Assembly: GCA_005787685.1 (NCBI GenBank)
Contig: SYAC01000034.1
Span: forward strand, 1-64,000
DNA length: 64,000 nt
Direction: 5' to 3'
Origin: Planctomycetia bacterium
GTDB taxonomy: Bacteria; Planctomycetota; Phycisphaerae; Phycisphaerales; SM1A02
Of this stretch, positions 1 through 64,000 are shown one piece after another (within the stretch, counting starts at the first letter, position 1; each line of letters begins with the position of its first letter). The notes beneath the pieces were generated by a model. It was not told where the DNA came from, made no database searches, and saw only the letters and a list, made by a program, of their open reading frames with translations. Position numbers and translations under genes: made by a program.

Positions 1-858
1 GTTCACATCAAACAACTCGCGCATGGCCGTGTCGTTGAAAACAGACAGGAATGGGGCCAATTGAATGTTGGGTTCCTCTCCTTCAATGTTATAGGTGAAC
101 CAACCAGCTGCGTTTTCTATTGTGTTGAGTGGCCGTTGCAATCCATCTTGATCGATATCCAACACCACATATCGGCCCATGCCTATGTTGGCACTTCCAC
201 CACCGGTAATCTTGGATAGAAGCGATCCATTGACATCAAACATCACCCCTATGAGCGATCCATATTCCATCTCGGCGAAATTTGTGTTGCTATCGCGGAA
301 AGTGGGTTGGGTGATCCACACATCATCGTTGCGCTCGTAATCCATTTGTGGGGCAGCCACTTTTATGCCCTCGGGCAAATCAATGGGCGAAAAGTTGGGG
401 TGCTGCTCAAACATGTCCATGTAAATGGAATTCCCATCGGGGATCGTTTGGGTCGCGTTGTTGTTTACCAACTCATCCCGAAGGCGCGTGCCCACAATGC
501 GCGTCCACTGCCGCTTCACCGTGCCAGTCATCATGCCACCAGAAACATCGGAATTCGTGCGCTCGGTCTTCACGGTGAATACCACCAAGATAATTCGATG
601 CTCCTTGATTGCCAGCGTGCGCGCGGTTTCCAATGCATTCATCACTTGGCTTACGGCCTTTGAAAAACCCGCGTCCTTGGTGACCTTTGAAACACTGATG
701 GCGGTCAGCGTGGCCAGCGAAATAAGAATGCCAATGACCACCATAAGTTCCACCAGCGTGAAGCCACCACGGCGATTGGCATGCATGCCATGGTTCATTT
801 GTCCATGCGAACATTGGTGCACGCAGGATTGCTTGAATTGGCGCGTGCTCTTGATCAT
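1..858 (-). CDS. Prepilin-like protein, 3' end beyond window
   Basis: Open reading frame of 286 codons with no stop, running off the left edge. It starts at an ATG (858-856) that overlaps the TGA of the next gene upstream as ATGA, so the two are probably translationally coupled. Residues 32-50 carry a type III (prepilin) signal, GFTLVELMVVIGILISLATL, with the glycine-phenylalanine cleavage site after G32 and the conserved glutamate E37 at mature position 5. The leader is long (32 residues) and basic; ATG codons at residues 21 and 25 would give shorter leaders. The rest is a globular domain rich in beta-type sequence, with no recognised catalytic motif. By family it should be processed by a prepilin peptidase (not in the window) and assembled as a pseudopilin or minor pilin. 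Confidence 0.8.
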   Translation of the reverse strand, partial: MIKSTRQFKQSCVHQCSHGQMNHGMHANRRGGFTLVELMVVIGILISLATLTAISVSKVTKDAGFSKAVSQVMNALETARTLAIKEHRIILVVFTVKTERTNSDVSGGMMTGTVKRQWTRIVGTRLRDELVNNNATQTIPDGNSIYMDMFEQHPNFSPIDLPEGIKVAAPQMDYERNDDVWITQPTFRDSNTNFAEMEYGSLIGVMFDVNGSLLSKITGGGSANIGMGRYVVLDIDQDGLQRPLNTIENAAGWFTYNIEGEEPNIQLAPFLSVFNDTAMRELFDVN

Positions 859-1637
859 GGCAATACCAACACAGGTTGAATAAGTGGTTGCGAAAAAATA
901 TTGTCGTCCCAGTCATCAATGCCGTCGGAGTTGCCATCGCGAAAGTTTGAGGGTGCTGTCGTGTTCCAAGGAGGAACACCAAGAGAACCATCGGGACCCC
1001 TTGAAACGAAAGTCCATCGGCGCCCAGTGCAAACGCCCAAGTAGCTTTCATCGTTGGTGCGCACAGTTCGGTCAACGCTGTCAATGCCTATGCCCAACGG
1101 GTCCGCTGTCTTTGGATTGCCTTGGACCGAACCAACGGTTCGATAGGCGCTGCGCATTTCTCGCTCCGTGGCGGGTCGACCACATGGAACAACGGCTATG
1201 CGATTGCCCCAAGGGTCGACCAAGTCTATATTTTCATCCACTGTCAAAGGGGGCGCGGGGACATCTATTCTTTTTAGGAAATCGGGATTTATTTTGCGAA
1301 TGAACTCGCGGCTGTTGTCATTGTTTCTGAGCAACTTCAGTAACTTGGGCATGATGTAGGCAGGCGTATTTGGTTGCTCTTCCTTGATGTCATAAAATGC
1401 AAGTTCCGGAACAGTTGCAGATGAAGAAAGTCGGGAAAAAACCAACTCCTGCCCGCGCGTCAATTCAAGCTCACGGGTGGCTTGGTTCAACAAAGTAAAA
1501 GTGTCCTCCACCTGCTTGCGCTCGCTGGTGGCAAGCACCCCGCCGCTGACCGCCAACACCATGCTGGCCAAAATGGCAATGATGCCAATGACCACGAGCA
1601 ATTCAACTAAGGTGAAGCCCGTGGTGGCGCGCTTCAC
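855..1637 (-). CDS. Prepilin-type N-terminal cleavage/methylation protein
   Basis: 260 residues. The N-terminus MKRATTGFTLVELLVVIGII is a classical short prepilin leader: six residues plus G7, cleavage before F8, and E12 at mature position 5, followed by a hydrophobic helix to about residue 30. The remainder is a soluble domain with a probable C-terminal beta region; no enzymatic motif is visible. It overlaps its neighbours on both sides by 4 bases (ATGA), so it lies in the middle of one transcription and translation unit. It probably forms part of a pseudopilus or type IV pilus tip. Which pilin class it belongs to cannot be told from sequence alone. Confidence 0.85.
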   Translation of the reverse strand: MKRATTGFTLVELLVVIGIIAILASMVLAVSGGVLATSERKQVEDTFTLLNQATRELELTRGQELVFSRLSSSATVPELAFYDIKEEQPNTPAYIMPKLLKLLRNNDNSREFIRKINPDFLKRIDVPAPPLTVDENIDLVDPWGNRIAVVPCGRPATEREMRSAYRTVGSVQGNPKTADPLGIGIDSVDRTVRTNDESYLGVCTGRRWTFVSRGPDGSLGVPPWNTTAPSNFRDGNSDGIDDWDDNIFSQPLIQPVLVLP

Positions 1638-2968
1638 GGGCCAGTCTCCACAATATTGTCGGCGTTCACATCCACATCTTTGTTGGGACCACTCAAACCG
1701 ATGCGGCGGGTTCGATCTAATTTTTTATCTGGGCCTGAAGACAGCAAGGCAAACTCCGCGCTACGAAGGCGCGCGGTGGAGGAGCGGTCCTTTCCTGCAA
1801 TCGCCGCATCAACTTGTAGATCAGGATTCTCATCGTCAAGCACATCGAACTTGGCTTGGGCGTCGGGAACAAATTCGTTTTCATCGGCCTTGCTTGGCCG
1901 CAGCGCAAAGAAATCACCCAAATCAAAGTTGGTTCCATCCGTGGCTTGATCGGGAGTGTTGGGAGTGAAGTTGACATAGCCACGGCGGTAATAACGGATT
2001 GGCTTTCCCCAATAATCCAAAATCACTTTTGGGTAGCGATCAAAGTTTTCATCGCCATCGGTCGCACGAACAATAATTAAATCATTGGTCGCGGGATCAC
2101 GTCCCTTGAGTCCGCCAATGACAGCGGGATCTTTCAACTCCAAATAGGGACCAAATACTTTTCCCTCTAGGTTTGGACGGCTGCGAAGAACGCACTTGGA
2201 TGTGTCGTTGCCCAATCCAGAGGCGGGCGTTGTTGCGTTTATTAAAATTTGGCTCGGAAGCGCCAAATTTCGGGTGAAGAACAGCCCTTTCTTCAATGAA
2301 GTGCCTTGGTACGAGGCGCCCGCAGTTGGGGTTGGTGATGTGGGACTGAGGTCGTTACTATTTATGGGCTGCAAGGCCGCGCCCCAAACGCCATCAAGAC
2401 CTGGCGAGCGAATGCCCGCGCGCGGAAGTTCGCGTTGTCCCGCCAACACATTCGCGGGCATTGGATCCGGCAACTCGCCACAAATTCCGTAGCCATCTTG
2501 GGAGCGATCGCCAGCGCCTATGAGATATTCCGCAAGCGTGGTCACGCTATACCAATTTTGCAATGCTTGGGCCTCAGCCGAGGTCCATTGAGAAACTTTG
2601 GTGGTGTTAGTCGCTCCAGCGGAAGGGTTTATTGGAGGGGCCAACAGGTCGCGCCCATATCCGACTCGGTCGGAGACTGTCAAAGGCGCGTTCGATGGCC
2701 AACCAAGTTGAGCTGGGAGTTGAGTTGGATCACCCAGTACTGGGGGGTAATAACCGTGGTCGGATTTAAACCGAGCAAGCGCCTGTGAAATGGAACTCAT
2801 TAAGAACTGAGTGTTCACGCGTTGCGCCCGTCTCTGAGCGGCGCCAATGCCCACAATAATCAATCCAACAAGCAGAGCAATAATGCCAATCACCACCAAC
2901 AATTCAACCAGCGTGAACGCGGCACGCATTTGCGTGCGGGCTTCAAATGGAGCAAGTGGATTATCCAT
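1634..2968 (-). CDS. Large prepilin-type protein (444 residues)
   Basis: A prepilin leader followed by an unusually large mature domain. AAFTLVELLVVIGIIALLVG at residues 16-35 is the type III signal; alanine rather than glycine sits before the cleavage point (A17/F18) and E22 is the conserved mature residue 5. An alternative ATG at residue 14 (2929) would give a leader of only four residues. Most pseudopilins have 120-250 residues, so this is long for the family, closer to GspK-like tip pseudopilins in size, though I cannot assign it to GspK. Residues about 60-440 contain many Gly/Pro/Asn-rich loops. It follows the PilC/GspF gene after 5 bases and overlaps the next pilin by ATGA. Confidence 0.8.
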   Translation of the reverse strand: MDNPLAPFEARTQMRAAFTLVELLVVIGIIALLVGLIIVGIGAAQRRAQRVNTQFLMSSISQALARFKSDHGYYPPVLGDPTQLPAQLGWPSNAPLTVSDRVGYGRDLLAPPINPSAGATNTTKVSQWTSAEAQALQNWYSVTTLAEYLIGAGDRSQDGYGICGELPDPMPANVLAGQRELPRAGIRSPGLDGVWGAALQPINSNDLSPTSPTPTAGASYQGTSLKKGLFFTRNLALPSQILINATTPASGLGNDTSKCVLRSRPNLEGKVFGPYLELKDPAVIGGLKGRDPATNDLIIVRATDGDENFDRYPKVILDYWGKPIRYYRRGYVNFTPNTPDQATDGTNFDLGDFFALRPSKADENEFVPDAQAKFDVLDDENPDLQVDAAIAGKDRSSTARLRSAEFALLSSGPDKKLDRTRRIGLSGPNKDVDVNADNIVETGP

Positions 2969-2973
2969 GGGAC

Positions 2974-4263
2974 TTACTTCTTTCCTCCGCCAGAAACGCT
3001 TTCAATCATGCTGACCAGTGGCATGAACAACGCCAACACAATGGTTCCAATGATTCCACCTAGCACAATGACCATGAATGGCTCCAGCAAACTCAACAAA
3101 CTGCCAACGGCAACGTCCACTTCTTCGTCGTAGTTGTCGGCGATCTTGGTCAACATGACATCCATGTCGCCGGTTTCCTCGCCCACATCGATCATGTTCA
3201 CAACCAGGCTGTCCACCACTTTGCTTGCACGCAGTGGAGTGGCGAAAGTTTCACCGTCGCGGATGGAATCATGCACTTTGTTGAGGGCGCGTTCGTAAAT
3301 CCAATTGCCACATGTATCGCGCGTGATTAAAACCGCCTCCAGAATGGGAACACCCGCGCTAATCAATGTTCCCAAGGTGCGCGTGAAGCGCGCAATGGTT
3401 GTCTTACGCACCAAATTACCAAGTCCGGGCACTTTGACAAAGAACACATCAAATGCGGCGCGTCCAAAATCTGTCTTACGCACCACTTTGAAGACAATCA
3501 CCAGCAAAAATGGCGACACCAAAATCCACACCACTCCGGGCACGGCTTGATCCTTGCTGGATGTGCCGGCGATCCAATTGCTGGTGTCGATCAAGAACAA
3601 TGTCAAGGCGGGAAGTTTCACGCCAAAGTCGCCGAAGATGGTGACAAACTTTGGAATAACAAAATACATAATGCCCGTCACGATAAGTACGGCAATGGAA
3701 ATAACGCACGCGGGATAAATCATGGCGCCTTTAATGCGGCGCTTTAGACGCTCCCCTTTTTCCATGAAGTCCGCGAGTCGTTGTAAAATGACATCCAACA
3801 CGCCACCCACTTCGCCAGCAGCGACCATTTTGCAATACAAGCGGTCAAAAGCTTTGGGATGCTTGGCGAAGGATTCGCTGAGCGTGGTTCCGCCCTCGAC
3901 ATCCTCACAGACCAGGCCAAGAATATTTTTAAGTTTACCGGGCTTCTGTTGTTGCTCCAAAATTTGCATGCTGCGCAGGAGTGGCAACCCGGCGTCTTGC
4001 AATGTGCTGAGTTGACGGGTGAAGTTGGTAATGATCTTGGTCTTCACGCGGCCAGGCATGGAAAAGCCCAACCCCTTGCCCTTTTTTTTGCCAACTTTTA
4101 ATTTCTCTTCCTTGACCTTCGCCGCTTTTTGTTCGCGCACATCGGTGGGAAACAGGCCCTTGCCACGAAGTGACTTGCTGACTTCATCGCTCGATGCGGC
4201 ATCCATGGTGCCACTTTCAGACTTGCCCGCCGCAGTCATTGCTTTATAGGCGTATGTTGGCAT
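2974..4263 (-). CDS. pilC: Type IV pilus / type II secretion platform protein PilC/GspF
   Basis: 429 residues, normal for the family. The N-terminus (MPTYAYKAMTAAGKSESGTM) is the short module typical of PilC/GspF. Two homologous T2SSF domains follow, roughly residues 75-200 and 275-400, each with the family pattern of a cytoplasmic helical bundle followed by a membrane segment; hydrophobic spans lie near residues 185-210, 245-265 and 390-420. The protein is the inner-membrane platform that couples the PilB/GspE motor to pilin assembly. It sits between a PilB-type ATPase gene (40 bases upstream) and three pilin genes, the usual order. PilC and GspF cannot be separated on this sequence; the PilT gene nearby favours a retractable type IV pilus. 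Confidence 0.92.
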   Translation of the reverse strand: MPTYAYKAMTAAGKSESGTMDAASSDEVSKSLRGKGLFPTDVREQKAAKVKEEKLKVGKKKGKGLGFSMPGRVKTKIITNFTRQLSTLQDAGLPLLRSMQILEQQQKPGKLKNILGLVCEDVEGGTTLSESFAKHPKAFDRLYCKMVAAGEVGGVLDVILQRLADFMEKGERLKRRIKGAMIYPACVISIAVLIVTGIMYFVIPKFVTIFGDFGVKLPALTLFLIDTSNWIAGTSSKDQAVPGVVWILVSPFLLVIVFKVVRKTDFGRAAFDVFFVKVPGLGNLVRKTTIARFTRTLGTLISAGVPILEAVLITRDTCGNWIYERALNKVHDSIRDGETFATPLRASKVVDSLVVNMIDVGEETGDMDVMLTKIADNYDEEVDVAVGSLLSLLEPFMVIVLGGIIGTIVLALFMPLVSMIESVSGGGKK

Positions 4264-4303
4264 GTGTTAAGCGCGAATGCGTCCTTTCAAATATTCATCA
4301 ACA

Positions 4304-6076
4304 TTATTCATCACCAAGCGTTTCTCGTACGACTTCCTCAATGGTGGTTTGACCGTCATAAATGGCGAGCATTCCGCTTTCACGCAATGTGCGCATACCA
4401 CGCTTGCGTGCCTCCATTTTCAATACTGCGGTGCTGACTTGGGTCATAATGAGTTCGCGAAGCGTGTCGTCCATTGACATGATTTCATACAACGCAAGGC
4501 GACCCTTGTATCCAGTTTTATTGCATTTTTCGCAGCTTGAACCACGGGCGAATGTGCGATTGACCACATCCTGCGGTCGCAATGAAAGCTCCATGAGTTG
4601 CTCCTCACTTGGAATGTAACTTTCCTTGCATTGAGCGCACACGCGTCGGACCAAGCGTTGCGCAATAATGGCTTCAAGCGTGGCTGTTAAAAGGAAACTT
4701 TCCACGCCAAGATCCATCAATCGCAGAATGCTGCTGGGAGCGTCGTTGGTATGCAAGGTGCTAAACACCAAGTGGCCTGTGAGGCTGGCTTGAATGGCGA
4801 TCTGCGCCGTTTCTAGATCGCGGATTTCACCCACCAGAATAATGTCTGGATCTTGACGCAGGAAACTTCGCAGCAACTTGGCGAATGTGAGTTCTTGTTC
4901 GTGATTCACTTGGCATTGGATAAGGCCTTGAATGTCATATTCAACCGGGTCTTCCGCTGTGAGAATTTTGGTGGAAATGTCGTTGAGTGAATTCAACGCC
5001 GCATACAAGGTCGTGGTCTTTCCGCTGCCCGTTGGTCCAGTCACAATGACAATTCCGTTTGGCTTGTTGATCAGACCATGCACCTTTTCAAGGTCATCTT
5101 CGCGCAGGCCAACTTTGTCCAAACTTAATTGCACATTGCCACGATCCAACACTCGCATAACAACGCTTTCACCAAACATGGTTGGAAGAACGGCTACGCG
5201 GAGATCCACGGGCGACCCACCCAAATTCAACTCAATGCGTCCGTCTTGGGGAAGGCGACGCTCGGCAATATCCAACTTGGCCATGACCTTCACGCGGCTG
5301 ACAAGGGCCATGGACAAAGATTTATCAGGAGGATCCATTTCATACAGGACACCATCGATTCGATAGCGCATTTTAAATTCATCCTCGAATGGTTCCAAAT
5401 GAATATCACTTGCTTTGTCCTTAATGGCTTGCATGAGAACAAGATTTAAAAGATTGATGACCTGATTGTCGTTGGCCGCATCAATGAGCGTGGCTTGATC
5501 CAGACTGGTTCCACGTCCAGCGAGATTTGCGAGATTACCCTTGGTGCCAATCTCGGCCAAAACTTGCTTGATTTGAGTTTTGGCTTGGTAATGCTCCTTC
5601 AAGTGGCTATCAATTTCCTCAGCGGGAGCGACTACGGGGGACACCCTGTAGCCCAACATGGTTCGCAGCGTGTCCACCGCGCCAAAGTTGCCGGGATCTT
5701 TCATTGCAACAACAAGCTGCTTGGTGGCCGCGTTGAATTCAATTGGAACCACGCCGAGAGTGCGCGCCATTTCGGGACTGACGGACTGAACACTGGCCTC
5801 ATCAATGTTGCGTCCCTGTAGCGAAACAAATTTCATTCCCGCCATACCCGACCTCGTGATCAAAACATCCAGCGGTTCAATGAAACCCATTTGCACTAAA
5901 ATTTCCCCCAGTTTCATGCCTTTACTGGTCGTCGTTTGCAGAGCAAGGGCTTGATGAACTTGTTCGCGTGTAACCTTGCCCAACTTCGTCAAAGCGCGAC
6001 CAAATCTGCGACCTTTAAGTTCTTGAACAAAACTGTCACTTACGGGATCAAATTTATAGGCTTGAGTCTGAACCAT
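4304..6076 (-). CDS. pilB: PilB/GspE-family assembly ATPase (first copy)
   Basis: 590 residues. Residues about 20-170 form an MshEN/T2SSE N-terminal region (LGEILVQMGFIEPLDV and following). The motor core has a Walker A motif GPTGSGKTTTLY near residue 345, the Asp box region around LTAEDPVEY, Walker B ILVGEIRDLETA and the His box STLHTNDAPSS. A zinc-binding pair of CxxC motifs (VCAQCKES and SCEKCNKTGYKG) lies near residues 475-535, typical of GspE/PilB. By family it hydrolyses ATP in the cytoplasm to drive pilin polymerisation. It lies between pilT and pilC. A perfect inverted repeat sits 20-40 bases upstream of the start. Confidence 0.93.
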   Translation of the reverse strand: MVQTQAYKFDPVSDSFVQELKGRRFGRALTKLGKVTREQVHQALALQTTTSKGMKLGEILVQMGFIEPLDVLITRSGMAGMKFVSLQGRNIDEASVQSVSPEMARTLGVVPIEFNAATKQLVVAMKDPGNFGAVDTLRTMLGYRVSPVVAPAEEIDSHLKEHYQAKTQIKQVLAEIGTKGNLANLAGRGTSLDQATLIDAANDNQVINLLNLVLMQAIKDKASDIHLEPFEDEFKMRYRIDGVLYEMDPPDKSLSMALVSRVKVMAKLDIAERRLPQDGRIELNLGGSPVDLRVAVLPTMFGESVVMRVLDRGNVQLSLDKVGLREDDLEKVHGLINKPNGIVIVTGPTGSGKTTTLYAALNSLNDISTKILTAEDPVEYDIQGLIQCQVNHEQELTFAKLLRSFLRQDPDIILVGEIRDLETAQIAIQASLTGHLVFSTLHTNDAPSSILRLMDLGVESFLLTATLEAIIAQRLVRRVCAQCKESYIPSEEQLMELSLRPQDVVNRTFARGSSCEKCNKTGYKGRLALYEIMSMDDTLRELIMTQVSTAVLKMEARKRGMRTLRESGMLAIYDGQTTIEEVVRETLGDE

Positions 6077-6095
6077 ACTTTGAAATATCCTAACT

Positions 6096-6116
6096 CAATT
6101 TCAAAAGATGAAATTG
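6096..6116 (-). promoter_or_regulatory. Inverted repeat upstream of pilB
   Basis: A perfect 8-base inverted repeat, CAATTTCA-N5-TGAAATTG, lies 20-40 bases before the pilB start. On the coding strand it is followed by AGGA, the likely ribosome-binding site about 9 bases from the ATG. It could be an operator for a dimeric regulator or an RNA hairpin next to the ribosome-binding site. The rest of the 221-base gap to pilT is A/T-rich and I see no gene in it. Confidence 0.35.
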
Positions 6117-6297
6117 CGTGATCTGTGAGTACCTACACTAAAACATTCGATGCGTCAGAGGAGGAAGTTCCTGATTATTCATTCGATAATTGCGACTAGA
6201 TAAATACGGACTTAAGATTCATTCATAAATAAAGCATTTTATATGATCAGTAAGCCAACGAAAATTGGCATATAACTTCATTCACGAGCGCATTCGA

Positions 6298-7458
6298 TTA
6301 GGAAATTGTTTCCGATGGCGAGTCAAATTCCATGCCTGGAACAGTGCCTCCGGCCTTGCGAATCTTGTCTTTGAGATCGCCTGGATTGCGAGAATTTTCA
6401 ATCATCTCCTCGGCGGTTATCCAACCCTTGCCAAAGATGGACCAAAGATGTTCGTCCAGCAATTGCATGCCGAATTTCTTGCCCGTTTGAATGGCTGAGT
6501 CGATACGGAATGTCTTGCTTTCGCGAATGAGATTACTGATGGCGGGCGTGACCACCATGAACTCGTACCCGGCGATTCGACCAGGCTTGTCAGATCGAGC
6601 CAAAAGAACTTGGCTCAGAACAGCCAGCAAACTTGTTGAAAGCTGCACGCGAACTTGCTCCTGCTGATTTACAGGAAAGGCGTCAATAATTCGATTGATG
6701 GTTCCGGCGGCTCCCGTTGTGTGCAAGGTTCCAAACACCAAGTGGCCGGTTTCGGCGGCTTTAATTGCGGCTTCAATCGTTTCCAGATCGCGCATTTCAC
6801 CCACCAGGATCACATCGGGATTCTGACGCAAGGCGCGGCGCAACGCGTCTGCGAAACTTGGAACATCGCTTAACGCCCCCACTTCACGCTGATTCACAAT
6901 CGATCTTTTATGATTATGGTAATACTCGATCGGATCTTCAACGGTCACAATGTGCTTCTCGAAATTGCTGTTCACAAAATCAACCATGGTGGCAATGGTG
7001 GTGGTCTTGCCACTGCCGGTTGGACCAGTTACAAGAAAAAGACCGCGGGGACGCTTGATTAACTCGCGAGAAATTTCGGGCAACCCAATTTGCTCAAATG
7101 TAAGAAGTCGGTTTGGAATGAGTCGAAGCACCATGGCCACAAATGACTTTTGGCGAAACACGCTCACGCGAAAGCGGGCGGCCTCGCTAAAGCTGAAACC
7201 AAAATCTGTACCTCCCACTTCTTGAAATTCGGCTTGATTTTTTTCGGGGGTGATGGACTTCATCAACGCCATGGTGTCGTCCGCATCAAGAATTTTGGTC
7301 TGTAAATTTCGCAAACGACCGTTCAAACGAACGGTTGGTGGCCGTCCGACCGTAATATGAAGATCGGACGCATCCTGTTTCACCATGACATCAAGCAGGC
7401 GGTCGATTTGAACCGTGCTACCGACAGTTGGCTTGGTTGTTGATTCACCGCTAGACAT
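6298..7458 (-). CDS. pilT: Twitching motility retraction ATPase PilT
   Basis: 386 residues, close to PilT length. It starts with a PilT-type N-terminal domain (residues 15-125, including DLHITVGRPPTVRLNGRL). Walker A is GPTGSGKTTTIATM near residue 145, with TVEDPIEYYH, Walker B ILVGEMRDLETIEAAIKAAE and GTLHTTGAAGTINRIID after it. The C-terminal AIxNLIRE signature of PilT is present as AISNLIRESKTFRIDSAIQTG. It lacks the CxxC zinc site of PilB. By family it depolymerises type IV pili and drives twitching and DNA uptake. It lies between two PilB-type genes in the same direction. Confidence 0.94.
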   Translation of the reverse strand: MSSGESTTKPTVGSTVQIDRLLDVMVKQDASDLHITVGRPPTVRLNGRLRNLQTKILDADDTMALMKSITPEKNQAEFQEVGGTDFGFSFSEAARFRVSVFRQKSFVAMVLRLIPNRLLTFEQIGLPEISRELIKRPRGLFLVTGPTGSGKTTTIATMVDFVNSNFEKHIVTVEDPIEYYHNHKRSIVNQREVGALSDVPSFADALRRALRQNPDVILVGEMRDLETIEAAIKAAETGHLVFGTLHTTGAAGTINRIIDAFPVNQQEQVRVQLSTSLLAVLSQVLLARSDKPGRIAGYEFMVVTPAISNLIRESKTFRIDSAIQTGKKFGMQLLDEHLWSIFGKGWITAEEMIENSRNPGDLKDKIRKAGGTVPGMEFDSPSETIS

Positions 7459-7496
7459 GGTTAGGTACTCCGTTTGAATGTGAAATAGGCACGGGA

Positions 7497-9359
7497 TCAG
7501 CCGCCGATACTGGACGGATCAAAAGTTGCAGCTTGCGCGAATTTGGAAATTTCCATGGGAGTTGTGCGTCCTCGCAATATCTTAAGCTTGCCGTCGCCCA
7601 ACAAAGTGCGCATGCCGGAGCGGATTGCGGCGTCGCGAAGTTTGGAAATACCCGCGCGTTCAAACGCCAGATTGCGAATCTCCGAGTTCATCACCATCAT
7701 TTCATAAATGCCGCGGCGGCCGCGATAGCCCACGCCACCACACTCGGGGCATCCAACAGGCATCATGACCTTGTCTTTTTCTGAATCGTGAATATCCACC
7801 AAGCGCAAAGTCTTTGGATCAGGATCGGGATCGATTTTCTTGCATTTGTCGCACAAGATTCTGGCCAGGCGTTGACCCATGATGGCCTGAATACTGCTCG
7901 CAACCAAGAATGGTTTGACACCCATGTCCACCAAACGCGTGATGGCGCTGGGAGCGTCGTTGGTGTGCAGCGTGCTGAAGACCAAGTGGCCAGTGAGCGC
8001 GGCTTGAATGGCAATGTCAGCCACTTCGCGATCGCGAATTTCACCCACAAGAATAATATTGGGCGCCTGGCGCAACATGGATTTCAAAATGGAGGGGAAA
8101 GTCAGACCGATTTGTTCGCGCACCTGCACCTGATTGATGCCCTTGAAGTTGTATTCAACGGGGTCTTCGGCGGTGATAATTTTTTTATCCGGGCGGTTCA
8201 GCACCGCGAGCGCCGAATACAGCGTGGTGGTCTTGCCGCTACCCGTGGGGCCGGTGACCAGGAAAATGCCGTTGGGTTTTCGAATGACCTTGTTGAATGT
8301 GTCCAACATGTCCTGTTCAAGACCCAAGTTGAGCAAACCAATACGCACGCTGTCTGGACGCAAAATACGCAGCACCACGCTTTCGCCATTGGTGGCGGGA
8401 CATGTGCTCACTCGAAAGTCGACTTGGTCAATGACCTGCTTTTCCCTTTTGTCTTTTTCATCTATTTCCATGACTGGATTGTTGTTTGAATCCACCCTGG
8501 GCACGGCCATTTTAATGCGACCGTCTTGCGGAATGCGCCGCTCTGACATGTTTACCCCAGCCATTAACTTTAAGCGAGCCAATACGCCTGATTGGTTGGT
8601 CTTTGGAAGTTCTGAAATTTTCTCACACTCGCCGTCAATTCGATAGCGCACAAGCACGTTATCTTTGCGGGGTTCGAAATGAATATCACTGGCTCGGGCT
8701 AGAACACCTTTCAGAATAATTCCGTTGACCAGTTGAACCAAATACGAATCCGTGGATGCGTCTTGATCCATGGAACTTTTTTTACGGTCAATGGAGCCCT
8801 TGTTTCGGTCTAAACTCGCCTTGGCTCGGTCCAAAGAATTGTCCAAGGAACCGTTGGCTCGACTGATTAACTTGTCAAGGTCAATGCCGTCTGAGGATTT
8901 GTCGGCCTCAATAGGCTTGGCAGACTTGTTGCCTATTTCTAAAAACGCCTGCATTTGACGCTTGCTGGCCACCACGGTATCTAATTCATAATTGAGTCTA
9001 AATCGTAAATTGTCAAACAATTGCAAATCCATTGGGTCATGCACCAGGATTTTTAAGCGATTATTGTGAAGGGAGATTGGCAGCACCAAATGCTTGCGAA
9101 TGAGATCGCTTGCCATGAGAGATAAATTTATTTTTGCATTGTCCTCGGCTCGATCAAGGTTGAGAAACTCCATGCCAAATTGAGTCGCCAAGGCTTTGGA
9201 CACATCCTCCTCGTTGCAAAATTGAAGCTCTATGAATGCCTCACCAATTCTTTTGCCGCTTCCTTGGGCCAATTCTAAAGCCTTGGCAACCTGCTCGGCT
9301 GTGACCAAGTTTGCTTGTAATAAAATTTCTCCAAGTTTCAGTCTAATCTTTCGAGCCAC
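7497..9359 (-). CDS. pilB: PilB/GspE-family assembly ATPase (second copy) with repeat linker
   Basis: 620 residues from the GTG at 9359. This start is preferred to an ATG 14 codons upstream because AAGGAG (9366-9371) lies 6 bases before it and the family's N-terminal block begins at once (ARKIRLKLGEILLQANLVTA). The order is: MshEN-like domain to about residue 140; a hydrophilic linker with four near-identical seven-residue units (SLDRAKA, SLDRNKG, SIDRKKS, SMDQDAS); then the motor core with Walker A GPTGSGKTTTLYS, TAEDPVEYNF, ILVGEIRDREVA and STLHTNDAPSAITR, and a zinc site (LCDKCKK, GCPECGGVGYRG). The shared layout with the other PilB suggests ancient duplication. The two may serve different pili, or a pilus and a secretion system. 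Confidence 0.92.
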   Translation of the reverse strand: MARKIRLKLGEILLQANLVTAEQVAKALELAQGSGKRIGEAFIELQFCNEEDVSKALATQFGMEFLNLDRAEDNAKINLSLMASDLIRKHLVLPISLHNNRLKILVHDPMDLQLFDNLRFRLNYELDTVVASKRQMQAFLEIGNKSAKPIEADKSSDGIDLDKLISRANGSLDNSLDRAKASLDRNKGSIDRKKSSMDQDASTDSYLVQLVNGIILKGVLARASDIHFEPRKDNVLVRYRIDGECEKISELPKTNQSGVLARLKLMAGVNMSERRIPQDGRIKMAVPRVDSNNNPVMEIDEKDKREKQVIDQVDFRVSTCPATNGESVVLRILRPDSVRIGLLNLGLEQDMLDTFNKVIRKPNGIFLVTGPTGSGKTTTLYSALAVLNRPDKKIITAEDPVEYNFKGINQVQVREQIGLTFPSILKSMLRQAPNIILVGEIRDREVADIAIQAALTGHLVFSTLHTNDAPSAITRLVDMGVKPFLVASSIQAIMGQRLARILCDKCKKIDPDPDPKTLRLVDIHDSEKDKVMMPVGCPECGGVGYRGRRGIYEMMVMNSEIRNLAFERAGISKLRDAAIRSGMRTLLGDGKLKILRGRTTPMEISKFAQAATFDPSSIGG

Positions 9360-9365
9360 GCGAAT

Positions 9366-9371
9366 CTCCTT
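9366..9371 (-). promoter_or_regulatory. Ribosome-binding site deciding the start of the second pilB
   Basis: AAGGAG on the minus strand, 6 bases upstream of the GTG at 9359. The competing upstream ATG at 9401 has no comparable site. Confidence 0.7.
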
Positions 9372-9450
9372 CAAGCGAACAAAGAAATGAATGCAAGACA
9401 ATCAAACCGAGGGGTCGTAGTATGCAGAACCCGCAGGCAAGTGGCAACCC

Positions 9451-10140
9451 ATGAATGACACGAATACCACTAAACCGCAAAGTCCCACTCGGTGGTTGGT
9501 CGCCTTGGGACCCACCCACGAACCCATTGATGAGGTTCGATTTATTGGAAACCGATCGAGTGGACGCATGGGATTTGAAATAGCCAAGGCCGCTCAAGAA
9601 ACCGGCGCGCATGTGCGCGTTCTTGCTGGGCCCTGCCATCTTTCGCAAATAGATTCGTTGAATGATGTTGCGCGGTTCCAAAGCGCGGCCGACTTGCGCG
9701 CCTTATTGACAACAGATTGGCCTAATTTTGATGTTTTAATTATGGCCGCTGCCGTGGCGGATTGGCGCGTGGCGGGCGAAAAGTTGGCTGGAAAGCTTCG
9801 CCGCGAAACACCTGCGCCCGTGTTGCAATTGGAACCCGTGGCTGAAATTCTTGGAAATTTGCAAAGCCACGCCAATCAGTTTGTGGTTGGATTCGCCTTG
9901 GAGCCAATGGAGCAGATGATTGCCAGCGCGAGGCGAAAATTGATCGCCAAGAAAGCGGATTGCATTGTGGCAAATTCACTGCAAACACTGGACGGCGTGG
10001 AATCGGACGCGCGAATAGTGTGGCCCGATGGGCGCGTGGTTTCCCTTGATGCGCAGGGAGCATTTGCCCCCAAATCGGTAGTGGCGCGTTGGATTGTTCA
10101 GACCATTTCCCCCGCAATCTCACAAAAGTGCGTTCATTGA
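9451..10140 (+). CDS. coaB: Phosphopantothenate-cysteine ligase (CoaB domain, stand-alone)
   Basis: 229 residues matching only the C-terminal half of the usual CoaBC fusion. The nucleotide-binding loop is visible at the start as ALGPTHEPIDEVRFIGNRSS followed by GRMG, then HVRVLAGP and the AAAVADWRV motif near residue 105. The reaction joins 4'-phosphopantothenate and cysteine in CoA synthesis. No CoaC-type decarboxylase domain is present before or after it, so it must be encoded elsewhere. It is transcribed away from the pilB gene across a 91-base gap that probably holds both promoters. Stand-alone CoaB proteins are known in some bacteria, so this is unusual but not unique. Confidence 0.85.
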   Translation: MNDTNTTKPQSPTRWLVALGPTHEPIDEVRFIGNRSSGRMGFEIAKAAQETGAHVRVLAGPCHLSQIDSLNDVARFQSAADLRALLTTDWPNFDVLIMAAAVADWRVAGEKLAGKLRRETPAPVLQLEPVAEILGNLQSHANQFVVGFALEPMEQMIASARRKLIAKKADCIVANSLQTLDGVESDARIVWPDGRVVSLDAQGAFAPKSVVARWIVQTISPAISQKCVH

Positions 10141-10158
10141 TAGTCTTGCAGTTCGTCT

Positions 10159-10183
10159 AATTGTGAAGAACAATTTTCTTTAT
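10159..10183 (+). terminator. Weak candidate terminator after coaB
   Basis: AATTGT-GAAGA-ACAATT forms a 6-base-pair stem followed by TTCTTTATT, 19 bases after the coaB stop. The stem is almost all A-T, so it may be inefficient. Confidence 0.3.
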
Positions 10184-10203
10184 TGAACATGCATGATTTA
10201 TTT

Positions 10204-10209
10204 TAAGGA
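10204..10209 (+). promoter_or_regulatory. Strong ribosome-binding site of gnd
   Basis: AAGGAG 8 bases upstream of the gnd ATG. It stands out because most internal genes here rely on overlapping stop/start codons instead of a clear site. Confidence 0.6.
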
Positions 10210-10217
10210 GTTACTCA

Positions 10218-11243
10218 ATGCGTATGGGAATGATTGGTCTTGGTCGTATGGGTGCGAATATGTCGGTTCGCTTAATGAAGGCTGGACATGAAATTGTCGC
10301 CTTTGATGTGTCAGCTGATTCAGTCAAAGCTTTGGCCGCCCAAGGCGCGATTGCCGCGACCAGCATTGAGGACATGATCGCCAAACTTCCTGCGCCACGC
10401 AGTATTTGGATGATGATTCCAACGGCATATGTGGACGAAACCATCGCAAAAATTGCGCCGCACCTTTCCAAGGGCGACACGCTGATTGATGGCGGCAACA
10501 GCTATTACAAGGACGATATTCGTCGCGCCAAGGAATTGGCCAAGTTCGGCATTGACTATGTGGATGTTGGAACTTCTGGCGGGGTGTGGGGACTAGACCG
10601 CGGCTACTGCCAGATGATTGGTGGACCAGAGGCCAGCGTGAAGCGATTGAATCCAATTTTTAGCGCACTTGCCCCAGGCAAGGGAACAATTCCCGTCACA
10701 CCAGCGCGCAAAAATATGCCCGGCACTGCTGAGCAAGGCTATTTGCACTGTGGACCCAATGGTGGCGGCCACTTTGTGAAGATGGTTCACAACGGAATTG
10801 AATATGGAATTATGGCGGCTTATGCCGAGGGTTTGAACATTATCAAGAACGCCGACGCGGGCATGCACATGCGCGAGAAGAACGCCGAAACCACCCCACT
10901 GCGCGAGCCCGATGCGTATATGTACAAATTTAATTTGCCCGATGTGGCCGAAGTGTGGCGCCGCGGCAGCGTGATCAGCAGCTGGTTGCTGGACTTGACC
11001 GCCAATTCATTGGCCGCCGATCCAGAACTGACCAAATTTGACGGACGCGTGAGCGATTCTGGCGAAGGTCGCTGGACCATTGACGCGGCAATTGACGAGG
11101 GCGTGCCCGCGTATGTGTTGACGGCGGCCTTGTACGCCCGATTCTCAAGCCGAGGCGCCGCGTTGTTTGGCGACAAGTTGTGCTCCGCCATGCGTTACGA
11201 GTTTGGTGGACATCTTGAGCAAACCGCGCCAAAGGTAAAATAA
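10218..11243 (+). CDS. gnd: 6-phosphogluconate dehydrogenase (decarboxylating), short type
   Basis: 341 residues, the short YqeC/GndA-like form rather than the ~470-residue enterobacterial one. The Rossmann motif is MGMIGLGRMGANMSVRLMKAG; the second strand ends in an acidic residue (VAFDVSADS), which by family favours NAD over NADP. LIDGGNSYYKDDIRRA, VDVGTSGGVWGLDRGY and the catalytic GGHFVKMVHNGIEYG (lysine and asparagine) are all present. It converts 6-phosphogluconate to ribulose 5-phosphate. A strong AAGGAG lies 8 bases before the start. zwf follows after 3 bases, so the two oxidative pentose-phosphate enzymes are surely co-transcribed. Confidence 0.94.
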   Translation: MRMGMIGLGRMGANMSVRLMKAGHEIVAFDVSADSVKALAAQGAIAATSIEDMIAKLPAPRSIWMMIPTAYVDETIAKIAPHLSKGDTLIDGGNSYYKDDIRRAKELAKFGIDYVDVGTSGGVWGLDRGYCQMIGGPEASVKRLNPIFSALAPGKGTIPVTPARKNMPGTAEQGYLHCGPNGGGHFVKMVHNGIEYGIMAAYAEGLNIIKNADAGMHMREKNAETTPLREPDAYMYKFNLPDVAEVWRRGSVISSWLLDLTANSLAADPELTKFDGRVSDSGEGRWTIDAAIDEGVPAYVLTAALYARFSSRGAALFGDKLCSAMRYEFGGHLEQTAPKVK

Positions 11244-11246
11244 TCT

Positions 11247-12620
11247 ATGAGTACTCAACCGCACAGTGACGCTTTGGTTCTATTTGGAGCTACTGGCGAT
11301 CTCGCGCACAAGAAATTATTTGACACAATTCAAGCGCTGATTCAAAGAAATACCCTGACTGGAAAAGTCATTGGAGTCGCCAAAAGCGACATGACTCGCG
11401 ATCAATTGCTCACGCGCGCGCGCGAAGGAATCACCACCTATGGCCGCGGCGTGAACGAGGCTGCGTTCAAGACATTCTCGGACAACTTTCAATTTGTCAA
11501 TGGTGATTACGCCGACATCGCCACTTTCAAAGAGCTGAAAAAAGCATTGGGAAATGCCCAGCGACCCCTGCACTATCTGGCTATTCCGCCCGTGTTGTTT
11601 GGCACAGTGACCAAGCAGTTGGAGTCCGCGGACTGCGTAATCGGCGCTCGCGTTGTGGTGGAAAAGCCGTTCGGTAATAACAGCGCCTCGGCCAAGCAAT
11701 TAAACGAAATTTTGCACGAGGTGTTTGATGAGCAACATATTTTTCGCATCGACCATTATCTGGGCAAGGAGGCGACACAGAATATTTTATTCACGCGATT
11801 TGCTAACGCGTTCCTGGAGCCTATTTGGAACCGCCAATACGTCAAAGAAATTCAAATCACAATGGCGGAAAGTTTTGGTGTACAAGGTCGTGGCAAATTT
11901 TATGACCAGACCGGCTGCATTCGCGATGTGATAGAGAACCATCTCATGCAAGTGGTTGGTTTTTTATGCATGGAGCCACCAATATGGAGCGACATGGAAC
12001 GAGTGCGAGACGAGCAGGTGAAATTATTCCGCTCGGTGCGCACATTAACGACACACGATGTGGTACGCGGGCAATTTGATGGCTACTTAAACGAACCAGG
12101 CGTGGCCGCGAACAGCCAGACTGAAACCTGGGGTGCTATTCGATTAATGATCGACAATTGGCGTTGGGCTGGAGTACCCGTGTATATTCGGGCGGGTAAA
12201 TGCATGCCGATTTCTGCCACTGAGGTGCGAGTGGAATTTCATCACCCACCCAATGTTGTTTTTCCTGATGCGCCACCTGGACCTCCGAATTTTGTGCGTT
12301 TTCTTCTGTCTCCGCGCATTGAGATTGGCATCAACATGCAGGCTAAAATTGACGGCGAATTGATGAGCGGCATGCCCATTGAATTGATGACTGTTGACAC
12401 TCAACCCGACGAAATGACGCCATACGAGCGCTTAATTGGCGACGCCATTCGCGGCGACCAAGCGCTGTTCGCGCGTCAAGATACGGTTGAGGAAGGCTGG
12501 CGTATTGTTGAAAACATTCTTGACCACGTCGTGCCCGTGATGAAGTACAAGCCTGGAACTTGGGGACCTGAACTTGCGAATCAAATTCTTATGCCTGCGG
12601 GCGGTTGGTATTCTCCGTAA
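11247..12620 (+). CDS. zwf: Glucose-6-phosphate 1-dehydrogenase
   Basis: 457 residues, slightly shorter than the usual ~490. The coenzyme-binding loop [13 protein letters not shown] is at residues 13-25, VVVEKPFG near residue 135, and the substrate-binding and catalytic motif [15 protein letters not shown] near residue 165. The C-terminal domain carries the family blocks [10 protein letters not shown] and [14 protein letters not shown]. It oxidises glucose 6-phosphate to 6-phosphogluconolactone, the step before Gnd (with the lactonase, which is not in this window). The gap after gnd is 3 bases. Confidence 0.95.
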
Positions 12621-12719
12621 ATTTTAGCTGACACCAAGAGCAGTTAATATGTTCTTACTTATATGACCAAATGTATGCAATATTTTTTGAATTTGTATGA
12701 ATTTGACCCAGCGCTTCAT

Positions 12720-12804
12720 GGGATCGTGGCGGAACAGCAGACGCAGCGGACTTAAAATCCGCAGTCAAGAAATTGACGTGTGGGTGCAACTCCCACCGGT
12801 CCCA
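12720..12804 (+). tRNA. tRNA-Leu (anticodon UAA)
   Basis: 85 bases. The acceptor stem pairs GGGATCG (12720-12726) with CGGTCCC (12797-12803), followed by discriminator A. The anticodon stem is GCGGA/TCCGC around the loop CTTAAAA, giving anticodon TAA. A long variable arm with stem TCAA/TTGA marks the class II shape expected for leucine. The T stem is GTGGG/CCCAC, but its loop reads TGCAACT, with G where nearly all tRNAs have T55 (pseudouridine). CCA is not encoded. Confidence 0.93.
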
Positions 12805-12869
12805 TTTTGCTTGAATACAAGTTCTATTCAAAAATTGATTGACATCAATTTCGGTTATTCTGTTTCTTG

Positions 12870-14648
12870 ATGGAAGAAAGACTAGAATTTCATAAACCTA
12901 GCAATCAGTCGCTTGATCAACCCTTGATTGTCTTGATTACCAATGAAATCTGGGCCGCGGACGCGCTCAGAATGGCGCTCACAAACAATCAAGCTCAACT
13001 TGAAATCATTCCCCGCAATGCCGAATCATTGGAGCGTGCAATTCGATTGGTCCCTACGGTGGTTGCTGTTGAAATTTCCGGTCTAGGTACCGAGGGCTTT
13101 GAATTACTGGGCGCTTTTGCTAGAGATGAAACCACCAAGGAAATTCCCTGTGTGGCCATGCTCCCCCTGCCTGATCCATTGAAACGAGCGGCGGCCTTCG
13201 CTTGCAATGTCGAAGATTGCCTAAGTCGGCTGAATGATTCGGATGAAATACGCACGCGAATATTGACGCTAGCCAAATTGGGAATTTCCAAAATGCGCGA
13301 ATGCGTATTAGATAAGGAAATTGTAGAGCTGCAAACGCGGCTGAAGGATAGAAGCCATTTGCAAACGGAGCGCGAACGACTGAATGCGGGGTTAATTCAG
13401 TTAGGCGCCAACGACAAGGACTTTCTACAAATACGATTAGATGGCTTGGTGAGAATCGGTTTGGAATTGAACAAGGTCCAAGACATTCACTTGTTGATGG
13501 ATCGTATTCTCAGCGAGGCGCGAAAATTGATTGGCGCCGACGCAGGCACCTTGTACAAACGCGAAAATGCAAGTCTTCGATTTGCGTACACGCAAAATGA
13601 CACCCTTGCCCGCCGTGGAGGATTGGGTGAACCACCAAGATTTTCAAGTCACATGCTTCCGGTCAGCGAAAATTCAATCGCGGGCTGGGTAAGCATAAGC
13701 GGTGAAGGTGTCAACATTGCAAATGCTTACACAATAGAACCGAGCAGCCCATTTCAATTTGACCAATCTTTCGACCGCAGTACCGGGTACAAGACACAAA
13801 GCGTGCTTGCGTTGCCGCTGCGCACAAGTTTGGGTCGTACCGTGGGCGTGCTGCAACTCATAAACGCCATAAACAGTGATGGCCGTAGCCGGCCACGGTT
13901 CTCCGAGACAGACCAAGCGCTTTTATCGCATTTTGCCAGCATGGCAACCGCGGCGATTGAGCGGAACCAATTGCACGAGAGTGTGATCAAGCGAATGTTG
14001 CACATGGCCGAATCGCACGATCCCATTGAAACTGCTCAACATGTTGAGCGCGTGGCAGGTATTGCAGGAGTTTTATTTGAAGAATGGGGGCATCGGCGCG
14101 GTTTGGGAGGTGTGTTATTCGAGCGCCAACGTGACCTCTTACGCTACGCCGCGCGCATGCATGATGTGGGCAAGGTCGGAGTGACAGATTCAATTTTAAA
14201 GAAGCCCGCAAAGCTGACCGCCGCTGAATTTAAAATAGCGCAACGCCATGTGCTCATTGGCGCCAGTTATTTTCAGGATGAACCAACCGAGTTTGACGAG
14301 TCATCGCTCGAGGTGCTTCTCAATCATCATGAAAAATGGAATGGCACTGGCTATCCAGGATATGTCCATTGTGATGGCTCTTCCATTCTTGATCCTGTGA
14401 CCAATCAACCCAAACTTGGTGGCAAAAGAGGCGATGAGATTCCTGTTTTCGCGCGGATTGTTTCGGTAGCTGATGTGTTTGACGCGCTTTCACACAAACG
14501 TTGCTACAAAGAAGCCTGGCCAGAACAACGCGTTCTTGACACGATGCGAGTTGAGTCGGGCAACCATTTTGATCCCGAACTAATTAGCATTTTCTTTGAA
14601 AAATTACCGTTGATTCGCCAGATTTGCGATTTGAATAAGGAAGTTTAA
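12870..14648 (+). CDS. Degenerate receiver-GAF-HD-GYP protein (putative c-di-GMP phosphodiesterase)
   Basis: 592 residues from the ATG at 12870 (a TTG just before it could also be used). Residues 15-130 look like a receiver fold (LIVLITNEIWAADAL) lacking the acidic pair; a coiled-coil linker follows; a GAF domain spans about 195-370 (ADAGTLYKRENASLRFAYTQ, SIAGWVSISGEGVNIANAY). The HD-GYP domain has H431-D432 in MHDVGKVGV, the following QRHVLIGA and NHHEKWNGTGYP, so all metal and signature residues are kept. About 15 extra residues (YVHCDGSSILDPVTNQPKLG) sit after GYP and before the EIPVFARIVSVADVFDAL block. No membrane segment. It lies 28 bases upstream of the cheW gene in the slot where Wsp operons have the receptor WspA. 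Confidence 0.88.
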   Translation: MEERLEFHKPSNQSLDQPLIVLITNEIWAADALRMALTNNQAQLEIIPRNAESLERAIRLVPTVVAVEISGLGTEGFELLGAFARDETTKEIPCVAMLPLPDPLKRAAAFACNVEDCLSRLNDSDEIRTRILTLAKLGISKMRECVLDKEIVELQTRLKDRSHLQTERERLNAGLIQLGANDKDFLQIRLDGLVRIGLELNKVQDIHLLMDRILSEARKLIGADAGTLYKRENASLRFAYTQNDTLARRGGLGEPPRFSSHMLPVSENSIAGWVSISGEGVNIANAYTIEPSSPFQFDQSFDRSTGYKTQSVLALPLRTSLGRTVGVLQLINAINSDGRSRPRFSETDQALLSHFASMATAAIERNQLHESVIKRMLHMAESHDPIETAQHVERVAGIAGVLFEEWGHRRGLGGVLFERQRDLLRYAARMHDVGKVGVTDSILKKPAKLTAAEFKIAQRHVLIGASYFQDEPTEFDESSLEVLLNHHEKWNGTGYPGYVHCDGSSILDPVTNQPKLGGKRGDEIPVFARIVSVADVFDALSHKRCYKEAWPEQRVLDTMRVESGNHFDPELISIFFEKLPLIRQICDLNKEV

Positions 14649-14676
14649 TCCTTGCAAAAAAGGGTATTCTATCATC

Positions 14677-15174
14677 ATGCGAACTCTGATTTGGACGGCT
14701 CACAATAATTTTTTTGCTATTGATGTCGCCCATATCCGTGAAGTTTGCCCCGTGGTTTCAGCCCAACCTTTGCCAGCCAGTCCCGCATGGATGCTTGGCT
14801 TGTTTGATTATCACGGGGCGTTCGTTCCTTTGCTTGACGCAGGCATTCTGACGGGGAAAATAGCCATTGAACCAAAAGTTGGTTCGCGAACAATTTTGAT
14901 GGAGGTGCCTATGGACGCCAACGATCCAACCTGCAGCACTTCGATATTTGGTTTACGCGTGGAACAAGTCATTGGGCTGCGGGACTTGAATTACAACGGC
15001 GCCTGGAATCCAAGCGCGGGATTGCCCGAGTTTGAACATTTGCGAGAGGTGTTGAATATCGCAGAGGGTCGCGCTCAAGTATTTGACGCCAGACTTATAG
15101 CCATGCAACATGAACGGATTCTGCAAGGCTCAAGCGCGGTCGCCACGAAGAATGATCGGCGGCTTGGGTCGTGA
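14677..15174 (+). CDS. cheW: CheW-like coupling protein (WspB position)
   Basis: 165 residues forming one CheW domain: an N-terminal strand pair (FFAIDVAHIREVCP), the glycine-rich block MLGLFDYHGAFVPLLDAG and a C-terminal block ending in the VEQVIGLRDL region. By family it bridges a chemoreceptor and the kinase CheA. It is the first of two CheW genes in the operon, matching wspB, and its stop overlaps the GTG of the cheR gene (GTGA). No receptor gene is seen in the window, so its upstream partner is unknown. Confidence 0.88.
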   Translation: MRTLIWTAHNNFFAIDVAHIREVCPVVSAQPLPASPAWMLGLFDYHGAFVPLLDAGILTGKIAIEPKVGSRTILMEVPMDANDPTCSTSIFGLRVEQVIGLRDLNYNGAWNPSAGLPEFEHLREVLNIAEGRAQVFDARLIAMQHERILQGSSAVATKNDRRLGS

Positions 15175-16433
15175 ACGAATTGTCAATGTGGCTGTCCGCC
15201 AACACATCGCTTGAACCCGTGGTGAATAAGTTTGGTGAATTGTTCGCCCGTGAGCGCATGCGATTGCTTGGCGACAAGACCATCGCTGAATATGTAGCGC
15301 GCTTGAATCGTGATTCCAAAGAGGCCATGAATTTGTATCAACATTTGTCGCCCCCAGAAACATGGCTCTTTCGCTATGTGGCGTCGTTTGAGGTGCTGCG
15401 CGAAGAACTTCAAAAGCGCGATCGGTCACAAATGATTCATGTGGCCAGTCTTGGTTGCGCCACTGGGTCGGAGCCATTTTCTATTGCAGCAACAGCACTG
15501 TCCTGCGGTCTTACTCCCAGCCACATTCGCATACTTGCCTTGGATTACAGCGATGATCACTTGGCGCATACTCGCACTGGCCGCGCCAGCGCGCTTGCGC
15601 AACGGACTCCCATTCCACAGTGGGCGGCCAACTGGTTGCATCCCACACCACAAGGTCAATTGGAATTGGACGCGCAAGGCATGGCCATGATTGACTACCA
15701 ACGCGGTGATTTGTCAAAATGGAAACCTGATCGCGCATTTGATTTTGTGTTTTGCCGCAATGTCGCCATTTATTTGAACGAACAAAGCAAAAGACGCCTT
15801 GGACGAATGCTGGATGAAACAATCAAGCCAAACGGGCTGGTATTCCTTGGACATGCTGATTCCACCATTTTCACTGGCACCAACATGCGTCGAAGTGAGA
15901 TGGATCATGCTTTTGCATTTTGCAAACATGAGAAAGCCAATGACAAACTCAATCCGCTAGCACTTGGTCTTTCGCAAGACCCATGGGTTGCACCATTTAT
16001 TCAATCGAGTTCGATCGCAGGCAAGCCCGCTATTGCGGCCGTTCATAAAATAATTTCCACAACTTCAACGCGGCGAACGGACAGCGCCCCTGCCTCTAGT
16101 GCTGGCGTCATGGCTGCGAGGGCGTCAATGGATGTGTTCACACGGGCGCAAATTGCCGCCGACAGCGGTCATTTGGTCGAGGCCGAAAAATTATTGCTGG
16201 CCTATTTAGCCCAAGAACCAACGGCAATTCAGGGCCATGCGTTGTTTGGTTGCGTTCAAATGGCGCAAGATAAATACGCGGATGCCCAAAGAAGTTTTAC
16301 GAAGGTCGTGTACCTTGATCCCTTGAACGGACTTGCACTTTTATCATTGGCGGCCATTGCCGAATTGGGTGGTGATTCCAAAGGTGCGCAACGATTGCGC
16401 GACCGCGCCGCGCGGACTGTTGTGGAGAAATGA
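15171..16433 (+). CDS. cheR: CheR-type methyltransferase with C-terminal TPR (WspC-like)
   Basis: 420 residues starting at a GTG that overlaps the preceding stop. An N-terminal CheR all-alpha domain holds the LSPPETWLFRYVASF block typical of WspC-type CheR; the SAM-binding motif is VASLGCATGSEPFSIAATA near residue 90; FDFVFCRNVAIYLNE is the post-motif block near residue 190. A linker of about 60 residues leads to two or three tetratricopeptide units (residues 320-415: AQIAADSGHLVEAEKLLLAY, ALFGCVQMAQDKYADAQRSF). It would methylate receptor glutamates. CheR with C-terminal TPR is the WspC architecture, and the position between two cheW genes also matches wspC. Confidence 0.9.
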   Translation: MNELSMWLSANTSLEPVVNKFGELFARERMRLLGDKTIAEYVARLNRDSKEAMNLYQHLSPPETWLFRYVASFEVLREELQKRDRSQMIHVASLGCATGSEPFSIAATALSCGLTPSHIRILALDYSDDHLAHTRTGRASALAQRTPIPQWAANWLHPTPQGQLELDAQGMAMIDYQRGDLSKWKPDRAFDFVFCRNVAIYLNEQSKRRLGRMLDETIKPNGLVFLGHADSTIFTGTNMRRSEMDHAFAFCKHEKANDKLNPLALGLSQDPWVAPFIQSSSIAGKPAIAAVHKIISTTSTRRTDSAPASSAGVMAARASMDVFTRAQIAADSGHLVEAEKLLLAYLAQEPTAIQGHALFGCVQMAQDKYADAQRSFTKVVYLDPLNGLALLSLAAIAELGGDSKGAQRLRDRAARTVVEK

Positions 16434-17017
16434 TCTTGACTCAATCCCCGTCCGACAATCCTCCCGAGCAAAAAATGGGATTGACCCAACTTTTGTCGCG
16501 TCCAATTCCTGACGCAAGTTTGCAGCAGAACACCTCCGCCTTAGCTCAAGAACGCGCGCAATCCCTGCATGAGCTAGACACCATTCTGGTTTTTCGAATT
16601 GGCGGCGAACGCTTCGCTTTGCCCGCCCATAGCGTTCAGAATATTTTTCCAGCCACCACGGTTCGCAAAGTTCCGCATAGAACTCGTCCGCCATTTCGGG
16701 GCCTGTGTTGCTATGAAGGCGCAATCTTGTTGACTGGCTTGCTGCATGTGGTGCTTGACATGCCAATGGATGAATCCGCGAATGTGAAACTGCGACGCAT
16801 GATTGTCATAGGCACCGAGGAATCCAGTTGGGCTTTTGAAGTGGACGCGGTGGATTGCATCCGCAAAGTAGATCCATCGAAATTTCGAAACGCCCCTGCC
16901 ACTATTCCAAAAACCATTGATTCCTGCACGAATTGCATTATTCCAATGGATGACGGCGACGCGGTGCTGCTGAATCCTTTGGCTATTCAAGCCGTCATGG
17001 AAAGGTCTATTCAATGA
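16430..17017 (+). CDS. cheW: CheW-like coupling protein (WspD position)
   Basis: 195 residues. An N-terminal extension of about 50 residues is followed by a CheW domain: VFRIGGERFALPAHSVQNIF, then HRTRPPFRGLCCYEGAILL and a C-terminal SSWAFEVDAVDCIRKVDPSK block. It overlaps cheR and cheA by ATGA at either end, so these proteins should be made in fixed ratios. This is the second CheW of the operon and corresponds to wspD. The N-terminal extension resembles that of WspD-type proteins in length, but its function is not known. Confidence 0.87.
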   Translation: MILTQSPSDNPPEQKMGLTQLLSRPIPDASLQQNTSALAQERAQSLHELDTILVFRIGGERFALPAHSVQNIFPATTVRKVPHRTRPPFRGLCCYEGAILLTGLLHVVLDMPMDESANVKLRRMIVIGTEESSWAFEVDAVDCIRKVDPSKFRNAPATIPKTIDSCTNCIIPMDDGDAVLLNPLAIQAVMERSIQ

Positions 17018-19371
17018 GCGGGTTTGGTGGGTTTGATTTATTTGAGTTGTTCCGCGCAGAAATTCTGGCGCACGGCGCCGCATTGAACGAGGGCTTGCTG
17101 CGTTTGGAGCAAAACCCTGCGGATGTGCAACCTATTGAAAGTTTGATGCGCGCCGCGCATTCCATCAAAGGCGCCTCGCGCGTGATTAATTTAGATTTGG
17201 CGGTTGACCTGGCCCATCACATGGAAGATTGCCTTGTCAACATTCAAAAGAAAATAGAAGTGTGCGGATCGGAGCGCGTAGAACAATTGCTTGGTGGCAC
17301 GGATATCTTGACGCAACTTGGCACAATGCAGGAGGCCGATTTGCCCGCATGGAAGAACGCCAACGCCGTTGATATCAACGCCTTGGTGACGGCGTTGTCG
17401 GCGCCGGTACAGGCCATTCCTGTGACGACCAAATCCGATAAGACCGTCGCAATGGTTGAGCCAACGGAATCTATGGTGGAAGTTGAACAGCCTGCGACGG
17501 ACATGTTGGTCACACCGAGCGTTGCGCATGCCTCCACGCTGAGTGCGCCCACGCCAGGCACGGGTTCCTGGCAACAGCCCTTGAAAACCTCCGATCATGC
17601 GCCCCAGACCGCGAAAGCGGTTGCCACCCCCGCCACGACGGAAGTGCGAACGGTGCGGGTCAATGCGGAAAATTTGGATCGCATGATGCGCTTGGCAGGT
17701 GAAAGCATGGTGGAGGGAAAACGATTTCCGCAAATACGACAAGGCTTGCGCGAGATGAAATCGCAACTGCGCTCCGCCCGCGACTCTTTTGAATCCGCTG
17801 TGAAGCGACGCGACGGCGCCGAAATTTCAAATTCATTGGCGCGCTTGGCCAGCATTGAGGGAAGTTTGACAAGCCACGCTGAATTTTTAGAAAATGTGTT
17901 TCGGCGCACTGAAGAAGTTGGAACCAAGTTGTATCACGAGGTCATTGGAAGCCGCATGCGCCCCTTTGGCGATGTCACCGCTGGCCACCCGCGAATGATT
18001 CGCGATCTCGCCAAGAAACTTGGCAAGAAAGTTCAATTTGATATTGAGGGAGTCAATGTCTCTGTGGATCGTGATGTCCTTGCACGCTTAGAAGCGCCCT
18101 TGAATCATATGTTGCGCAACGCAATTGATCATGGTTTTGAAAGTCCAGAGGATCGGCGAACTGCTGGAAAGTCCGAGACCGCGCATTTGCGTTTACAAGC
18201 TCGCCACCACGCCGGCATGTTGGAAGTGCGCATTCGCGATGACGGCCGTGGCATTGATCCCGAACGCGTGCGCGCCAAAGTTGTAGAAAAGCGCTTGCAA
18301 TCAGCCGATATTGCGAGTGGCTTGAACAAGGCCGAACTGCTGGAGTTTTTATTCCTGCCGGGCTTCTCCACCGCCTCACAAGTAACGGAAGTTTCGGGAC
18401 GTGGGGTTGGCTTGGATGTGGTGAGTCAAACGGTTCGAGAAATTGGCGGAACCGTTCGTTTGGAATCACAACCCGGACAAGGCTCTGAATTTATTTTATC
18501 GCTTCCGATCACGCTCAGTGTTATCCGCGCCGTCACCGTACGCGTGGCCGGCGAAGGCTACGCGTTTCCACTCGCTCGCATTGAGCGTATTGTGAAAGTG
18601 GACTCCACATCGCTGAAGAGCATGGAAGGCAGACTTACATTCGAGTTTGATGAGCGATCAATTGGCTTGCTACGCGCCAGTGAATTGTTTGGTTTGTCCA
18701 ACACGGCCCACATGAACAATTCTTCCGTGGTGAATGTTGTCGTGCTTGGCGACATAGATAATCCGTGTGGATTGGTGGTTGATCAATTCATGGGCGAGCA
18801 AGATTTAGTGGTGCGAAAACTTGATCCACGACTTGGAAAAACTCCATTTATCAGTTCGGCTGCGATTGACGATGAGGGTCAGGCGATTTTGATCATGGAT
18901 GTGGAAGATCTGCTCATTGGCATTCGCCGTGGCCTGGCCGAGGGCGGAGTACGGGGCTTGGACATTTCATCATTACGCCAGAATTCAGGCGGAAGAAAGC
19001 GCGTTTTGGTGGTGGATGACTCCATTACCGTTCGCGAAGTGGAGCGCCAAATGTTGGCGCGCTTGGGCTATGAAGTGGAGACCGCGGTGGATGGGGTTGA
19101 TGGATTTGCTCAACTCAAAGCGGGCCGATTTGATTTGCTGGTGACCGATGTTGATATGCCGCGTATGAATGGCATTGAGTTTGTCAAGGCGTTGCGTCGC
19201 GATCCGCGTTTCGCCACGCTGCCGGTTGCGATTGTGAGTTACAAGGACCGCGCCGAAGACCGCACCGCTGGAATGGAAGCGGGAGCAAACGCCTATCTCA
19301 CCAAGGGTTCTTTCCAGGATCAATCGTTCATTCAAACCATTACGGACTTGATAGGCGAGGCGCAACGGTGA
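17014..19371 (+). CDS. cheA: CheA-type hybrid histidine kinase with C-terminal receiver (WspE-like)
   Basis: 785 residues. The HPt domain has the phospho-acceptor H49 in LMRAAHSIKGASRVINLDLA; the HxxxDCLVNIQ region and one single HPt domain recall WspE. A Pro/Thr-rich linker (about 135-210) precedes the dimerisation domain. The ATPase core has N box LNHMLRNAIDHGFESPEDR, G1 IRDDGRGIDPERV and G2 EVSGRGVGLDVVSQTV. A CheW-like P5 domain spans about 500-650. A receiver follows (VLVVDDSITVRE, acceptor in LLVTDVDMPRMNG). By family it autophosphorylates, passes phosphate to CheB and the output regulator, and its own receiver may be a phosphate sink. There is no separate P2 domain. Confidence 0.93.
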   Translation: MSGFGGFDLFELFRAEILAHGAALNEGLLRLEQNPADVQPIESLMRAAHSIKGASRVINLDLAVDLAHHMEDCLVNIQKKIEVCGSERVEQLLGGTDILTQLGTMQEADLPAWKNANAVDINALVTALSAPVQAIPVTTKSDKTVAMVEPTESMVEVEQPATDMLVTPSVAHASTLSAPTPGTGSWQQPLKTSDHAPQTAKAVATPATTEVRTVRVNAENLDRMMRLAGESMVEGKRFPQIRQGLREMKSQLRSARDSFESAVKRRDGAEISNSLARLASIEGSLTSHAEFLENVFRRTEEVGTKLYHEVIGSRMRPFGDVTAGHPRMIRDLAKKLGKKVQFDIEGVNVSVDRDVLARLEAPLNHMLRNAIDHGFESPEDRRTAGKSETAHLRLQARHHAGMLEVRIRDDGRGIDPERVRAKVVEKRLQSADIASGLNKAELLEFLFLPGFSTASQVTEVSGRGVGLDVVSQTVREIGGTVRLESQPGQGSEFILSLPITLSVIRAVTVRVAGEGYAFPLARIERIVKVDSTSLKSMEGRLTFEFDERSIGLLRASELFGLSNTAHMNNSSVVNVVVLGDIDNPCGLVVDQFMGEQDLVVRKLDPRLGKTPFISSAAIDDEGQAILIMDVEDLLIGIRRGLAEGGVRGLDISSLRQNSGGRKRVLVVDDSITVREVERQMLARLGYEVETAVDGVDGFAQLKAGRFDLLVTDVDMPRMNGIEFVKALRRDPRFATLPVAIVSYKDRAEDRTAGMEAGANAYLTKGSFQDQSFIQTITDLIGEAQR

Positions 19372-20399
19372 AAATTGCTGTTGTGAATGATTTACAAATT
19401 GCGCTGCATGCGTTGACGCATATTGTGAAAGGCATTCCAGATGTCACATTGGCGTGGACGGCCTTGGATGGCGTGGAAGCCGTGAACAAGTGCGCCTTGG
19501 ACAAGCCAGATTTAATTTTGATGGACTTGATCATGCCCAACATGGACGGCGTTGAGGCCACTCGCCAAATCATGCGTAAGACTCCCTGCGCCATTCTTGT
19601 GGTCACGGCAACCATTGAAGGAAACGCCAGCCGCGTATTCGAGGCCCTTGGCGCGGGCGCGCTGGACGCGGTTGAAACTCCGCGCTTTGAGCAGTCTCTT
19701 GATGGAACGGGCGGCGATCGCTTAAGGGCAAAGATTTCGCAAATCCGCCGCAACGAGCGCATCACGGTCAAACCGACATTTGATCCCATTGTCACCAAGT
19801 TGCACGGCAACCAGCACATACGCCGCTCGCCCGTTGTGTTACTTGGTGCAAGTACCGGCGGACCACAAGCTCTGGCAACCGTGCTGCGATCTTTCAAGCA
19901 ACCACTTGAATTTGCCGTGGTGATTGTCCAGCATTTGGACACCGCGTTTGTTCCAGGATTTCGAAATTGGTTAAGCCACGAGACAGGCATGATGGTTCGC
20001 GCGGCTGATCCTGGCGAACTCGCCGTGGCTGGAACCATCTCTATTGCTTCCTCCAATAGGCACTTGCAATTCACTTCAGGTGGATCTTTTATTGAGAGTG
20101 ATTCTCCCGCCGAGGCACTGCATAAGCCAAGCGTGGACTCACTCATGCTCAGCGCCGCTCGCACTCAACTCTTTGGAGTAGCCGCCTTGCTGACTGGCAT
20201 GGGGCGAGATGGCGCCGCAGGATTGCTCGCGCTTAAAAAATCGGGTTGGGCAACCATTGTGCAAGACTCCGCCACCAGCGTGGTCTGGGGAATGCCTGGC
20301 GCCGCCGTGCAATGCCTTGCCGCGGAGCAAGTACTTCCCATTGATCAAATTGGTCAAGCCATTCAAACCGCACTTATCCGAAAGCCAAAACATGTCTAG
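19368..20399 (+). CDS. cheB: CheB-type methylesterase (WspF-like)
   Basis: 343 residues, GTG start overlapping cheA. The receiver begins MKIAVVNDLQ: an Asn-Asp pair (N7, D8) in place of two acids, as I recall for WspF, with acceptor D53 in LILMDLIMPNMDGVEA. The methylesterase domain has the catalytic triad S162 (GASTGGPQAL), H189 (VIVQHLD) and D281 (TGMGRDGAAG). By family it removes methyl groups from receptors when phosphorylated and resets signalling. The stop overlaps the start of the next gene by 8 bases. Its presence with CheR implies an adapting receptor somewhere in the genome. Confidence 0.92.
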   Translation: MKIAVVNDLQIALHALTHIVKGIPDVTLAWTALDGVEAVNKCALDKPDLILMDLIMPNMDGVEATRQIMRKTPCAILVVTATIEGNASRVFEALGAGALDAVETPRFEQSLDGTGGDRLRAKISQIRRNERITVKPTFDPIVTKLHGNQHIRRSPVVLLGASTGGPQALATVLRSFKQPLEFAVVIVQHLDTAFVPGFRNWLSHETGMMVRAADPGELAVAGTISIASSNRHLQFTSGGSFIESDSPAEALHKPSVDSLMLSAARTQLFGVAALLTGMGRDGAAGLLALKKSGWATIVQDSATSVVWGMPGAAVQCLAAEQVLPIDQIGQAIQTALIRKPKHV

Positions 20400-21582
20400 C
20401 GCAACCCCAGTCCATTCTTTAGACACATTCCAAACCATTGTTCTGCTGGTGGATGATCAGGCCATTATTGCGGGCGCAGTCCACAAAATGTTGCAATCCC
20501 AGCCGACTTGGCAGTTTCACTATTGCAACGATGGAACCAAAGCCGTGCAGATGGCTCTGTCCATTCAGCCAACAATCATCCTGCAAGATTTAGTCATGCC
20601 AGATGTCGACGGCTTGACATTAGTGGCGGAGTATCGCAAGCATGCCCCGTTGGCGCAGACGCCCTTAGTTGTGCTTTCTTCACGCGAAGAAGCCGTGACC
20701 AAGGCAAAGGCGTTTGAATTGGGTGCCAATGATTATTTGGTGAAATTGCCTGATCCAGTTGAGCTGATCGCACGCATCAAGCATCACTCCGATGGGTTCA
20801 AGGCCGCCATGGAACGCAACGCCGCATACGCCGCGCTTGCGGCCAGCGAAAAACATTTGCAAGAAGAAGCCAAGCGCGCCGCGGAATATGTGCGTTCACT
20901 ATTGCCGCAGCCGTTGACCGAAGGCGCGGCCACCACCAAGTGGAAATTTGTTCCCAGCGAAAGCTTGGGTGGCGACGCGTTTGGTTACCACTGGCTTGAT
21001 GAATCTCGCTTGGCGATGTATTTGCTGGATGTGTGCGGTCATGGAATTGGTCCAGCGTTGCTGGGCGTGAGCGCCATGAACACAATTCGTGGCGGCGGCA
21101 TTCCGGGCCGCGACATGCGCGATCCCGCAGCCGTGCTTGAAGGCTTGAACGATCTCTATCCAATGGACCAGCACAATGACATGTTTTTCACGCTGTGGTA
21201 CGGCATTCTTGATGTGGATGCCAGCACCATTCAATGGTGTGGCGGCGGCCATCCGCCCGCGTTATTGGTGGATCCCGATGGCTCCATAACGCAACTGGCT
21301 TCGCAAGGCCTGATGATTGGCGCGGCAACTGGAATTCCATATGACTCAAGTCAGGTGATCTTGAAACCCAAATCTAAATTGTTTGTGTACAGCGACGGCA
21401 TATTTGAAATCACCAAACCGGACAAGAGCATGACTTCGCTGGAGGACTACATTGCGAAGGTTGGGCAACTGCACGCCAAATCGGACGCGTTGGAACACAT
21501 GGTTTTGTGGGGACAAGCCGCCCAAGGTGGTCCGCAATTTGTGGACGATGTGAGTTTACTTGAGGTGACATTCAATCCTTGA
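20392..21582 (+). CDS. WspR-like receiver fused to PP2C/SpoIIE phosphatase
   Basis: 396 residues from the ATG at 20392, which overlaps cheB by 8 bases; longer in-frame starts lie inside cheB and lack family sequence. Receiver: acidic pair D21-D22 (VLLVDDQAIIAGAV), acceptor D66 (IILQDLVMPDVDGLTLV), lysine K118 (GANDYLVKLPDPVELIARIK). This closely resembles the WspR receiver. A coiled-coil stalk (about 135-170) leads to a SpoIIE/RsbU-type phosphatase: LPQPL, GGDAFGY (D195), DVCGHGIGPALLG (D213) and FVDDVSLLEV at the end, so the metal-binding aspartates are kept. There is no GGDEF domain. By family the output would dephosphorylate a STAS-type anti-sigma antagonist. Confidence 0.9.
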   Translation: MSSATPVHSLDTFQTIVLLVDDQAIIAGAVHKMLQSQPTWQFHYCNDGTKAVQMALSIQPTIILQDLVMPDVDGLTLVAEYRKHAPLAQTPLVVLSSREEAVTKAKAFELGANDYLVKLPDPVELIARIKHHSDGFKAAMERNAAYAALAASEKHLQEEAKRAAEYVRSLLPQPLTEGAATTKWKFVPSESLGGDAFGYHWLDESRLAMYLLDVCGHGIGPALLGVSAMNTIRGGGIPGRDMRDPAAVLEGLNDLYPMDQHNDMFFTLWYGILDVDASTIQWCGGGHPPALLVDPDGSITQLASQGLMIGAATGIPYDSSQVILKPKSKLFVYSDGIFEITKPDKSMTSLEDYIAKVGQLHAKSDALEHMVLWGQAAQGGPQFVDDVSLLEVTFNP

Positions 21583-21597
21583 GCAATCGCGTGCGCC

Positions 21598-21631
21598 GAA
21601 TTGGCGTGTGAAGTCACGCCAATTCTTTTTT
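21598..21631 (+). terminator. Intrinsic terminator of the Wsp-like operon
   Basis: A perfect 11-base-pair stem, GAATTGGCGTG with CACGCCAATTC, around a 6-base loop, followed by six T. It begins 16 bases after the phosphatase stop. It makes a GTG at 21608, inside the stem, an unlikely start for the next gene. Confidence 0.9.
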
Positions 21632-21640
21632 GGCAATGAG

Positions 21641-22642
21641 GTGTCCCGCGCCTTGCACACACAACATTTCGCCATGCACTTCGTAGCCATCACAACACTG
21701 ATGGCTTTCATTGTTGGATGCGCTTCGGGGCCGCACGCGTTCACCCAAGAGCGATTTCACTTTCAGGAAGTGCACATGGGCGCCAAGGTGAGCCTGACCA
21801 TGTACGCCGACAATGAACCTGCCGCCGCAACCGCGGCGCGCGCCGCATACAACGAAATCGCCGCTTGGGACTTGGCGCTCAGCGATTATTTGCCCGATTC
21901 GGAAATTTGTGCGCTGTCAACCAAAGCCCAACACGCCACAGCGGTGCGGCCGCGACTGGCAAAAGCGCTGCAAATGTCGATTGAATTCAACCATTCCTCG
22001 AATGGAGTATTTGATTGCGCCCTGGGGCAATTGACCAAGGTATGGCGCGCGGCGTTTCGTGAGCAACGCATGCCAAGCGACGCGTCCGTACAGTGGGCGT
22101 TTGATCATTCCGGCCTGTCGCATGTCACATGGGATGAAGCCACCCACTCGGTGGCATTTGATGGCCAGGAAATTCAACTTGACTTTGGCGCAATTGGCCA
22201 AGGCCTAGCCGCCGACGCCGCCATGCAAGTGCTGCGAAGTCATCATATTTCTTGCGCGCTCATTGATATCAGCGGCGACATTCTTGCCAGCGACGCCCCG
22301 CCGCAATCCAACGGTTGGGTTGTGCGTGTCGAGCCTGAATTTGCCAGTGAGCAAGTACGCGAAGTAAAACTGTCGAATCAGGCATTGTGCGTCAGTGGCG
22401 ATCGCGGCCAACCTGGGCGCATTGATGGAAAAATACTTTCACACATTCTCAATCCAAAGAATGGCTATCCCATTGGGTGGCCACGCCAATCCGTGGTGAT
22501 TGCGCAAGACGCCACCACGGCCGACGCAATTGCAACCATTGCGTGCATCATGAGTGTTGATGAACTGAAGGCGTTCGAGCAGAAATATCCGCGTGTCCAC
22601 ATTTCAATAGAGCGTTTGCCAGAACAGGACGACGCACATTGA
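21641..22642 (+). CDS. apbE: FAD:protein FMN transferase (ApbE family), lipoprotein
   Basis: 333 residues from the GTG at 21641; an ATG at 21674 is equally possible, while an upstream GTG lies in the terminator. A signal peptide ends in a lipobox-like MAFIVGC/AS. ApbE blocks: QLDFGAIGQGLAADAAMQVL (FAD site), CALIDISGDILAS, GKILSHILNPKNGYPIG and the metal-binding QDATTADAIATIAC. By family it attaches FMN to a threonine of periplasmic flavoproteins such as Nqr or Rnf subunits, none of which is in this window. It converges on the Gfo/Idh/MocA gene with a 19-base gap. Confidence 0.88.
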   Translation: MSRALHTQHFAMHFVAITTLMAFIVGCASGPHAFTQERFHFQEVHMGAKVSLTMYADNEPAAATAARAAYNEIAAWDLALSDYLPDSEICALSTKAQHATAVRPRLAKALQMSIEFNHSSNGVFDCALGQLTKVWRAAFREQRMPSDASVQWAFDHSGLSHVTWDEATHSVAFDGQEIQLDFGAIGQGLAADAAMQVLRSHHISCALIDISGDILASDAPPQSNGWVVRVEPEFASEQVREVKLSNQALCVSGDRGQPGRIDGKILSHILNPKNGYPIGWPRQSVVIAQDATTADAIATIACIMSVDELKAFEQKYPRVHISIERLPEQDDAH

Positions 22643-22661
22643 AGGAGATGGACCACACCAC

Positions 22662-23969
22662 CTAGATCAGCTTGGATTGACCTGGAACTCGAATAATGGG
22701 CTGCGGCGCATTGCGCATGTCAAGTTTATCTGGGCCAAGATTTTCAAGGCTATTGACCACCTGATCCCAAGTCACGGCTTGTCCGGTGTAGGCCGACATA
22801 CGACCCATGAGAGCCATTCGACATGTGTTCACGACAAAGTTTCCATCGTCGATTCTTTTGCCGCCGCGAATTGCCTTGTAGAACTCGTCGTGTTCGGTTT
22901 GATACATATTTGGATTGGGCCCATCTGGCGGATAGCTCCAAGGATGCTCGCCAATGATTTCATGCGTTGGTCCCCAGCCATTGATGAAGGCGCTTCCCTT
23001 GGAACCAATCACCGTATCAAGATTTTCATTGTGGCAATCTGGTTGCTGCCTGCACAACAATGTGGCACGGCGATTACGCGGCCACTCATAGACCACGGCG
23101 AAGTTGTCATAGATATCGCCACGCTCCGGAATATTTTCGCGCAGGCCACGGCTGCCCATGGCGGTGCAACGCGTGGGAGGCTCATTGCCAAATGCCCAAT
23201 TGATCTTGTCGATGCTGTGAATAGCCTGCTCCACAATGATGTCGCCAGAAAGCCAAACAAAGTGTTGCCAATTGCGCAGCTGGAACTCCATATCGCTCCA
23301 CTCTGGCTTACGCGGATTGATGCCCAGCGGATTGGTGAGATAATCGCTGTGCATGGCGAGTACTTCGCCAATGTCGCCGCCACGAATACGCATGAAGGTC
23401 TCGCGCTCAGGCAACGAGTAACGCCAGCAAAATCCGCTCATAAATTGCAGCTTTTTGGCCCTTGCATCTTCGATGCACTGAATCACCACCTTGGCACCTG
23501 CGGCGTCGGTAAACATGGGCTTCTCGCAAAAGATATTTTTCCCGGCGTCTACAGCGGATCGTAAATGCATTGGGCGAAAGTATGGAGCCGAGGCCAGAAT
23601 GACCACGTCAACATCGGTGGAACACGCCATTGCGCCGGCATCAAATCCCGTAAAGCGACGCTCGGGTGGCACGATGACTCGATCACCATTGGGTCTTTTT
23701 TTTAATTCAGCATGGGCGGTTTCAATGCGGTCTGGGAATGTGTCGGCCATGACCCAAATCACAACCCCGGGATCCGCTTTAAGCGCTTGATCGGCCGCGC
23801 CAGTGCCTCGACCGCCACAACCGATCACAGCGACTTTGATTTGGCTTCCCGCAGGTGCCTGCGCCAGCGCGCGACCCACCACCGGCACGGCGAATGCGGC
23901 TACACCTGCCGCGGCCGCAGTGTGAATGAATTGTCGGCGCCGAAAACTTTTTTCTTCCTCAGGTTGCAT
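22662..23969 (-). CDS. Gfo/Idh/MocA-family oxidoreductase, Tat-exported
   Basis: 435 residues. A twin-arginine signal (SFRRRQFIHTAAAAGVAAFA) ends near ALAQA at about residue 38. The Rossmann fold begins IKVAVIGCGGRGTGAADQAL; the family motif FCEKPMFTDAAGA (catalytic-site EKP) is near residue 145; QLRNWQHFVWLSGDIIVEQA continues into the C-terminal alpha/beta domain, with the His of IHSID. AAGGAG lies 6 bases before the ATG. These exported oxidoreductases are abundant in planctomycetes and are thought to act on sugars or sugar derivatives in the periplasm; the substrate cannot be told here. Confidence 0.9.
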   Translation of the reverse strand: MQPEEEKSFRRRQFIHTAAAAGVAAFAVPVVGRALAQAPAGSQIKVAVIGCGGRGTGAADQALKADPGVVIWVMADTFPDRIETAHAELKKRPNGDRVIVPPERRFTGFDAGAMACSTDVDVVILASAPYFRPMHLRSAVDAGKNIFCEKPMFTDAAGAKVVIQCIEDARAKKLQFMSGFCWRYSLPERETFMRIRGGDIGEVLAMHSDYLTNPLGINPRKPEWSDMEFQLRNWQHFVWLSGDIIVEQAIHSIDKINWAFGNEPPTRCTAMGSRGLRENIPERGDIYDNFAVVYEWPRNRRATLLCRQQPDCHNENLDTVIGSKGSAFINGWGPTHEIIGEHPWSYPPDGPNPNMYQTEHDEFYKAIRGGKRIDDGNFVVNTCRMALMGRMSAYTGQAVTWDQVVNSLENLGPDKLDMRNAPQPIIRVPGQSKLI

Positions 23970-24053
23970 GCAAGGCTCCTTGGCGGTGTTCGTGTTTGAG
24001 GTATTGGACTTGCATTTGAAATACGAGTTGCATTTGAGATTGTGATTGTGACC

Positions 24054-24863
24054 TTAAGGATTCATTTTTTGCGACTGGTTGATCGCGGGAGTTGCCGCTG
24101 GTGTCAAAGGTACTTCATACGCCACGCGAAATCCCGCAAATGATCCATCGGCAAGCCACCAACGGCTGGGCGGAATTTGGGGGTCAGTGGCGTTCCAATT
24201 CGGGCTGAAGGCGCGAGTGGCGGAGCAATTGACGCTTTCAGCCGCGTCATTGTAAGCGCCGCCAGCCAGCACGCATGTTCCATCGGCCATGGTGACCCAC
24301 TCCGCAGCGTTGCCTTTGAGATCATAAAAACCATTGCGCATGGGCTTGCTGCTTGCGACGCGGTGGGTGCGCTTGTTGGAATTCTCCTTGTACCAAGCAA
24401 TGTCCCCCAGAGGAATCGTGTCGCTTGAACCGTCCTGGCAAGCAGCTTGAAATTCTTGCAGGGTTGGCAATCGAAACTTTTTGCCGGTCTTGGCACTGAG
24501 CCATTGGCAAAACAGTGTGGCATTCTCTTGGCTCACCGAAATGGCTGGAAACCCAGCGTGACCGAATCCGCGGTCCATGGTGATGTATGGTTTACTTGGC
24601 CTGGCAATGGCATCGGCATGCGCGGGACCACTACCGGCGTCGCGCGCAAATACAAAGGCGTCAAGAAGTTCCCAAGGTACTTCAGTTTGCGCGAGCAACA
24701 CATTTGCGTGCGCAGACTGATTGATGGGCAGCAAGACAATCTCAAGCGCCGTGCCAGCTATTGCGACCTTGAGTGGGTCATGAACAGGCGTTTGCGCCAC
24801 CCAAAATAACGGCGTGGCAAGAGTGAATGTGCAACCAACAATCCATGCCACGCAGCTCTGCAT
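24054..24863 (-). CDS. SUMF1/FGE-domain protein, exported
   Basis: 269 residues with a hydrophobic N-terminus (AWIVGCTFTLATPLFWVA) that may be a signal peptide. The formylglycine-generating-enzyme-like fold is recognised by PAISVSQENATLFCQWLSA, KKFRLPTLQEFQAAC, the NGFYDLKGNAAEWV block (residue about 185) and the closing PSRWWLADGSFAGFRVA. Such proteins can be true FGEs that activate sulfatases, or binding proteins of unknown role; no sulfatase gene is nearby, so I do not claim catalysis. It lies 12 bases downstream of the dockerin-bearing gene and may be co-transcribed with it. Confidence 0.8.
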   Translation of the reverse strand: MQSCVAWIVGCTFTLATPLFWVAQTPVHDPLKVAIAGTALEIVLLPINQSAHANVLLAQTEVPWELLDAFVFARDAGSGPAHADAIARPSKPYITMDRGFGHAGFPAISVSQENATLFCQWLSAKTGKKFRLPTLQEFQAACQDGSSDTIPLGDIAWYKENSNKRTHRVASSKPMRNGFYDLKGNAAEWVTMADGTCVLAGGAYNDAAESVNCSATRAFSPNWNATDPQIPPSRWWLADGSFAGFRVAYEVPLTPAATPAINQSQKMNP

Positions 24864-24875
24864 GCCATCAATGTA

Positions 24876-27176
24876 TCAAGAGGATAAATTCAACAACTGC
24901 AAACTAAGGTCCGCGCTATCGACAATGCCGGAGCCATCCAAATCCTCCACACAGCCAGAACATTCTCCATATGCAAGAAGAAGAATACTGACATCGCTTG
25001 AATCGACAATATTGTCCTGATTGAAGTCGCCGGGAATAACCACAGGGCATTGCAGCGAGAACACCTCTACATCGTCAATCGCAGCCTCCACCAATGAACC
25101 TGTGTTTAGGTCACGTGCCACAAATTTAAGTTTGATTCCTACCGCGGTCACGGTCACAAAATCAGCCACGCGGAATTTCTTTTGCACCCAATCGTTGGCA
25201 TTTTGAGTGACAAGTTCAAGTAGAACCCAGGTGGCGCCATTGTCTCCGGAGATGGAAATTGGCATGGAGTCCTCATTTGGCGCTCCACCCTTGTCGTTGG
25301 AATACCATCGCCAGTACGAAACTTGCGGGTCATCAAGACCTGACACGGGCAGCAACGCACTGATCAGCGTGGTCTGCCCACCATCCACATCGGCCGCGCC
25401 AGCCGAACCACCAACCGCTCCATTACCGGTGACATAGCACTTGGTGCCAATCAAGGTGTGGTCATTCTCAGGTTGAGCAGTTGTTGCCACTGGATCCGCA
25501 AGTACCCAAGTGCCCGAGGTGGCTAGTGTCCCATCCGCGGTTGAGCCAATAGACCACCCTGTTGGAGACACTTCCATAGTTTGATTCACCGACACTTCGA
25601 CGCTGGCAGCAGATGTCGCTGCATAGGCGCCACTTATTGGATCGTTCAAAACCGAATTATCATTGGTGGTCACCCTCACACTCCAACTCACTGGCAATCC
25701 ACAAGTCGAGGGCGGCGCAATAGCCGCGTACACGCCATTGGATTCAAGTTGCATTGGGGTTTGAGTTGTCGTGGAGCCTTGGGTTGTGAGCAGAACAACG
25801 CCACCAGCTGGAATGGTGTACGACCCGCTTAGTGTTGGTAAAACAGAGATGCGTTGACCGGTTGGATTGAACAGTACGGGTTTGCCCTCTGGATAGGACA
25901 AAGTCACAGGTTCTTCTCCAACTTTCCATACAAATAAACCTCTCTCAATATCTGAGCCAAGAATTGTTCCCGAGGGAAGAAATGGATAGTTGCTCCAAAG
26001 ACCGTTGAATGTAGATCGTGCTAGGGCGTCATCATCGGGATAGGTGTCAAAATAAGCGGTCGGTGTGGGCGATGCTCGATTGGTGATGTCAAAGATGCGC
26101 AAACCGGTGGTGTAATTGGAGCAGAACAAATTATTGCCCTTCACATATTCATTGTGATCAATGGACACCAGTCCAGTTGTATATGTCCCAGCAAAAGTTG
26201 GCGCGGCCAAGTTGCTGATGTTGGCGATAATGCCGCGGTTGTACACGCCAATATTGTCCTCATCGAGTTCATCATTGATGTAGGCGTACTGCAGATCCTC
26301 GCTCATCCACACTTGGTGGCAAAAGTACGCTTGGGGATAGGTAAACCGACCCAGGGTGACAATGTTCGATTTATTCGTGACATCCAAAATGTCCATGCCG
26401 GTGGCCGTTTGACCCCCGTTGGTTCCGCCGCAAGCAAAAAAGATTTCCTTGCCCGCGTAAGGACCGGTTGTGTAGTTGTACACAACACCGTCATGGGTGT
26501 ATTTGGGATTCCAACTGGTGACATACAGTGGCGCGGCGGGATTTGGCTCCAAATTATAAACACGAACGCCATTGGTGCTTCCACCCATGCGATACAGAAA
26601 ACCGGTTTGTTTGTTGATGATCATGGTGTGGGTGGCGGTTGAACCACCCGTGGTAATACTTGGAAGTTCAGTGATAATTCCATTGTCGATCTGTGCCAGA
26701 TCAAACACTTGAATACCGCCGCCACCTTCGCTTACGGAGTAGGCGTATGTCTTGTAGGTCTTGACATTGCGCCAAAGGCTGTTGACTCCAGCGATAAATT
26801 TCACAAAAGTTGATGAACCAGGATTGGTGACCTCGACAAATCCAGTTCCATTGTTCAGGCCCATCAGCGCGTACTCGCGACCAGATGCACTGACATACCC
26901 CCAGACATCGTTGCCGCTGGTGGTTGCTGAATTGAATGTGTTGCAAGGAAACCAACTCATTAAGCGAATACCGCTTGACTGAAATGTGACGGCTGCATTT
27001 TCCGCAAGTGAAGACACTTCATCAGTCAATCGCCATACGGGTCCATAGACCGGTGGCTCCCAATCTCGAGCTTTTAAGTCTCCTTCGTGCGCTAAAGCCA
27101 ACATGCTTGGAGCGATCACAAGCGTTGCTAAGACGGGTTTCAAAATGATTGAACGAATAAAGCGTTTAAGTCGCAT
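24876..27176 (-). CDS. Secreted choice-of-anchor-B protein with C-terminal dockerin-like repeats
   Basis: 766 residues from the ATG at 27176, chosen because AGGAA lies 10 bases upstream and a signal peptide follows (MRLKRFIRSIILKPVLATLV, cleavage near ALA/HEG). Residues about 40-430 are a beta-propeller-like region of LVIVD-type repeats (GIQVFDLAQI, LRIFDITNRASP) typical of choice-of-anchor B proteins. A beta-sandwich region around 470-710 follows. The C-terminus carries two calcium-loop-like units, GDFNQDNIVDSSDVSILLLA and EDLDGSGIVDSADLSLQLL, as in planctomycete dockerin-like sorting or binding domains. It is probably cell-surface or secreted; no enzymatic motif is seen. Confidence 0.85.
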   Translation of the reverse strand: MRLKRFIRSIILKPVLATLVIAPSMLALAHEGDLKARDWEPPVYGPVWRLTDEVSSLAENAAVTFQSSGIRLMSWFPCNTFNSATTSGNDVWGYVSASGREYALMGLNNGTGFVEVTNPGSSTFVKFIAGVNSLWRNVKTYKTYAYSVSEGGGGIQVFDLAQIDNGIITELPSITTGGSTATHTMIINKQTGFLYRMGGSTNGVRVYNLEPNPAAPLYVTSWNPKYTHDGVVYNYTTGPYAGKEIFFACGGTNGGQTATGMDILDVTNKSNIVTLGRFTYPQAYFCHQVWMSEDLQYAYINDELDEDNIGVYNRGIIANISNLAAPTFAGTYTTGLVSIDHNEYVKGNNLFCSNYTTGLRIFDITNRASPTPTAYFDTYPDDDALARSTFNGLWSNYPFLPSGTILGSDIERGLFVWKVGEEPVTLSYPEGKPVLFNPTGQRISVLPTLSGSYTIPAGGVVLLTTQGSTTTQTPMQLESNGVYAAIAPPSTCGLPVSWSVRVTTNDNSVLNDPISGAYAATSAASVEVSVNQTMEVSPTGWSIGSTADGTLATSGTWVLADPVATTAQPENDHTLIGTKCYVTGNGAVGGSAGAADVDGGQTTLISALLPVSGLDDPQVSYWRWYSNDKGGAPNEDSMPISISGDNGATWVLLELVTQNANDWVQKKFRVADFVTVTAVGIKLKFVARDLNTGSLVEAAIDDVEVFSLQCPVVIPGDFNQDNIVDSSDVSILLLAYGECSGCVEDLDGSGIVDSADLSLQLLNLSS

Positions 27177-27221
27177 GAATAAGAAGTTCCTGTGTGTGGG
27201 TCGTTGACAATTTGTGTTCAA

Positions 27222-27252
27222 AGAAAAAAGAACTATTTACAACTAAAAATAG
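27222..27252 (-). terminator. Weak candidate terminator before the dockerin gene
   Basis: On the minus strand CTATTT-N8-AAATAG is followed by TTCTTTTTT. The stem is almost entirely A-T, so termination would be partial at best. It lies between the peroxidase and the choice-of-anchor gene. The surrounding gap is very A/T-rich compared with the rest of the window. Confidence 0.3.
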
Positions 27253-27306
27253 CACTGTTCATAGACATTGCCCTGTTTTTTTTAATTTTTTTTGAATAAT
27301 TACCAT

Positions 27307-28575
27307 TTATGGTGCCAAATTTTGCGGAGGCACAATTGCATCCGAATTGGCTATTTTCCCCGACAAAGATTGCAAAAACAAGAGAAGGTCTTGGCGTTCT
27401 AGGGGTGATAAGTCGAGTCGTTTGAGCACTGATTCGGAGTGGTGATCCAAGGAAACTGCGCCTTCAAGCGTGCTGTAGAAGTTGATCACTTGCTCCAAAG
27501 TGCTCAATTGTCCTTGATGCATGTAAGGCGCTGTGTTGGCCACATTTCGCAAACTTGGTGTGCGAAATTGACCCCACTGATCGGGTTCACTTTGAGTGGC
27601 CAAGGTTATTTTGGCGCGTTCACCATTGGGATTGTCGCTGTACTTACCGGCGGTGTTGAATGGGTCGTCGTGTAATGCAACCACGCCATCAATGCGGCCG
27701 CGATCGGTGGGCAAGGCGTTGTCCGCTAATGGAACGCCAATCATGTGAAACTGGTCATCGCTCAACAACGGTCCATTGTGGCACTCGATGCAATTGGCGC
27801 GCCCCACAAATAATTTCGCGCCACGGATTGCTCCCGAACTGAATGATGGCGTTGGCAGCGCATTGCCCATGCGTAATGCTTCAAGCCATTCATCAAATGG
27901 TGAGGGCTCGGTAATCAAGGTTCGCTCAAAAGCGGCAATGGCTTTGCCCACATTGGAAAATGCTTTGTCAATCGCGTCGATTTCCTGTGGTTCGCTTGCA
28001 TTCGCTTGCGGAAGCGGGCCAAAGATGTCTTGATATTTGGTTTGTAAAAGTGGATTGTCGGCAATTTTTTCGATCACTTGCGCGCGAGTCAATCCCATCT
28101 CCGAGGGACTTTGAAAGGGATGAAGCGCTTGGCTCCAGAGTGAATCCTCAGAGCCATCCCAATGAAACCACTTGTGGTAAGCGGCGTTCAAGACGCCCTG
28201 TGTGTGCCGATCGCCCAAATCCAGACCCATGGCGATGGCTCGACCATCGGTGAAATATAAATCAGGCTTGTGGCAGGTGGCGCAGGACACGGAATTATTC
28301 GCGCTGAGAGATGTTGCAAAAAAAAGATCGCGCCCAAAGTCCGCGGCCTGCGGGTTGCCCGACCAGCGATTCGTGGGATCCAGTGGTGGCGCGGGGAGCG
28401 GCCCCAATGTGAGAAGTTGGCGTTTTTCCTGTTCACTCAACGACACAGGTTGGGGCATGTTCCACAAGGTGAATCCGATCAACAACACAATCAACAGAGT
28501 CACTTGCGCACGCTGCGATGCGAATCGAGTTGGCATTGGGGTGTTGCTGGTTGAATGAGCGTCGGGGAAATTCAT
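27307..28575 (-). CDS. Di-haem cytochrome c peroxidase / MauG-family protein
   Basis: 422 residues with a membrane or signal segment at about residues 24-40 (VTLLIVLLIGFTLWNM). Two haem c sites: C98-x2-C101-H102 (SCATCHKPDLYF) and C262-x2-C265-H266 (NCIECHNGPLL). Further family blocks are GQFRTPSLRNVANTAPYMH, supplying a distal ligand region, and HQGQLSTLEQVINFY. By family it reduces peroxide or oxidises a protein partner in the periplasm. It is coupled by an ATGA overlap to the preceding NHL-repeat protein gene. Confidence 0.92.
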   Translation of the reverse strand: MNFPDAHSTSNTPMPTRFASQRAQVTLLIVLLIGFTLWNMPQPVSLSEQEKRQLLTLGPLPAPPLDPTNRWSGNPQAADFGRDLFFATSLSANNSVSCATCHKPDLYFTDGRAIAMGLDLGDRHTQGVLNAAYHKWFHWDGSEDSLWSQALHPFQSPSEMGLTRAQVIEKIADNPLLQTKYQDIFGPLPQANASEPQEIDAIDKAFSNVGKAIAAFERTLITEPSPFDEWLEALRMGNALPTPSFSSGAIRGAKLFVGRANCIECHNGPLLSDDQFHMIGVPLADNALPTDRGRIDGVVALHDDPFNTAGKYSDNPNGERAKITLATQSEPDQWGQFRTPSLRNVANTAPYMHQGQLSTLEQVINFYSTLEGAVSLDHHSESVLKRLDLSPLERQDLLLFLQSLSGKIANSDAIVPPQNLAP

Positions 28576-30833
28576 TCAAGCTCCAGTGTAGTTTGGGCGC
28601 GGCTTACCCGTCCATTTTTCTTCACATCAAAAATCAATTCCCACCGACCAGGCATGTGAAACAAAAGCGGATCTGCGCGCCAAACTCCTGGAGCGATTGG
28701 AGATATTTTTGGACGAACATTCATGCCGTGATGGTGATGGGGCATTTCTGCGTCCACGCGTAGATCAAATCCATTCAAGGGCTGGCCAGTGGCGTCCACG
28801 GCGGAAATTTCAAGAGCAAATGGCTCGGCGCGCGTGATTGGACCGACTGCTTTCCATTGAATTGCGCCACCAAAATCAAGCGGCACGGTTCCATGGCCCA
28901 ACTTTAAAAGTGACAGCCACGCTTGCCGATCAGACACGGCCTGTACCTCCTGCGCGGAGTTGGGCTTGCCAACAGGTGAGCTTGGCGTAGCGGAGCGACT
29001 TTTACTTAAGGTGAACGAAGCCGCCCACGAACCATCGCGATTCAATCGCTGCAATCGATGGTTGCCATAATCAACGACATACACCGCGTTTGGATCGCTG
29101 CTATCCACCCCCGCCGGCAACCAAAAACTTCCATCCTTGGCCGCTTGAACGCCATCGAACAATGCCGGGCCTAGTCGAGGTTCAGATCCGAATGTGCGAA
29201 TGATTTTTCCTTGCGCGTCAACCTCCACCAATCGGTCGCTTGAAGCGTCGCTGATCAACACGTTCCCACCAACGCTTGGCGCAATGCCGCGGGGATGGGT
29301 CATGGTTGCTGGCAACTCGATCTTGGTGCTTGAAGTGGGCGATCGTCGCTCCACGGATGTTGACCACAAGAGCAAGATGTCGTTGGTCGCAGGGTCAAAA
29401 GCACCCGCGCGCGCGTTGCCCGAAATGACAAGACGCGCACGAGCATCACGCACGCATGTGTCGTTGGATGAGTTCACCCACACAATGTCGCCACTGGCAA
29501 AAACAACACCAACCCCGGTTGCGTTGGCTGCACTGGATAAATCTTGCGAACCCTTGAACGAAATCAAGTCCACAGGTCGCGATATGGGCACGCCAGTTTC
29601 CAGGCGAATTTGGCTTAAATCGATGGATTTCACCAGGACCGCCATGAAGGGGTCGAACGCGATGGAGTGCGACAGATTGCGTTTCAATTTCCAGTGTTCC
29701 AAGCGATCTGAAAGCGCGTCCACAATCCAAATATTCAATCCATCATTCTCCACAAACAGCGACACTGGTCGAATGAATCGACCGGGCTTGTCGCCATTGC
29801 CACCAAGGGTGGTGATGTAGATGGGTGGATCGTGGCGTGTGTCCCACAACACAACGGTTCCGCTTTCCGGCTCCCATGCTGCCACTAGATTGTCGCAGGC
29901 GGAAACATCCACTCCAAAGTGGCTGCTTACACCTTCGCGACTTGGCGAAGGAGGACGCAATGGCTCGCGCTCGCCCTGACGAAGGGGACGAAATATTTGT
30001 ACGCGTCTTTCAAAACCCTCGCACACCGCCACGCGGCCACTCGTGACATCGCGGGCAATGGCGGTTGGATAGTGAATCTTTCCCTTGCCTTCGCGCGGCC
30101 GAATGGAATGCAAACCAAACACATCGCGCAGTGCGCCATTCCAATCCAAGCGAGTGATGCGATGACCAAGTCGATCGCTGACAAGTGGTCCCCCATCGTC
30201 GAAGGTGATTGCATAGGGCTCGATGAATTGACCAGGAAAAAAGCCGCGCTCACCAAAGCAGGTTTGCGTGCCACTAGCATCAATGCGAACCACTCGGCTA
30301 TGGCCCGTGTCGGCCACCCACAATGAGCCATCGGGAGCAAATGCCAATGATTCTGGCGCCAACCAGCCGCCGACCGCAGGCGCGTTCAACGCGGTTGCCA
30401 CAAGCGTGGGCGTGGCATTGGGCAAAGCCATTCTTACAATTTGATCTTGATCGCGCACGCACCAGGCGATTTCCGTTTCAGTGGACGCAATGGCGGTTGC
30501 ATTTGCAGTTACACCAGCCGGAACGGGGCGTGATGAATCCAAGGATTCCAGCATCTCGCCTGAGCCGACGATGGCCCATGGACCACTTGAAATAAAGTTG
30601 CACACGGATGTGGACATGCTGCTGGCGCTGTTGGCGCCAGGATTGGACATGTCAATTCGAATCAAGCCTTCGCTTCCCGCCGCGATGATCAGCGATCCGT
30701 CGCCACTAAAGCGAACGCCCATGGGTTGCGCGATGCGATCAATGGTGCCCTCATGCACATAAGCCTCGCCCGCATGCAATGAAGTGACTTGTGCAAACAC
30801 AATCAGGCAAAGGCTTGAAATGAAATGACGCAT
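28572..30833 (-). CDS. Exported NHL-repeat protein with YtkA-like C-terminal domain
   Basis: 753 residues from the ATG at 30833, where a signal peptide starts (MRHFISSLCLIVFAQVTSLH, cleavage before GEAYVHEG); the longer frame to 30914 adds a non-signal-like stretch. Several NHL-type beta-propeller repeats are visible, for example GSLWVADTGHSRVVRIDASG, GNVLISDASSDRLVEVD and VYVVDYGNHRLQRLNRDGSW. The last 90 residues resemble a YtkA-like domain: MPHHHHGMNVRPKI and LLFHMPGRWELIFDV, with a four-histidine run that may bind metal. The stop overlaps the di-haem peroxidase start, which points to a functional pair in the periplasm. Confidence 0.82.
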   Translation of the reverse strand: MRHFISSLCLIVFAQVTSLHAGEAYVHEGTIDRIAQPMGVRFSGDGSLIIAAGSEGLIRIDMSNPGANSASSMSTSVCNFISSGPWAIVGSGEMLESLDSSRPVPAGVTANATAIASTETEIAWCVRDQDQIVRMALPNATPTLVATALNAPAVGGWLAPESLAFAPDGSLWVADTGHSRVVRIDASGTQTCFGERGFFPGQFIEPYAITFDDGGPLVSDRLGHRITRLDWNGALRDVFGLHSIRPREGKGKIHYPTAIARDVTSGRVAVCEGFERRVQIFRPLRQGEREPLRPPSPSREGVSSHFGVDVSACDNLVAAWEPESGTVVLWDTRHDPPIYITTLGGNGDKPGRFIRPVSLFVENDGLNIWIVDALSDRLEHWKLKRNLSHSIAFDPFMAVLVKSIDLSQIRLETGVPISRPVDLISFKGSQDLSSAANATGVGVVFASGDIVWVNSSNDTCVRDARARLVISGNARAGAFDPATNDILLLWSTSVERRSPTSSTKIELPATMTHPRGIAPSVGGNVLISDASSDRLVEVDAQGKIIRTFGSEPRLGPALFDGVQAAKDGSFWLPAGVDSSDPNAVYVVDYGNHRLQRLNRDGSWAASFTLSKSRSATPSSPVGKPNSAQEVQAVSDRQAWLSLLKLGHGTVPLDFGGAIQWKAVGPITRAEPFALEISAVDATGQPLNGFDLRVDAEMPHHHHGMNVRPKISPIAPGVWRADPLLFHMPGRWELIFDVKKNGRVSRAQTTLELE

Positions 30834-30953
30834 GCGTATTGAGTTTAGTCGCACTGGCGTATTGAGCGGACTTGGCTCCAACGAAGAATCCGACCGTGGT
30901 GCTGGCTCAGGCAAGCCGTGGGTGTAGGGGCGAAAATCAGTGATTATGGCGAG

Positions 30954-31841
30954 TTATTTCTTTGTGAACTTCGGCGGCTTGTCCGGCTTGCTTGGCGGCC
31001 CAGTTGTCGTGGGCGCGGGCAATGTGCTCTCCTGGGTCATCACATCGGGTTCCAATTTCACTTGCACGGGCGCGGTTTCACTGTCATCACCATCTCGCTT
31101 CATCATGGCATAGATAATGGATTGCGCCACCACACTTTCGCCAATCAGTCGACCAACGCGCGAACTTGCGGCATCTAAACTTTGAATGGCGCCACTGCCG
31201 AGGTCGCGTTCAAAATCTTTCAGCGCGCTTTCAATCGCCAACATCATGCTTGCGACAACCGACCACTCCTCGCGGGAATCTGGCCAATATTTGCTGCTGC
31301 GCACCAGTTCAACTGGAAACCGAATGCGCCAGCCATCGTTGGTTTCAATCAGGGTCAGCGCTCCGGAGAATATGGGTTGCCCGTCAAAGCTCAGCGCTGC
31401 GGTGCCATCACCAAGATCGCTAGTTGTTATACGCGTTCGTTGCGCTGTCAACCACGCGCCTGGATTTGCGATGGCGGCAATGGCTATGTCGCGTGTGGAT
31501 GCTTTTTTGCCTTTCCCCAGCACCGATTCAATTTCCTTGTCCACTTGTTTTGGAAAGCGATCGCGCAAGAGGCCGGCCACGCGCACCAAGCGCGCAAGCA
31601 TATCGCCCGCTTTGGCCTTCACTTCAACAATGGCGCTGAACTCGGTCACGCCGTCATCAAAGGTGACATCACGCGCTGGAATATCAATCAAGGTTGGCAA
31701 ATATTCGGCGCGATTTTTGGTGACCATTTCCGTGGCCGTGTCGAGCATGTCCTCTGGTGTGCGGGTGTTGAACTTTGGTTTCTTACAGCCAAAGACCGCG
31801 ACCAGAAAGCAAATCATGATCGAAAAAGAAAGAACTCTCAT
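30954..31841 (-). CDS. Hypothetical lipoprotein
   Basis: 295 residues. The lipoprotein signal MRVLSFSIMICFLVAVFGC has its lipobox cysteine at residue 19, followed by KK. The mature part is mixed alpha/beta with no motif I recognise; a Pro/Lys/Thr-rich tail (TTTGPPSKPDKPPKFTKK) closes it. It is transcribed away from thiS across 41 bases. It may belong to a conserved planctomycete family, but I cannot name it. Confidence 0.75.
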   Translation of the reverse strand: MRVLSFSIMICFLVAVFGCKKPKFNTRTPEDMLDTATEMVTKNRAEYLPTLIDIPARDVTFDDGVTEFSAIVEVKAKAGDMLARLVRVAGLLRDRFPKQVDKEIESVLGKGKKASTRDIAIAAIANPGAWLTAQRTRITTSDLGDGTAALSFDGQPIFSGALTLIETNDGWRIRFPVELVRSSKYWPDSREEWSVVASMMLAIESALKDFERDLGSGAIQSLDAASSRVGRLIGESVVAQSIIYAMMKRDGDDSETAPVQVKLEPDVMTQESTLPAPTTTGPPSKPDKPPKFTKK

Positions 31842-31882
31842 AATACAAGTCTAGCCATGAAACTTACACTACTCTTTGATTC

Positions 31883-32092
31883 ATGCCTGATATTCAAATC
31901 CAAGTCAATGGCGAACTCACGACATGCGGTCACGTCCGCACGGTCGCCGATTTACTTGCACACTTGGGTCGAAGCGCCGTTCCGTGTGCCGTGGAGGTGA
32001 ATGAACAACTTGTACCCAAAGTCAAGCACGCGCTGCATGAGTTGCAATCTGGCGACCGTGTTGAAGTGGTAACGCTGGTGGGAGGCGGCTGA
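31883..32092 (+). CDS. thiS: Sulfur carrier protein ThiS
   Basis: 69 residues with the ubiquitin-like fold pattern of ThiS: IQIQVNGELTTCGHVRTVAD at the start, CAVEVNEQLVPK in the middle, and the GDRVEVVTLVGGG end with the essential Gly-Gly C-terminus that is adenylated and thiocarboxylated. It supplies sulfur for the thiazole ring of thiamine. thiG follows after 3 bases. The upstream gap is too short for a TPP riboswitch, and I see none. Confidence 0.92.
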   Translation: MPDIQIQVNGELTTCGHVRTVADLLAHLGRSAVPCAVEVNEQLVPKVKHALHELQSGDRVEVVTLVGGG

Positions 32093-32095
32093 TTC

Positions 32096-32941
32096 ATGAA
32101 CGCTCCTATTCCGGCGCCGCTGCAAGTTGGAAGTTTTTTGTTGAAGTCCAGACTTGTGGTTGGCACTGGCAAATACAAAGATGCAGAGCAAATGCGCCTC
32201 GCGATCGCGGCTAGCCAGGCCGATGCGATCACCGTGGCCGTGCGCCGTGAGCGCTTGTATGACACACAGGGCCGCTCCTTACTTGAGGCGCTGCCGCTTG
32301 ATGAACTGACCATCTTGCCCAATACCGCGGGTTGCTTTAACGCCCCGGACGCGGTGCGCGTGGCGCGTTTGGGCCGCGAAATCTTAGAACAACTTGGCAA
32401 CGCCGGTCAACGCTGGGTCAAACTGGAGGTGCTCGGGGATAAGACCACGCTCTTGCCCGATCCTGTTGGCACCATTGAAGCCTGCGCGGAATTGGTGAAG
32501 GATGGCTTTGAAGTTCTTTGCTACAGCAGCGATGATCCAATCGCCGCGGTGCGATTGCGCGACGCGGGCGCGAGCAGTGTCATGCCCGCGGGAAGTCCGA
32601 TTGGTTCCGGTCGGGGCATTGCCAATCGCGAGGCTATTTTAATCTTGATTGACTTGTTGAAAAATCCAGCGCATGGCGGCCGCGTTGATTACCCGGTGAT
32701 TGTGGACGCTGGTGTAGGAACGCCAAGCGATGTCACAATGGCCATGGAACTTGGAGCCGATGGTGTGTTGTTGAACACCGGCATCGCGCACGCCGCAGAC
32801 CCTATTCACATGGCCCACGCTATGCGCTTGGCATTGGATGCCGGTTATTTTGGCTACAAATCAGGCAGAATTGCCCGCAAATTGCTGGGTACCGCCAGTA
32901 GTCCCTGGTCTGGAACATTCACGCATATTCCTGGAGAATGA
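32096..32941 (+). CDS. thiG: Thiazole synthase
   Basis: 281 residues of TIM-barrel Thi[21 protein letters not shown] begins the barrel; the Schiff-base lysine region [15 protein letters not shown] is near residue 110; [13 protein letters not shown] and [20 protein letters not shown] form the phosphate-binding end, then [20 protein letters not shown]. It condenses deoxyxylulose 5-phosphate, dehydroglycine and ThiS thiocarboxylate. Other thi genes (thiF, thiH or thiO) are not in the window. Confidence 0.95.
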
Positions 32942-32974
32942 TTGATTGAATAGATGCGCGCACCATTGAACGAT

Positions 32975-32989
32975 GCGTGCAGAGCACGC
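32975..32989. other. Hairpin between convergent thiG and aminotransferase genes
   Basis: GCGTGC-AGA-GCACGC forms a 6-base-pair stem right at the stop of the aminotransferase gene. No T-run follows on either strand, so a role in termination is possible but unproven; the 3-base loop is tight. Confidence 0.25.
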
Positions 32990-32990
32990 G

Positions 32991-34142
32991 TCACTTGCTC
33001 ATCAGTTCGCGCAATATTGCAAGACCCTCGGAAAGTTTGGCGCGCGACGCGGCGAAACTTAATCGAATATGAGTATCGCGGCGGCTGAACACGGAGCCAG
33101 GAATAATTAACACGCGCCGAGCGATGGCCTTCTCCACAAACTGCGAGGCCGTGACATTTAAATGAAGAGGCACTTCAACAAATGCGTAGAAAGCCCCACC
33201 TGGGCGCGCGACATGCGCCACGCCTGCAAATGCGTCGAGCACCATTTGGCGGCGACCTTCGTACTCCTTCAGCACGGCCGAAAGATCCTCTTGAAATGAC
33301 GGAACAACGCCCCACTGCAACGGAGACGGAGCGCACACGAAAGTGCTTTGCTGCAACTTGGCCATTTCCTGAATCAGTGGCGCGGGGCCCACCGCATATC
33401 CAAGTCGCCAACCCGTGCATCCATGGGTCTTGCCAAATCCGCGAATGATCAGACAATTATTGCTTACCCGCCCCGGCGAGGGGCACACACCATTTTCGCG
33501 GGCGTCGCCAAAGCAGAACTCGTCGTAAATTTCATCGGAAATCAGCAGCACGCCTCGGCGCTCGCACAGTTGCACAAGGTCTGTAATTTCCTGGGAAGTC
33601 AACACAGTGCCGCACGGATTGCTTGGACTGTTCAACAACACGGCTTTGGTGCGCTCGGTGATTAACGGCTCCACGCGGGCGGCAGTCATGCGGAAATCTG
33701 GATAGGTGTCACACAACACGCAATGTGCGCTGAGCAATTTTCCAACTTGCGGATACATGACAAAGTATGGGTCGGGTGAAATAAATTCATCGCCGGAATC
33801 AAGAATGGACATCAACGCCAAAAGAATTCCGCCACTGGTACCGCTTGTGATCACCGCCGATATATTTTCATTGGTCGTCGACCAACCCGCTCCAAATTCA
33901 TGCGCCAATCTTTGACGAACGGCCGTAAGCAATTGCGGAATACCTTGCGTAACGGTGTAGCCATTTTTATTTTCACGAATCGCCGCAATCGCCGCTTCTT
34001 TCATGGCATCGGACACCGGAAAGTCCGGCTGCCCAATGGACAGATTGATGGGATCCTGCATCTTTGCTCCAAGGTCAAAAACCCTGCGAATGCCGGAGGA
34101 GTCTATGGAGCGACTTCGAACTGAAAGAAGTCGTTCAATCAT
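32991..34142 (-). CDS. Pyridoxal-phosphate aminotransferase, class I/II
   Basis: 383 residues, normal for the family. Substrate and cofactor blocks include INLSIGQPDFPVSDAMKEAA, the ISAVITSGTSGGILLAL phosphate-contact region, LLNSPSNPCGTVL (Asn), ISDEIYDEF (Asp-x-x-Tyr) and the PLP lysine in GFGKTHGCTGWRLGYAVGP near residue 235, then IRLSFAAS with the carboxylate-binding arginine. It is most like aspartate/aromatic-type aminotransferases; substrate uncertain. It converges on thiG. Confidence 0.9.
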   Translation of the reverse strand: MIERLLSVRSRSIDSSGIRRVFDLGAKMQDPINLSIGQPDFPVSDAMKEAAIAAIRENKNGYTVTQGIPQLLTAVRQRLAHEFGAGWSTTNENISAVITSGTSGGILLALMSILDSGDEFISPDPYFVMYPQVGKLLSAHCVLCDTYPDFRMTAARVEPLITERTKAVLLNSPSNPCGTVLTSQEITDLVQLCERRGVLLISDEIYDEFCFGDARENGVCPSPGRVSNNCLIIRGFGKTHGCTGWRLGYAVGPAPLIQEMAKLQQSTFVCAPSPLQWGVVPSFQEDLSAVLKEYEGRRQMVLDAFAGVAHVARPGGAFYAFVEVPLHLNVTASQFVEKAIARRVLIIPGSVFSRRDTHIRLSFAASRAKLSEGLAILRELMSK

Positions 34143-34185
34143 TTTCTATTTCACTCAATTCCAGAACAAAGAATTCAACAGCCCA

Positions 34186-34491
34186 TTACTTCTTGGCTGC
34201 GGGCTTGGCGCCAGCGGCTGGTTTCGTTGGTGCTGCGGCTGCTGGCTTGGCACCCGCTGCTGGCTTGGCGCCAGGCACGGCAGCTTCGGTACCGGCGGCA
34301 GCTTCCTTCTTGGGCTTCTTGCTCACGGATGCTTTGATAGATCGAACTTTAACTGTTCCAAGCACCGACTTGGTCGCAATGTCAAAGCGGCCTTCAAATG
34401 TCAGCCGCTCAATTCGCTCGGCTCGTGTGAGCACATTGCGATGTTGATTGAGTGCGCCAGATTTTGTTTTTAAACTTGGATGAATGCTCAT
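34186..34491 (-). CDS. Small basic protein (Planctomycetes/Verrucomicrobia/Chlamydiae type) with Ala/Lys/Pro tail
   Basis: 101 residues from the ATG at 34491; this start gives MSIHPSLKTKSGALNQHRNV, which matches the conserved opening of the family modelled as TIGR04137 as I recall it. The core continues LTRAERIERLTFEGRF and SVLGTVKVRSIK to about residue 55. Family members are usually about 50-70 residues; this one adds a tail of about 40 residues built from GAKPAA-like units (GAKPAAGAKPAAAAPTKPAA), similar in style to histone H1-like tails. Function is unknown; a ribosome or nucleic-acid association has been suggested for the family on charge grounds. It lies after the SPOR-like gene on the same strand. 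Confidence 0.85.
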   Translation of the reverse strand: MSIHPSLKTKSGALNQHRNVLTRAERIERLTFEGRFDIATKSVLGTVKVRSIKASVSKKPKKEAAAGTEAAVPGAKPAAGAKPAAAAPTKPAAGAKPAAKK

Positions 34492-34549
34492 GTCAAAACT
34501 TCCGATGTCGTTCAAGTATTAAGACTTCCGCAGCACTGAACGACGACGA

Positions 34550-35329
34550 TCAGCGGAAGAGTTCAAGATAGGCGTCTGAAAAATCCTTGTTGCCTTTTTT
34601 AAGGCCTTTCCAACGCAGACCAACCGACTTTACTTTTGCGAGAAGTTCTTGTCCATCTTTGGTTTGCAGAGCCGTGGTGGTTCTCAAACCTGGAGTGACA
34701 ATAATTTTTCGCAGTTTGGTATTATTATCTAAAACCAAGTGTGCGGCAAGCCCCTCGGCTCTGCAAAATGCAAGCATGGTTTCGGCTTGTTGAGCCGATG
34801 GCCGGGCCAAAGTGAGGTAATTCACGCCCTTTTCTCTTGGATCTTGCTCGGGGGGCGTGACTACCTGGGTTGTGGAATCGCTTGTGGAATTGCCCTTGGA
34901 ATTACTTTGCCCGCTATTTTTCGCCACCGAAACGGTGTTCACGGGTGCTTTTATACTTGCGGACGGGAGTGGCTTTTGAGGGGTAACCGACACGCTGTTC
35001 GCGTCCTGCTTCAATGGATCATTCACGGCGCGACCCATGGCCGAAGTATTGTCTTGCGCAATTTTGGCTGATACCCCTTCGGAGAATCCTGCGTCTCGTC
35101 CTTGACGAACTCCAAAGGCATATGCAAGAGCTGCAAATCCAAGCACCCCCACCGCGAGCAACCATAAAAATCCAACCGGCACACGGACTGAACGCGCGGC
35201 TTCGTTGCTCAATAGCGAAATGCTGGGCGTGTTTCCGCCAGACAATCCGCCCGATCCGCCCGATATGGAACCGCGCCCTCCACTCTTTGTGAGTTCATAT
35301 AAAGTTGGTGCTCCGCGACGCCTCATCAT
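34550..35329 (-). CDS. Single-pass membrane protein with SPOR-like C-terminal region
   Basis: 259 residues. The cytoplasmic N-terminus is Gly/Ser-rich (SGGRGSISGGSGGLSGG); one membrane segment lies near residues 52-72 (VGFLWLLAVGVLGFAALAYA); a Ser/Thr/Gln-rich periplasmic linker follows. The last about 85 residues (NYLTLARPSAQQAETMLAFC through LVLDNNTKLRKIIVTPGL) have the pattern of a SPOR-like domain that packs against septal peptidoglycan. Identity of that domain is inference from spacing, and a structure prediction would settle it. It lies 16 bases upstream of the acpS stop on the same strand. Confidence 0.7.
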   Translation of the reverse strand: MMRRRGAPTLYELTKSGGRGSISGGSGGLSGGNTPSISLLSNEAARSVRVPVGFLWLLAVGVLGFAALAYAFGVRQGRDAGFSEGVSAKIAQDNTSAMGRAVNDPLKQDANSVSVTPQKPLPSASIKAPVNTVSVAKNSGQSNSKGNSTSDSTTQVVTPPEQDPREKGVNYLTLARPSAQQAETMLAFCRAEGLAAHLVLDNNTKLRKIIVTPGLRTTTALQTKDGQELLAKVKSVGLRWKGLKKGNKDFSDAYLELFR

Positions 35330-35345
35330 TGACAGTCTACCTTTC

Positions 35346-35756
35346 TTAAAACTTTCGTCCCGCGGTCACCGTAGCCGCGGCCATTTGCTGAATATGTGTC
35401 AGGGAAACCAACCACATGTCAATACCCAAACTTTGCGCAATGTCGGCGGCCTTGGCGTGCACATGCAGCATGGGCGAGCCATCAGCGCGGTGAGTGCATT
35501 CTATATCCGTCCATGAGATGCCTTGGCGCAGACCCATGCACAGGGCCTTAAGCGCAGCTTCTTTGGCGGCAAAGCGAGCGGCAAGTCGTTGCGCGCGCTG
35601 CACTGGACTTGCGTTGGCGTAGTCCTGCTCAGCGGGCGTAAATACCCGATCCAAAAAGTGAGCGCCATGTTCATCTACAAGGCGCGCAATGCGCGGCACT
35701 TCGATCAAATCAATGCCGATCCCGATGACATGCATGGGTTGGGAGGCGTTGGACAT
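35346..35756 (-). CDS. acpS: Holo-[acyl-carrier-protein] synthase
   Basis: 136 residues from the ATG at 35756; an in-frame start 28 codons further up lies in the preceding gene. Family blocks are IGIGIDLIEVPRIARL (magnesium-binding Asp), FLDRVFTPAEQDYA and RLAARFAAKEAALKALCMG (catalytic Glu and Lys), with SLTH near the end. It transfers phosphopantetheine from CoA to ACP. The start overlaps the stop of the upstream gene as TGATG, so translation is coupled. Confidence 0.93.
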   Translation of the reverse strand: MSNASQPMHVIGIGIDLIEVPRIARLVDEHGAHFLDRVFTPAEQDYANASPVQRAQRLAARFAAKEAALKALCMGLRQGISWTDIECTHRADGSPMLHVHAKAADIAQSLGIDMWLVSLTHIQQMAAATVTAGRKF

Positions 35757-36478
35757 CACAAATGTCCCGCGGGCAAGAGGTCGTTCCACAATTTCACGCA
35801 TTGCGCACTTTCTTCGACAGGTTGACGCCAGGATCTGCAATCAATCACAGGCAAACTTTGCAAGCCACTGACCTCAAGCGCAATACGATACGCCAACGCA
35901 TCAAGTCGACCATGTCCAATGGAAACGCGCTGGCCAACTTGATCAATGTCGTTGATGCGCGCCGCCACCAAGCGATCACTCGCAACCGAAACTTCTTGCG
36001 CGGGGTTTTTCTGTTCCAGCAAAATGGCGGCGGGATCAATGCCAACACCACACTGGACGCAACCTTGCGGGCGCACAAAATCAGCCAAAAGAACTCCACG
36101 GCGCGCCGCCTCCAAGCAAATCGTGTTGGCCAGTTGAGCGTCATGAGGCATGAAGAGGCTGACGGGCACTCGTCCAAGAAATTCTGCAAAGGCAATCGAC
36201 TCAAACAACGCCGTCATGGCGCGCTCCACGGCGTCGAGTTGACCGAAGCGCTCCACTGGAATGAAGCAGTCAATGCCACTCGCGACCAGTTCATGACGGC
36301 GTAGCGTTGCGGCCACATCGCGGCGCGCCCCACCATCCAACTCGCGTGGACGCAGCCCGGGTTGCGAGGCGTCGAATTGAACTCCGGCGATATTGAATTT
36401 GACCGCCAAAGTGAAACAGCTTGGCGCTGCCCCCAGAGCCGCCATGGTGATCGCGATAGGAATAGGTGGCGCACGCAT
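35756..36478 (-). CDS. Sugar phosphate isomerase/epimerase-like TIM-barrel protein
   Basis: 240 residues. The early block AGVQFDASQPGLRPRELDGG followed by an Arg-rich helix is the pattern of planctomycete xylose-isomerase-like TIM barrels; LLADFVRPQGCVQCGVGIDP and VSIGHGRLDALAYRIAL would supply later barrel strands. The protein is shorter than typical members (about 270-300). It is not PdxJ, although an acpS partner would suggest that: the N-terminal PdxJ motifs are absent. Metal ligands cannot be assigned with confidence. It is divergent from nth, with 36 bases between the starts. Confidence 0.55.
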   Translation of the reverse strand: MRAPPIPIAITMAALGAAPSCFTLAVKFNIAGVQFDASQPGLRPRELDGGARRDVAATLRRHELVASGIDCFIPVERFGQLDAVERAMTALFESIAFAEFLGRVPVSLFMPHDAQLANTICLEAARRGVLLADFVRPQGCVQCGVGIDPAAILLEQKNPAQEVSVASDRLVAARINDIDQVGQRVSIGHGRLDALAYRIALEVSGLQSLPVIDCRSWRQPVEESAQCVKLWNDLLPAGHL

Positions 36479-36514
36479 AGTTTAATTCTAACGGCGCAAG
36501 TACACTCGCCCAAA

Positions 36515-37219
36515 GTGAAGTCCAAAGTCATCAAGAGCAAGCCTGCAAGCACATCTTCCACGCAAAAAAGCGGCGGGCGCAAGAAGTCCACCGCCGCCGT
36601 GGCCAGGGCTCAGCGATTGTTCACCGCGCTGCGCACGCGCTATCCAAACGCGCACTGCGAATTGAATTGGTCCAAGCCGCATGAGTTGCTGATTGCGACC
36701 ATTTTAAGCGCACAAAGCACAGATGTTGGAGTGAACAAAGCTACGCCCGCATTGTTTGCCAAGTTTCCAACGCCATACGATTTTGCCAAAGCCTCCCCCG
36801 CGGCCATTGAACCCTTTGTGAAAACGCTGAACTTTTGGCGCAACAAAGCCAAGGCCGTCCATGAAAGCATGCGAGTTGTAACCGAACAGTTCAATGGCGA
36901 AGTGCCGCGCACCATGGATCAACTGCTCACGCTTCGAGGCGTGGCCCGCAAGACCGCCAATGTTGTCTTGGGCAATGTCTTCCACATGAACGAAGGCGTT
37001 GTGGTGGATACGCATGTTGGTCGTCTTGCGCGGCGCATGGGGTTGAGCAAGCACGATGATCCAGTGGATGTGGAGATGGATTTAATGGGATTGTTTGCGC
37101 GCGAGAACTGGTGCGTGCTGAGCCATTTACTCATTTGCCACGGGCGCAGCGTGTGCAAGGCGCGCGGAGAACTTTGCTCGCAGGATAGAATTTGCAAATC
37201 TTTTTGCAGCAATGCCTAG
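36515..37219 (+). CDS. nth: Endonuclease III-like DNA glycosylase with altered Fe-S cysteine spacing
   Basis: 234 residues from the GTG at 36515; the long in-frame extension upstream runs antisense through the isomerase gene. A basic Lys/Ser/Thr-rich N-terminal tail of about 30 residues precedes the core. Helix-hairpin-helix LLTLRGVARKTANVVLG carries the catalytic lysine, and VVVDTHVGRLARRMGL the catalytic aspartate. The C-terminal cysteines read C-x6-C-x5-C-x3-C instead of the usual C-x6-C-x2-C-x5-C of the [4Fe-4S] loop. It removes oxidised pyrimidines in base-excision repair. Converges with the next gene. Confidence 0.92.
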   Translation: MKSKVIKSKPASTSSTQKSGGRKKSTAAVARAQRLFTALRTRYPNAHCELNWSKPHELLIATILSAQSTDVGVNKATPALFAKFPTPYDFAKASPAAIEPFVKTLNFWRNKAKAVHESMRVVTEQFNGEVPRTMDQLLTLRGVARKTANVVLGNVFHMNEGVVVDTHVGRLARRMGLSKHDDPVDVEMDLMGLFARENWCVLSHLLICHGRSVCKARGELCSQDRICKSFCSNA

Positions 37220-37263
37220 AGGTGTCGCCACCGCGATAGCGTGGCAATCGCAAGGACATTCAT

Positions 37264-38880
37264 TCAAAGCGAAGGCGATGCCTTTGAAACTGGCTGCAAC
37301 GCTGGTTCGTCGGGCAAGAATTCGGCCACGCCAAGACCTCCAAAGTGGCTCACCCACACCGCGCCTGGACCGGTGCGCAACGGATGGATCCACAAGACTG
37401 GTCCGGGTAACCGCAACTCGGCGCGCTTGTAAATGATCAGAGAACCATCCGCCGATGAGGCGGCGACCGTGCCAACATTGCCAGTCGCGCTCATTGGCTG
37501 CAAGACGGTGATGCCATCGGTGTGTCCAATCCACAAGTCGCCATCCACCGCGGCCAACACGCACGCGTACACATTGGGCGGCAATTCCCAATCGGTCTCG
37601 GCGGTTGCGGATTTGAAATGAATCTTTGTTCCCTCGTCCAGGGTTGCGGGACTTCCGTCGCCCTTTTCAATTTGCGCCTCGGCCCAAGGGAGCGCAACTT
37701 TGGTGTCAGGCAATGTTGAAAGCGACACGGATTTGTCCGACATGGTGGGCTTGCCGCGAATTGGATAGAGCCAAAATCCCTCAATGCTTCCAGCGAGCAC
37801 GCGCCGACCATCAAATAGGGATTGCTCCAAGCGGCCGGGTTCACGAACAGCGTCGGTGAATGTGTCGCCGTCGACCTCCTTGTCGCCCATTAAATGCAGC
37901 ACCCCGCGCCCAAATGACCCGGTGACCGCGTAGAGATTGTCCGTTAACGGCGCCAGGTCGCGCGCGCCTTTGACCAGTGTGTAGATGGGCGAATTCAATT
38001 TGCCGGACTGCATATTCCAAGAAACAATTTCCGTGTCGAAGATGGCCCACAAGCGGCCATTGGCGATGACCAATTTGCGAAACACGCCGCGAATAGGTTC
38101 ACCCGCGACTTCGCGCAAGTCGGAATTCATAAGGCCAATCGTGGCCCCATCATTTCCATTCAAGGCGAAAGCAAATCCGCCTGGCAACCCGGCACTTGCT
38201 GGCAACGGTTCAAGGGCGTTGGCGGCAGTGATGAACTTGTTGTCCTGCAGAAGTTGCACGCGACGCGCGACCGGCACGGCGGCTCCAAACTTGGTGTCCA
38301 CAACCTTGCCGGAGATCATTTCTCCGGACAGAAATTTTTCACCATCACTTGAGCGCACCACGCCCCCATCACCCGCGATATACAAAACATTGTTGCAAAC
38401 ATGAATGCCGCGAGGACGAATTCCAAGTTCCTTGGCGCTCACAACGTCAATCAGCACTGGCAGCCGCGGCGAGGAAATATCCCAGCGGACAACGGAGTCG
38501 CCATCCACCACCGCCACCAAATCACCACGCCACAAGGCGAATTGAGTGATGGCTCCGCCCTCACCAGAGGGATTGACGCGCTCGGTGCGCAGCGGTTTTT
38601 TTCCGCGCCCTTCAAGAATCATCAACTGCGGGCCAAATCCCACATACCACACGCCATCATTCACCAGAACGCAATCTTGAGTGCCGCCAACATGATGCAC
38701 CAATTTCAGCCTCTTAATGCGCTTGTCGGTTCGATCTTCCTTGATGTAGGTTTCGTCCAAGCAACCGAACAATGCCGGCGCGGCCATGCCAACCACCAGC
38801 AGGTTGGCCGCAAGCGCTCCCAGTGATCGAAGGGCTTGAAGCGTCCATGTTTGGGTCCATGTCAACAGCGCATGAGGCAT
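37264..38880 (-). CDS. Hypothetical lipoprotein, probable beta-propeller
   Basis: 538 residues. A hydrophobic segment near residues 25-40 ends in the lipobox-like ALFGC/LDETY. The body has repeated strands with short Gly/Asp turns every 40-50 residues (YVGFGPQLMILEGRG, DLVAVVDGDSVVRWDISS, LYIAGDGGVVRSSDGE, LWIGHTDGITVLQ), which suggests a propeller. No active-site motif is recognised. A shared promoter region with the TPR gene on the other strand is likely (72-base gap). Confidence 0.72.
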   Translation of the reverse strand: MPHALLTWTQTWTLQALRSLGALAANLLVVGMAAPALFGCLDETYIKEDRTDKRIKRLKLVHHVGGTQDCVLVNDGVWYVGFGPQLMILEGRGKKPLRTERVNPSGEGGAITQFALWRGDLVAVVDGDSVVRWDISSPRLPVLIDVVSAKELGIRPRGIHVCNNVLYIAGDGGVVRSSDGEKFLSGEMISGKVVDTKFGAAVPVARRVQLLQDNKFITAANALEPLPASAGLPGGFAFALNGNDGATIGLMNSDLREVAGEPIRGVFRKLVIANGRLWAIFDTEIVSWNMQSGKLNSPIYTLVKGARDLAPLTDNLYAVTGSFGRGVLHLMGDKEVDGDTFTDAVREPGRLEQSLFDGRRVLAGSIEGFWLYPIRGKPTMSDKSVSLSTLPDTKVALPWAEAQIEKGDGSPATLDEGTKIHFKSATAETDWELPPNVYACVLAAVDGDLWIGHTDGITVLQPMSATGNVGTVAASSADGSLIIYKRAELRLPGPVLWIHPLRTGPGAVWVSHFGGLGVAEFLPDEPALQPVSKASPSL

Positions 38881-38952
38881 GGCGCAAAGGTATCCGCTCT
38901 GCGCCGTTCATGGAACACGCGCAAAATTGTTGCGCCCCGCTACGCTGTGCGT

Positions 38953-39273
38953 GTGTCCACCAAATCAAGACTTGAGCAGTTGCACGCCTTGCACGCCGCG
39001 GAACCGACGGATGACTTTTGCATGTACAGCATTGCGCAGGAATATGCCACCGCCAATGAATTGCAATTATCGCTGCAATGGTTTGAGAAACTGTTGGCGC
39101 AACACCCGACCCACGCCTATGGACACTACCACTACGCCAAAGTGCTTGAGCGTTGCGAGCGCTTGGACCATGCCATGGCGGCTCTGCGACGGGGACTTGC
39201 GCATGCCAAGCAGGCACAGGATGGCAAAGCGTCGGCGGAATTGGCCTCCTACCTTGATGAATTATCGCCATAA
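38953..39273 (+). CDS. Small tetratricopeptide-repeat protein
   Basis: 106 residues from the GTG at 38953; the upstream in-frame extension overlaps the divergent lipoprotein start and is not family-like. Two TPR-like helix pairs can be seen: FCMYSIAQEYATANELQLSL with QWFEKLLAQHPT, then YGHYHYAKVLERCERLDHAM with AALRRGLAHAKQ. It should be cytoplasmic and act in protein binding. recX follows 13 bases downstream. Confidence 0.75.
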   Translation: MSTKSRLEQLHALHAAEPTDDFCMYSIAQEYATANELQLSLQWFEKLLAQHPTHAYGHYHYAKVLERCERLDHAMAALRRGLAHAKQAQDGKASAELASYLDELSP

Positions 39274-39286
39274 TTCAAGCACATAC

Positions 39287-39904
39287 ATGGCCCACACCAT
39301 CGACACCATTCTTGCTCATGCCAATGACCCTGGACTTTTGTATTGGTTTGTGCGTGGCGAGCGCATGGGCCCGCTGCGGCGCGACTACGCGCAGAAGCTT
39401 GGCATTGAAGTGGGCGCGGCTTGGAACCAAACCAAAGCGCGTAAAGTGGAACATTTGGCGCAATTGAACGCATGCCATGCTGCGGCGCTTTCATTTTTAG
39501 CCAAGCGCGATTTTTCGCAAGCGCTTTTATTGCGCCGCTTGTGCCGCAAGTGGCCGCAGGACATTGCGCAAGTGACCGTTGATCAAATGCGCGTTGCGGG
39601 GTGGGTGAATGACAAGACCTACGCCACGCGCCGCGCCGCTAAACTTGCCCAACGCAAAATTGTCTCGCCCGAATTGCTGCACGCACGCTTATGCGACGAA
39701 GGCGTGCCTGATGCGATCGCGCACACATCGGCGCGCGCCGCGGCCACCACATTGGCGCAATTAAGCACGCGTGCAAAAAGCTTGTTTGCTCAGGGGAAAT
39801 CCCCCACTTCCATCGCCAGCACATTTTCGCGCGCGGGCTTTGATTTGGATACGATTGAATCGGCGTTCGCCAAGGCGCGAATTCCATGGGACAGCGATTT
39901 ATGA
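39287..39904 (+). CDS. recX: RecX-like regulatory protein
   Basis: 205 residues from the ATG at 39287. The RecX three-helix repeats are recognised by ALLLRRLCRKWPQDIAQVTV, then AGWVNDKTYATRRAAKLAQR, SPELLHARLCDEGVPDAIAH and a C-terminal GKSPTSIASTFSRAGFDLDTI unit. By family it binds RecA filaments and modulates recombination. An N-terminal extension of about 75 residues precedes the repeats and is not recognised. The start codon of the next protein may overlap its 3' end. Confidence 0.8.
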   Translation: MAHTIDTILAHANDPGLLYWFVRGERMGPLRRDYAQKLGIEVGAAWNQTKARKVEHLAQLNACHAAALSFLAKRDFSQALLLRRLCRKWPQDIAQVTVDQMRVAGWVNDKTYATRRAAKLAQRKIVSPELLHARLCDEGVPDAIAHTSARAAATTLAQLSTRAKSLFAQGKSPTSIASTFSRAGFDLDTIESAFAKARIPWDSDL

Positions 39905-39990
39905 ACTTGTTCACATACCTCTTGGTCCATTCAGTCGCGCCGACATATGTGCGGACACGCGCCGCAACTTGCCGCGCGTGCGCTTATGGC

Positions 39991-40551
39991 ATGCAAGGCG
40001 CCTGCGTTAAGGCAAAAAATGTATCGCGTGTCGCCATGGGTTGCGCCACCACGCTTGCGCTTGGCGCCTGCTTGAATCAATCAAACACATTGACCCACGC
40101 GGGCAACGATCCAATTCCAGATTTGAACAGCCCCATGCCTTCAACCGCGCCCGCCGCCGCAAGTCCGCCAAGTTTGAAGGGGCTCGATCGGCGCAATTGG
40201 GATGTGCAAGTCGTTGACGCGCCGCGCGGGCAAGTGCAAACGCGACCATCGTATTCAGAGGTGTTGGTGCTGAACGGCACCGACGCGCGCGATGGAAAAA
40301 CATTTCCCACAGTCGCAGATTCGCTGTATCTTTCAAGCAGCGTTGGCGCCGCCGCCTCCGAGGGCGCGGCCGCCGTGGTGTGGCCCGCATTTCTGTTGTT
40401 GGTTTCACCAGTGCGCATGGCTACGGGGCAACCACCGTGGCTGATTATTGATGGCCCCAAGCAAGCCGTGGGTGTGTTGCCGCCAAGTCAAACCCAAGGC
40501 GATGATGGACTTTGGAAATGGGTTTCGTATACGAAAGAAGGCACGCCATGA
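39991..40551 (+). CDS. Hypothetical lipoprotein
   Basis: 186 residues from the ATG at 39991, chosen because it opens a lipoprotein signal (basic KAKNVSR, hydrophobic core, lipobox LALGAC); starts at 39886 or 39901 inside recX are possible. After a Pro/Ala/Ser-rich stretch (residues about 45-70) comes a domain with a hydrophobic segment (AAVVWPAFLLLVSP). No motif recognised. The stop overlaps the rhodanese start by ATGA. Confidence 0.65.
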   Translation: MQGACVKAKNVSRVAMGCATTLALGACLNQSNTLTHAGNDPIPDLNSPMPSTAPAAASPPSLKGLDRRNWDVQVVDAPRGQVQTRPSYSEVLVLNGTDARDGKTFPTVADSLYLSSSVGAAASEGAAAVVWPAFLLLVSPVRMATGQPPWLIIDGPKQAVGVLPPSQTQGDDGLWKWVSYTKEGTP

Positions 40552-40943
40552 ACCCGCAAGGACAAGATGGATTTCAAGTGGACGAGCGCGGACTTCCGCT
40601 GGGCTATCCACTGCGAACCGATTGGGAAATTACGCCGCGTGAATATGTTCGGCGCAAAGCCGCTGGCGAAAAATTTATTGTTGTGGATGTACGCCCGCTA
40701 TCGGGCCGCGAGATCGCATGCATACCCGACACCATTCATATTCCACTGCAAGAAATGGAGTCGCGCGCCGATGAAGTTGTGGACACGGATGGCTCTTGTG
40801 TTGTGACCTTGTGCCACCACGGCGTCAACAGCTTGCGCGCCGCGGCCGTGTTGCGACACGCGGGCGTACGCAATGTCGTCAGCATGGCTGGCGGCATTCA
40901 TTTATGGAGCGTCGATATTGATCCAAGCGTTCCAATTTATTGA
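40548..40943 (+). CDS. Rhodanese-like domain protein
   Basis: 131 residues, one rhodanese domain: ITPREYVRRKAAGEKFIVVD, VRPLSGREIACIPDTIHIPL, and the active-site loop TLCHHGVNSLRAA with the catalytic cysteine in a CxxGxxS loop, then VSMAGGIHLWS. It probably transfers sulfur as a persulfide; the acceptor is unknown. Start at 40548 overlaps the lipoprotein stop. Confidence 0.9.
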   Translation: MNPQGQDGFQVDERGLPLGYPLRTDWEITPREYVRRKAAGEKFIVVDVRPLSGREIACIPDTIHIPLQEMESRADEVVDTDGSCVVTLCHHGVNSLRAAAVLRHAGVRNVVSMAGGIHLWSVDIDPSVPIY

Positions 40944-40976
40944 CATGCAAAGAGAAACCCAGTTGATCTGCCACTC

Positions 40977-41843
40977 ATGCTGACGCGCATTCTCATTGGC
41001 ATTCTGCTTATTGCTTCGCTGCTTGGATTGCTCTACGCCGACGAACAATGCACGGGCGCCGCTGTGGCGTGGCTTCCCCGGCAACGCGTTCCCGCGGGCG
41101 GCGTGCTATTTGCCGCAAGCGCGCTAATCATTCTTCCGCTACTTGCGCTGGAACTATCGCGTCTGTTGCGCGCCATCAACAGCCAAGCGCCGGGATTTGT
41201 CTGGACGGCATGTGTGGCGCTGAGCGCTTTCATAGTTGGCTGCGCGCTGCAATTTCAATGGAACGTGGTCGCCTGGGTGGCCGCCAACGTGCTGTTGTGC
41301 GCGCTGATTCCCACGGTGGTGGCGGCGCTGCGCAAAAAATGGTACGCGGCGCTGACCGCGTTTGGATATTGGATTTTAATTTCGGTGTGGATTGGTTGGC
41401 TGCCTGCGTGCTGGATTGAAATGCGCTGGCAAATTCCAGCATGGGCTTTGGCGTGGGCGGTACTGACCGTGAAAAGCGGAGATATTGGCGCGTACTTCGC
41501 CGGAGTGGCGTTTGGAAAAAATCGCATGGCGCCGTGGGTGTCGCCCAAGAAAAGTTGGGAAGGTCTTGGAGGTGGAATACTTTTGAGTTGTGTTGTTGGC
41601 GCGGCGCTCACCAACGCGCTTGGTCAACCCTTGGTGGTTGGCATTGCCTTTGGCGCGTTAGCCACTTTTGTTGGCATGCTGGGCGACTTGGCGGAAAGCA
41701 TTCTCAAGCGCGAAGCGTTGGCCAAAGATTCAAGCCAGATTGTGCCTGGCATGGGTGGAGTTTTGGATGTCATGGACAGCCTGCTTCCCACGGCGCCGCT
41801 GGCGTTGTGGTTGCTCGCGAAATCATCCACGCAAGCGTTGTAA
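40977..41843 (+). CDS. cdsA: Phosphatidate cytidylyltransferase
   Basis: 288 residues with about eight membrane segments. The family signature at the C-terminus is GMLGDLAESILKREALAKDS followed by PGMGGVLDVMDSLLPTAP, containing the conserved acidic residues; KSGDIGAYFAGVAFGKNRMA and SPKKSWEGLGGG are the upstream blocks. It makes CDP-diacylglycerol from phosphatidate and CTP for phospholipid synthesis in the inner membrane. It is downstream of the rhodanese gene with a 33-base gap. Confidence 0.94.
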   Translation: MLTRILIGILLIASLLGLLYADEQCTGAAVAWLPRQRVPAGGVLFAASALIILPLLALELSRLLRAINSQAPGFVWTACVALSAFIVGCALQFQWNVVAWVAANVLLCALIPTVVAALRKKWYAALTAFGYWILISVWIGWLPACWIEMRWQIPAWALAWAVLTVKSGDIGAYFAGVAFGKNRMAPWVSPKKSWEGLGGGILLSCVVGAALTNALGQPLVVGIAFGALATFVGMLGDLAESILKREALAKDSSQIVPGMGGVLDVMDSLLPTAPLALWLLAKSSTQAL

Positions 41844-41993
41844 ATTTGCAACAATTTCCATGTTGTGCCTCTTTTGGAGTCGCGTTAGGCGGTTGCGCTC
41901 AAAACACCTTGAAAGTTCAAGGCTTGAATGCATGGAACAATTGGAGTTCCTTGCTACTCTTGAACGAAGTTGAACATCTAAAGGAAATTTCGA

Positions 41994-42767
41994 ATGTCAT
42001 TAATGGAACAAATTTTAGCCTTGCATAGTGTTGATGTCCAAGTTCGCGCTCTGCGCGGGCGGTTGGATTCAGCGAAACATTATTTAAAGACGCAAGAAAC
42101 ACACATGAGGGATTTACAAGCGCAACGCGATGAAGTTGAGTTGCAGCGCAAGCACACACAGGCTCAGATTGCCAACTTAGAAATGGAAGCCAACGGCGTT
42201 GGCGTTCAGATTCAGAAGATGCGCGACGAGTTGAACAACAGCGGCAATACCAAGCAGTACAGCGCCATCTTGACTGGATTGAAATCCCTTGAGTTGCAAA
42301 AAGATAATTTTGAGCAGCAAGCCTTGGCGCAAATGGAAAAGGTGGAGCAGTTGGTGGCTCGCATTGCACAATTTGACGTGAAGTTGGGTGAACGAACCAC
42401 GCTGCACGACAAGGCCACCACGGAGTTGCATGATCGCACCAAGGAAACATCGGAGCGTTTGGGTGAACTTGACCGCGAGCGCGCCTTGGCGGCATCGCAT
42501 GTTCCAGCGCCATCCATGACCATCTTTGATGAGGTGGCCAATATGCATGACGGCGAAGCCGTGTCAACCGTGATGACCGTGGACGCGCGTTCGCGTGAAT
42601 ACGCCTGCACCGCGTGCAATGTGGAGATTCCATATCAACTGTATTCGCGGCTACTGGGCGATGGCACTTCATTGATCCAGTGCCTTTCATGCAAACGCAT
42701 TTTGTATTTGGAAATGGCTGAATTAGAGGCCGCCTCCAAGCGCAAGCCCGCGGCCAAGAGTGTGTGA
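41994..42767 (+). CDS. Coiled-coil protein with C4-type zinc ribbon
   Basis: 257 residues. Residues about 10-180 form a long helical hairpin (heptad-rich, for example HMRDLQAQRDEVELQRKHTQ). The C-terminus carries a zinc ribbon with CTAC near residue 203 and CLSC near 227, the C4-type zinc-ribbon family (DUF164). Family members include HP0958/FlgZ, an RNA-binding and flagellar-assembly factor in Helicobacter, but no flagellar genes are here. AAGGAA lies 7 bases before the ATG. It converges on pyrD with a 7-base gap. Confidence 0.88.
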   Translation: MSLMEQILALHSVDVQVRALRGRLDSAKHYLKTQETHMRDLQAQRDEVELQRKHTQAQIANLEMEANGVGVQIQKMRDELNNSGNTKQYSAILTGLKSLELQKDNFEQQALAQMEKVEQLVARIAQFDVKLGERTTLHDKATTELHDRTKETSERLGELDRERALAASHVPAPSMTIFDEVANMHDGEAVSTVMTVDARSREYACTACNVEIPYQLYSRLLGDGTSLIQCLSCKRILYLEMAELEAASKRKPAAKSV

Positions 42768-42774
42768 ATTGTAT

Positions 42775-43710
42775 TTAGGCGCTGTGCGCCGCGCCAACCA
42801 ACTGGCAAATGTTTTGCACGCCCTGCTGCTGGCACCACTTGGTCAAACCCGTGGAGACGGCTTTGGGAATTGTTGGGTCAACAAAAAATGCGGTGCCCAT
42901 GGACACGGCGCTTGCGCCCGCCACAATCAACTCGGCAGCGTCCTGCCAATTCAAAATGCCGCCCAATCCAATAATGGGAATGTTGGCGGTCTTGGCCACA
43001 TTTTTATACACCTCATACACCAAGCGCACAATAATTGGATGGATGGCTGGACCAGACAATCCGCCCTGCCCATTTGAAAGCACGGGCTTGCGCGTCACTG
43101 GATCAATCTTCATGGCGGGATAGGTGTTGCACATGGTCAACGCGTCGGCGCCCGCTTCAATGGCGGCGGCGGCCAGCGCGACGGTTGGACCGTCGGGGGG
43201 AAGTTTGATCCACAACTTTCCCGTTGGAACATGCGGGCGCACACGCTTGATCAATTGCAGAAGCGATTGCGGATCGCCGCCATGCATGCGACCCGTTGCG
43301 GTGTTGGGGCAACTCACATTCAACTCAACCGCGCTCATGCCGCAAGCAATCATGCCAGCAGCAACGCGCGCAAAATCATCGGCGCTGTGACCTGCCGCCG
43401 AGCCAACCACGCGACAAGGAAGCCCCGCCGCCTTGGGCGCATAGTCGCGCGCGAAACTTTCCAAACCAGGATTCGCCAGACCAATGGCGTTGAGCATGCC
43501 CGCGCTGGTTTGAATCAAGCGCCAGGGAGCGTTGCCTTCGCGGGATTCGGGCGTGATGCTTTTGGTGGTAATCGCGCCCAGAATATTGAGGTCCATCACG
43601 TCGGCCAATTCGTTCACAACCCCCGCTGTACCGGCGGCGGCGATGAGGGGCGAGGAAAGTTCAAGAGCCGCGATGCGTGTTGCAAGAATGGGCGAAGGCT
43701 GGAACGCCAT
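42775..43710 (-). CDS. pyrD: Dihydroorotate dehydrogenase (class 1B-like catalytic subunit)
   Basis: 311 residues from the ATG at 43710, one base after the stop of the TPR-YggX gene. FMN and orotate blocks: SPLIAAAGTAGVVNELADVM, GAITTKSITPESREGNAPWR, MSAVELNVSCPN, then NTYPAMKIDPVTRKPVLSNG, GGLSGPAIHPIIVRLVYEVY, IPIIGLGGILNWQDAAELIV and SAVSMGTAFFVDP. The pattern is that of the NAD-linked class 1B enzymes. A PyrK electron-transfer subunit is not seen beside it. It acts in pyrimidine synthesis. Confidence 0.92.
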   Translation of the reverse strand: MAFQPSPILATRIAALELSSPLIAAAGTAGVVNELADVMDLNILGAITTKSITPESREGNAPWRLIQTSAGMLNAIGLANPGLESFARDYAPKAAGLPCRVVGSAAGHSADDFARVAAGMIACGMSAVELNVSCPNTATGRMHGGDPQSLLQLIKRVRPHVPTGKLWIKLPPDGPTVALAAAAIEAGADALTMCNTYPAMKIDPVTRKPVLSNGQGGLSGPAIHPIIVRLVYEVYKNVAKTANIPIIGLGGILNWQDAAELIVAGASAVSMGTAFFVDPTIPKAVSTGLTKWCQQQGVQNICQLVGAAHSA

Positions 43711-43711
43711 T

Positions 43712-44359
43712 TCAGCTGGCCACTTTTTCGCCGGCGTGAATTTTTGCCAGTGTTGGCGCGTCCAAGCCCAGGTATTCATTCATGTGCTGATCGTAGACCT
43801 CTTGATCTTTATCGCGCGAGAAATCCAAGCGCAACTCGTTGATGACTTTGGTGCCTTGACCAATCCAGGCCTTCCATGTTTCGGCGGAAATGTTTTTCCG
43901 TATCCAATCGCCCACCGGTCCGCGCATGGGCGACTCTGCAAGTTGAGTGCCTGGTCTGCCCGTGCGTGCGCACACAAATGTTCCGGATGAGCGCAATCGC
44001 TCGGCGGTTTCCTCCTCGGATGGCGAAACAACTTTGGGAGGCTCGCGTCCAATAGAGCGCAACAACTCCGCCATGGCTTGCTGCGGCATGCGATCACCTT
44101 TGCTGGCCGCAATTTCATAGCCCTTGTTCAGTGTGGCCACGGCAAGGTCAGTCCAGCCCGCGCCAATTTGGGCTTGACCGCACAGTTGCCAAGCCTTGCT
44201 CATGTCTGGAACAAGCTCCAAACAGCGCTGCAAACTTTGAGCGGCCTCGGCGAAGCGATCCGTCTGCAAGTAGGCGTTTCCCAAACTGAAGTGCGCCATC
44301 TCGTTGGTGGGATCAGCGGCGGCCATCTTTTCAAATTGTGCGATTCGGTCTAGGTTCAT
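43712..44359 (-). CDS. Tetratricopeptide-YggX (Fe2+-trafficking) fusion protein
   Basis: 215 residues from the ATG at 44359. Residues 1-110 hold two TPR units (MAHFSLGNAYLQTDRFAEAA, WQLCGQAQIGAGWTDLAVAT). Residues about 140-215 match the YggX family: TFVCARTGRPGTQLAESPM, GPVGDWIRKNISAETWKAWI and TKVINELRLDFSRDKDQEVY. Stand-alone YggX is about 90 residues and protects Fe-S clusters from oxidation. The fusion suggests docking of the YggX part to partner proteins. It lies 71 bases below the STAS gene and 1 base above pyrD. Confidence 0.82.
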   Translation of the reverse strand: MNLDRIAQFEKMAAADPTNEMAHFSLGNAYLQTDRFAEAAQSLQRCLELVPDMSKAWQLCGQAQIGAGWTDLAVATLNKGYEIAASKGDRMPQQAMAELLRSIGREPPKVVSPSEEETAERLRSSGTFVCARTGRPGTQLAESPMRGPVGDWIRKNISAETWKAWIGQGTKVINELRLDFSRDKDQEVYDQHMNEYLGLDAPTLAKIHAGEKVAS

Positions 44360-44430
44360 TTTGTAATCATACGACTTGCGGGTGGTCGTTGGTGGACAGA
44401 ACGGCGGCGTATTGTGGGGCTGGACAACTG

Positions 44431-44760
44431 TCAATCCGCGGGCACAATTGTCATGGAAAAAACACCGTCTAAGCGCGACCTTTGAATCATGGGCGCAACC
44501 GATCCGTTGTCAAGGCAAATCAACTTCACCTTGGATCCATGCGAGCGCCGCTGCGATGCCAGCATGACAAGCGCGCCCACCGCCGGCGAATTGAAAGAGG
44601 TCACCTTGCGAAGATCAATTTCTATCGGGCTCGTCCCTTGCGTGGAAAGACTGTAGAGAACTGCCTCGAACATTGGAAATGTGCGAATGTCCACCACGCC
44701 ACAGACGATCAGCAATTCAGGGGATGTGGTCGATTGAAGTTCAATGTTCAGTGTGCTCAT
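44431..44760 (-). CDS. STAS-domain anti-sigma-factor antagonist
   Basis: 109 residues from the ATG at 44760, which overlaps the stop of the von Willebrand gene upstream (ATGA). The STAS fold is given by LIVCGVVDIRTFPMFEAVLY, IEIDLRKVTSFNSPAVGALV and a C-terminal DGVFSMTIVP. A serine stands at or near the usual phosphorylation site (SFNSPAVG). By family it would bind an anti-sigma kinase when unphosphorylated. No kinase is found in the window. Its tie to a MoxR/Bat cluster is unusual. Confidence 0.85.
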   Translation of the reverse strand: MSTLNIELQSTTSPELLIVCGVVDIRTFPMFEAVLYSLSTQGTSPIEIDLRKVTSFNSPAVGALVMLASQRRSHGSKVKLICLDNGSVAPMIQRSRLDGVFSMTIVPAD

Positions 44761-46745
44761 GGTTGACCTGTGCTTTGATAATAGAGGAACCACTCCAACA
44801 GGAGGAGCAACAACACCAACAGCACAATCAGCGGCCAAATGGCAAGAGTTGCAAAGCCAATGGATTGGGGTTGAAGTTGAGCGCCGGGGATGTTCACTTG
44901 CTCGGCGGCGGCGACATTGCATTCCGCGGCGTCGGTCAAATTGACCGCCACGGCGCGTGTTTGTTGCTTGCCATTTGGGTTGAGATATTCCACCCTGTAG
45001 ACGCCAGCTGTGCGCAGTGGTCCAAAGACAATTTCGCCGTCAATCGGATTTTGCGCAACGCGATCTCCATTGGGCGTGATCACCTCAACCTGCGTGCAAC
45101 CACGCGCCACGCGCATGCGAATGGTCGCCCCCGGTTCGAGCGATTCACTGGTGACCGCGCTTCCAAGCGCGCCCAAGAATTCAATGCATTGCCATGTGAA
45201 ATTCACAAAACTTCGTTGAAAGGGCCAGTTGGAATCCATTGGAAGAAACGCGACATACACCACCGATGCGTTGCCCACGCGTCCCGAAACGATCAATGGA
45301 CCTTTGGAGCCTTCAAGTAACGCGGTCCAATCGCTGTTGGGCGCGATGGCCGCGGCCTGATCCACAATCAGATCGGAGAATTGACTTTGCGCCATCGCTT
45401 TGTGGTCGCTCTTCCAAGTGCGAATGGCTTGTCTTGGCTGCTGTCCATACTCGTTCAAGCTTGCAATGGCAGGCGGCTTTCCAAAAATCAACCATCGACC
45501 TCCAGTCAATGTGGGTACATCGCAATCAACTGACACAACCACATCAAATGAATCGGTCCAATTTGTGTCCGCCACGACACGCTTGGCAAAATCTTGACAG
45601 GATATTTGCTCAAGCAAGACGCCGGGCACACTGTTCAGCAGCGACTCCAAGGCCGAGTCATTGCCCGCCAACAGGAGGCGCAAGGATTGCTGCTCTTGAA
45701 TGGCGATGACCGCGCGATTGTCCGTGGCAAACGCGTCCTCCGGTAATAACGACGCGCTGAGCACGCCCGAGGTGGAAATCTTGAAAGGGGCGAAAGAAAT
45801 TTTTTGTTCGCCAGGCATTTGCGTGGCGCCTTTGCCGCTGGAACCTGGCAGCGTGAATGGTTCGGCAGAGCTGGCGATCAGCGTTCCATTACCACGCACT
45901 TGGACTTCGCGTTGCACGGCCGTTTCCCCAAAATTTCGCAGCGCCACAAATGCGTCGGCCAATGTTGGATCATCGTTGCGACGTTCCGCGCCCGCGGCGC
46001 TCATGCCCTGATTTTGGGTTACCGAATTGCCACAGCGAATCCATGACAGCGTTTCATTTTTTCGCAGCGACAACTGCCCAAGGTCTGAGCAATTTCCATC
46101 GCTGATGAGTTGTATGACAAGCGAAGTGGTGTTCGCCTGCGTATTTTCAGAAGGCGATACGCTAGCTTGTTCGGATGTAAATGCGCGGGCCAGAGTGATC
46201 GCCGGCGCCAACAGCGTGATCTGATCAGTTGATTCAATGGATTCAATGGCTTCACGAATGCGCCCGTAGTTGGTGGTGAATGGAATGCGCACGGATGCGT
46301 CCTGTCCGAATGCAATCACCATGATCTCGGGCGGACTGGAAGCGAAGAACCCCCCGCTCTGCCAAATCTCAACTTGCGCAATAGCCAATCGCTTGGCTTG
46401 ATCCAGGCGGGTTCCCTTGTCGGGCGCGTCCAAGGTTTGCATGCTGGCGGATTGATCAATCAACAACACCATGCGGCTACTGGGGCGTGTCCAACCCTGG
46501 AGCACGGGCTGCATAAGCGCCGCGGCCAACAGCAGCAAAAGCAAGCATTGCAGCAGAAAAAGCGGCGAAAGACGCAATCGTTGCATCAACGCGTTGGCGC
46601 GCACATCCTCTGTTTTTGATTTCCACAAGAGCGTGCTTGAAATGTCGCGACGCGTTCGGCGTAATTTTAAGATGTACAAAACCAGCAACAACGGAACAAC
46701 AATCAACGCCGCGACGATACCTATGAAAGGAGTGAGCAAAGTCAT
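44757..46745 (-). CDS. BatA-type protein with von Willebrand factor A domain
   Basis: 662 residues. The N-terminal aerotolerance/BatA region has two membrane segments (IGIVAALIVVPLLLVLYILK and LFLLQCLLLLLLAAALM) around the RRDISSTLLWKSKT block. A VWA domain follows with the MIDAS motif VLLIDQSASMQTL near residue 95. After a long beta-rich region (about 280-630) a final membrane helix (FATLAIWPLIVLLVLLLLLL) ends the protein. By family such proteins work with MoxR ATPases in envelope stress and protein maturation. ATGA overlaps at both ends. Confidence 0.88.
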   Translation of the reverse strand: MTLLTPFIGIVAALIVVPLLLVLYILKLRRTRRDISSTLLWKSKTEDVRANALMQRLRLSPLFLLQCLLLLLLAAALMQPVLQGWTRPSSRMVLLIDQSASMQTLDAPDKGTRLDQAKRLAIAQVEIWQSGGFFASSPPEIMVIAFGQDASVRIPFTTNYGRIREAIESIESTDQITLLAPAITLARAFTSEQASVSPSENTQANTTSLVIQLISDGNCSDLGQLSLRKNETLSWIRCGNSVTQNQGMSAAGAERRNDDPTLADAFVALRNFGETAVQREVQVRGNGTLIASSAEPFTLPGSSGKGATQMPGEQKISFAPFKISTSGVLSASLLPEDAFATDNRAVIAIQEQQSLRLLLAGNDSALESLLNSVPGVLLEQISCQDFAKRVVADTNWTDSFDVVVSVDCDVPTLTGGRWLIFGKPPAIASLNEYGQQPRQAIRTWKSDHKAMAQSQFSDLIVDQAAAIAPNSDWTALLEGSKGPLIVSGRVGNASVVYVAFLPMDSNWPFQRSFVNFTWQCIEFLGALGSAVTSESLEPGATIRMRVARGCTQVEVITPNGDRVAQNPIDGEIVFGPLRTAGVYRVEYLNPNGKQQTRAVAVNLTDAAECNVAAAEQVNIPGAQLQPQSIGFATLAIWPLIVLLVLLLLLLEWFLYYQSTGQP

Positions 46746-47665
46746 TTCAGAAGCCCCTGCGAGCGCAATGACTCCAACAAAAACTTTTGATAATCAAGCG
46801 CTGAGTCGATGGTCATTTGGCGCACACCCAATTTCAAACATGTCTGGCGCAGAGTGGAATTGTATTTCTCCAAGCGCCGTCTTTGATCGTGCACAACGGC
46901 CGCTGTGAGCGTGATCTCCACCTCACTTTTGTTTTCGCTGTCCACCAGGCGAACATCAATGCTTTCATTGTCTTGGCGTGGATTGAGTTCCTGGGGTGAA
47001 AGAATTTGAAGTGCGAACACATCCCAACCACGCGCGGCCAAAGCGCGTAAACCGCTTTCATATCCCTCGCGCAGCAAATAATCGCCAATGACAATGACCA
47101 TGCCGCGGCCAAGGCGCGCCGATGCCAAGGAGCGGCAAGCGCTGTCAAATCCAGTTGTTCCATTGGCCTTTTGCGCAATCAACCAACTTGCGGCTTCGCA
47201 AGTGCGGCGTCGGCCACGCAGACCCACAAGGGAATTGGCACGGCCCTCCTGCAGCAACGACAATGTGACACGGTGCTGGTTGACCAACCCGACATAGCCC
47301 AGCGCCATGGCAATTCGCCGCGCCACATCGAACTTATTTGGCGTTCCAGAATCCATACTGGCGCTGCCGTCCACGGCAATCACCAAGCCAAGATCCTCCT
47401 CCTCCAGAAACATTTTTAAAAACAGGCGATCCAGTCGCCCGTAGATATTCCAATCGACAAATCGCAGGTCATCGCCAGCGGCGTAAGGACGAAAGTCAGC
47501 GAAATCCATGCCTTGACCACGGCGGCGACTACGACGCTCGCCTTGCATTCGCCCCTGCAACATCTTGCGACTCATGAGATCAAGTCGATCCAGCGACGAC
47601 ACCAATGTCGGATCAAGCAGCTCGTCCAACTTGGTCATGGTGCTCTTTGTTTCGCCAAATCTCAT
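46742..47665 (-). CDS. DUF58-domain protein
   Basis: 307 residues. The DUF58 signature is GQGMDFADFRPYAAGDDLRF with VDWNIYGRLDRLFLKMF, followed by a VWA-like part with VIAVDGSASM (MIDAS residues) near residue 100. Members nearly always sit beside MoxR and Bat genes, as here, and may present substrates to MoxR. No membrane segment is seen. It overlaps both neighbours by ATGA. Confidence 0.92.
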   Translation of the reverse strand: MRFGETKSTMTKLDELLDPTLVSSLDRLDLMSRKMLQGRMQGERRSRRRGQGMDFADFRPYAAGDDLRFVDWNIYGRLDRLFLKMFLEEEDLGLVIAVDGSASMDSGTPNKFDVARRIAMALGYVGLVNQHRVTLSLLQEGRANSLVGLRGRRRTCEAASWLIAQKANGTTGFDSACRSLASARLGRGMVIVIGDYLLREGYESGLRALAARGWDVFALQILSPQELNPRQDNESIDVRLVDSENKSEVEITLTAAVVHDQRRRLEKYNSTLRQTCLKLGVRQMTIDSALDYQKFLLESLRSQGLLK

Positions 47666-48678
47666 GGCGCCTCCAAAGGCATGTTCTTCACCAGTCGTCG
47701 CACCACTTCATTGGCATCCACACGATCGGCATCGGCCTCAAAAGTCAACGCCAGGCGATGCCGCAGCGCAGGCAAAGCCACGGCGCGCAAATCATCAATG
47801 GCCAAGGCGTAACGACCCGCAAGCAAGGCGCGCACCTTGCCCATGGCGATCAGGCTTTGAGCCGCGCGTGGACTCGCTCCGCAGCGTATGAAACGCTTTA
47901 TTGATGGGCTGAAATACGGGGATTGCGGTTGCGTGGACAACACCAAGCGAATGGCCCAATCCATAACTGGCGCAGCAACCACAATCTCTTTGGCTAGGGC
48001 TTGCGCGGCGATCAATGTGGCGGCGTCAATGGTGGCGCGTAACGGTGGCAAGGGTTGGCTTGTGGTGCGCTCCAGAATGGTTCGCAGCGCTTCGCGCGAG
48101 GGCGCTGGAACTTCAATCTTGGCCATGAAACGATCCAATTGTGCCTCTGGAAGTGGATGCGTTCCCTCTTGCTCGATTGGATTTTGCGTGGCCAAAACGA
48201 GAAATGGTTTTTCAAGCATGTAGGTGATGCCACCCACACTCACCGAGCGCTCTTGCATGGCCTCCAGTAACGCTGACTGTGTGCGTGGAGTGGCGCGATT
48301 CAATTCATCGGCCAAAAGAATTTGGGTGAAGACTGGACCGGGTCGAAATTGATGATCGCGTCGATCATGCACAAGATCCTCCACCAATACGGTTGTGCCC
48401 ACCACATCCGCAGGCATGAGGTCGGGCGTACATTGAACGCGTGTGGCCCGCAGTCCAGCAGACTGCGAGATGGTTTGCACCAACAATGTTTTTCCTAGGC
48501 CGGGCACGCCCTCCAAAAGAATGTGTCCGTTGGCAAGCAAGCACCACAAGGATTGCTCCAAAGAATCGCCAAGACCAACAATGCGCGTGCAGATGGACTC
48601 CTTCCAAGTCGCGGCCATGTTGCGAAATGCCTGGCATTCAGCAGTAATATCGCGTATTTCGTGCGCCACTTCACTCAT
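47662..48678 (-). CDS. moxR: MoxR-family AAA+ ATPase
   Basis: 338 residues. Walker A GVPGLGKT at 57-64; QCTPDLMPADVVGTTVL; Walker B ILLADELNRATPRTQSALLE near residue 125; sensor 1 FLVLATQNPIEQEGTHPLPE and the arginine-bearing EAQLDRFMAKIEV; sensor 2 region ASPRAAQSLI near 290. By family it is a chaperone-like ATPase that inserts metals or remodels VWA-domain partners; the adjacent DUF58 and VWA genes are the likely partners. Confidence 0.95.
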   Translation of the reverse strand: MSEVAHEIRDITAECQAFRNMAATWKESICTRIVGLGDSLEQSLWCLLANGHILLEGVPGLGKTLLVQTISQSAGLRATRVQCTPDLMPADVVGTTVLVEDLVHDRRDHQFRPGPVFTQILLADELNRATPRTQSALLEAMQERSVSVGGITYMLEKPFLVLATQNPIEQEGTHPLPEAQLDRFMAKIEVPAPSREALRTILERTTSQPLPPLRATIDAATLIAAQALAKEIVVAAPVMDWAIRLVLSTQPQSPYFSPSIKRFIRCGASPRAAQSLIAMGKVRALLAGRYALAIDDLRAVALPALRHRLALTFEADADRVDANEVVRRLVKNMPLEAP

Positions 48679-51635
48679 GCCTGCGGCTCCTGCGGTCTAG
48701 AATCATCGCCTTGGCGAGCGCGGCGCTTGGCTTCGCGCAATCGCTCCAACGGCGGAAGTTGATCCAATGGGACTTCCACGATCGTGGTAGAGGCTTGCGT
48801 GTCCACGGAATTGGACTCATGTAAATCTTGGAGCGCGGGACCGTTGGCAAGCGTTGCCCCACCTTGATTGCGTGGGGAGTTGATCGCCGTCAATCCGTTT
48901 GGTTGCGACAAGCCATCGGCGGCGCGTTTTCGGGCAGCCTGCCACGCCTGCCCCATTTGTCCAACAATAACTTTGGTCGGCTCGCCCGCGTCGCGCTTGG
49001 TGAACACCAATCGCCGCGCGGCTACATCCACCAGAAAGAGAAGCGTGGCCGCGTACAGGAGCATGTCCCACAATTGTCGATACATCTGCGCCGGTTGCGT
49101 TCCTGCGGCCTCGAATAATTTCACATTGGGGTCGCCCAATTGCAGAAGACGACCGCCTGAACTGCGCGCCACTTGCGCCAATTTTGCGGAGTCTTCGCGC
49201 TGAAATGTAAACTCGCGTGGATACGAGACATTGACCGCGGCTTGCACAAAAACCGGCCGTTCACCATCCGCTTGTTTCAAGGCCGCGTTCACCAAATACA
49301 CGCCCGATGCGTCGGTTGGAAATTTTGCAGACCATCTTCCAGGAGCAACTTGGCGTAGTGGTAAATTGCTCATGGAGCCATCTGGCGCCATCACCTTCGC
49401 GGTGGCAAGCGTTGTTGAACCCGTTGAACCCAAGGATTGCTCGTCATTCTGAATCGCAAGTTCAACAATGGCGTCATCGCCATCAAGTTTCGTGGTCAGC
49501 GATGTGTCCATGGGGGCGCTTGGGCGCAGCAACCAACGCGCCAACCCTGCACACCACGGTTGATAGCCGCTCCAACTCAACCACGGCAAACCCCATCGCG
49601 AAGAAAGATCGCCGGTGAAAGCAGCCGATCGACCAACTCCATAATTCCACCACGAAAAAAGTGGATCGGTACTTTGCTGGTTTGCAAGCATCAACGCATT
49701 TTGCGCAAGCCCGCCTCTTGGACCGGTCACGACATAGCCCAACAGTTTGGGCATGGCTTGAGAAATTGGAATTCCCGGCGGACTGAGCCCAGACGGGCTT
49801 GGCTGGAACGAACCCTCCGCCAACAAACTACGGTTGAGCAACGCAGCTTCCTTGATAAAAATTTGAGGTAAGACGAGTTGCGCGTTGTTGGACTTCACCG
49901 TGTAGCAGCGACCGCCACCGACCTTCGCCATTTGAACCAGCAGTGGATCATTTGTGTTATCACCAATGGAGACGGTCGAAATAGAAATTCCTTTTTGGGC
50001 CAGCAATTGAACGAGGCGAATTCCTTGGGCGGGATCGCCCATGGTTTGTCCGTCGGTCAAAATCACAATGTGTTTCACGGACTTCTTTGAACGCAGCAAT
50101 TCTTGTTCTGCCAACTCAATCGCTGGAAATAAATTTGTTCCACCCCGCGCAACAATGCTGCGAATTTTATTGGCAATGGCTTGCGGGTTCTCCACATTCA
50201 TCAACGGCACCACCACCTCCGCAGAATCGCTAAAGGCAATCACGGTTACTTGATCCTCCGCGGTCAAGGTACGAATGCCAGCAATAGCAGACTCATTTGC
50301 GCATTGTTGTTGATCCATGTTGCTGCCAGAAACTGCACTACTCATAGAACCGGAGCAATCAATAATGAGCCCCAACGCGCCGCGTGGCAGTTGACGCTCT
50401 TGCGGCGGATTCATCTCCACTGGAATCGCCTTGGCAGTTGCGCTGTCGCTCCAACCACCGGCTCCAAACGAACGGTCGCCACCAATCATTAAAAGACCAA
50501 CTCCCAAATCATGCACCGCCATTTCAAGCGCGCGGTCGGCGGCTTGATCCAAGTTCCAACGCGCGATATTCGCCAACACAATGGCGTCGTAACTTCCCGC
50601 GACTGTTGGATCCGACAAAATCGAAGCGCTTGAAACTTGCACATCAAGTTGGCTGGCGCGCAAGGCTTGCGCAAAGGCCTGGGTCTCCGCTCCAGAATCA
50701 TCCACAATCAGAATGCGACCTTCGCCCGAAACAAAGGTGAGGGCAAAGGCCACATTATTTTCCGTCACCGCGTCCGTGGTTGGATCAAGTGGCTCAAAGA
50801 TGGCTTTCATACGCACCACACCGGAGCGTGGCAGAGCCACGGGAATGGTGATGACGTTGGGACCGGCATCCAAGTGAACGGCCATGGCGTTGCTGGCACT
50901 TTTCGAATCCAGATCAATCGACTCGCCATCCATTTCAAAGCGAATTCGACCGTCAATGGGCTTCTGCGCACGGATAATTATTTTGGTATCCACATTTTGC
51001 CCGCGACGCGCGCGTGTTGGCGCGCGCAACGCTTCCACAATGGTGTCGTTGGCAACCCCCACTTGCAATGGAACAACATCAATGACCACTCCCGCCGCGC
51101 CCGCGATCAGCGCGGCCTCCACAATGTTGCCGGATGTCTCGTTGCCATCCGTTAAAAGCACGATACGGTTGCGCGTGTCGCGTGGCATAAGCGCCATGGC
51201 CATGCGCACGCCCGCCGCCACATCGCTCCCAACCGCGTCTTGCGAATGGGACATGATATTTATTTTGGTCAACTCGTCCGTTTTGCTTTGAATCTCAGCG
51301 TGCTTGGCGAATGTCACCACACCCACTCGATCACTCTCACGAGGACGATCTCCCGCGCGTTCTTGCAGCCATGCTTGCGCCGCAGCGCGGGTTTCGTTTG
51401 GAATGGATCGACTGCCATCCGCCACCACCACCACAGAAATTCCGTCGCTCGTTTCAACCAGACTTGGTTGCGCCATGGCCGCCACCAGCAGCACTATGAC
51501 CAGGCTGCGCAGCAACGACGCCACCAACCCGCGCGTGGATAGAGCGAATTTGAAGCCGCCGAAAGACACAAACCAATTTGGCACAAGCAACACCAGCAAG
51601 ATCAACCAACTTGGATGTTCAAATGAAATCCACAT
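48675..51635 (-). CDS. Large membrane protein with two von Willebrand A domains and an amidotransferase-like region
   Basis: 986 residues. Two N-terminal membrane helices (WLILLVLLVPNWFVSF, LLRSLVIVLLVAAMAQPSL); a first VWA domain (MIDAS VVADGSRSIP near 74); a beta-rich region to about 310; an amidotransferase-like region (RILIVDDSGAETQAFAQAL, GVGLLMIGGDRSFGAGGWSD); a second VWA domain (LGLIIDCSGSMSS, then GGTNLFPAIELA); a jelly-roll-type part and a final helix (WDMLLYAATLLFLVDVAAR). The C-terminal 110 residues are cytoplasmic and charged. The usual planctomycete member of Bat clusters has this build. It overlaps moxR by ATGA. Confidence 0.87.
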   Translation of the reverse strand: MWISFEHPSWLILLVLLVPNWFVSFGGFKFALSTRGLVASLLRSLVIVLLVAAMAQPSLVETSDGISVVVVADGSRSIPNETRAAAQAWLQERAGDRPRESDRVGVVTFAKHAEIQSKTDELTKINIMSHSQDAVGSDVAAGVRMAMALMPRDTRNRIVLLTDGNETSGNIVEAALIAGAAGVVIDVVPLQVGVANDTIVEALRAPTRARRGQNVDTKIIIRAQKPIDGRIRFEMDGESIDLDSKSASNAMAVHLDAGPNVITIPVALPRSGVVRMKAIFEPLDPTTDAVTENNVAFALTFVSGEGRILIVDDSGAETQAFAQALRASQLDVQVSSASILSDPTVAGSYDAIVLANIARWNLDQAADRALEMAVHDLGVGLLMIGGDRSFGAGGWSDSATAKAIPVEMNPPQERQLPRGALGLIIDCSGSMSSAVSGSNMDQQQCANESAIAGIRTLTAEDQVTVIAFSDSAEVVVPLMNVENPQAIANKIRSIVARGGTNLFPAIELAEQELLRSKKSVKHIVILTDGQTMGDPAQGIRLVQLLAQKGISISTVSIGDNTNDPLLVQMAKVGGGRCYTVKSNNAQLVLPQIFIKEAALLNRSLLAEGSFQPSPSGLSPPGIPISQAMPKLLGYVVTGPRGGLAQNALMLANQQSTDPLFSWWNYGVGRSAAFTGDLSSRWGLPWLSWSGYQPWCAGLARWLLRPSAPMDTSLTTKLDGDDAIVELAIQNDEQSLGSTGSTTLATAKVMAPDGSMSNLPLRQVAPGRWSAKFPTDASGVYLVNAALKQADGERPVFVQAAVNVSYPREFTFQREDSAKLAQVARSSGGRLLQLGDPNVKLFEAAGTQPAQMYRQLWDMLLYAATLLFLVDVAARRLVFTKRDAGEPTKVIVGQMGQAWQAARKRAADGLSQPNGLTAINSPRNQGGATLANGPALQDLHESNSVDTQASTTIVEVPLDQLPPLERLREAKRRARQGDDSRPQEPQA

Positions 51636-51670
51636 GGCGACCCCTTTGTTGGTGGAGGTTGATCATGCCA

Positions 51671-53311
51671 TTACGGAGCGGTGGGCGGCAATGCTGTCGC
51701 TTTGGTTGGGGGATTGGTTTGAGATTGCGAGGATTGAGCCGCGGGCGGAGCATTTATTTTTGCGGCGTCAATCTTTTGCCTCCACTGGGAAAAGTATTTT
51801 TGATGCGCCTCGCGCAGAGAAGGCGGAACCTGATCCTCATCCGAGCCCTCCTCAAGCCCCGCTTGTACTTGATGTTCAATCAACATGAGCTTGCGCGCGG
51901 CCACCTCGCCACGAGTTCCGGTTCCTTGCACAAAGTCGCGCGCGATTGGCTCGGCGTCAAGGTCTTGCGACTCGCTCATCCTGTCTTGGCTTTGAAATGT
52001 TGTCGGGCGCGCGTCTGGTTGATTTGCAAGCTGAGGCTTGGATTGACCCACTCCTGGTTTCGCGCCACCACCATTCTTGCAAGCCGCAAGTGATTTGCTC
52101 AAACTTTTTGATTGGCTTGATTCGGCCGATTTTTGCTTGAGCAAGTCCATTAAATTTTTCGGATTGCCACTGGCCGCGTCTTTGCAAGCCTGACCCATGG
52201 AGTTGCAATTTTTGGAGTTGCCCATGAACTTTTTCTTAGAAGTTGAACTACTTTTTGACTCAGGGGTCTGTTTTTGGTTCTGGGTAATTTGATTGGCACG
52301 AGCGGCCTGCGTGGCGCCCTGCTTGTTCAAGGCTGCGGCAACTTTTTGAAGCGCTTGCTTGGCGGAGGCGGATTGAGAGGGATCTTTGCTCTTGGCTTGG
52401 TCCGCCAATTTTTGCGCTTCTTTGGACGCAGCCTCAAAATCACCGCGCTTCAATGCCTTCAACAATTCACGCTCCTCACCTTGAGGGAGCTCCAACTCCG
52501 AAAGAGCGTCCAGGAAGGATTCATTGTCCTGCAGGGACTCCGCTTGGCTCGCTTTTTCTAAGGCAGCAGCCAACAGCGCTTGTTGGGTGAAGGCCTGCGC
52601 CTCGCGCTCGGCTGGTGATGCCGATTTCGATTTCGATCGCTCAAGCAAGTCCTGCGATGTCTCTATCGTTTTGGTGATGGATTCATCGAGCGCCGCAACC
52701 TCCATGGCGCTTTGCAAAGCGTCGACTAATTTTTGTTCGGCGGCGACGGCTTTCTCCAGCGAGACGGAATCTTGAATAGATTGCAAGTCTTTTTTGGGAG
52801 CCGACGGAATCCAATTTGGAATAAATAACCACGCGCTCACCACCACTGCCGCAGTGAGCACGGACACTTTCCAGCGTGGATCAAGGTGAAATGCAAATGC
52901 GCTCGACAACCGGTTTTGAGTGTGCGCCTCAAGCGCGACACGATTGGCATCGGCCACGGCGGCCTTTGCAAAGTCGTCGTCGCAATGTTCCACGCACAGC
53001 GCGGTGGAAATTCGACTCGCCAACTTCAATCGCTCATCCAGTTGCGCGGCCGCCATGGCACGCGTGGGCCAACCGCGGCGGGTGACAAGCCAAACTGCGT
53101 GCGTGGCAAACACCGCCACTCCAATCCAGATGGTGATGGAGAGCGGGGACACGCTCCCGTTTATTCGCCCCTGAAAAAAAAGGCGTACGCACATGATCCA
53201 CACCACCATGGCCAAACCTGCAACAGGCAAGGCTTTGACAAAGACTGCAAGAAATTGGTTCACTTGCAATCTTCGACGCGCGCGCTGTATCAGTTGGTGG
53301 ACTGCGCTCAT
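51671..53311 (-). CDS. Membrane-anchored coiled-coil protein of the MoxR/Bat cluster
   Basis: 546 residues. Three membrane segments in the N-terminal third (about 22-45, 60-80 and 155-172). From about residue 190 to 430 the sequence is helical, rich in Ala/Lys/Gln/Glu/Ser (SLEKAVAAEQKLVDALQSAM, FEAASKEAQKLADQAKSKDP), with a low-complexity Ser/Gln/Lys part and three scattered cysteines near 360-410. The end is Pro/Ala/Gln-rich. No enzymatic motif is seen; comparable proteins head Bat clusters in other planctomycetes. It is 35 bases upstream of the large VWA gene and is probably the first gene of the operon. Confidence 0.75.
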   Translation of the reverse strand: MSAVHQLIQRARRRLQVNQFLAVFVKALPVAGLAMVVWIMCVRLFFQGRINGSVSPLSITIWIGVAVFATHAVWLVTRRGWPTRAMAAAQLDERLKLASRISTALCVEHCDDDFAKAAVADANRVALEAHTQNRLSSAFAFHLDPRWKVSVLTAAVVVSAWLFIPNWIPSAPKKDLQSIQDSVSLEKAVAAEQKLVDALQSAMEVAALDESITKTIETSQDLLERSKSKSASPAEREAQAFTQQALLAAALEKASQAESLQDNESFLDALSELELPQGEERELLKALKRGDFEAASKEAQKLADQAKSKDPSQSASAKQALQKVAAALNKQGATQAARANQITQNQKQTPESKSSSTSKKKFMGNSKNCNSMGQACKDAASGNPKNLMDLLKQKSAESSQSKSLSKSLAACKNGGGAKPGVGQSKPQLANQPDARPTTFQSQDRMSESQDLDAEPIARDFVQGTGTRGEVAARKLMLIEHQVQAGLEEGSDEDQVPPSLREAHQKYFSQWRQKIDAAKINAPPAAQSSQSQTNPPTKATALPPTAP

Positions 53312-53369
53312 GGAGATAGAATAGCCAGTAAATTAATTCCAAACTTGAATGGGTAGAATTGCACCCACT

Positions 53370-54098
53370 ATGAAAGCCATTCTTCTTTGTGCAATCCTTT
53401 TTGCTTCAATCACCCAACCCGCGTCCGCTTTGACCTCAAACCAAAGTGACGCCCAAAAATTACAGGACATCCAGGTAGAAAATCAAAAGTTACGCGATGA
53501 ACTCGCCGCGGCCAAGAAGCGCATTCAAGAACTTGAAAGCGCGAGCGGCAAATCCGCCGCGCCAACCCCCGCCTCCGCTCGGGCAAATCCCGCCGCGGAT
53601 TTTATGGGCAATCCAATCGCGGTTTTGGATTTTTTGAACAAGAAATTTACCCAAGACATGGCGCAAAAACGCGTCGCCATGCCTCAGGTCAATGACAGCA
53701 AGGCAACTCGAGAGAACTATCTTGCAAAGGCCAAGGAATGGATCGCTGGAATCAATCGAACGAGTTATTCCATTGATTGGCGTGGTCGAATTGTTGAAAT
53801 GGGCGCGTCCAATGGACCCTATCAAGAATTCCAATTTCAATGTGTTTCATCCGACAATAAAACAAATTACGGTCGTGTCATCTTTGCGTCGGTCTTAAAA
53901 AGCAACGCGCCCAATATTGGCGACTCCGTGGCGCAGACTGACTCGCTTTGGAAGATGAACGCCACGCTTGAGCCAACGGTCATACTGCAAGCGGACATGC
54001 TCGAGCCGAACACCTTTGACAATCCACCTTTAATCGCTCCATGCGTGGCATTTCAATACAAATTGGTGGTGAATCGCTTGTTCATGGAGAAAAATTAA
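53370..54098 (+). CDS. Exported coiled-coil protein of unknown function
   Basis: 242 residues from the ATG at 53370, which opens a signal peptide (MKAILLCAILFASITQPASA, cleavage after ASA). A coiled coil follows (LQDIQVENQKLRDELAAAKK, RIQELES), then a soluble domain of about 160 residues with no recognised motif. It is divergent from the MoxR/Bat cluster, with the promoters of both in a gap of about 58 bases. Confidence 0.72.
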   Translation: MKAILLCAILFASITQPASALTSNQSDAQKLQDIQVENQKLRDELAAAKKRIQELESASGKSAAPTPASARANPAADFMGNPIAVLDFLNKKFTQDMAQKRVAMPQVNDSKATRENYLAKAKEWIAGINRTSYSIDWRGRIVEMGASNGPYQEFQFQCVSSDNKTNYGRVIFASVLKSNAPNIGDSVAQTDSLWKMNATLEPTVILQADMLEPNTFDNPPLIAPCVAFQYKLVVNRLFMEKN

Positions 54099-54162
54099 TC
54101 ACCAACTCATTTCAAGCAGAACCTGCCGCAACTTGGGCAAATGGAACAAGCGCGAATTGTTC

Positions 54163-54191
54163 TTGATCGATCGTTGCGGAACTTATACACT
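54163..54191 (+). promoter_or_regulatory. Candidate promoter of feoAB
   Basis: TTGATC (54163-54168) and TACACT (54186-54191) separated by 17 bases resemble a sigma-70 promoter. The expected start point falls at about 54198-54200, on or next to the feoA ATG, so the message could be leaderless. A Fur box is not evident to me. Confidence 0.3.
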
Positions 54192-54199
54192 AGAACATC

Positions 54200-54496
54200 A
54201 TGGTTTTTCATCCATCAACAGTAGCGAACGCTGGGTCAAGTCTGGAAAAGAGAATTCCATTGACGCAATTATTGATTGGGCAACGCGCTGTCATGGACGC
54301 CGAATCACTGACCTCCTTGGCCGAGGCCGATCGCTGCCTGCTGCGCGCCATGGGAGTCCATGAATCATGTGAATTCAAAGTCTGCAAAGCTGGCTCACCA
54401 TGCATCATTGAGGTGGAGCGAACGCGCGTTGGCTTGTGCGGATCCGTGGCAAGCCAAGTATTGGTGAAACCCTGCGATGGCTGCCCAGCCTCCTGA
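54200..54496 (+). CDS. feoA: FeoA-family protein
   Basis: 98 residues. The SH3-like FeoA fold is given by IPLTQLLIGQRAVMDAESL, DRCLLRAMGVHESCEFKVCK and SPCIIEVERTRVGLCGSVAS. The first about 20 residues are an extension beyond the usual start. Six cysteines, including a closing CDGC, are more than is common. By family it assists FeoB in ferrous iron uptake. The end overlaps feoB by 20 bases. Confidence 0.83.
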   Translation: MVFHPSTVANAGSSLEKRIPLTQLLIGQRAVMDAESLTSLAEADRCLLRAMGVHESCEFKVCKAGSPCIIEVERTRVGLCGSVASQVLVKPCDGCPAS

Positions 54497-56498
54497 CGAT
54501 TTTGAATTGCAGAGGGTGTACTCCACCGAGCGCCCGCCGCGCGCGGCCCTGCTTGGCCAACCCAACACCGGCAAGACCACTTTGTTCAACCGCCTGTGTG
54601 GATCACGCGCGCGCACGGCAAATATTCCTGGCACCACTGTTGAAAGCCGAGTTGGATTGGCGTCGGCCACGCATGGGGCGCTTGAAATTATGGACTTGCC
54701 TGGCATTTATGGATTAAGCCTGGAGGTTCCTGAAAGCAAATTGTGCCGGGACTGCCTCGATGGTCGCATTGGCGATGTGGCCCCGGATGTGGCGGTGATC
54801 ATTGCCGACGCCACCAATTTTGCCAGGTCATTGCGCTTCGCCGCCCACGCCTTGCGCAGAAAAATGCCTTGCGTGATCGCGGTCACTCTGTGCGATGACG
54901 CGCGGAGAAAAGGTTTCAGCGTGAACGCGGCCGAGCTCTGCGCATGTTTGGGATGTGCGGTGGTGATCACCAGCGGCCGCACTGGCGAGGGCGTTCAGGA
55001 ATTGGCGGACGCCGTGCTGCGTGCTGCTCTGCATGGAATTTCGTTGGAGTCATTTGAAAAGCGCATGCATCACCTGCCATCTTCCAGCGCAAGTGAGTCT
55101 GACGTGACAAAATGGGCGAACGATGTCTTGGCGGAAGTGGCAAGCGGGCGCATGTCCGCCTCAAGCAGTGTGACCGACCGCGTTGATCGCGCGCTGACAC
55201 ATCCCGTGGCCGGGTTGGCCGCGTTTATTCTGGTCATGGGTTTTTTATTCGCGGCCATCTTTTGGCTGGCGCAATTTCCAATGGACGCCCTTGATTTCAT
55301 CTTCGGCACCGCGGGCGCGTGGGTTGGGGACACCCTTCCAGCCGGTGCGCTGCGCGATTTGTGCGTGGATGGCATTATTGGCGGCATCGCCGGAACCGTG
55401 GTGTTCTTGCCGCAAATCTGCTTGCTTTTCTTCCTATTGTCGCTGTTGGAGGATTCCGGATATTTGGCGCGCGCCGCCTTCGCCGCCGACAAATTCATGC
55501 GCCAATTTGGATTGCCTGGACAAGCTTTCGTGCCACTGCTTTCAAGCCACGCCTGCGCGCTGCCCGGAATTATGTCAACGCGCCTTATTCCAGACACCAA
55601 GGATCGACTGGCCACCATTCTTGTGGCGCCATTCATGAGTTGCACGGCACGGCTTCCGGTGTATGTGTTGTTGATCTCGCTTTTATTCGCGGGGTATCCA
55701 GGGCTTGCGGGTCTGGCGTTTGTGGGGTGCTACGCCACGGGCGCGGTCGCAGGATTGCTCAGCGCGTTTCTTGTTCGATCCACCCTGCTGAAGGGTCCCG
55801 CGCGCCCAATGATGTTGGAAATGCCACCCTATCGAAGACCCAGCGTCAAGATTGCGTTGTGGGTCATGTATGACCGAGGCATGCTGTTCATCAAGAACGC
55901 CGGCACCATCATCTTGGCAATTTGCGTTGTCATGTGGTGGCTCAGCGCGTATCCCAAAGTCGCGCCATCGGTTGAAGTATTGAACATGCGCGCGCAAACC
56001 GTACAGGCGCAGCAGCAGCCAAATCCCAACCCCGACTTGGTTCAATCGCTGGAAAACGCTTTAATTCTGCAGGAATCACGCGATCAACAACTTGGGTCTA
56101 TGGCCGGGAAAATTGGCCTTCTGGCTGAACCACTTTTCCGTCCGCTTGGCTTTGACCATCAACTCACTGTGGCGGTGCTGACGAGCTTTCTGGCGCGCGA
56201 AGTTTTTGTGAGCACGCTGATGATTGTTTCTTTGACTGACGCCAACGATGAGGCATCGCTGCTCGAGCGCCTGAAGCAAAACCAGCGCGCCGATGGAACA
56301 TTGCTGTTCAGCGTTCCCACCGCCGCGTCGTTGTTGGTGTTTTTCACGCTGGCCATGCAATGCCTGCCCACGCTGGCCTTGGTGCGCCGCGAAACGCAAT
56401 CTTGGAAATGGCCCCTGCTACAATTTGTATGGATGAGCGGATTGGCGTGGGGCATGGCGTGGATTGTTCGTGAAACACTTTTGTCAGGAGGTTTGTGA
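54477..56498 (+). CDS. feoB: Ferrous iron transport protein FeoB
   Basis: 673 residues, shorter than the 770 of E. coli. The G domain has G1 LLGQPNTGKTTLFNRL, G2 PGTTVE and G3 MDLPGIYGLS; the G4 position reads VTLCDDARR, with Thr instead of Asn, and a possible G5 is ITSGRTGEGV. The membrane part holds both Gate motifs (ILVAPFMSCTARLPVYVLLI and TSFLAREVFVSTLMIVSL). It imports Fe2+ across the inner membrane. feoA is upstream and a small Cys-containing membrane protein directly downstream. Confidence 0.94.
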   Translation: MAAQPPDDFELQRVYSTERPPRAALLGQPNTGKTTLFNRLCGSRARTANIPGTTVESRVGLASATHGALEIMDLPGIYGLSLEVPESKLCRDCLDGRIGDVAPDVAVIIADATNFARSLRFAAHALRRKMPCVIAVTLCDDARRKGFSVNAAELCACLGCAVVITSGRTGEGVQELADAVLRAALHGISLESFEKRMHHLPSSSASESDVTKWANDVLAEVASGRMSASSSVTDRVDRALTHPVAGLAAFILVMGFLFAAIFWLAQFPMDALDFIFGTAGAWVGDTLPAGALRDLCVDGIIGGIAGTVVFLPQICLLFFLLSLLEDSGYLARAAFAADKFMRQFGLPGQAFVPLLSSHACALPGIMSTRLIPDTKDRLATILVAPFMSCTARLPVYVLLISLLFAGYPGLAGLAFVGCYATGAVAGLLSAFLVRSTLLKGPARPMMLEMPPYRRPSVKIALWVMYDRGMLFIKNAGTIILAICVVMWWLSAYPKVAPSVEVLNMRAQTVQAQQQPNPNPDLVQSLENALILQESRDQQLGSMAGKIGLLAEPLFRPLGFDHQLTVAVLTSFLAREVFVSTLMIVSLTDANDEASLLERLKQNQRADGTLLFSVPTAASLLVFFTLAMQCLPTLALVRRETQSWKWPLLQFVWMSGLAWGMAWIVRETLLSGGL

Positions 56499-56705
56499 AT
56501 GCCTTGGAATGATTGGCAGTTTTGGATCGTGTCGCTGCTGGCGCTTGCGGGCTTGTGTGTGGTGCTGCGCCCCTTGCTTCCATCCAAAGGCTCGGCGCCG
56601 GCTTGCCCAAGTTGCACCTCCACACCAAGTCTTAAAAAATCCAAGCTCACTCCGCTGACCATTTCAAAAGACGCCAAGCGTGATGGTGACAAAACCAGCG
56701 AATGA
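56499..56705 (+). CDS. Small membrane protein of the feo operon
   Basis: 68 residues starting on the base after the feoB stop. One membrane helix (FWIVSLLALAGLCVVLRPLL) is followed by a CPSC pair and a charged, Lys/Ser-rich tail. The position and layout match the FeoB-associated Cys-rich membrane proteins (FeoB-associated small subunit), though this one has few cysteines. It overlaps the flavoprotein start by ATGA. Confidence 0.75.
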   Translation: MPWNDWQFWIVSLLALAGLCVVLRPLLPSKGSAPACPSCTSTPSLKKSKLTPLTISKDAKRDGDKTSE

Positions 56706-58018
56706 GCGAATTAACCGAGAATGTGCCCGCGTATGACAGCGATATTGTGGTCATAGGAGCGGGAGCAGCCGGCTTGATGACCGCCATTCACGCCGCGCGT
56801 GCCGGACACCTGCGCGTGGTGGCATTAGATGGCGCGCCGCGCATTGGAATTAAAATATTGGTTGCTGGTGGCGGTCGCTGCAATGTGACGCATCATGTGG
56901 TGGACGAGCGTGACTACGCTGGCAGCACGCCCGCCGCCATTCGACGAGTCTTGTCGCGATTTTCAGTGGCAGATTGCGTGGCGTTCTTCAATCAGCTGGG
57001 TGTGACATTCAAGCAAGAGGACACGGGAAAATTATTTCCCACAACCGACGATGCGCACACCGTGCTCAACGCCCTGCTGCAAGCCGCGCGCGATTCAGGT
57101 GTTGACCTGCGCTGGCCCATACGCGTGCAAAGCATCACACCCCTGGCGCAAGGCGGCTTTGAAGTCGCTGGTCCATGGGGCGTGTTGCGCGCCCGCGCTA
57201 TCGCGCTGTGCAGCGGCGGAAAAAGTTTGCCAAAATCCGGCTCGGATGGACTGGGGTTGGAGCTGGTGAAGACGTTGGGACACTCGGTGACACGGCACGT
57301 TATTCCTTCACTTGTTCCGCTGGTATCGGATGCGCAGCATTGGGCGCGCACATTAAGCGGACTGGCTGTGGAAGCCGAAATTCGCGTTGTTTCTGGAACT
57401 GGCCGGCACATCATCTCATCGATCAATTCCATGTTGTTCACGCACTTTGGCTTTTCAGGCCCAGCCGTGTTGGACATGAGCCGTCACCTCATGATGGAGC
57501 GCACGCGTGATCCAGACGCGTCGCTACAACTGTGCTTCTTGCCAAACTTGAGGCACGACTTGCCCAAGGGTCCCAAACACAATGCAAAATTGAGTTGCTC
57601 ACTTGATGAGGCCGACACATGGCTACTTGACTCCAAGGCGCAAACAGTCTTGTCGCGCTTGCGTGAGCGCTTGCCCGAGCGACTTGCCAAGACATTGCTT
57701 GAAAGCGCGGGCATTCCCACAGATCGCTCCGCCAAACAAATTGACCGCGAACGCCGCCGCTCCTTGGCTCAACTTTTGTGCGCGGCGCCAGCCCACATTG
57801 TTGGGGACCGCGGATTTAGCCACGCCGAAGTCACTGCGGGCGGCGTGCCCTTGAATGAGTTGAATGTGTCCACTCTGCAAAGCCGTATGTGTCCCGGCCT
57901 TTTTATGGCGGGAGAAATTTTGGATGTGGACGGGCGCATTGGCGGATTCAATTTTCAATGGGCCTGGGCCAGCGGATTTGTGGCGGGCATTTCCATTGCA
58001 AAATACCTTGATTCTTGA
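56702..58018 (+). CDS. HI0933-family NAD(P)/FAD-dependent oxidoreductase
   Basis: 438 residues. The FAD-binding motif is DIVVIGAGAAGLMTAIHAAR; GGGRCNVTH near residue 57 and the C-terminal GLFMAGEILDVDGRIGGFNF with WAWASGFVAGISIAKY are the HI0933/YhiN signatures. LLFTHFGFSGPAVLDMSR-type sequence lies near residue 245. Members are flavoproteins of unclear substrate (aminoacetone oxidase-like, or tRNA-related in some reports). It is in the feo operon by overlap, which may be fortuitous. Confidence 0.9.
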   Translation: MSELTENVPAYDSDIVVIGAGAAGLMTAIHAARAGHLRVVALDGAPRIGIKILVAGGGRCNVTHHVVDERDYAGSTPAAIRRVLSRFSVADCVAFFNQLGVTFKQEDTGKLFPTTDDAHTVLNALLQAARDSGVDLRWPIRVQSITPLAQGGFEVAGPWGVLRARAIALCSGGKSLPKSGSDGLGLELVKTLGHSVTRHVIPSLVPLVSDAQHWARTLSGLAVEAEIRVVSGTGRHIISSINSMLFTHFGFSGPAVLDMSRHLMMERTRDPDASLQLCFLPNLRHDLPKGPKHNAKLSCSLDEADTWLLDSKAQTVLSRLRERLPERLAKTLLESAGIPTDRSAKQIDRERRRSLAQLLCAAPAHIVGDRGFSHAEVTAGGVPLNELNVSTLQSRMCPGLFMAGEILDVDGRIGGFNFQWAWASGFVAGISIAKYLDS

Positions 58019-58058
58019 TTACACTTCATTGATGCACGACCATGCAAGAAGCCGATAG

Positions 58059-59624
58059 ATGCTCGTGATTTCAACCAAAAAATTTCGTACCGCTTGCGCA
58101 CTTGCAATGTGTGCTGGCATGTTCGTCAACGCAACCCTGCAGGCCGCCGATCTTGCCACAACCATCAAGTCGTTGGTGGGCACATCGTCCCCCAAAAAAG
58201 GAACCACGGCCGTCAGTGTGCGCGGCGATGACACGGTTGAACTTGTGCGCTTGAACTCCGACAAGCCGCTGACTCCCGCGAGCAATCAAAAACTGCTGGT
58301 CACTGGGGCGGCCCTGCGCCTGCTGGGTAGCGACTTTGTTTTTCAAACACGGCTTATACGCGAGGGCGATCGCTTGGTCGCTATTGGCGATGGTGATCCA
58401 TCATTCGCGGATCCCGAACTTCTTGCGCGCATGATCTACACCGACAAAGATGGCAAACAACAAAGCGGCATGTCGCCGGAAGCGCTTCTTGATCTGTGGG
58501 TACAAGCAGCCAAGGCCTCTGGCATGACCGAATGCGCTGAGCTTGTGATTGACGATCGCGTGTTCGACCGCGTTGATGTTCACTTGGGATGGCCAGCGGA
58601 TCAGTTGAATGAGCACTATTGCGCGCCGGTTTGCGCCATCACCTTCCACTTGAATCGCTTGGATTTATGGGCAAAACCCTCGGATCGTGGCGCGGAGATT
58701 TTTAAGATTCGACCCAACAACGATTTTGTAACCCTGGTCAATCAAACCAAAAAAAGCAAGGCAAAAAAAGACGATGGGTTGTGGATACAGCGTGAAGATG
58801 CCCCCAATACTTTTACCATTCACGGAGAATCCAAAAAAGTATTGGAGGAGCCAGTCAGCATTGCGTTGGCAAATCCCTCGCGTTTCTTTGGCCAACTTTT
58901 GGCGGAGCGTTTGGTCAAAGGCGACATCACCGTGAAGTCGGTTCGTTTGGCGAGCGCGGCCGATCCCATTTTCAAAGGGGAAACCATTGGTCCTGTGATT
59001 CGCACGCCGCTTGCGACCGTGCTGACGCGTTGCAATGTGGACAGCCAAAATTTATACGCGGAGTGCTTGCTGAAGCGGATTGGGTTTCATGCGTCCGGCA
59101 TGCCGGGAACATGGATGAATGGCTCTGACGCCATTGAGAGATGCGCGCGCGAGCGCATGGGCGACACGGTAAATATGACTGGCCTTGATGTCGTGGATGG
59201 CTCTGGACTTTCCAAAGAGAACCGCGTGAGCGCCAGCATTCTCAGCGCGTGGATGAATGACTTGGTTTCCGATGAGAAGCTTGGCAACCTATTTACCGAC
59301 ACGCTTGCAATGGGGGGCGAAAGCGGCACCGTGAAGAAGAGATTTCGCGACTTGGACAGCAGTAAATTTTCCGTGCATTGCAAGACCGGCTACATCAATG
59401 GCGTTTGCGCCTTGACGGGCGTTGTGAAATGCGTGAACGGACGATGGGCTACTTTTAGCGTGATTTGCAATGGTTTTGAAGCTGGCGGCGTGGCCAAGGC
59501 CAAGCAATTGCAAGAGAGCATTGTCAAGGCCACGGCGAACTATCTGGACACGCTCAAACCTGTCGGCGCGGTGGCCTCGCCACCGGCGGGCGAGCCGTCA
59601 CGCGAACGGCTCGGCGGCGGTTGA
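58059..59624 (+). CDS. dacB: D-alanyl-D-alanine carboxypeptidase/endopeptidase (PBP4 type)
   Basis: 521 residues with a signal peptide (about residues 1-29, ending LQAA). The serine-peptidase motifs are S75-x-x-K78 in TPASNQKLL, SQN in NVDSQNLYAECLL near residue 330, and KTG in HCKTGYINGVC near 445; DVVDGSGLSKENRVS also fits. By family it trims or opens peptidoglycan cross-links in the periplasm. Its presence supports a peptidoglycan wall in this planctomycete. It converges on scpA with no gap. Confidence 0.93.
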   Translation: MLVISTKKFRTACALAMCAGMFVNATLQAADLATTIKSLVGTSSPKKGTTAVSVRGDDTVELVRLNSDKPLTPASNQKLLVTGAALRLLGSDFVFQTRLIREGDRLVAIGDGDPSFADPELLARMIYTDKDGKQQSGMSPEALLDLWVQAAKASGMTECAELVIDDRVFDRVDVHLGWPADQLNEHYCAPVCAITFHLNRLDLWAKPSDRGAEIFKIRPNNDFVTLVNQTKKSKAKKDDGLWIQREDAPNTFTIHGESKKVLEEPVSIALANPSRFFGQLLAERLVKGDITVKSVRLASAADPIFKGETIGPVIRTPLATVLTRCNVDSQNLYAECLLKRIGFHASGMPGTWMNGSDAIERCARERMGDTVNMTGLDVVDGSGLSKENRVSASILSAWMNDLVSDEKLGNLFTDTLAMGGESGTVKKRFRDLDSSKFSVHCKTGYINGVCALTGVVKCVNGRWATFSVICNGFEAGGVAKAKQLQESIVKATANYLDTLKPVGAVASPPAGEPSRERLGGG

Positions 59625-60476
59625 TCATTGCGAAGTGATGACCACGGCGCTGTCGAGCAATTCCAACTCAATGGGTTCACTAGCTTGCGCTTGACGAACG
59701 CGAATGCGCTGCTCACGCGCGAGTTCAAGCAACGCCAAGAACAAACCAATTCGGTCCATTCGACTGCGTCCTTCAAAGATGGCGTCCAAGCGCATGCGCT
59801 TTTCTGGGGAACGACCCAATCGATCCACCAGATCGTCTTGATGCAAACCAATAGGCGTGTCGTCGAAAGTGATTTGATGCTCCCCTAGGCGAGAGAAATC
59901 AACCGCCAGCGTGATGCGTTCAAACGCTTCAAGCAAGTCCAGTAGATGCACATCACCAATGTCAAGGTCTTGAACTTCCTCTACGGTTGTGGCTTGACCA
60001 TCCTGCGCGGGAACCGCGCCCGCCACCCCCGAGGCCGACCAACGCATGGCAAATTCACTGCGCAACGAGTCCAGCGTCTCAGCCGCGGTGCGAAAGCGCT
60101 GATACGCCAACAATTGCTGAACCAATTCGCGCCTTGGATCTTCATGCACGCTTGTGTCCGAAAGCGCTTGCGAATCATCCGGCTCCGGCTTGGGCGAAAG
60201 CAATCGGCTCTTGATCTCCACCAAAGTGGCCGCAAGCACAAGGAATTCGCCAGCTTGTTCCACATCCATGTCGGGAGCGGACTTGAGCACATTGAGATAT
60301 TGGTTGGTGATGGCGGCAATCGGAATGTCATGTATGTCCACCTCAGTGCGGCGGATTAAAAACAAAAGAAGATCAAGCGGCCCTTCAAATGCCGAAAGTT
60401 TGACCTGATATTCGTCGACGCTTGCCACGCACAAACTGTACCAAAGTCGCGGCGTGTTTTCGCTATCATTTTCCAC
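59625..60476 (-). CDS. scpA: Segregation and condensation protein A
   Basis: 283 residues in the longest form; a GTG at 60428 (267 residues) is a good alternative, since the longer start abuts the divergent kdsD start with no gap. The kleisin N-terminus YQVKLSAFEGPLDLLLFLIR is diagnostic, with IHDIPIAAITNQYLNVL after it and LVEIKSRLLSPKP near residue 95. The C-terminal winged-helix block includes LFLALLELAREQRIRVRQA. By family it joins SMC and ScpB in chromosome condensation. scpB is not in the window. Confidence 0.92.
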   Translation of the reverse strand: MENDSENTPRLWYSLCVASVDEYQVKLSAFEGPLDLLLFLIRRTEVDIHDIPIAAITNQYLNVLKSAPDMDVEQAGEFLVLAATLVEIKSRLLSPKPEPDDSQALSDTSVHEDPRRELVQQLLAYQRFRTAAETLDSLRSEFAMRWSASGVAGAVPAQDGQATTVEEVQDLDIGDVHLLDLLEAFERITLAVDFSRLGEHQITFDDTPIGLHQDDLVDRLGRSPEKRMRLDAIFEGRSRMDRIGLFLALLELAREQRIRVRQAQASEPIELELLDSAVVITSQ

Positions 60477-61490
60477 ATGATCGAAAAGATGGTGACCGAC
60501 GAGGCCGCGTTTATTTCCGATGTACTTCGCTCCGAGGCTGAAGCCATCACGCGTCTTGCCGTGCGTATTTCAGCCAACAGCAATGATTCGCTGGATTTTA
60601 TCAAGGCCATTGATTTGATCACCGCCAGCGACGGACACGTTGTGGTGAGCGGCATGGGAAAGTCCGGCTTGATCGGCATCAAACTTTCCGCCACCTTGGC
60701 CAGCCTTGGTCAAGCCAGTCACTTTGTCCACCCTGCCGAAGCGGTGCACGGCGACCTTGGGCGCATTCGCGCCAACGATGTCGCGCTTCTGCTTTCGTAT
60801 AGCGGAGAAACCGATGAGTTGCTGAACTTCGCAGCCATTCTCCAGGCCGACGGCGTGAACCGAATTGCGATTTCAAAGAGCAATCAAAGCAGCCTGGCCA
60901 AGATTGCCAGCGTTCATATTTCACTGGGCGATATCGAGGAAGCCTGCCCGCTCAATCTTGCACCCACCGCCACCACCGCCACCATGTTGGCCGCGGGCGA
61001 TGCTTTGGCGCTGGCCGTGGCGCGCAGAAAAAATTTCAAGGCGGATGATTTCCACAAGATTCATCCAGGCGGAATGCTGGGAATTGGCTTGCGTCCCGTC
61101 AGCGAGGTGCTGCGCTTTCAAGTTGGAAAAAATCTGACCTGCGTACCGCTTGCGGCCACCATGAAAAGCGCGTTGCAAACATGCGGCCAGGGTCGGCGCG
61201 CCGGCGCATTGATGGTGGTTGACGACCATGGAAGGCTTGTCGGTATTTTGACCGATGGCGATGTGCGCCGGTTAATCAATCAACATGGCGCCGCAGCGCT
61301 TGAGAAACCTATCGCGGAGTGCATGACCAAACATCCCCGCTGCCTGCCCGCGCAATCGCTGGTGCGTGATGCCGTGCGCTTGATCCGTGAATTGCGCGTG
61401 GACGAATTGCCCGTGGTGGACTTCGATGCCAAACCAATCGGCCTCATTGATATTCAAGATTTGATCGCGTTGAAAGTTGTGCGGGACTAA
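60477..61490 (+). CDS. kdsD: Arabinose-5-phosphate isomerase (KpsF/GutQ type)
   Basis: 337 residues. The SIS domain has VVVSGMGKSGLIGIKLSATL, SHFVHPAEAVHGDLGRI and ALLLSYSGETDELLN; LNLAPTATTATMLAAGDALA and KIHPGGMLG are family signatures. Two CBS domains follow (about residues 215-335; LVGILTDGDVRRLI, IGLIDIQDLIALKV). It makes arabinose 5-phosphate for Kdo, so the cell probably builds Kdo-containing lipopolysaccharide. A start at 60489 is possible. Confidence 0.94.
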   Translation: MIEKMVTDEAAFISDVLRSEAEAITRLAVRISANSNDSLDFIKAIDLITASDGHVVVSGMGKSGLIGIKLSATLASLGQASHFVHPAEAVHGDLGRIRANDVALLLSYSGETDELLNFAAILQADGVNRIAISKSNQSSLAKIASVHISLGDIEEACPLNLAPTATTATMLAAGDALALAVARRKNFKADDFHKIHPGGMLGIGLRPVSEVLRFQVGKNLTCVPLAATMKSALQTCGQGRRAGALMVVDDHGRLVGILTDGDVRRLINQHGAAALEKPIAECMTKHPRCLPAQSLVRDAVRLIRELRVDELPVVDFDAKPIGLIDIQDLIALKVVRD

Positions 61491-61493
61491 TTC

Positions 61494-61841
61494 ATGCAGA
61501 CCTACATCAGCGAGCGGGATGGTTTTATTCTGGTGGTGGCCGCCGATGGCGGACTCAACCGTGGCACCGCATCACAACTGATCGAGGAAATCACCACCCA
61601 TGTGGAAAATGGCGCCACCCAAGTTGTGGTGGACTGCGTCAAACTTGAAATTTTGTCCAGCATGGGTCTGGGTGCCCTGCTTCAAATACACAACAAGCTG
61701 AAAAGGCATGGCGCGCAAGTGCGTTTATGTGGACTTCGCAGCATGATGGTGCAAGCCATCCAGTTGTCGCGTTTGGACAAGATTTTCCAGGTGTATCCGG
61801 ATGTGAACGCTGCCAAATTATCATTTCGCCCTCTTTCCTAG
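61494..61841 (+). CDS. STAS-domain anti-sigma-factor antagonist (second copy)
   Basis: 115 residues, 3 bases after kdsD. STAS blocks are ILVVAADGGLNRGTASQLIE, VVVDCVKLEILSSMGLGALL (phosphorylatable Ser pair) and VRLCGLRSMMVQAIQLSRLD, ending KIFQVYPDVNAA. By family it acts in partner switching with an anti-sigma kinase and a PP2C phosphatase. The REC-PP2C protein at 20392-21582 is a candidate phosphatase, but this is inference. The 165 bases after it hold no gene that I can support. Confidence 0.85.
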   Translation: MQTYISERDGFILVVAADGGLNRGTASQLIEEITTHVENGATQVVVDCVKLEILSSMGLGALLQIHNKLKRHGAQVRLCGLRSMMVQAIQLSRLDKIFQVYPDVNAAKLSFRPLS

Positions 61842-61996
61842 TTGAATTCGCCATTGCAAGCCGCTTGTGGCGGCTCCCTGATGGAGCCACAAGATGGTGT
61901 GGAATCGCCGGCAAGTGACGCACGGAATTTTTCAACCTACAAAAAATGTGCGCCACGCGGCGCGCTTTGTTCGATGAAGGCTCACGCCAATTCGGC

Positions 61997-62002
61997 AAGG
62001 AG
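61997..62002 (+). promoter_or_regulatory. Ribosome-binding site deciding the small-protein start
   Basis: AAGGAG, 4 bases before the ATG at 62007. Confidence 0.6.
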
Positions 62003-62006
62003 CGCC

Positions 62007-62210
62007 ATGCAAAGCAAAGAACAATTGATTGAATGTATTCAACGAATCAACCCCACGGCACAGCGCGAATTTTTATCAACATTTGATTGGCATTCGCTTC
62101 GTCGATACTTGGACCATTTAAGCATGACGCTTGAGCCGCGCGGAGTGGATAGCCACTGGACGCGTCTTGGCGACACACCAGCAGTTGTGTGGCGGCGGTC
62201 TGCGGCTTGA
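62007..62210 (+). CDS. Small conserved protein of unknown function
   Basis: 67 residues from the ATG at 62007, picked because AAGGAG (61997-62002) lies 4 bases upstream; the longer frame from 61842 has no protein-like upstream part. The sequence MQSKEQLIECIQRINPTAQR with FLSTFDWHSLRRYLDHL is two helices, ending in GDTPAVVWRRS. I recall similar short proteins in planctomycetes, with no known function. It converges on the response regulator. Confidence 0.7.
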   Translation: MQSKEQLIECIQRINPTAQREFLSTFDWHSLRRYLDHLSMTLEPRGVDSHWTRLGDTPAVVWRRSAA

Positions 62211-62250
62211 CCCCCAACGACCGCCGTCCCACCAACCAAGCTCTTAACAA

Positions 62251-62730
62251 TCAAAGACGCAGATTTTTCAGCAGCGCTTCAACGCGACGCTTCAGCAGGC
62301 GCACACGCAACAAACTGCGCACGCGTGTGATCAGCTCCAACTTGTTCACGGGCTTGGTCAGAAAGTCGTCGCAACCGCATTCCACGGCGCGCTCGAAATC
62401 CCCCACCTCATTCAGCGCCGTCACGATAATGATGACGGTGTCACGAAGCGCCGAATCTTGCTTGATTTTGCGGCAAACCTCAAAGCCGCTCATGCGCGGC
62501 ATCATGACATCCAGCAAAATTAAATCGGGTTTGCAACGCGCCACGGCCTCAATAGCCTCCACCCCATCGTGGGCGGTCTCGAGTTTGCACTCCAAAGATT
62601 CAAGCCACACTTGCATCAATTCGACATTTTGAAGATTGTCATCGACCACCAAAAGAACCGCGTTGCGAAGTTCCTCATTGGAAGGCTCGCGTTCAATGAC
62701 TTGTTCTAATTCATCTTGAGGTGTCACCAT
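62251..62730 (-). CDS. Single-domain response regulator
   Basis: 159 residues. A receiver domain occupies about 25-145: acidic pair in VLLVVDDNLQNVELMQ, acceptor Asp in LILLDVMMPRMSGFEV, Thr in IIIVTALNE and Lys in CDDFLTKPVNKLELITRV. A short charged N-terminal tail and a basic helical C-terminus (RLLKRRVEALLKN) flank it, and there is no output domain. It may act by protein contact, as CheY-like regulators do. No kinase is adjacent. Confidence 0.9.
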   Translation of the reverse strand: MVTPQDELEQVIEREPSNEELRNAVLLVVDDNLQNVELMQVWLESLECKLETAHDGVEAIEAVARCKPDLILLDVMMPRMSGFEVCRKIKQDSALRDTVIIIVTALNEVGDFERAVECGCDDFLTKPVNKLELITRVRSLLRVRLLKRRVEALLKNLRL

Positions 62731-62784
62731 AATTGCATTCTACCTGACCTTGCAATTCGCACGCATGGAATTTACCGCGTCAAA

Positions 62785-64000
62785 TCAATGTGGCGTTGTG
62801 GTTTGAACAGAGGTGGTTGGCGACACAAGTTTGGCGATCAATTCAATGGGATGCAGTGGCAACGCGTCCGTGCCATCTCGGATTTGGTGGCGGCAGCTTG
62901 TACCAGGCGCGACAATGACCGCCTCAGGCGCGCCGCGGATCGCCGGGAACAAAGATTGCTCGCCAATTTTCATGGACAAGTCGTAGCGATGTTGCGCGTA
63001 GCCAAAGGAACCCGCCATGCCGCAGCAACCCGAATCCAAACTGGTCAAGCGATCGCCAAACAGGCGCCGCAATAAACGCGCGCCCGACTCCGAGCCCCAC
63101 AAAGCCTTTTGATGACAATGCCCGTGAAAAATAACTTTTTCATTGCCTGGCGCAATCTCCGGCCGCATCGGATGCTCATTCCAACGCGCGTCCAGAAATT
63201 CCTCCACCAACATGCTGCGCGCAGCCAACGCGTTGAGTTGCTTGGCATCCACATTCATTTTTAAATCAAGCCAATCATCCTTGATGGCGCTTAGGCACGA
63301 TGGCTCCAAGGCAAGCAGCGCCACCGCGTTCTCTTGCTGCATGGTTGCCAAAAGATTTGTGGCGGTTTGCGCGCATGTGCGCGTGGCCTGAGCCAACATT
63401 CCAACGCTGATCAATGTCCGCCCGCAGCATCCCGCGTCCGGCATGACCACGTGATATCCAAATGCCTCCAACAACTCGACCGCGTGGCGGGCAATGTAGG
63501 TTTCGTTGAAGTTGGTGAAGCAGTCGGCGAACAGCAACACGGTTGGACGAGCTTGCGAATGCAAGTCACGCTTGACGCCTGTCGCACGCGTCAGGGACTG
63601 CGCGGCAACCTGACGCGCTCGTTGCGTGCGCGCCAGCCAGCGATGCGTGGCTGGACCAAATCCAGGGACAGTGCGCGCCGCATGAAAGCCCAGCATGGAG
63701 CGAATAAATTTGGCCAGCGGTGTGTATTCAAGCAGCGCGTTGGCGATGGGCCAGGCCAACGAACCCAGGCGATTGGCCGAGCGAATACCGCCAATCAAGC
63801 GAGTTCGCAGCGGAACTTTTCCGCGCACGGCGAACTCTTGCGCCGCAAATTCCGCCTTCATTTTGGAAATATCCACATTGCTGGGGCACTCGGTTTGGCA
63901 GGCCTTGCACGACAGACACAAATCAAGCGTGGCTTTGGTTTGGACATCGCTCCACGCCTGGCCTGGCTGGGTGATTTCATGCTCGGCATTCATTTGCCCC
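62785..64000 (-). CDS. Fe-S oxidoreductase, C-terminal part, 5' end beyond window
   Basis: At least 405 residues; the frame stays open to the right edge, so the true start is probably outside. A ferredoxin-like motif CLSCKACQTECPSNVDISK opens the visible part (one CxxCxxCxxxCP set), then two cysteine-rich CCG domains: DAGCCGRTLISVGML and DSGCCGMAGSFGYAQHRYDL with HGHCHQKALWG between. This is the C-terminal half of the FAD-linked oxidase/Fe-S fusion family (D-lactate or glycolate dehydrogenase-like). The FAD domain, if present, is off the window. Confidence 0.85.
   Translation of the reverse strand, partial: GQMNAEHEITQPGQAWSDVQTKATLDLCLSCKACQTECPSNVDISKMKAEFAAQEFAVRGKVPLRTRLIGGIRSANRLGSLAWPIANALLEYTPLAKFIRSMLGFHAARTVPGFGPATHRWLARTQRARQVAAQSLTRATGVKRDLHSQARPTVLLFADCFTNFNETYIARHAVELLEAFGYHVVMPDAGCCGRTLISVGMLAQATRTCAQTATNLLATMQQENAVALLALEPSCLSAIKDDWLDLKMNVDAKQLNALAARSMLVEEFLDARWNEHPMRPEIAPGNEKVIFHGHCHQKALWGSESGARLLRRLFGDRLTSLDSGCCGMAGSFGYAQHRYDLSMKIGEQSLFPAIRGAPEAVIVAPGTSCRHQIRDGTDALPLHPIELIAKLVSPTTSVQTTTPH

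Follow-up and report, generated by a model that had tools for sequence, protein, structure and literature searches.

The window, a stretch of 64,000 nucleotides from a planctomycete genome, was analyzed using its list of open reading frames (ORFs) and a Pfam domain search. Seven ORFs on one strand were confirmed at the locus, in the order pseudo-receiver-GAF-HD-GYP (protein X), CheW, CheR, CheW, CheA-REC, CheB and REC-PP2C (Table 1). The gap between the gene of protein X and cheW is 28 bp, and the junction coordinates from cheW onward agree with the initial annotation, which had described seven co-directional genes with 4- or 8-base overlaps. The ORF of the last gene as listed opens at position 20209, but the ATG at 20392 gives an 8-base overlap with the cheB stop, and the other four junctions have 4-base overlaps. 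A terminator scan found 17 sites (14.3 expected), among which the hairpin 3' of the last gene has the longest stem (11 pairs), while the promoter consensus scan was uninformative (6 sites found, 7.1 expected). We infer that the seven genes are co-transcribed. ApbE (21608-22642) was rejected as an eighth gene, because the terminator-like stem lies between and because, in the scanned loci L047-L082, ApbE stands beside the operon only in genomes G155 and G102.

Table 1. Features of the chemosensory operon and the evidence for each
Feature	Position	Strand	Evidence
Protein X: degenerate Wsp-type receiver + GAF + HD-GYP	12870..14648	+	Pfam GAF, HD, HD_5
CheW, WspB position	14677..15174	+	Pfam CheW 3.8e-12
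CheR methyltransferase with weak TPR tail, WspC position	15171..16433	+	Pfam CheR 3.8e-29; TPR_2 7e-5, sub-cut-off
CheW, WspD position	16430..17017	+	Pfam CheW 5.8e-14
CheA-REC hybrid kinase, WspE-like, single Hpt	17014..19371	+	Pfam, conserved residues, tree
CheB methylesterase, WspF position	19368..20399	+	Pfam; NCBIfam CheB subfamily PRK12555.1, 365 bits (cut-off 342)
Output regulator: WspR-type receiver + helical linker + SpoIIE/PP2C phosphatase	20392..21582	+	Pfam, PDB sequence matches, AlphaFold2 model
Terminator-like hairpin with T6, 3' of the last gene	21598..21625	+	Consensus scan only

Wsp is a textbook example of a chemosensory pathway that makes c-di-GMP, and the locus had been read as having the order of wspABCDEFR. 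With the Wsp letters that we assume for each slot, genes B to F stand in this order, but by Pfam slot A holds an HD-GYP protein and no MCP. A search of planctomycete genomes for the gene order, as the initial annotation had suggested, found the CheW-CheR-CheW-CheA-CheB-REC-PP2C order in relatives whose CheA is as little as 45% identical, so the arrangement is not a product of chance. The operon CheA has one Hpt domain, the dimerization, HATPase and CheW domains and a C-terminal receiver (Pfam), which bears out the single HPt and receiver claimed for it, and its Hpt His49 and kinase boxes are invariant among 18 aligned sequences. It was compared with the CheAs of GGDEF-ending Wsp clusters (Azoarcus sp. 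KH32C and two Mesorhizobium plasmids) and was 39-42% identical to them over 99% of its length. In the tree, the CheAs of wsp-order clusters, including the GGDEF-ending ones, formed a 66-row clade (SH-aLRT 100, stem 1.22), and the operon CheA, with its one Hpt, C-terminal receiver and place in this clade, is of the Wsp type. All trees were quick ones with SH-aLRT support only, their row counts include a few duplicate genomes, and the CheA tree held only two (L140 and L144) of the 14 additional CheA loci from the phylum sample described below. CheB opens with VKIAVVNDLQ, in which the VVNDLQ noted previously is present, and its receiver branched with its counterparts from two GGDEF-type Wsp clusters (SH-aLRT 99, four CheB rows in the tree). 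Pfam also detected two CheW-type couplers and the CheR domain; the TPR tail attributed to CheR was weak, with a TPR_2 match of 23.1 bits, under the cut-off of 27.

The last gene had been described as a WspR-like receiver with a SpoIIE-type phosphatase in place of GGDEF, and the data bear out both parts. Solved WspR (PDB 3bre and 3i5a) gave the top sequence matches to the receiver, at 146 and 144 bits; RssB matched over the whole protein with 105 bits, and the next receiver-only match scored 59 bits. In the receiver tree, the output receiver fell in a 125-row clade (SH-aLRT 90) that includes five receivers of GGDEF-ending Wsp clusters. Convergent receiver similarity was rejected on these scores and this tree. 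The trees proposed in the initial annotation place CheA, the CheB receiver and the output receiver with Wsp, and at the level of sequence their kinship with the Wsp parts is supported. Pfam identified the SpoIIE-type phosphatase domain, and its GGD, DVxGHG, SDG and DD residues, including the metal-binding aspartates whose loss had been named as evidence against the original proposal, are invariant among 17 aligned sequences, that of the window included. The AlphaFold2 model of REC-PP2C (pLDDT 93.9) had P. aeruginosa RssB as its best fold match.

The PP2C domains formed one clade in the tree (support 99, 37 of the 43 rows used), with weakly supported inner branches, and 110 of 116 matches to the PP2C profile scored at least 234 bits, the next one scoring 102; this profile was built from the REC-PP2C family itself, and most loci were picked with it. 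Because the PP2C domains form one discrete subfamily, a single REC-PP2C fusion appears to travel with the cluster, and several independent PP2C fusions were rejected on the same clade. When five GGDEF versions were compared with 28 PP2C versions, identity was 70% before the linker joint, 40% over the next 15 residues and 19% after them, and the common part, consisting of the receiver and the first stalk turns, ended inside the linker. Such a drop within the linker is as would be expected of a swap at the coiled-coil joint; it has been proposed that PPM phosphatases, GGDEF enzymes and kinases can exchange receivers by virtue of coiled-coil linkers (PMC12143880).

The operon is the sole CheA/CheW set found in the genome, where the CheW profile matched only its three domains. 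A flagellar chemotaxis system was rejected, since the genome (91% complete) gave no match to FliM/N and the CheA lies outside the E. coli CheA clade; a component could have been missed in the part that the assembly lacks. An MCP occupies the slot of protein X in 13 of the 16 nearest relatives. In the window genome, a WspA-type receptor was found only in trans, as an MCP on contig C35 with a PDC sensor and a HAMP match below cut-off. The four MCPs of the genome, one of them read as a fragment only, grouped with MCPs of Wsp-type clusters (support 96, three outside MCPs in the tree), and MCP C35b, on another contig than the operon, was 41% identical over 695 aa, almost its full length, to the slot-A MCP of locus L099.

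We consider it probable that the operon encodes a Wsp-derived, non-motility chemosensory pathway in which CheA acts through REC-PP2C on a STAS/RsbW-like switch, with the HD-GYP protein as a second arm. WspA-type chemoreceptors encoded elsewhere, together with the two CheW proteins, would control the operon CheA, and CheR and CheB would adapt the receptors. Phosphate from CheA would pass to the Asp of the WspR-type receiver in REC-PP2C, which would act via the helical linker on the PP2C domain, as in WspR and RssB. The PP2C domain would then dephosphorylate a phospho-Ser/Thr STAS protein and so throw the partner switch with an RsbW-like kinase, while the slot-A HD-GYP protein probably lowers c-di-GMP under GAF control. 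The phosphotransfer, the sign of regulation and the STAS target are what we infer in this scheme.

Protein X carries GAF and HD-GYP-type HD domains (Pfam), and its HDxGK and HHE..GYP motifs are present in all six aligned sequences, and X is predicted to belong to the HD-GYP type of c-di-GMP phosphodiesterase. Its N-terminus matched the receiver HMM with 38 bits, was placed in the Wsp receiver clade and is modeled by AlphaFold2 as a (beta-alpha)5 fold (mean pLDDT of the model 74, with most of the receiver at about 80-91). This receiver has lost the acidic pair, the Asp (to Glu) and the Lys, only the L219 sequence being complete among the six, and direct drive of X by CheA is unlikely for that reason. 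The initial annotation had proposed that the pathway controls partner switching rather than c-di-GMP synthesis; the second half of this claim is unsupported and too strong, because an HD-GYP protein opens the operon. It is quite conceivable, if not what we favor, that the output is still c-di-GMP: the switch would act on a diguanylate cyclase, the slot-A HD-GYP protein would degrade c-di-GMP, and the PP2C domain would reach the classical Wsp output indirectly. In Pseudomonas, SiaABC-SiaD and HsbR-HsbA-HsbD are precedents for a partner switch that targets a diguanylate cyclase (PMC7647112). The intact HD-GYP motifs and four GGDEF matches in the genome are consistent with such an output, as is a REC-HD-GYP protein with an intact Wsp-type receiver that stands between CheB and REC-PP2C in genomes G237 and G285 and in the named locus L152. 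In the family sample, homologs of X (E <= 1e-60) were found in 14 of 14 genomes that bear Wsp and in 2 of 7 without it (Fisher p 0.001, kinship ignored), several of them just 33-41% identical. However, the operon showed no diguanylate cyclase, the receiver of X is decayed, and the best X homolog sits on a different contig from the Wsp cluster in G197, G228 and G267.

Partner switching through REC-PP2C, the output that we prefer, was examined in the neighborhoods of the named loci, the best 80 of 578 candidates confirmed in a search with REC-PP2C as query. STAS and/or HATPase_c_2 genes are adjacent to REC-PP2C in 5 of the 80 (L091, L106, L108, L160 and L163), and both stand beside it in L091, L108 and L163, which fits the first half of the earlier claim. 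These counts are lower bounds, since the STAS and HATPase profiles rest on few sequences, and three loci were left out of them: L167, in which the MCP gene stands at the opposite end of the operon and its start overlaps a HATPase gene; L145, with a weak HATPase match after CheB; and L199, with a HATPase-like match in a 502-aa ORF beside REC-PP2C. In Rhizobium jaguaris (L086), STAS and/or HATPase_c_2 lie beside a PP2C of the same subfamily without a detected receiver. No STAS/RsbW-like gene was found near the operon in the window, nor in the stretches read of the 16 nearest loci, except in L060, where a STAS gene lies about 1.1 kb upstream of the MCP gene. The STAS/RsbW pairs of the window genome (contigs C24 and C56) are unlinked to the operon, its HATPases are at most 32% identical to those of the linked family, and no Wsp-specific STAS/RsbW partner was found in this genome. 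The C24 HATPase, one unlinked candidate, occurs in 38 of the 41 genomes of the family (five of these 38 lack Wsp), and being near-universal in the family it made the partner search in the window genome fruitless. Partner switching is the likely output of the pathway. That the PP2C domain frees an RsbW-bound sigma factor, in a transcriptional switch of the general-stress type, seems rather unlikely: the STAS and HATPase_c_2 neighbors in the three loci agree with it, as do Shewanella Che1 with CrsR/CrsA, proposed for RpoS (PMC9855816), and ancestral F7 clusters, which contain a serine phosphatase and anti-sigma antagonists (PMC7184735), but by eye no sigma factor was seen among the ORFs beside the C24 and C56 pairs.

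The distribution of REC-PP2C was determined in CheA-driven samples, which cover Planctomycetota only. REC-PP2C was present at all 17 Wsp-clade CheA loci of the class sample and at 12 of 14 further Wsp-like CheA loci of the phylum sample; the two exceptions had a histidine kinase with a Wsp-type receiver (L204) and an NtrC-type output with another receiver (L209). The 80 named loci give no output frequencies because they were selected with REC-PP2C, and at least six of them (L088, L096, L115, L161, L140 and L144) are genomes that are also in the other survey. Among these best 80 of 578, REC-PP2C follows CheB in ten phyla, although many loci come from metagenome bins and may be misnamed (the CheAs of L150 and L158 are nearly identical under two phyla). 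In L089 and L117, CheB and REC-PP2C are separated by a REC-cyclase gene, the sole reason why these two loci are not classed as having CheB adjacent. Seventeen of the 80 loci show no Che gene, some because contigs end, and four of them (L092, L102, L105 and L146) despite about 9-10 kb of flank on each side; L123, where CheB, CheR and an MCP are present, is outside the 17. These Che-less loci would suit a REC-PP2C that is a mere neighbor, fed by another kinase while CheA works through its own receiver, CheB or an unlinked CheY, but this is very improbable given the CheA-selected counts, the place of the receiver with WspR receivers and the overlap of cheB with the REC-PP2C gene in the window. 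In the plasmid collection, full-length relatives among the best 20 matches listed were at most 29% identical, so within these matches the REC-PP2C family was unseen on plasmids apart from a Rhizobium phosphatase.

Relatives in many phyla carry the receiver module fused to several different enzymes. In Planctomycetota and beyond, the Wsp core and receiver stand with a protein phosphatase as their predicted output, and this PP2C domain occurs alone or alongside domains for c-di-GMP degradation, diguanylate cyclase or class III cyclase. Surface or chemical sensing would in this way be linked to partner switching. We suggest, as a doubtful extension, that the WspR receiver with the start of the stalk is an exchange cassette, joined to PP2C, GGDEF, HD-GYP, class III cyclase or histidine kinase in one operon type; the PP2C form, in at least 10 phyla, might be the main and older form of Wsp, and the diguanylate cyclase form of Pseudomonas a later, mainly proteobacterial one. 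The system offers a ready natural test of the proposal of linker-based receiver exchange (PMC12143880).

Among openly licensed PMC papers, taken without supplements, the text available described no REC-PP2C in a Wsp-order cluster with WspR-type receivers. Response regulators ending in a 2C-type phosphatase or nucleotidyl cyclase were tallied in 2012 for CheR-TPR/ACF-class clusters (PMC3447774), which resemble the operon in having a regulator that may end in a 2C-type phosphatase; the main text of that paper has no occurrence of 'Planctomyc' or 'PP2C', and its available part does not show WspR-type receivers or linked STAS/RsbW genes. RssB of P. aeruginosa and RsbU-type PPM phosphatases (3eq2, 3f7a; PMC12143880) have the same receiver-helical linker-PP2C fold, but the window receiver is nearer to WspR than the whole protein is to RssB, and here the protein belongs to a chemosensory operon. 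Shewanella Che1 with CrsR/CrsA is a chemosensory operon with a linked partner switch, but it is of the F7 class, has its own CheY and is not Wsp-type (PMC9855816). A survey of 794 clusters reported no Wsp outside beta- and gammaproteobacteria and none with an output other than WspR or WspH (PMC8552884). The WspH system of Burkholderia also keeps the Wsp core and the WspR receiver with a changed output domain, but its output is a histidine kinase whose gene has moved to the 5' end (PMC8552884). With Wsp itself (WspA-F and WspR of Pseudomonas and relatives), the operon shares the B-C-D-E-F order, a CheA with one Hpt and a C-terminal receiver, and a WspR-type receiver on the last gene; it differs in having PP2C for GGDEF, HD-GYP for the slot-A MCP, and a host in Planctomycetota. 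The operon is a Wsp-derived core and not a WspR/WspH system, because its output is a SpoIIE/PP2C phosphatase, neither GGDEF nor a histidine kinase.

The seven genes of the operon were co-directional, and open reading frames and Pfam domains bore out the gene order, overlaps and domains that the initial annotation had read from the sequence (see table). From cheW onward, four junctions overlapped by 4 bases and the final one by 8 bases, if ATG 20392 is the start of the last gene, REC-PP2C, which encodes a receiver, a helical linker and a SpoIIE/PP2C phosphatase. An ApbE gene also lies downstream of the operon in planctomycete genomes G155 and G102. Because a terminator-like stem lies at the listed start of this gene in the window, its actual start is probably further in.

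Features of the window
Feature	Position	Strand	Content or location	Evidence
Seven-gene operon	12870-21582	+	X, cheW, cheR, cheW, cheA, cheB, REC-PP2C
tRNA-Leu (TAA)	12719-12805		immediately upstream of operon
X	12870-14648	+	GAF and HD-type domains	Pfam
Two couplers		+	CheW domain each	Pfam
CheR		+	weak TPR tail	Pfam
CheA		+	complete, one Hpt and C-terminal receiver	Pfam
CheB		+		Pfam
REC-PP2C (last gene)	20392-21582	+	receiver and SpoIIE phosphatase	Pfam
Terminator-like stem	begins 21598		3' of operon	sequence scan
ApbE-type FAD:protein FMN transferase gene	21608-22642		downstream of operon
STAS gene	44431-44922	-	away from operon
STAS gene	61494-61841	+	away from operon

The CheA tree (86 rows, quick method, SH-aLRT supports only) placed the window CheA inside a 66-row clade (support 100, stem 1.22), which included the CheAs of GGDEF-ending Wsp-order clusters from Azoarcus, two Mesorhizobium plasmids and the metagenome bins L138 and L160. 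E. coli CheA, Phaeobacter CheA, a protein that we take to be of ChpA type and the remaining planctomycete CheAs in the tree fell outside. The three CheAs from Azoarcus and the two Mesorhizobium plasmids were 39-42% identical to the window CheA over the full length. Apart from the 17 close relatives, planctomycete CheAs reached at best 31-32% over almost the full length, or as much as 40% within the kinase part alone. A PDB sequence search showed that the receiver of the last gene matched the WspR structures 3bre and 3i5a (146 and 144 bits); the next matches to this gene were RssB (105 bits, spanning receiver and phosphatase) and another receiver (59 bits). In the receiver tree (180 rows, 119 columns), a 125-row clade (support 90) held 109 PP2C-fused, 5 GGDEF-fused and 7 HD-GYP-fused receivers, two of the seven being from one genome, and four others (two class III cyclases, one histidine kinase and one fragment, L166). 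Both trees thus place the CheA and the output receiver with GGDEF-ending Wsp clusters, as the initial annotation had proposed, and on these sequence comparisons the kinship of the operon with Wsp is real.

The receiver DD, D and K were invariant in an alignment of 17 REC-PP2C sequences. The phosphatase GGD, DVxGHG, SDG and DD residues were invariant in the same alignment, which disposes of the possibility that the metal-binding aspartates are missing. The AlphaFold2 model (pLDDT 93.9, pTM 0.72) showed a receiver, a single long helix (112-160) and a PP2C domain, with P. aeruginosa RssB as the top solved-structure match. When GGDEF (n=5) and PP2C (n=28) versions were aligned, identity was 70% at the receiver end, 40% over the next 15 residues and 19% beyond, a drop that puts the swap point within the helical linker. 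In the available text of PMC12143880, linkers of this type are proposed to let receivers be exchanged among PPM phosphatases, GGDEF proteins and kinases; the REC-PP2C family looks like a natural instance of the exchange proposed there.

The initial annotation had suggested searching planctomycete genomes for the same gene order. At loci selected by CheA, REC-PP2C was present in all 17 Wsp-clade loci of the class sample (298 genomes), downstream of CheB in 16 (two with REC-HD-GYP in between) and divergent in one. It was also present in 12 of 14 additional loci of the phylum sample (392 genomes), the exceptions being L204, where a histidine kinase carried a Wsp-type receiver, and L209, where an NtrC-type regulator had a different receiver. 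In the sample of the window's family, 14 of 21 genomes carried the cluster. A survey of named genomes with REC-PP2C as query (best 80 of 578 loci) showed CheB directly upstream in 47, across ten named phyla plus three phylum-less loci; 25 of the 47 had the complete order from MCP to PP2C, and 17 of the 80 had no Che gene in view. Taxon assignments of metagenome bins in this survey may be mistaken. Besides the 47, two more loci, L089 (7624-9111) and L117 (8338-9798), had a Wsp-type REC-class III adenylyl/guanylyl cyclase between CheB and REC-PP2C. The gammaproteobacterial bins L138 and L160 had both outputs together, as a full Wsp cluster ending in REC-GGDEF and an adjoining divergent REC-PP2C. 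On plasmids, whole-protein matches reached at most 29% identity among the best 20 listed, except for a phosphatase-only match (43%) in Rhizobium jaguaris.

The first (wspA) position of the operon was held by X, a receiver-GAF-HD-GYP protein. Alignment with homologs showed that its receiver had lost the acidic pair and Lys and carried Glu where the phosphoacceptor Asp would stand; the alternating strands and helices of a receiver were visible in a predicted structure of moderate quality (mean pLDDT 74, pTM 0.43). An X homolog from a second member of the family (L219) kept a textbook Wsp-type receiver, and at locus L099 an X homolog (44% over 590 aa) lay upstream of an MCP and the remaining operon. 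Among the 16 nearest loci, 13 had an MCP in the first position; G155 had X there like the window, G102 ended at the contig end, and in G161 no MCP was found within 6.9 kb upstream. In the window's genome, MCP matches were found on contigs C35 (two), C1 and C53, and these MCPs clustered with those of Wsp-type clusters (support 96, with only three outside MCPs in the tree). One of them, C35b, was 41% identical over 695 aa to the first-position MCP of L099. The C53 match (7825-8332), close to a contig end, was broken by a stop or a change of frame. Relocation of the receptor gene out of the operon would be the simplest interpretation. A profile search of this genome found no CheW domain beyond the operon, and hence no other CheA or CheW, and no FliM/N match; therefore, the unlinked MCPs probably feed the operon CheA.

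The initial annotation had the pathway acting on partner switching rather than c-di-GMP synthesis. The output domain is PP2C and not GGDEF, but the HD-GYP motifs of X are intact, and c-di-GMP would still be part of the picture. X homologs, some of them distant, were found in 14 of 14 Wsp-bearing family genomes against 2 of 7 Wsp-less ones, a comparison whose statistic ignores kinship. At three loci (G237, G285 and, among the named genomes, L152), CheB and REC-PP2C were separated by an HD-GYP protein with an intact Wsp-type receiver, and these HD-GYP and REC-PP2C receivers formed one six-row clade (support 99), as if one receiver had been copied and then given a new output.

STAS and/or HATPase_c_2 genes neighboured REC-PP2C in 5 of the 80 loci (best 80 of 578): both in L091, L108 and L163, HATPase in L106 and STAS in L160. 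Pfam agreed for seven of these genes, the L091 HATPase and those of the other four loci. Rhizobium jaguaris plasmid locus L086 (9788-11630) carried a PP2C of the same subfamily, with no receiver detected, convergent with HATPase_c_2 and STAS; no Che genes were found in the 20.7 kb read. The window's genome had two STAS/HATPase pairs (contigs C24 and C56) and further STAS matches, but none was linked to the operon or notably close to the REC-PP2C-linked family, and 38 of the 41 genomes of the family, including five known to lack Wsp, had the C24 HATPase. Partner switching by REC-PP2C is thus the best guess. In a planctomycete Wsp-type cluster (L199, 8091-9599), a 502-aa ORF with a HATPase-like match was convergent with and adjoined REC-PP2C. 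A different chemosensory cluster in the same taxonomic class (L081, 244-11452) had REC-PP2C, HATPase_c_2 and STAS beside CheA, a further tie between chemosensing and partner switching.

In the available texts, other chemosensory classes are tied to partner switches (PMC9855816, PMC7184735), WspE-WspRF is reported from freshwater planctomycetes (PMC6461901), and Wsp is confined to beta- and gammaproteobacteria (PMC8552884). Complete GGDEF-ending Wsp-order clusters were observed on Mesorhizobium plasmids (Alphaproteobacteria; L084 (pMLb) and L085, 3919-12319), which already break the limit given in the last of these texts. Compared with the definition of Wsp systems with WspR or WspH, the window operon has a related CheA and receiver but differs in two features, its PP2C output and the lack of an MCP in the first position. 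2C phosphatases and cyclases are already counted among the regulators of CheR-TPR clusters in the portion of PMC3447774 consulted, and to such phosphatase-type clusters the operon adds a well-defined output swap with a wide range.
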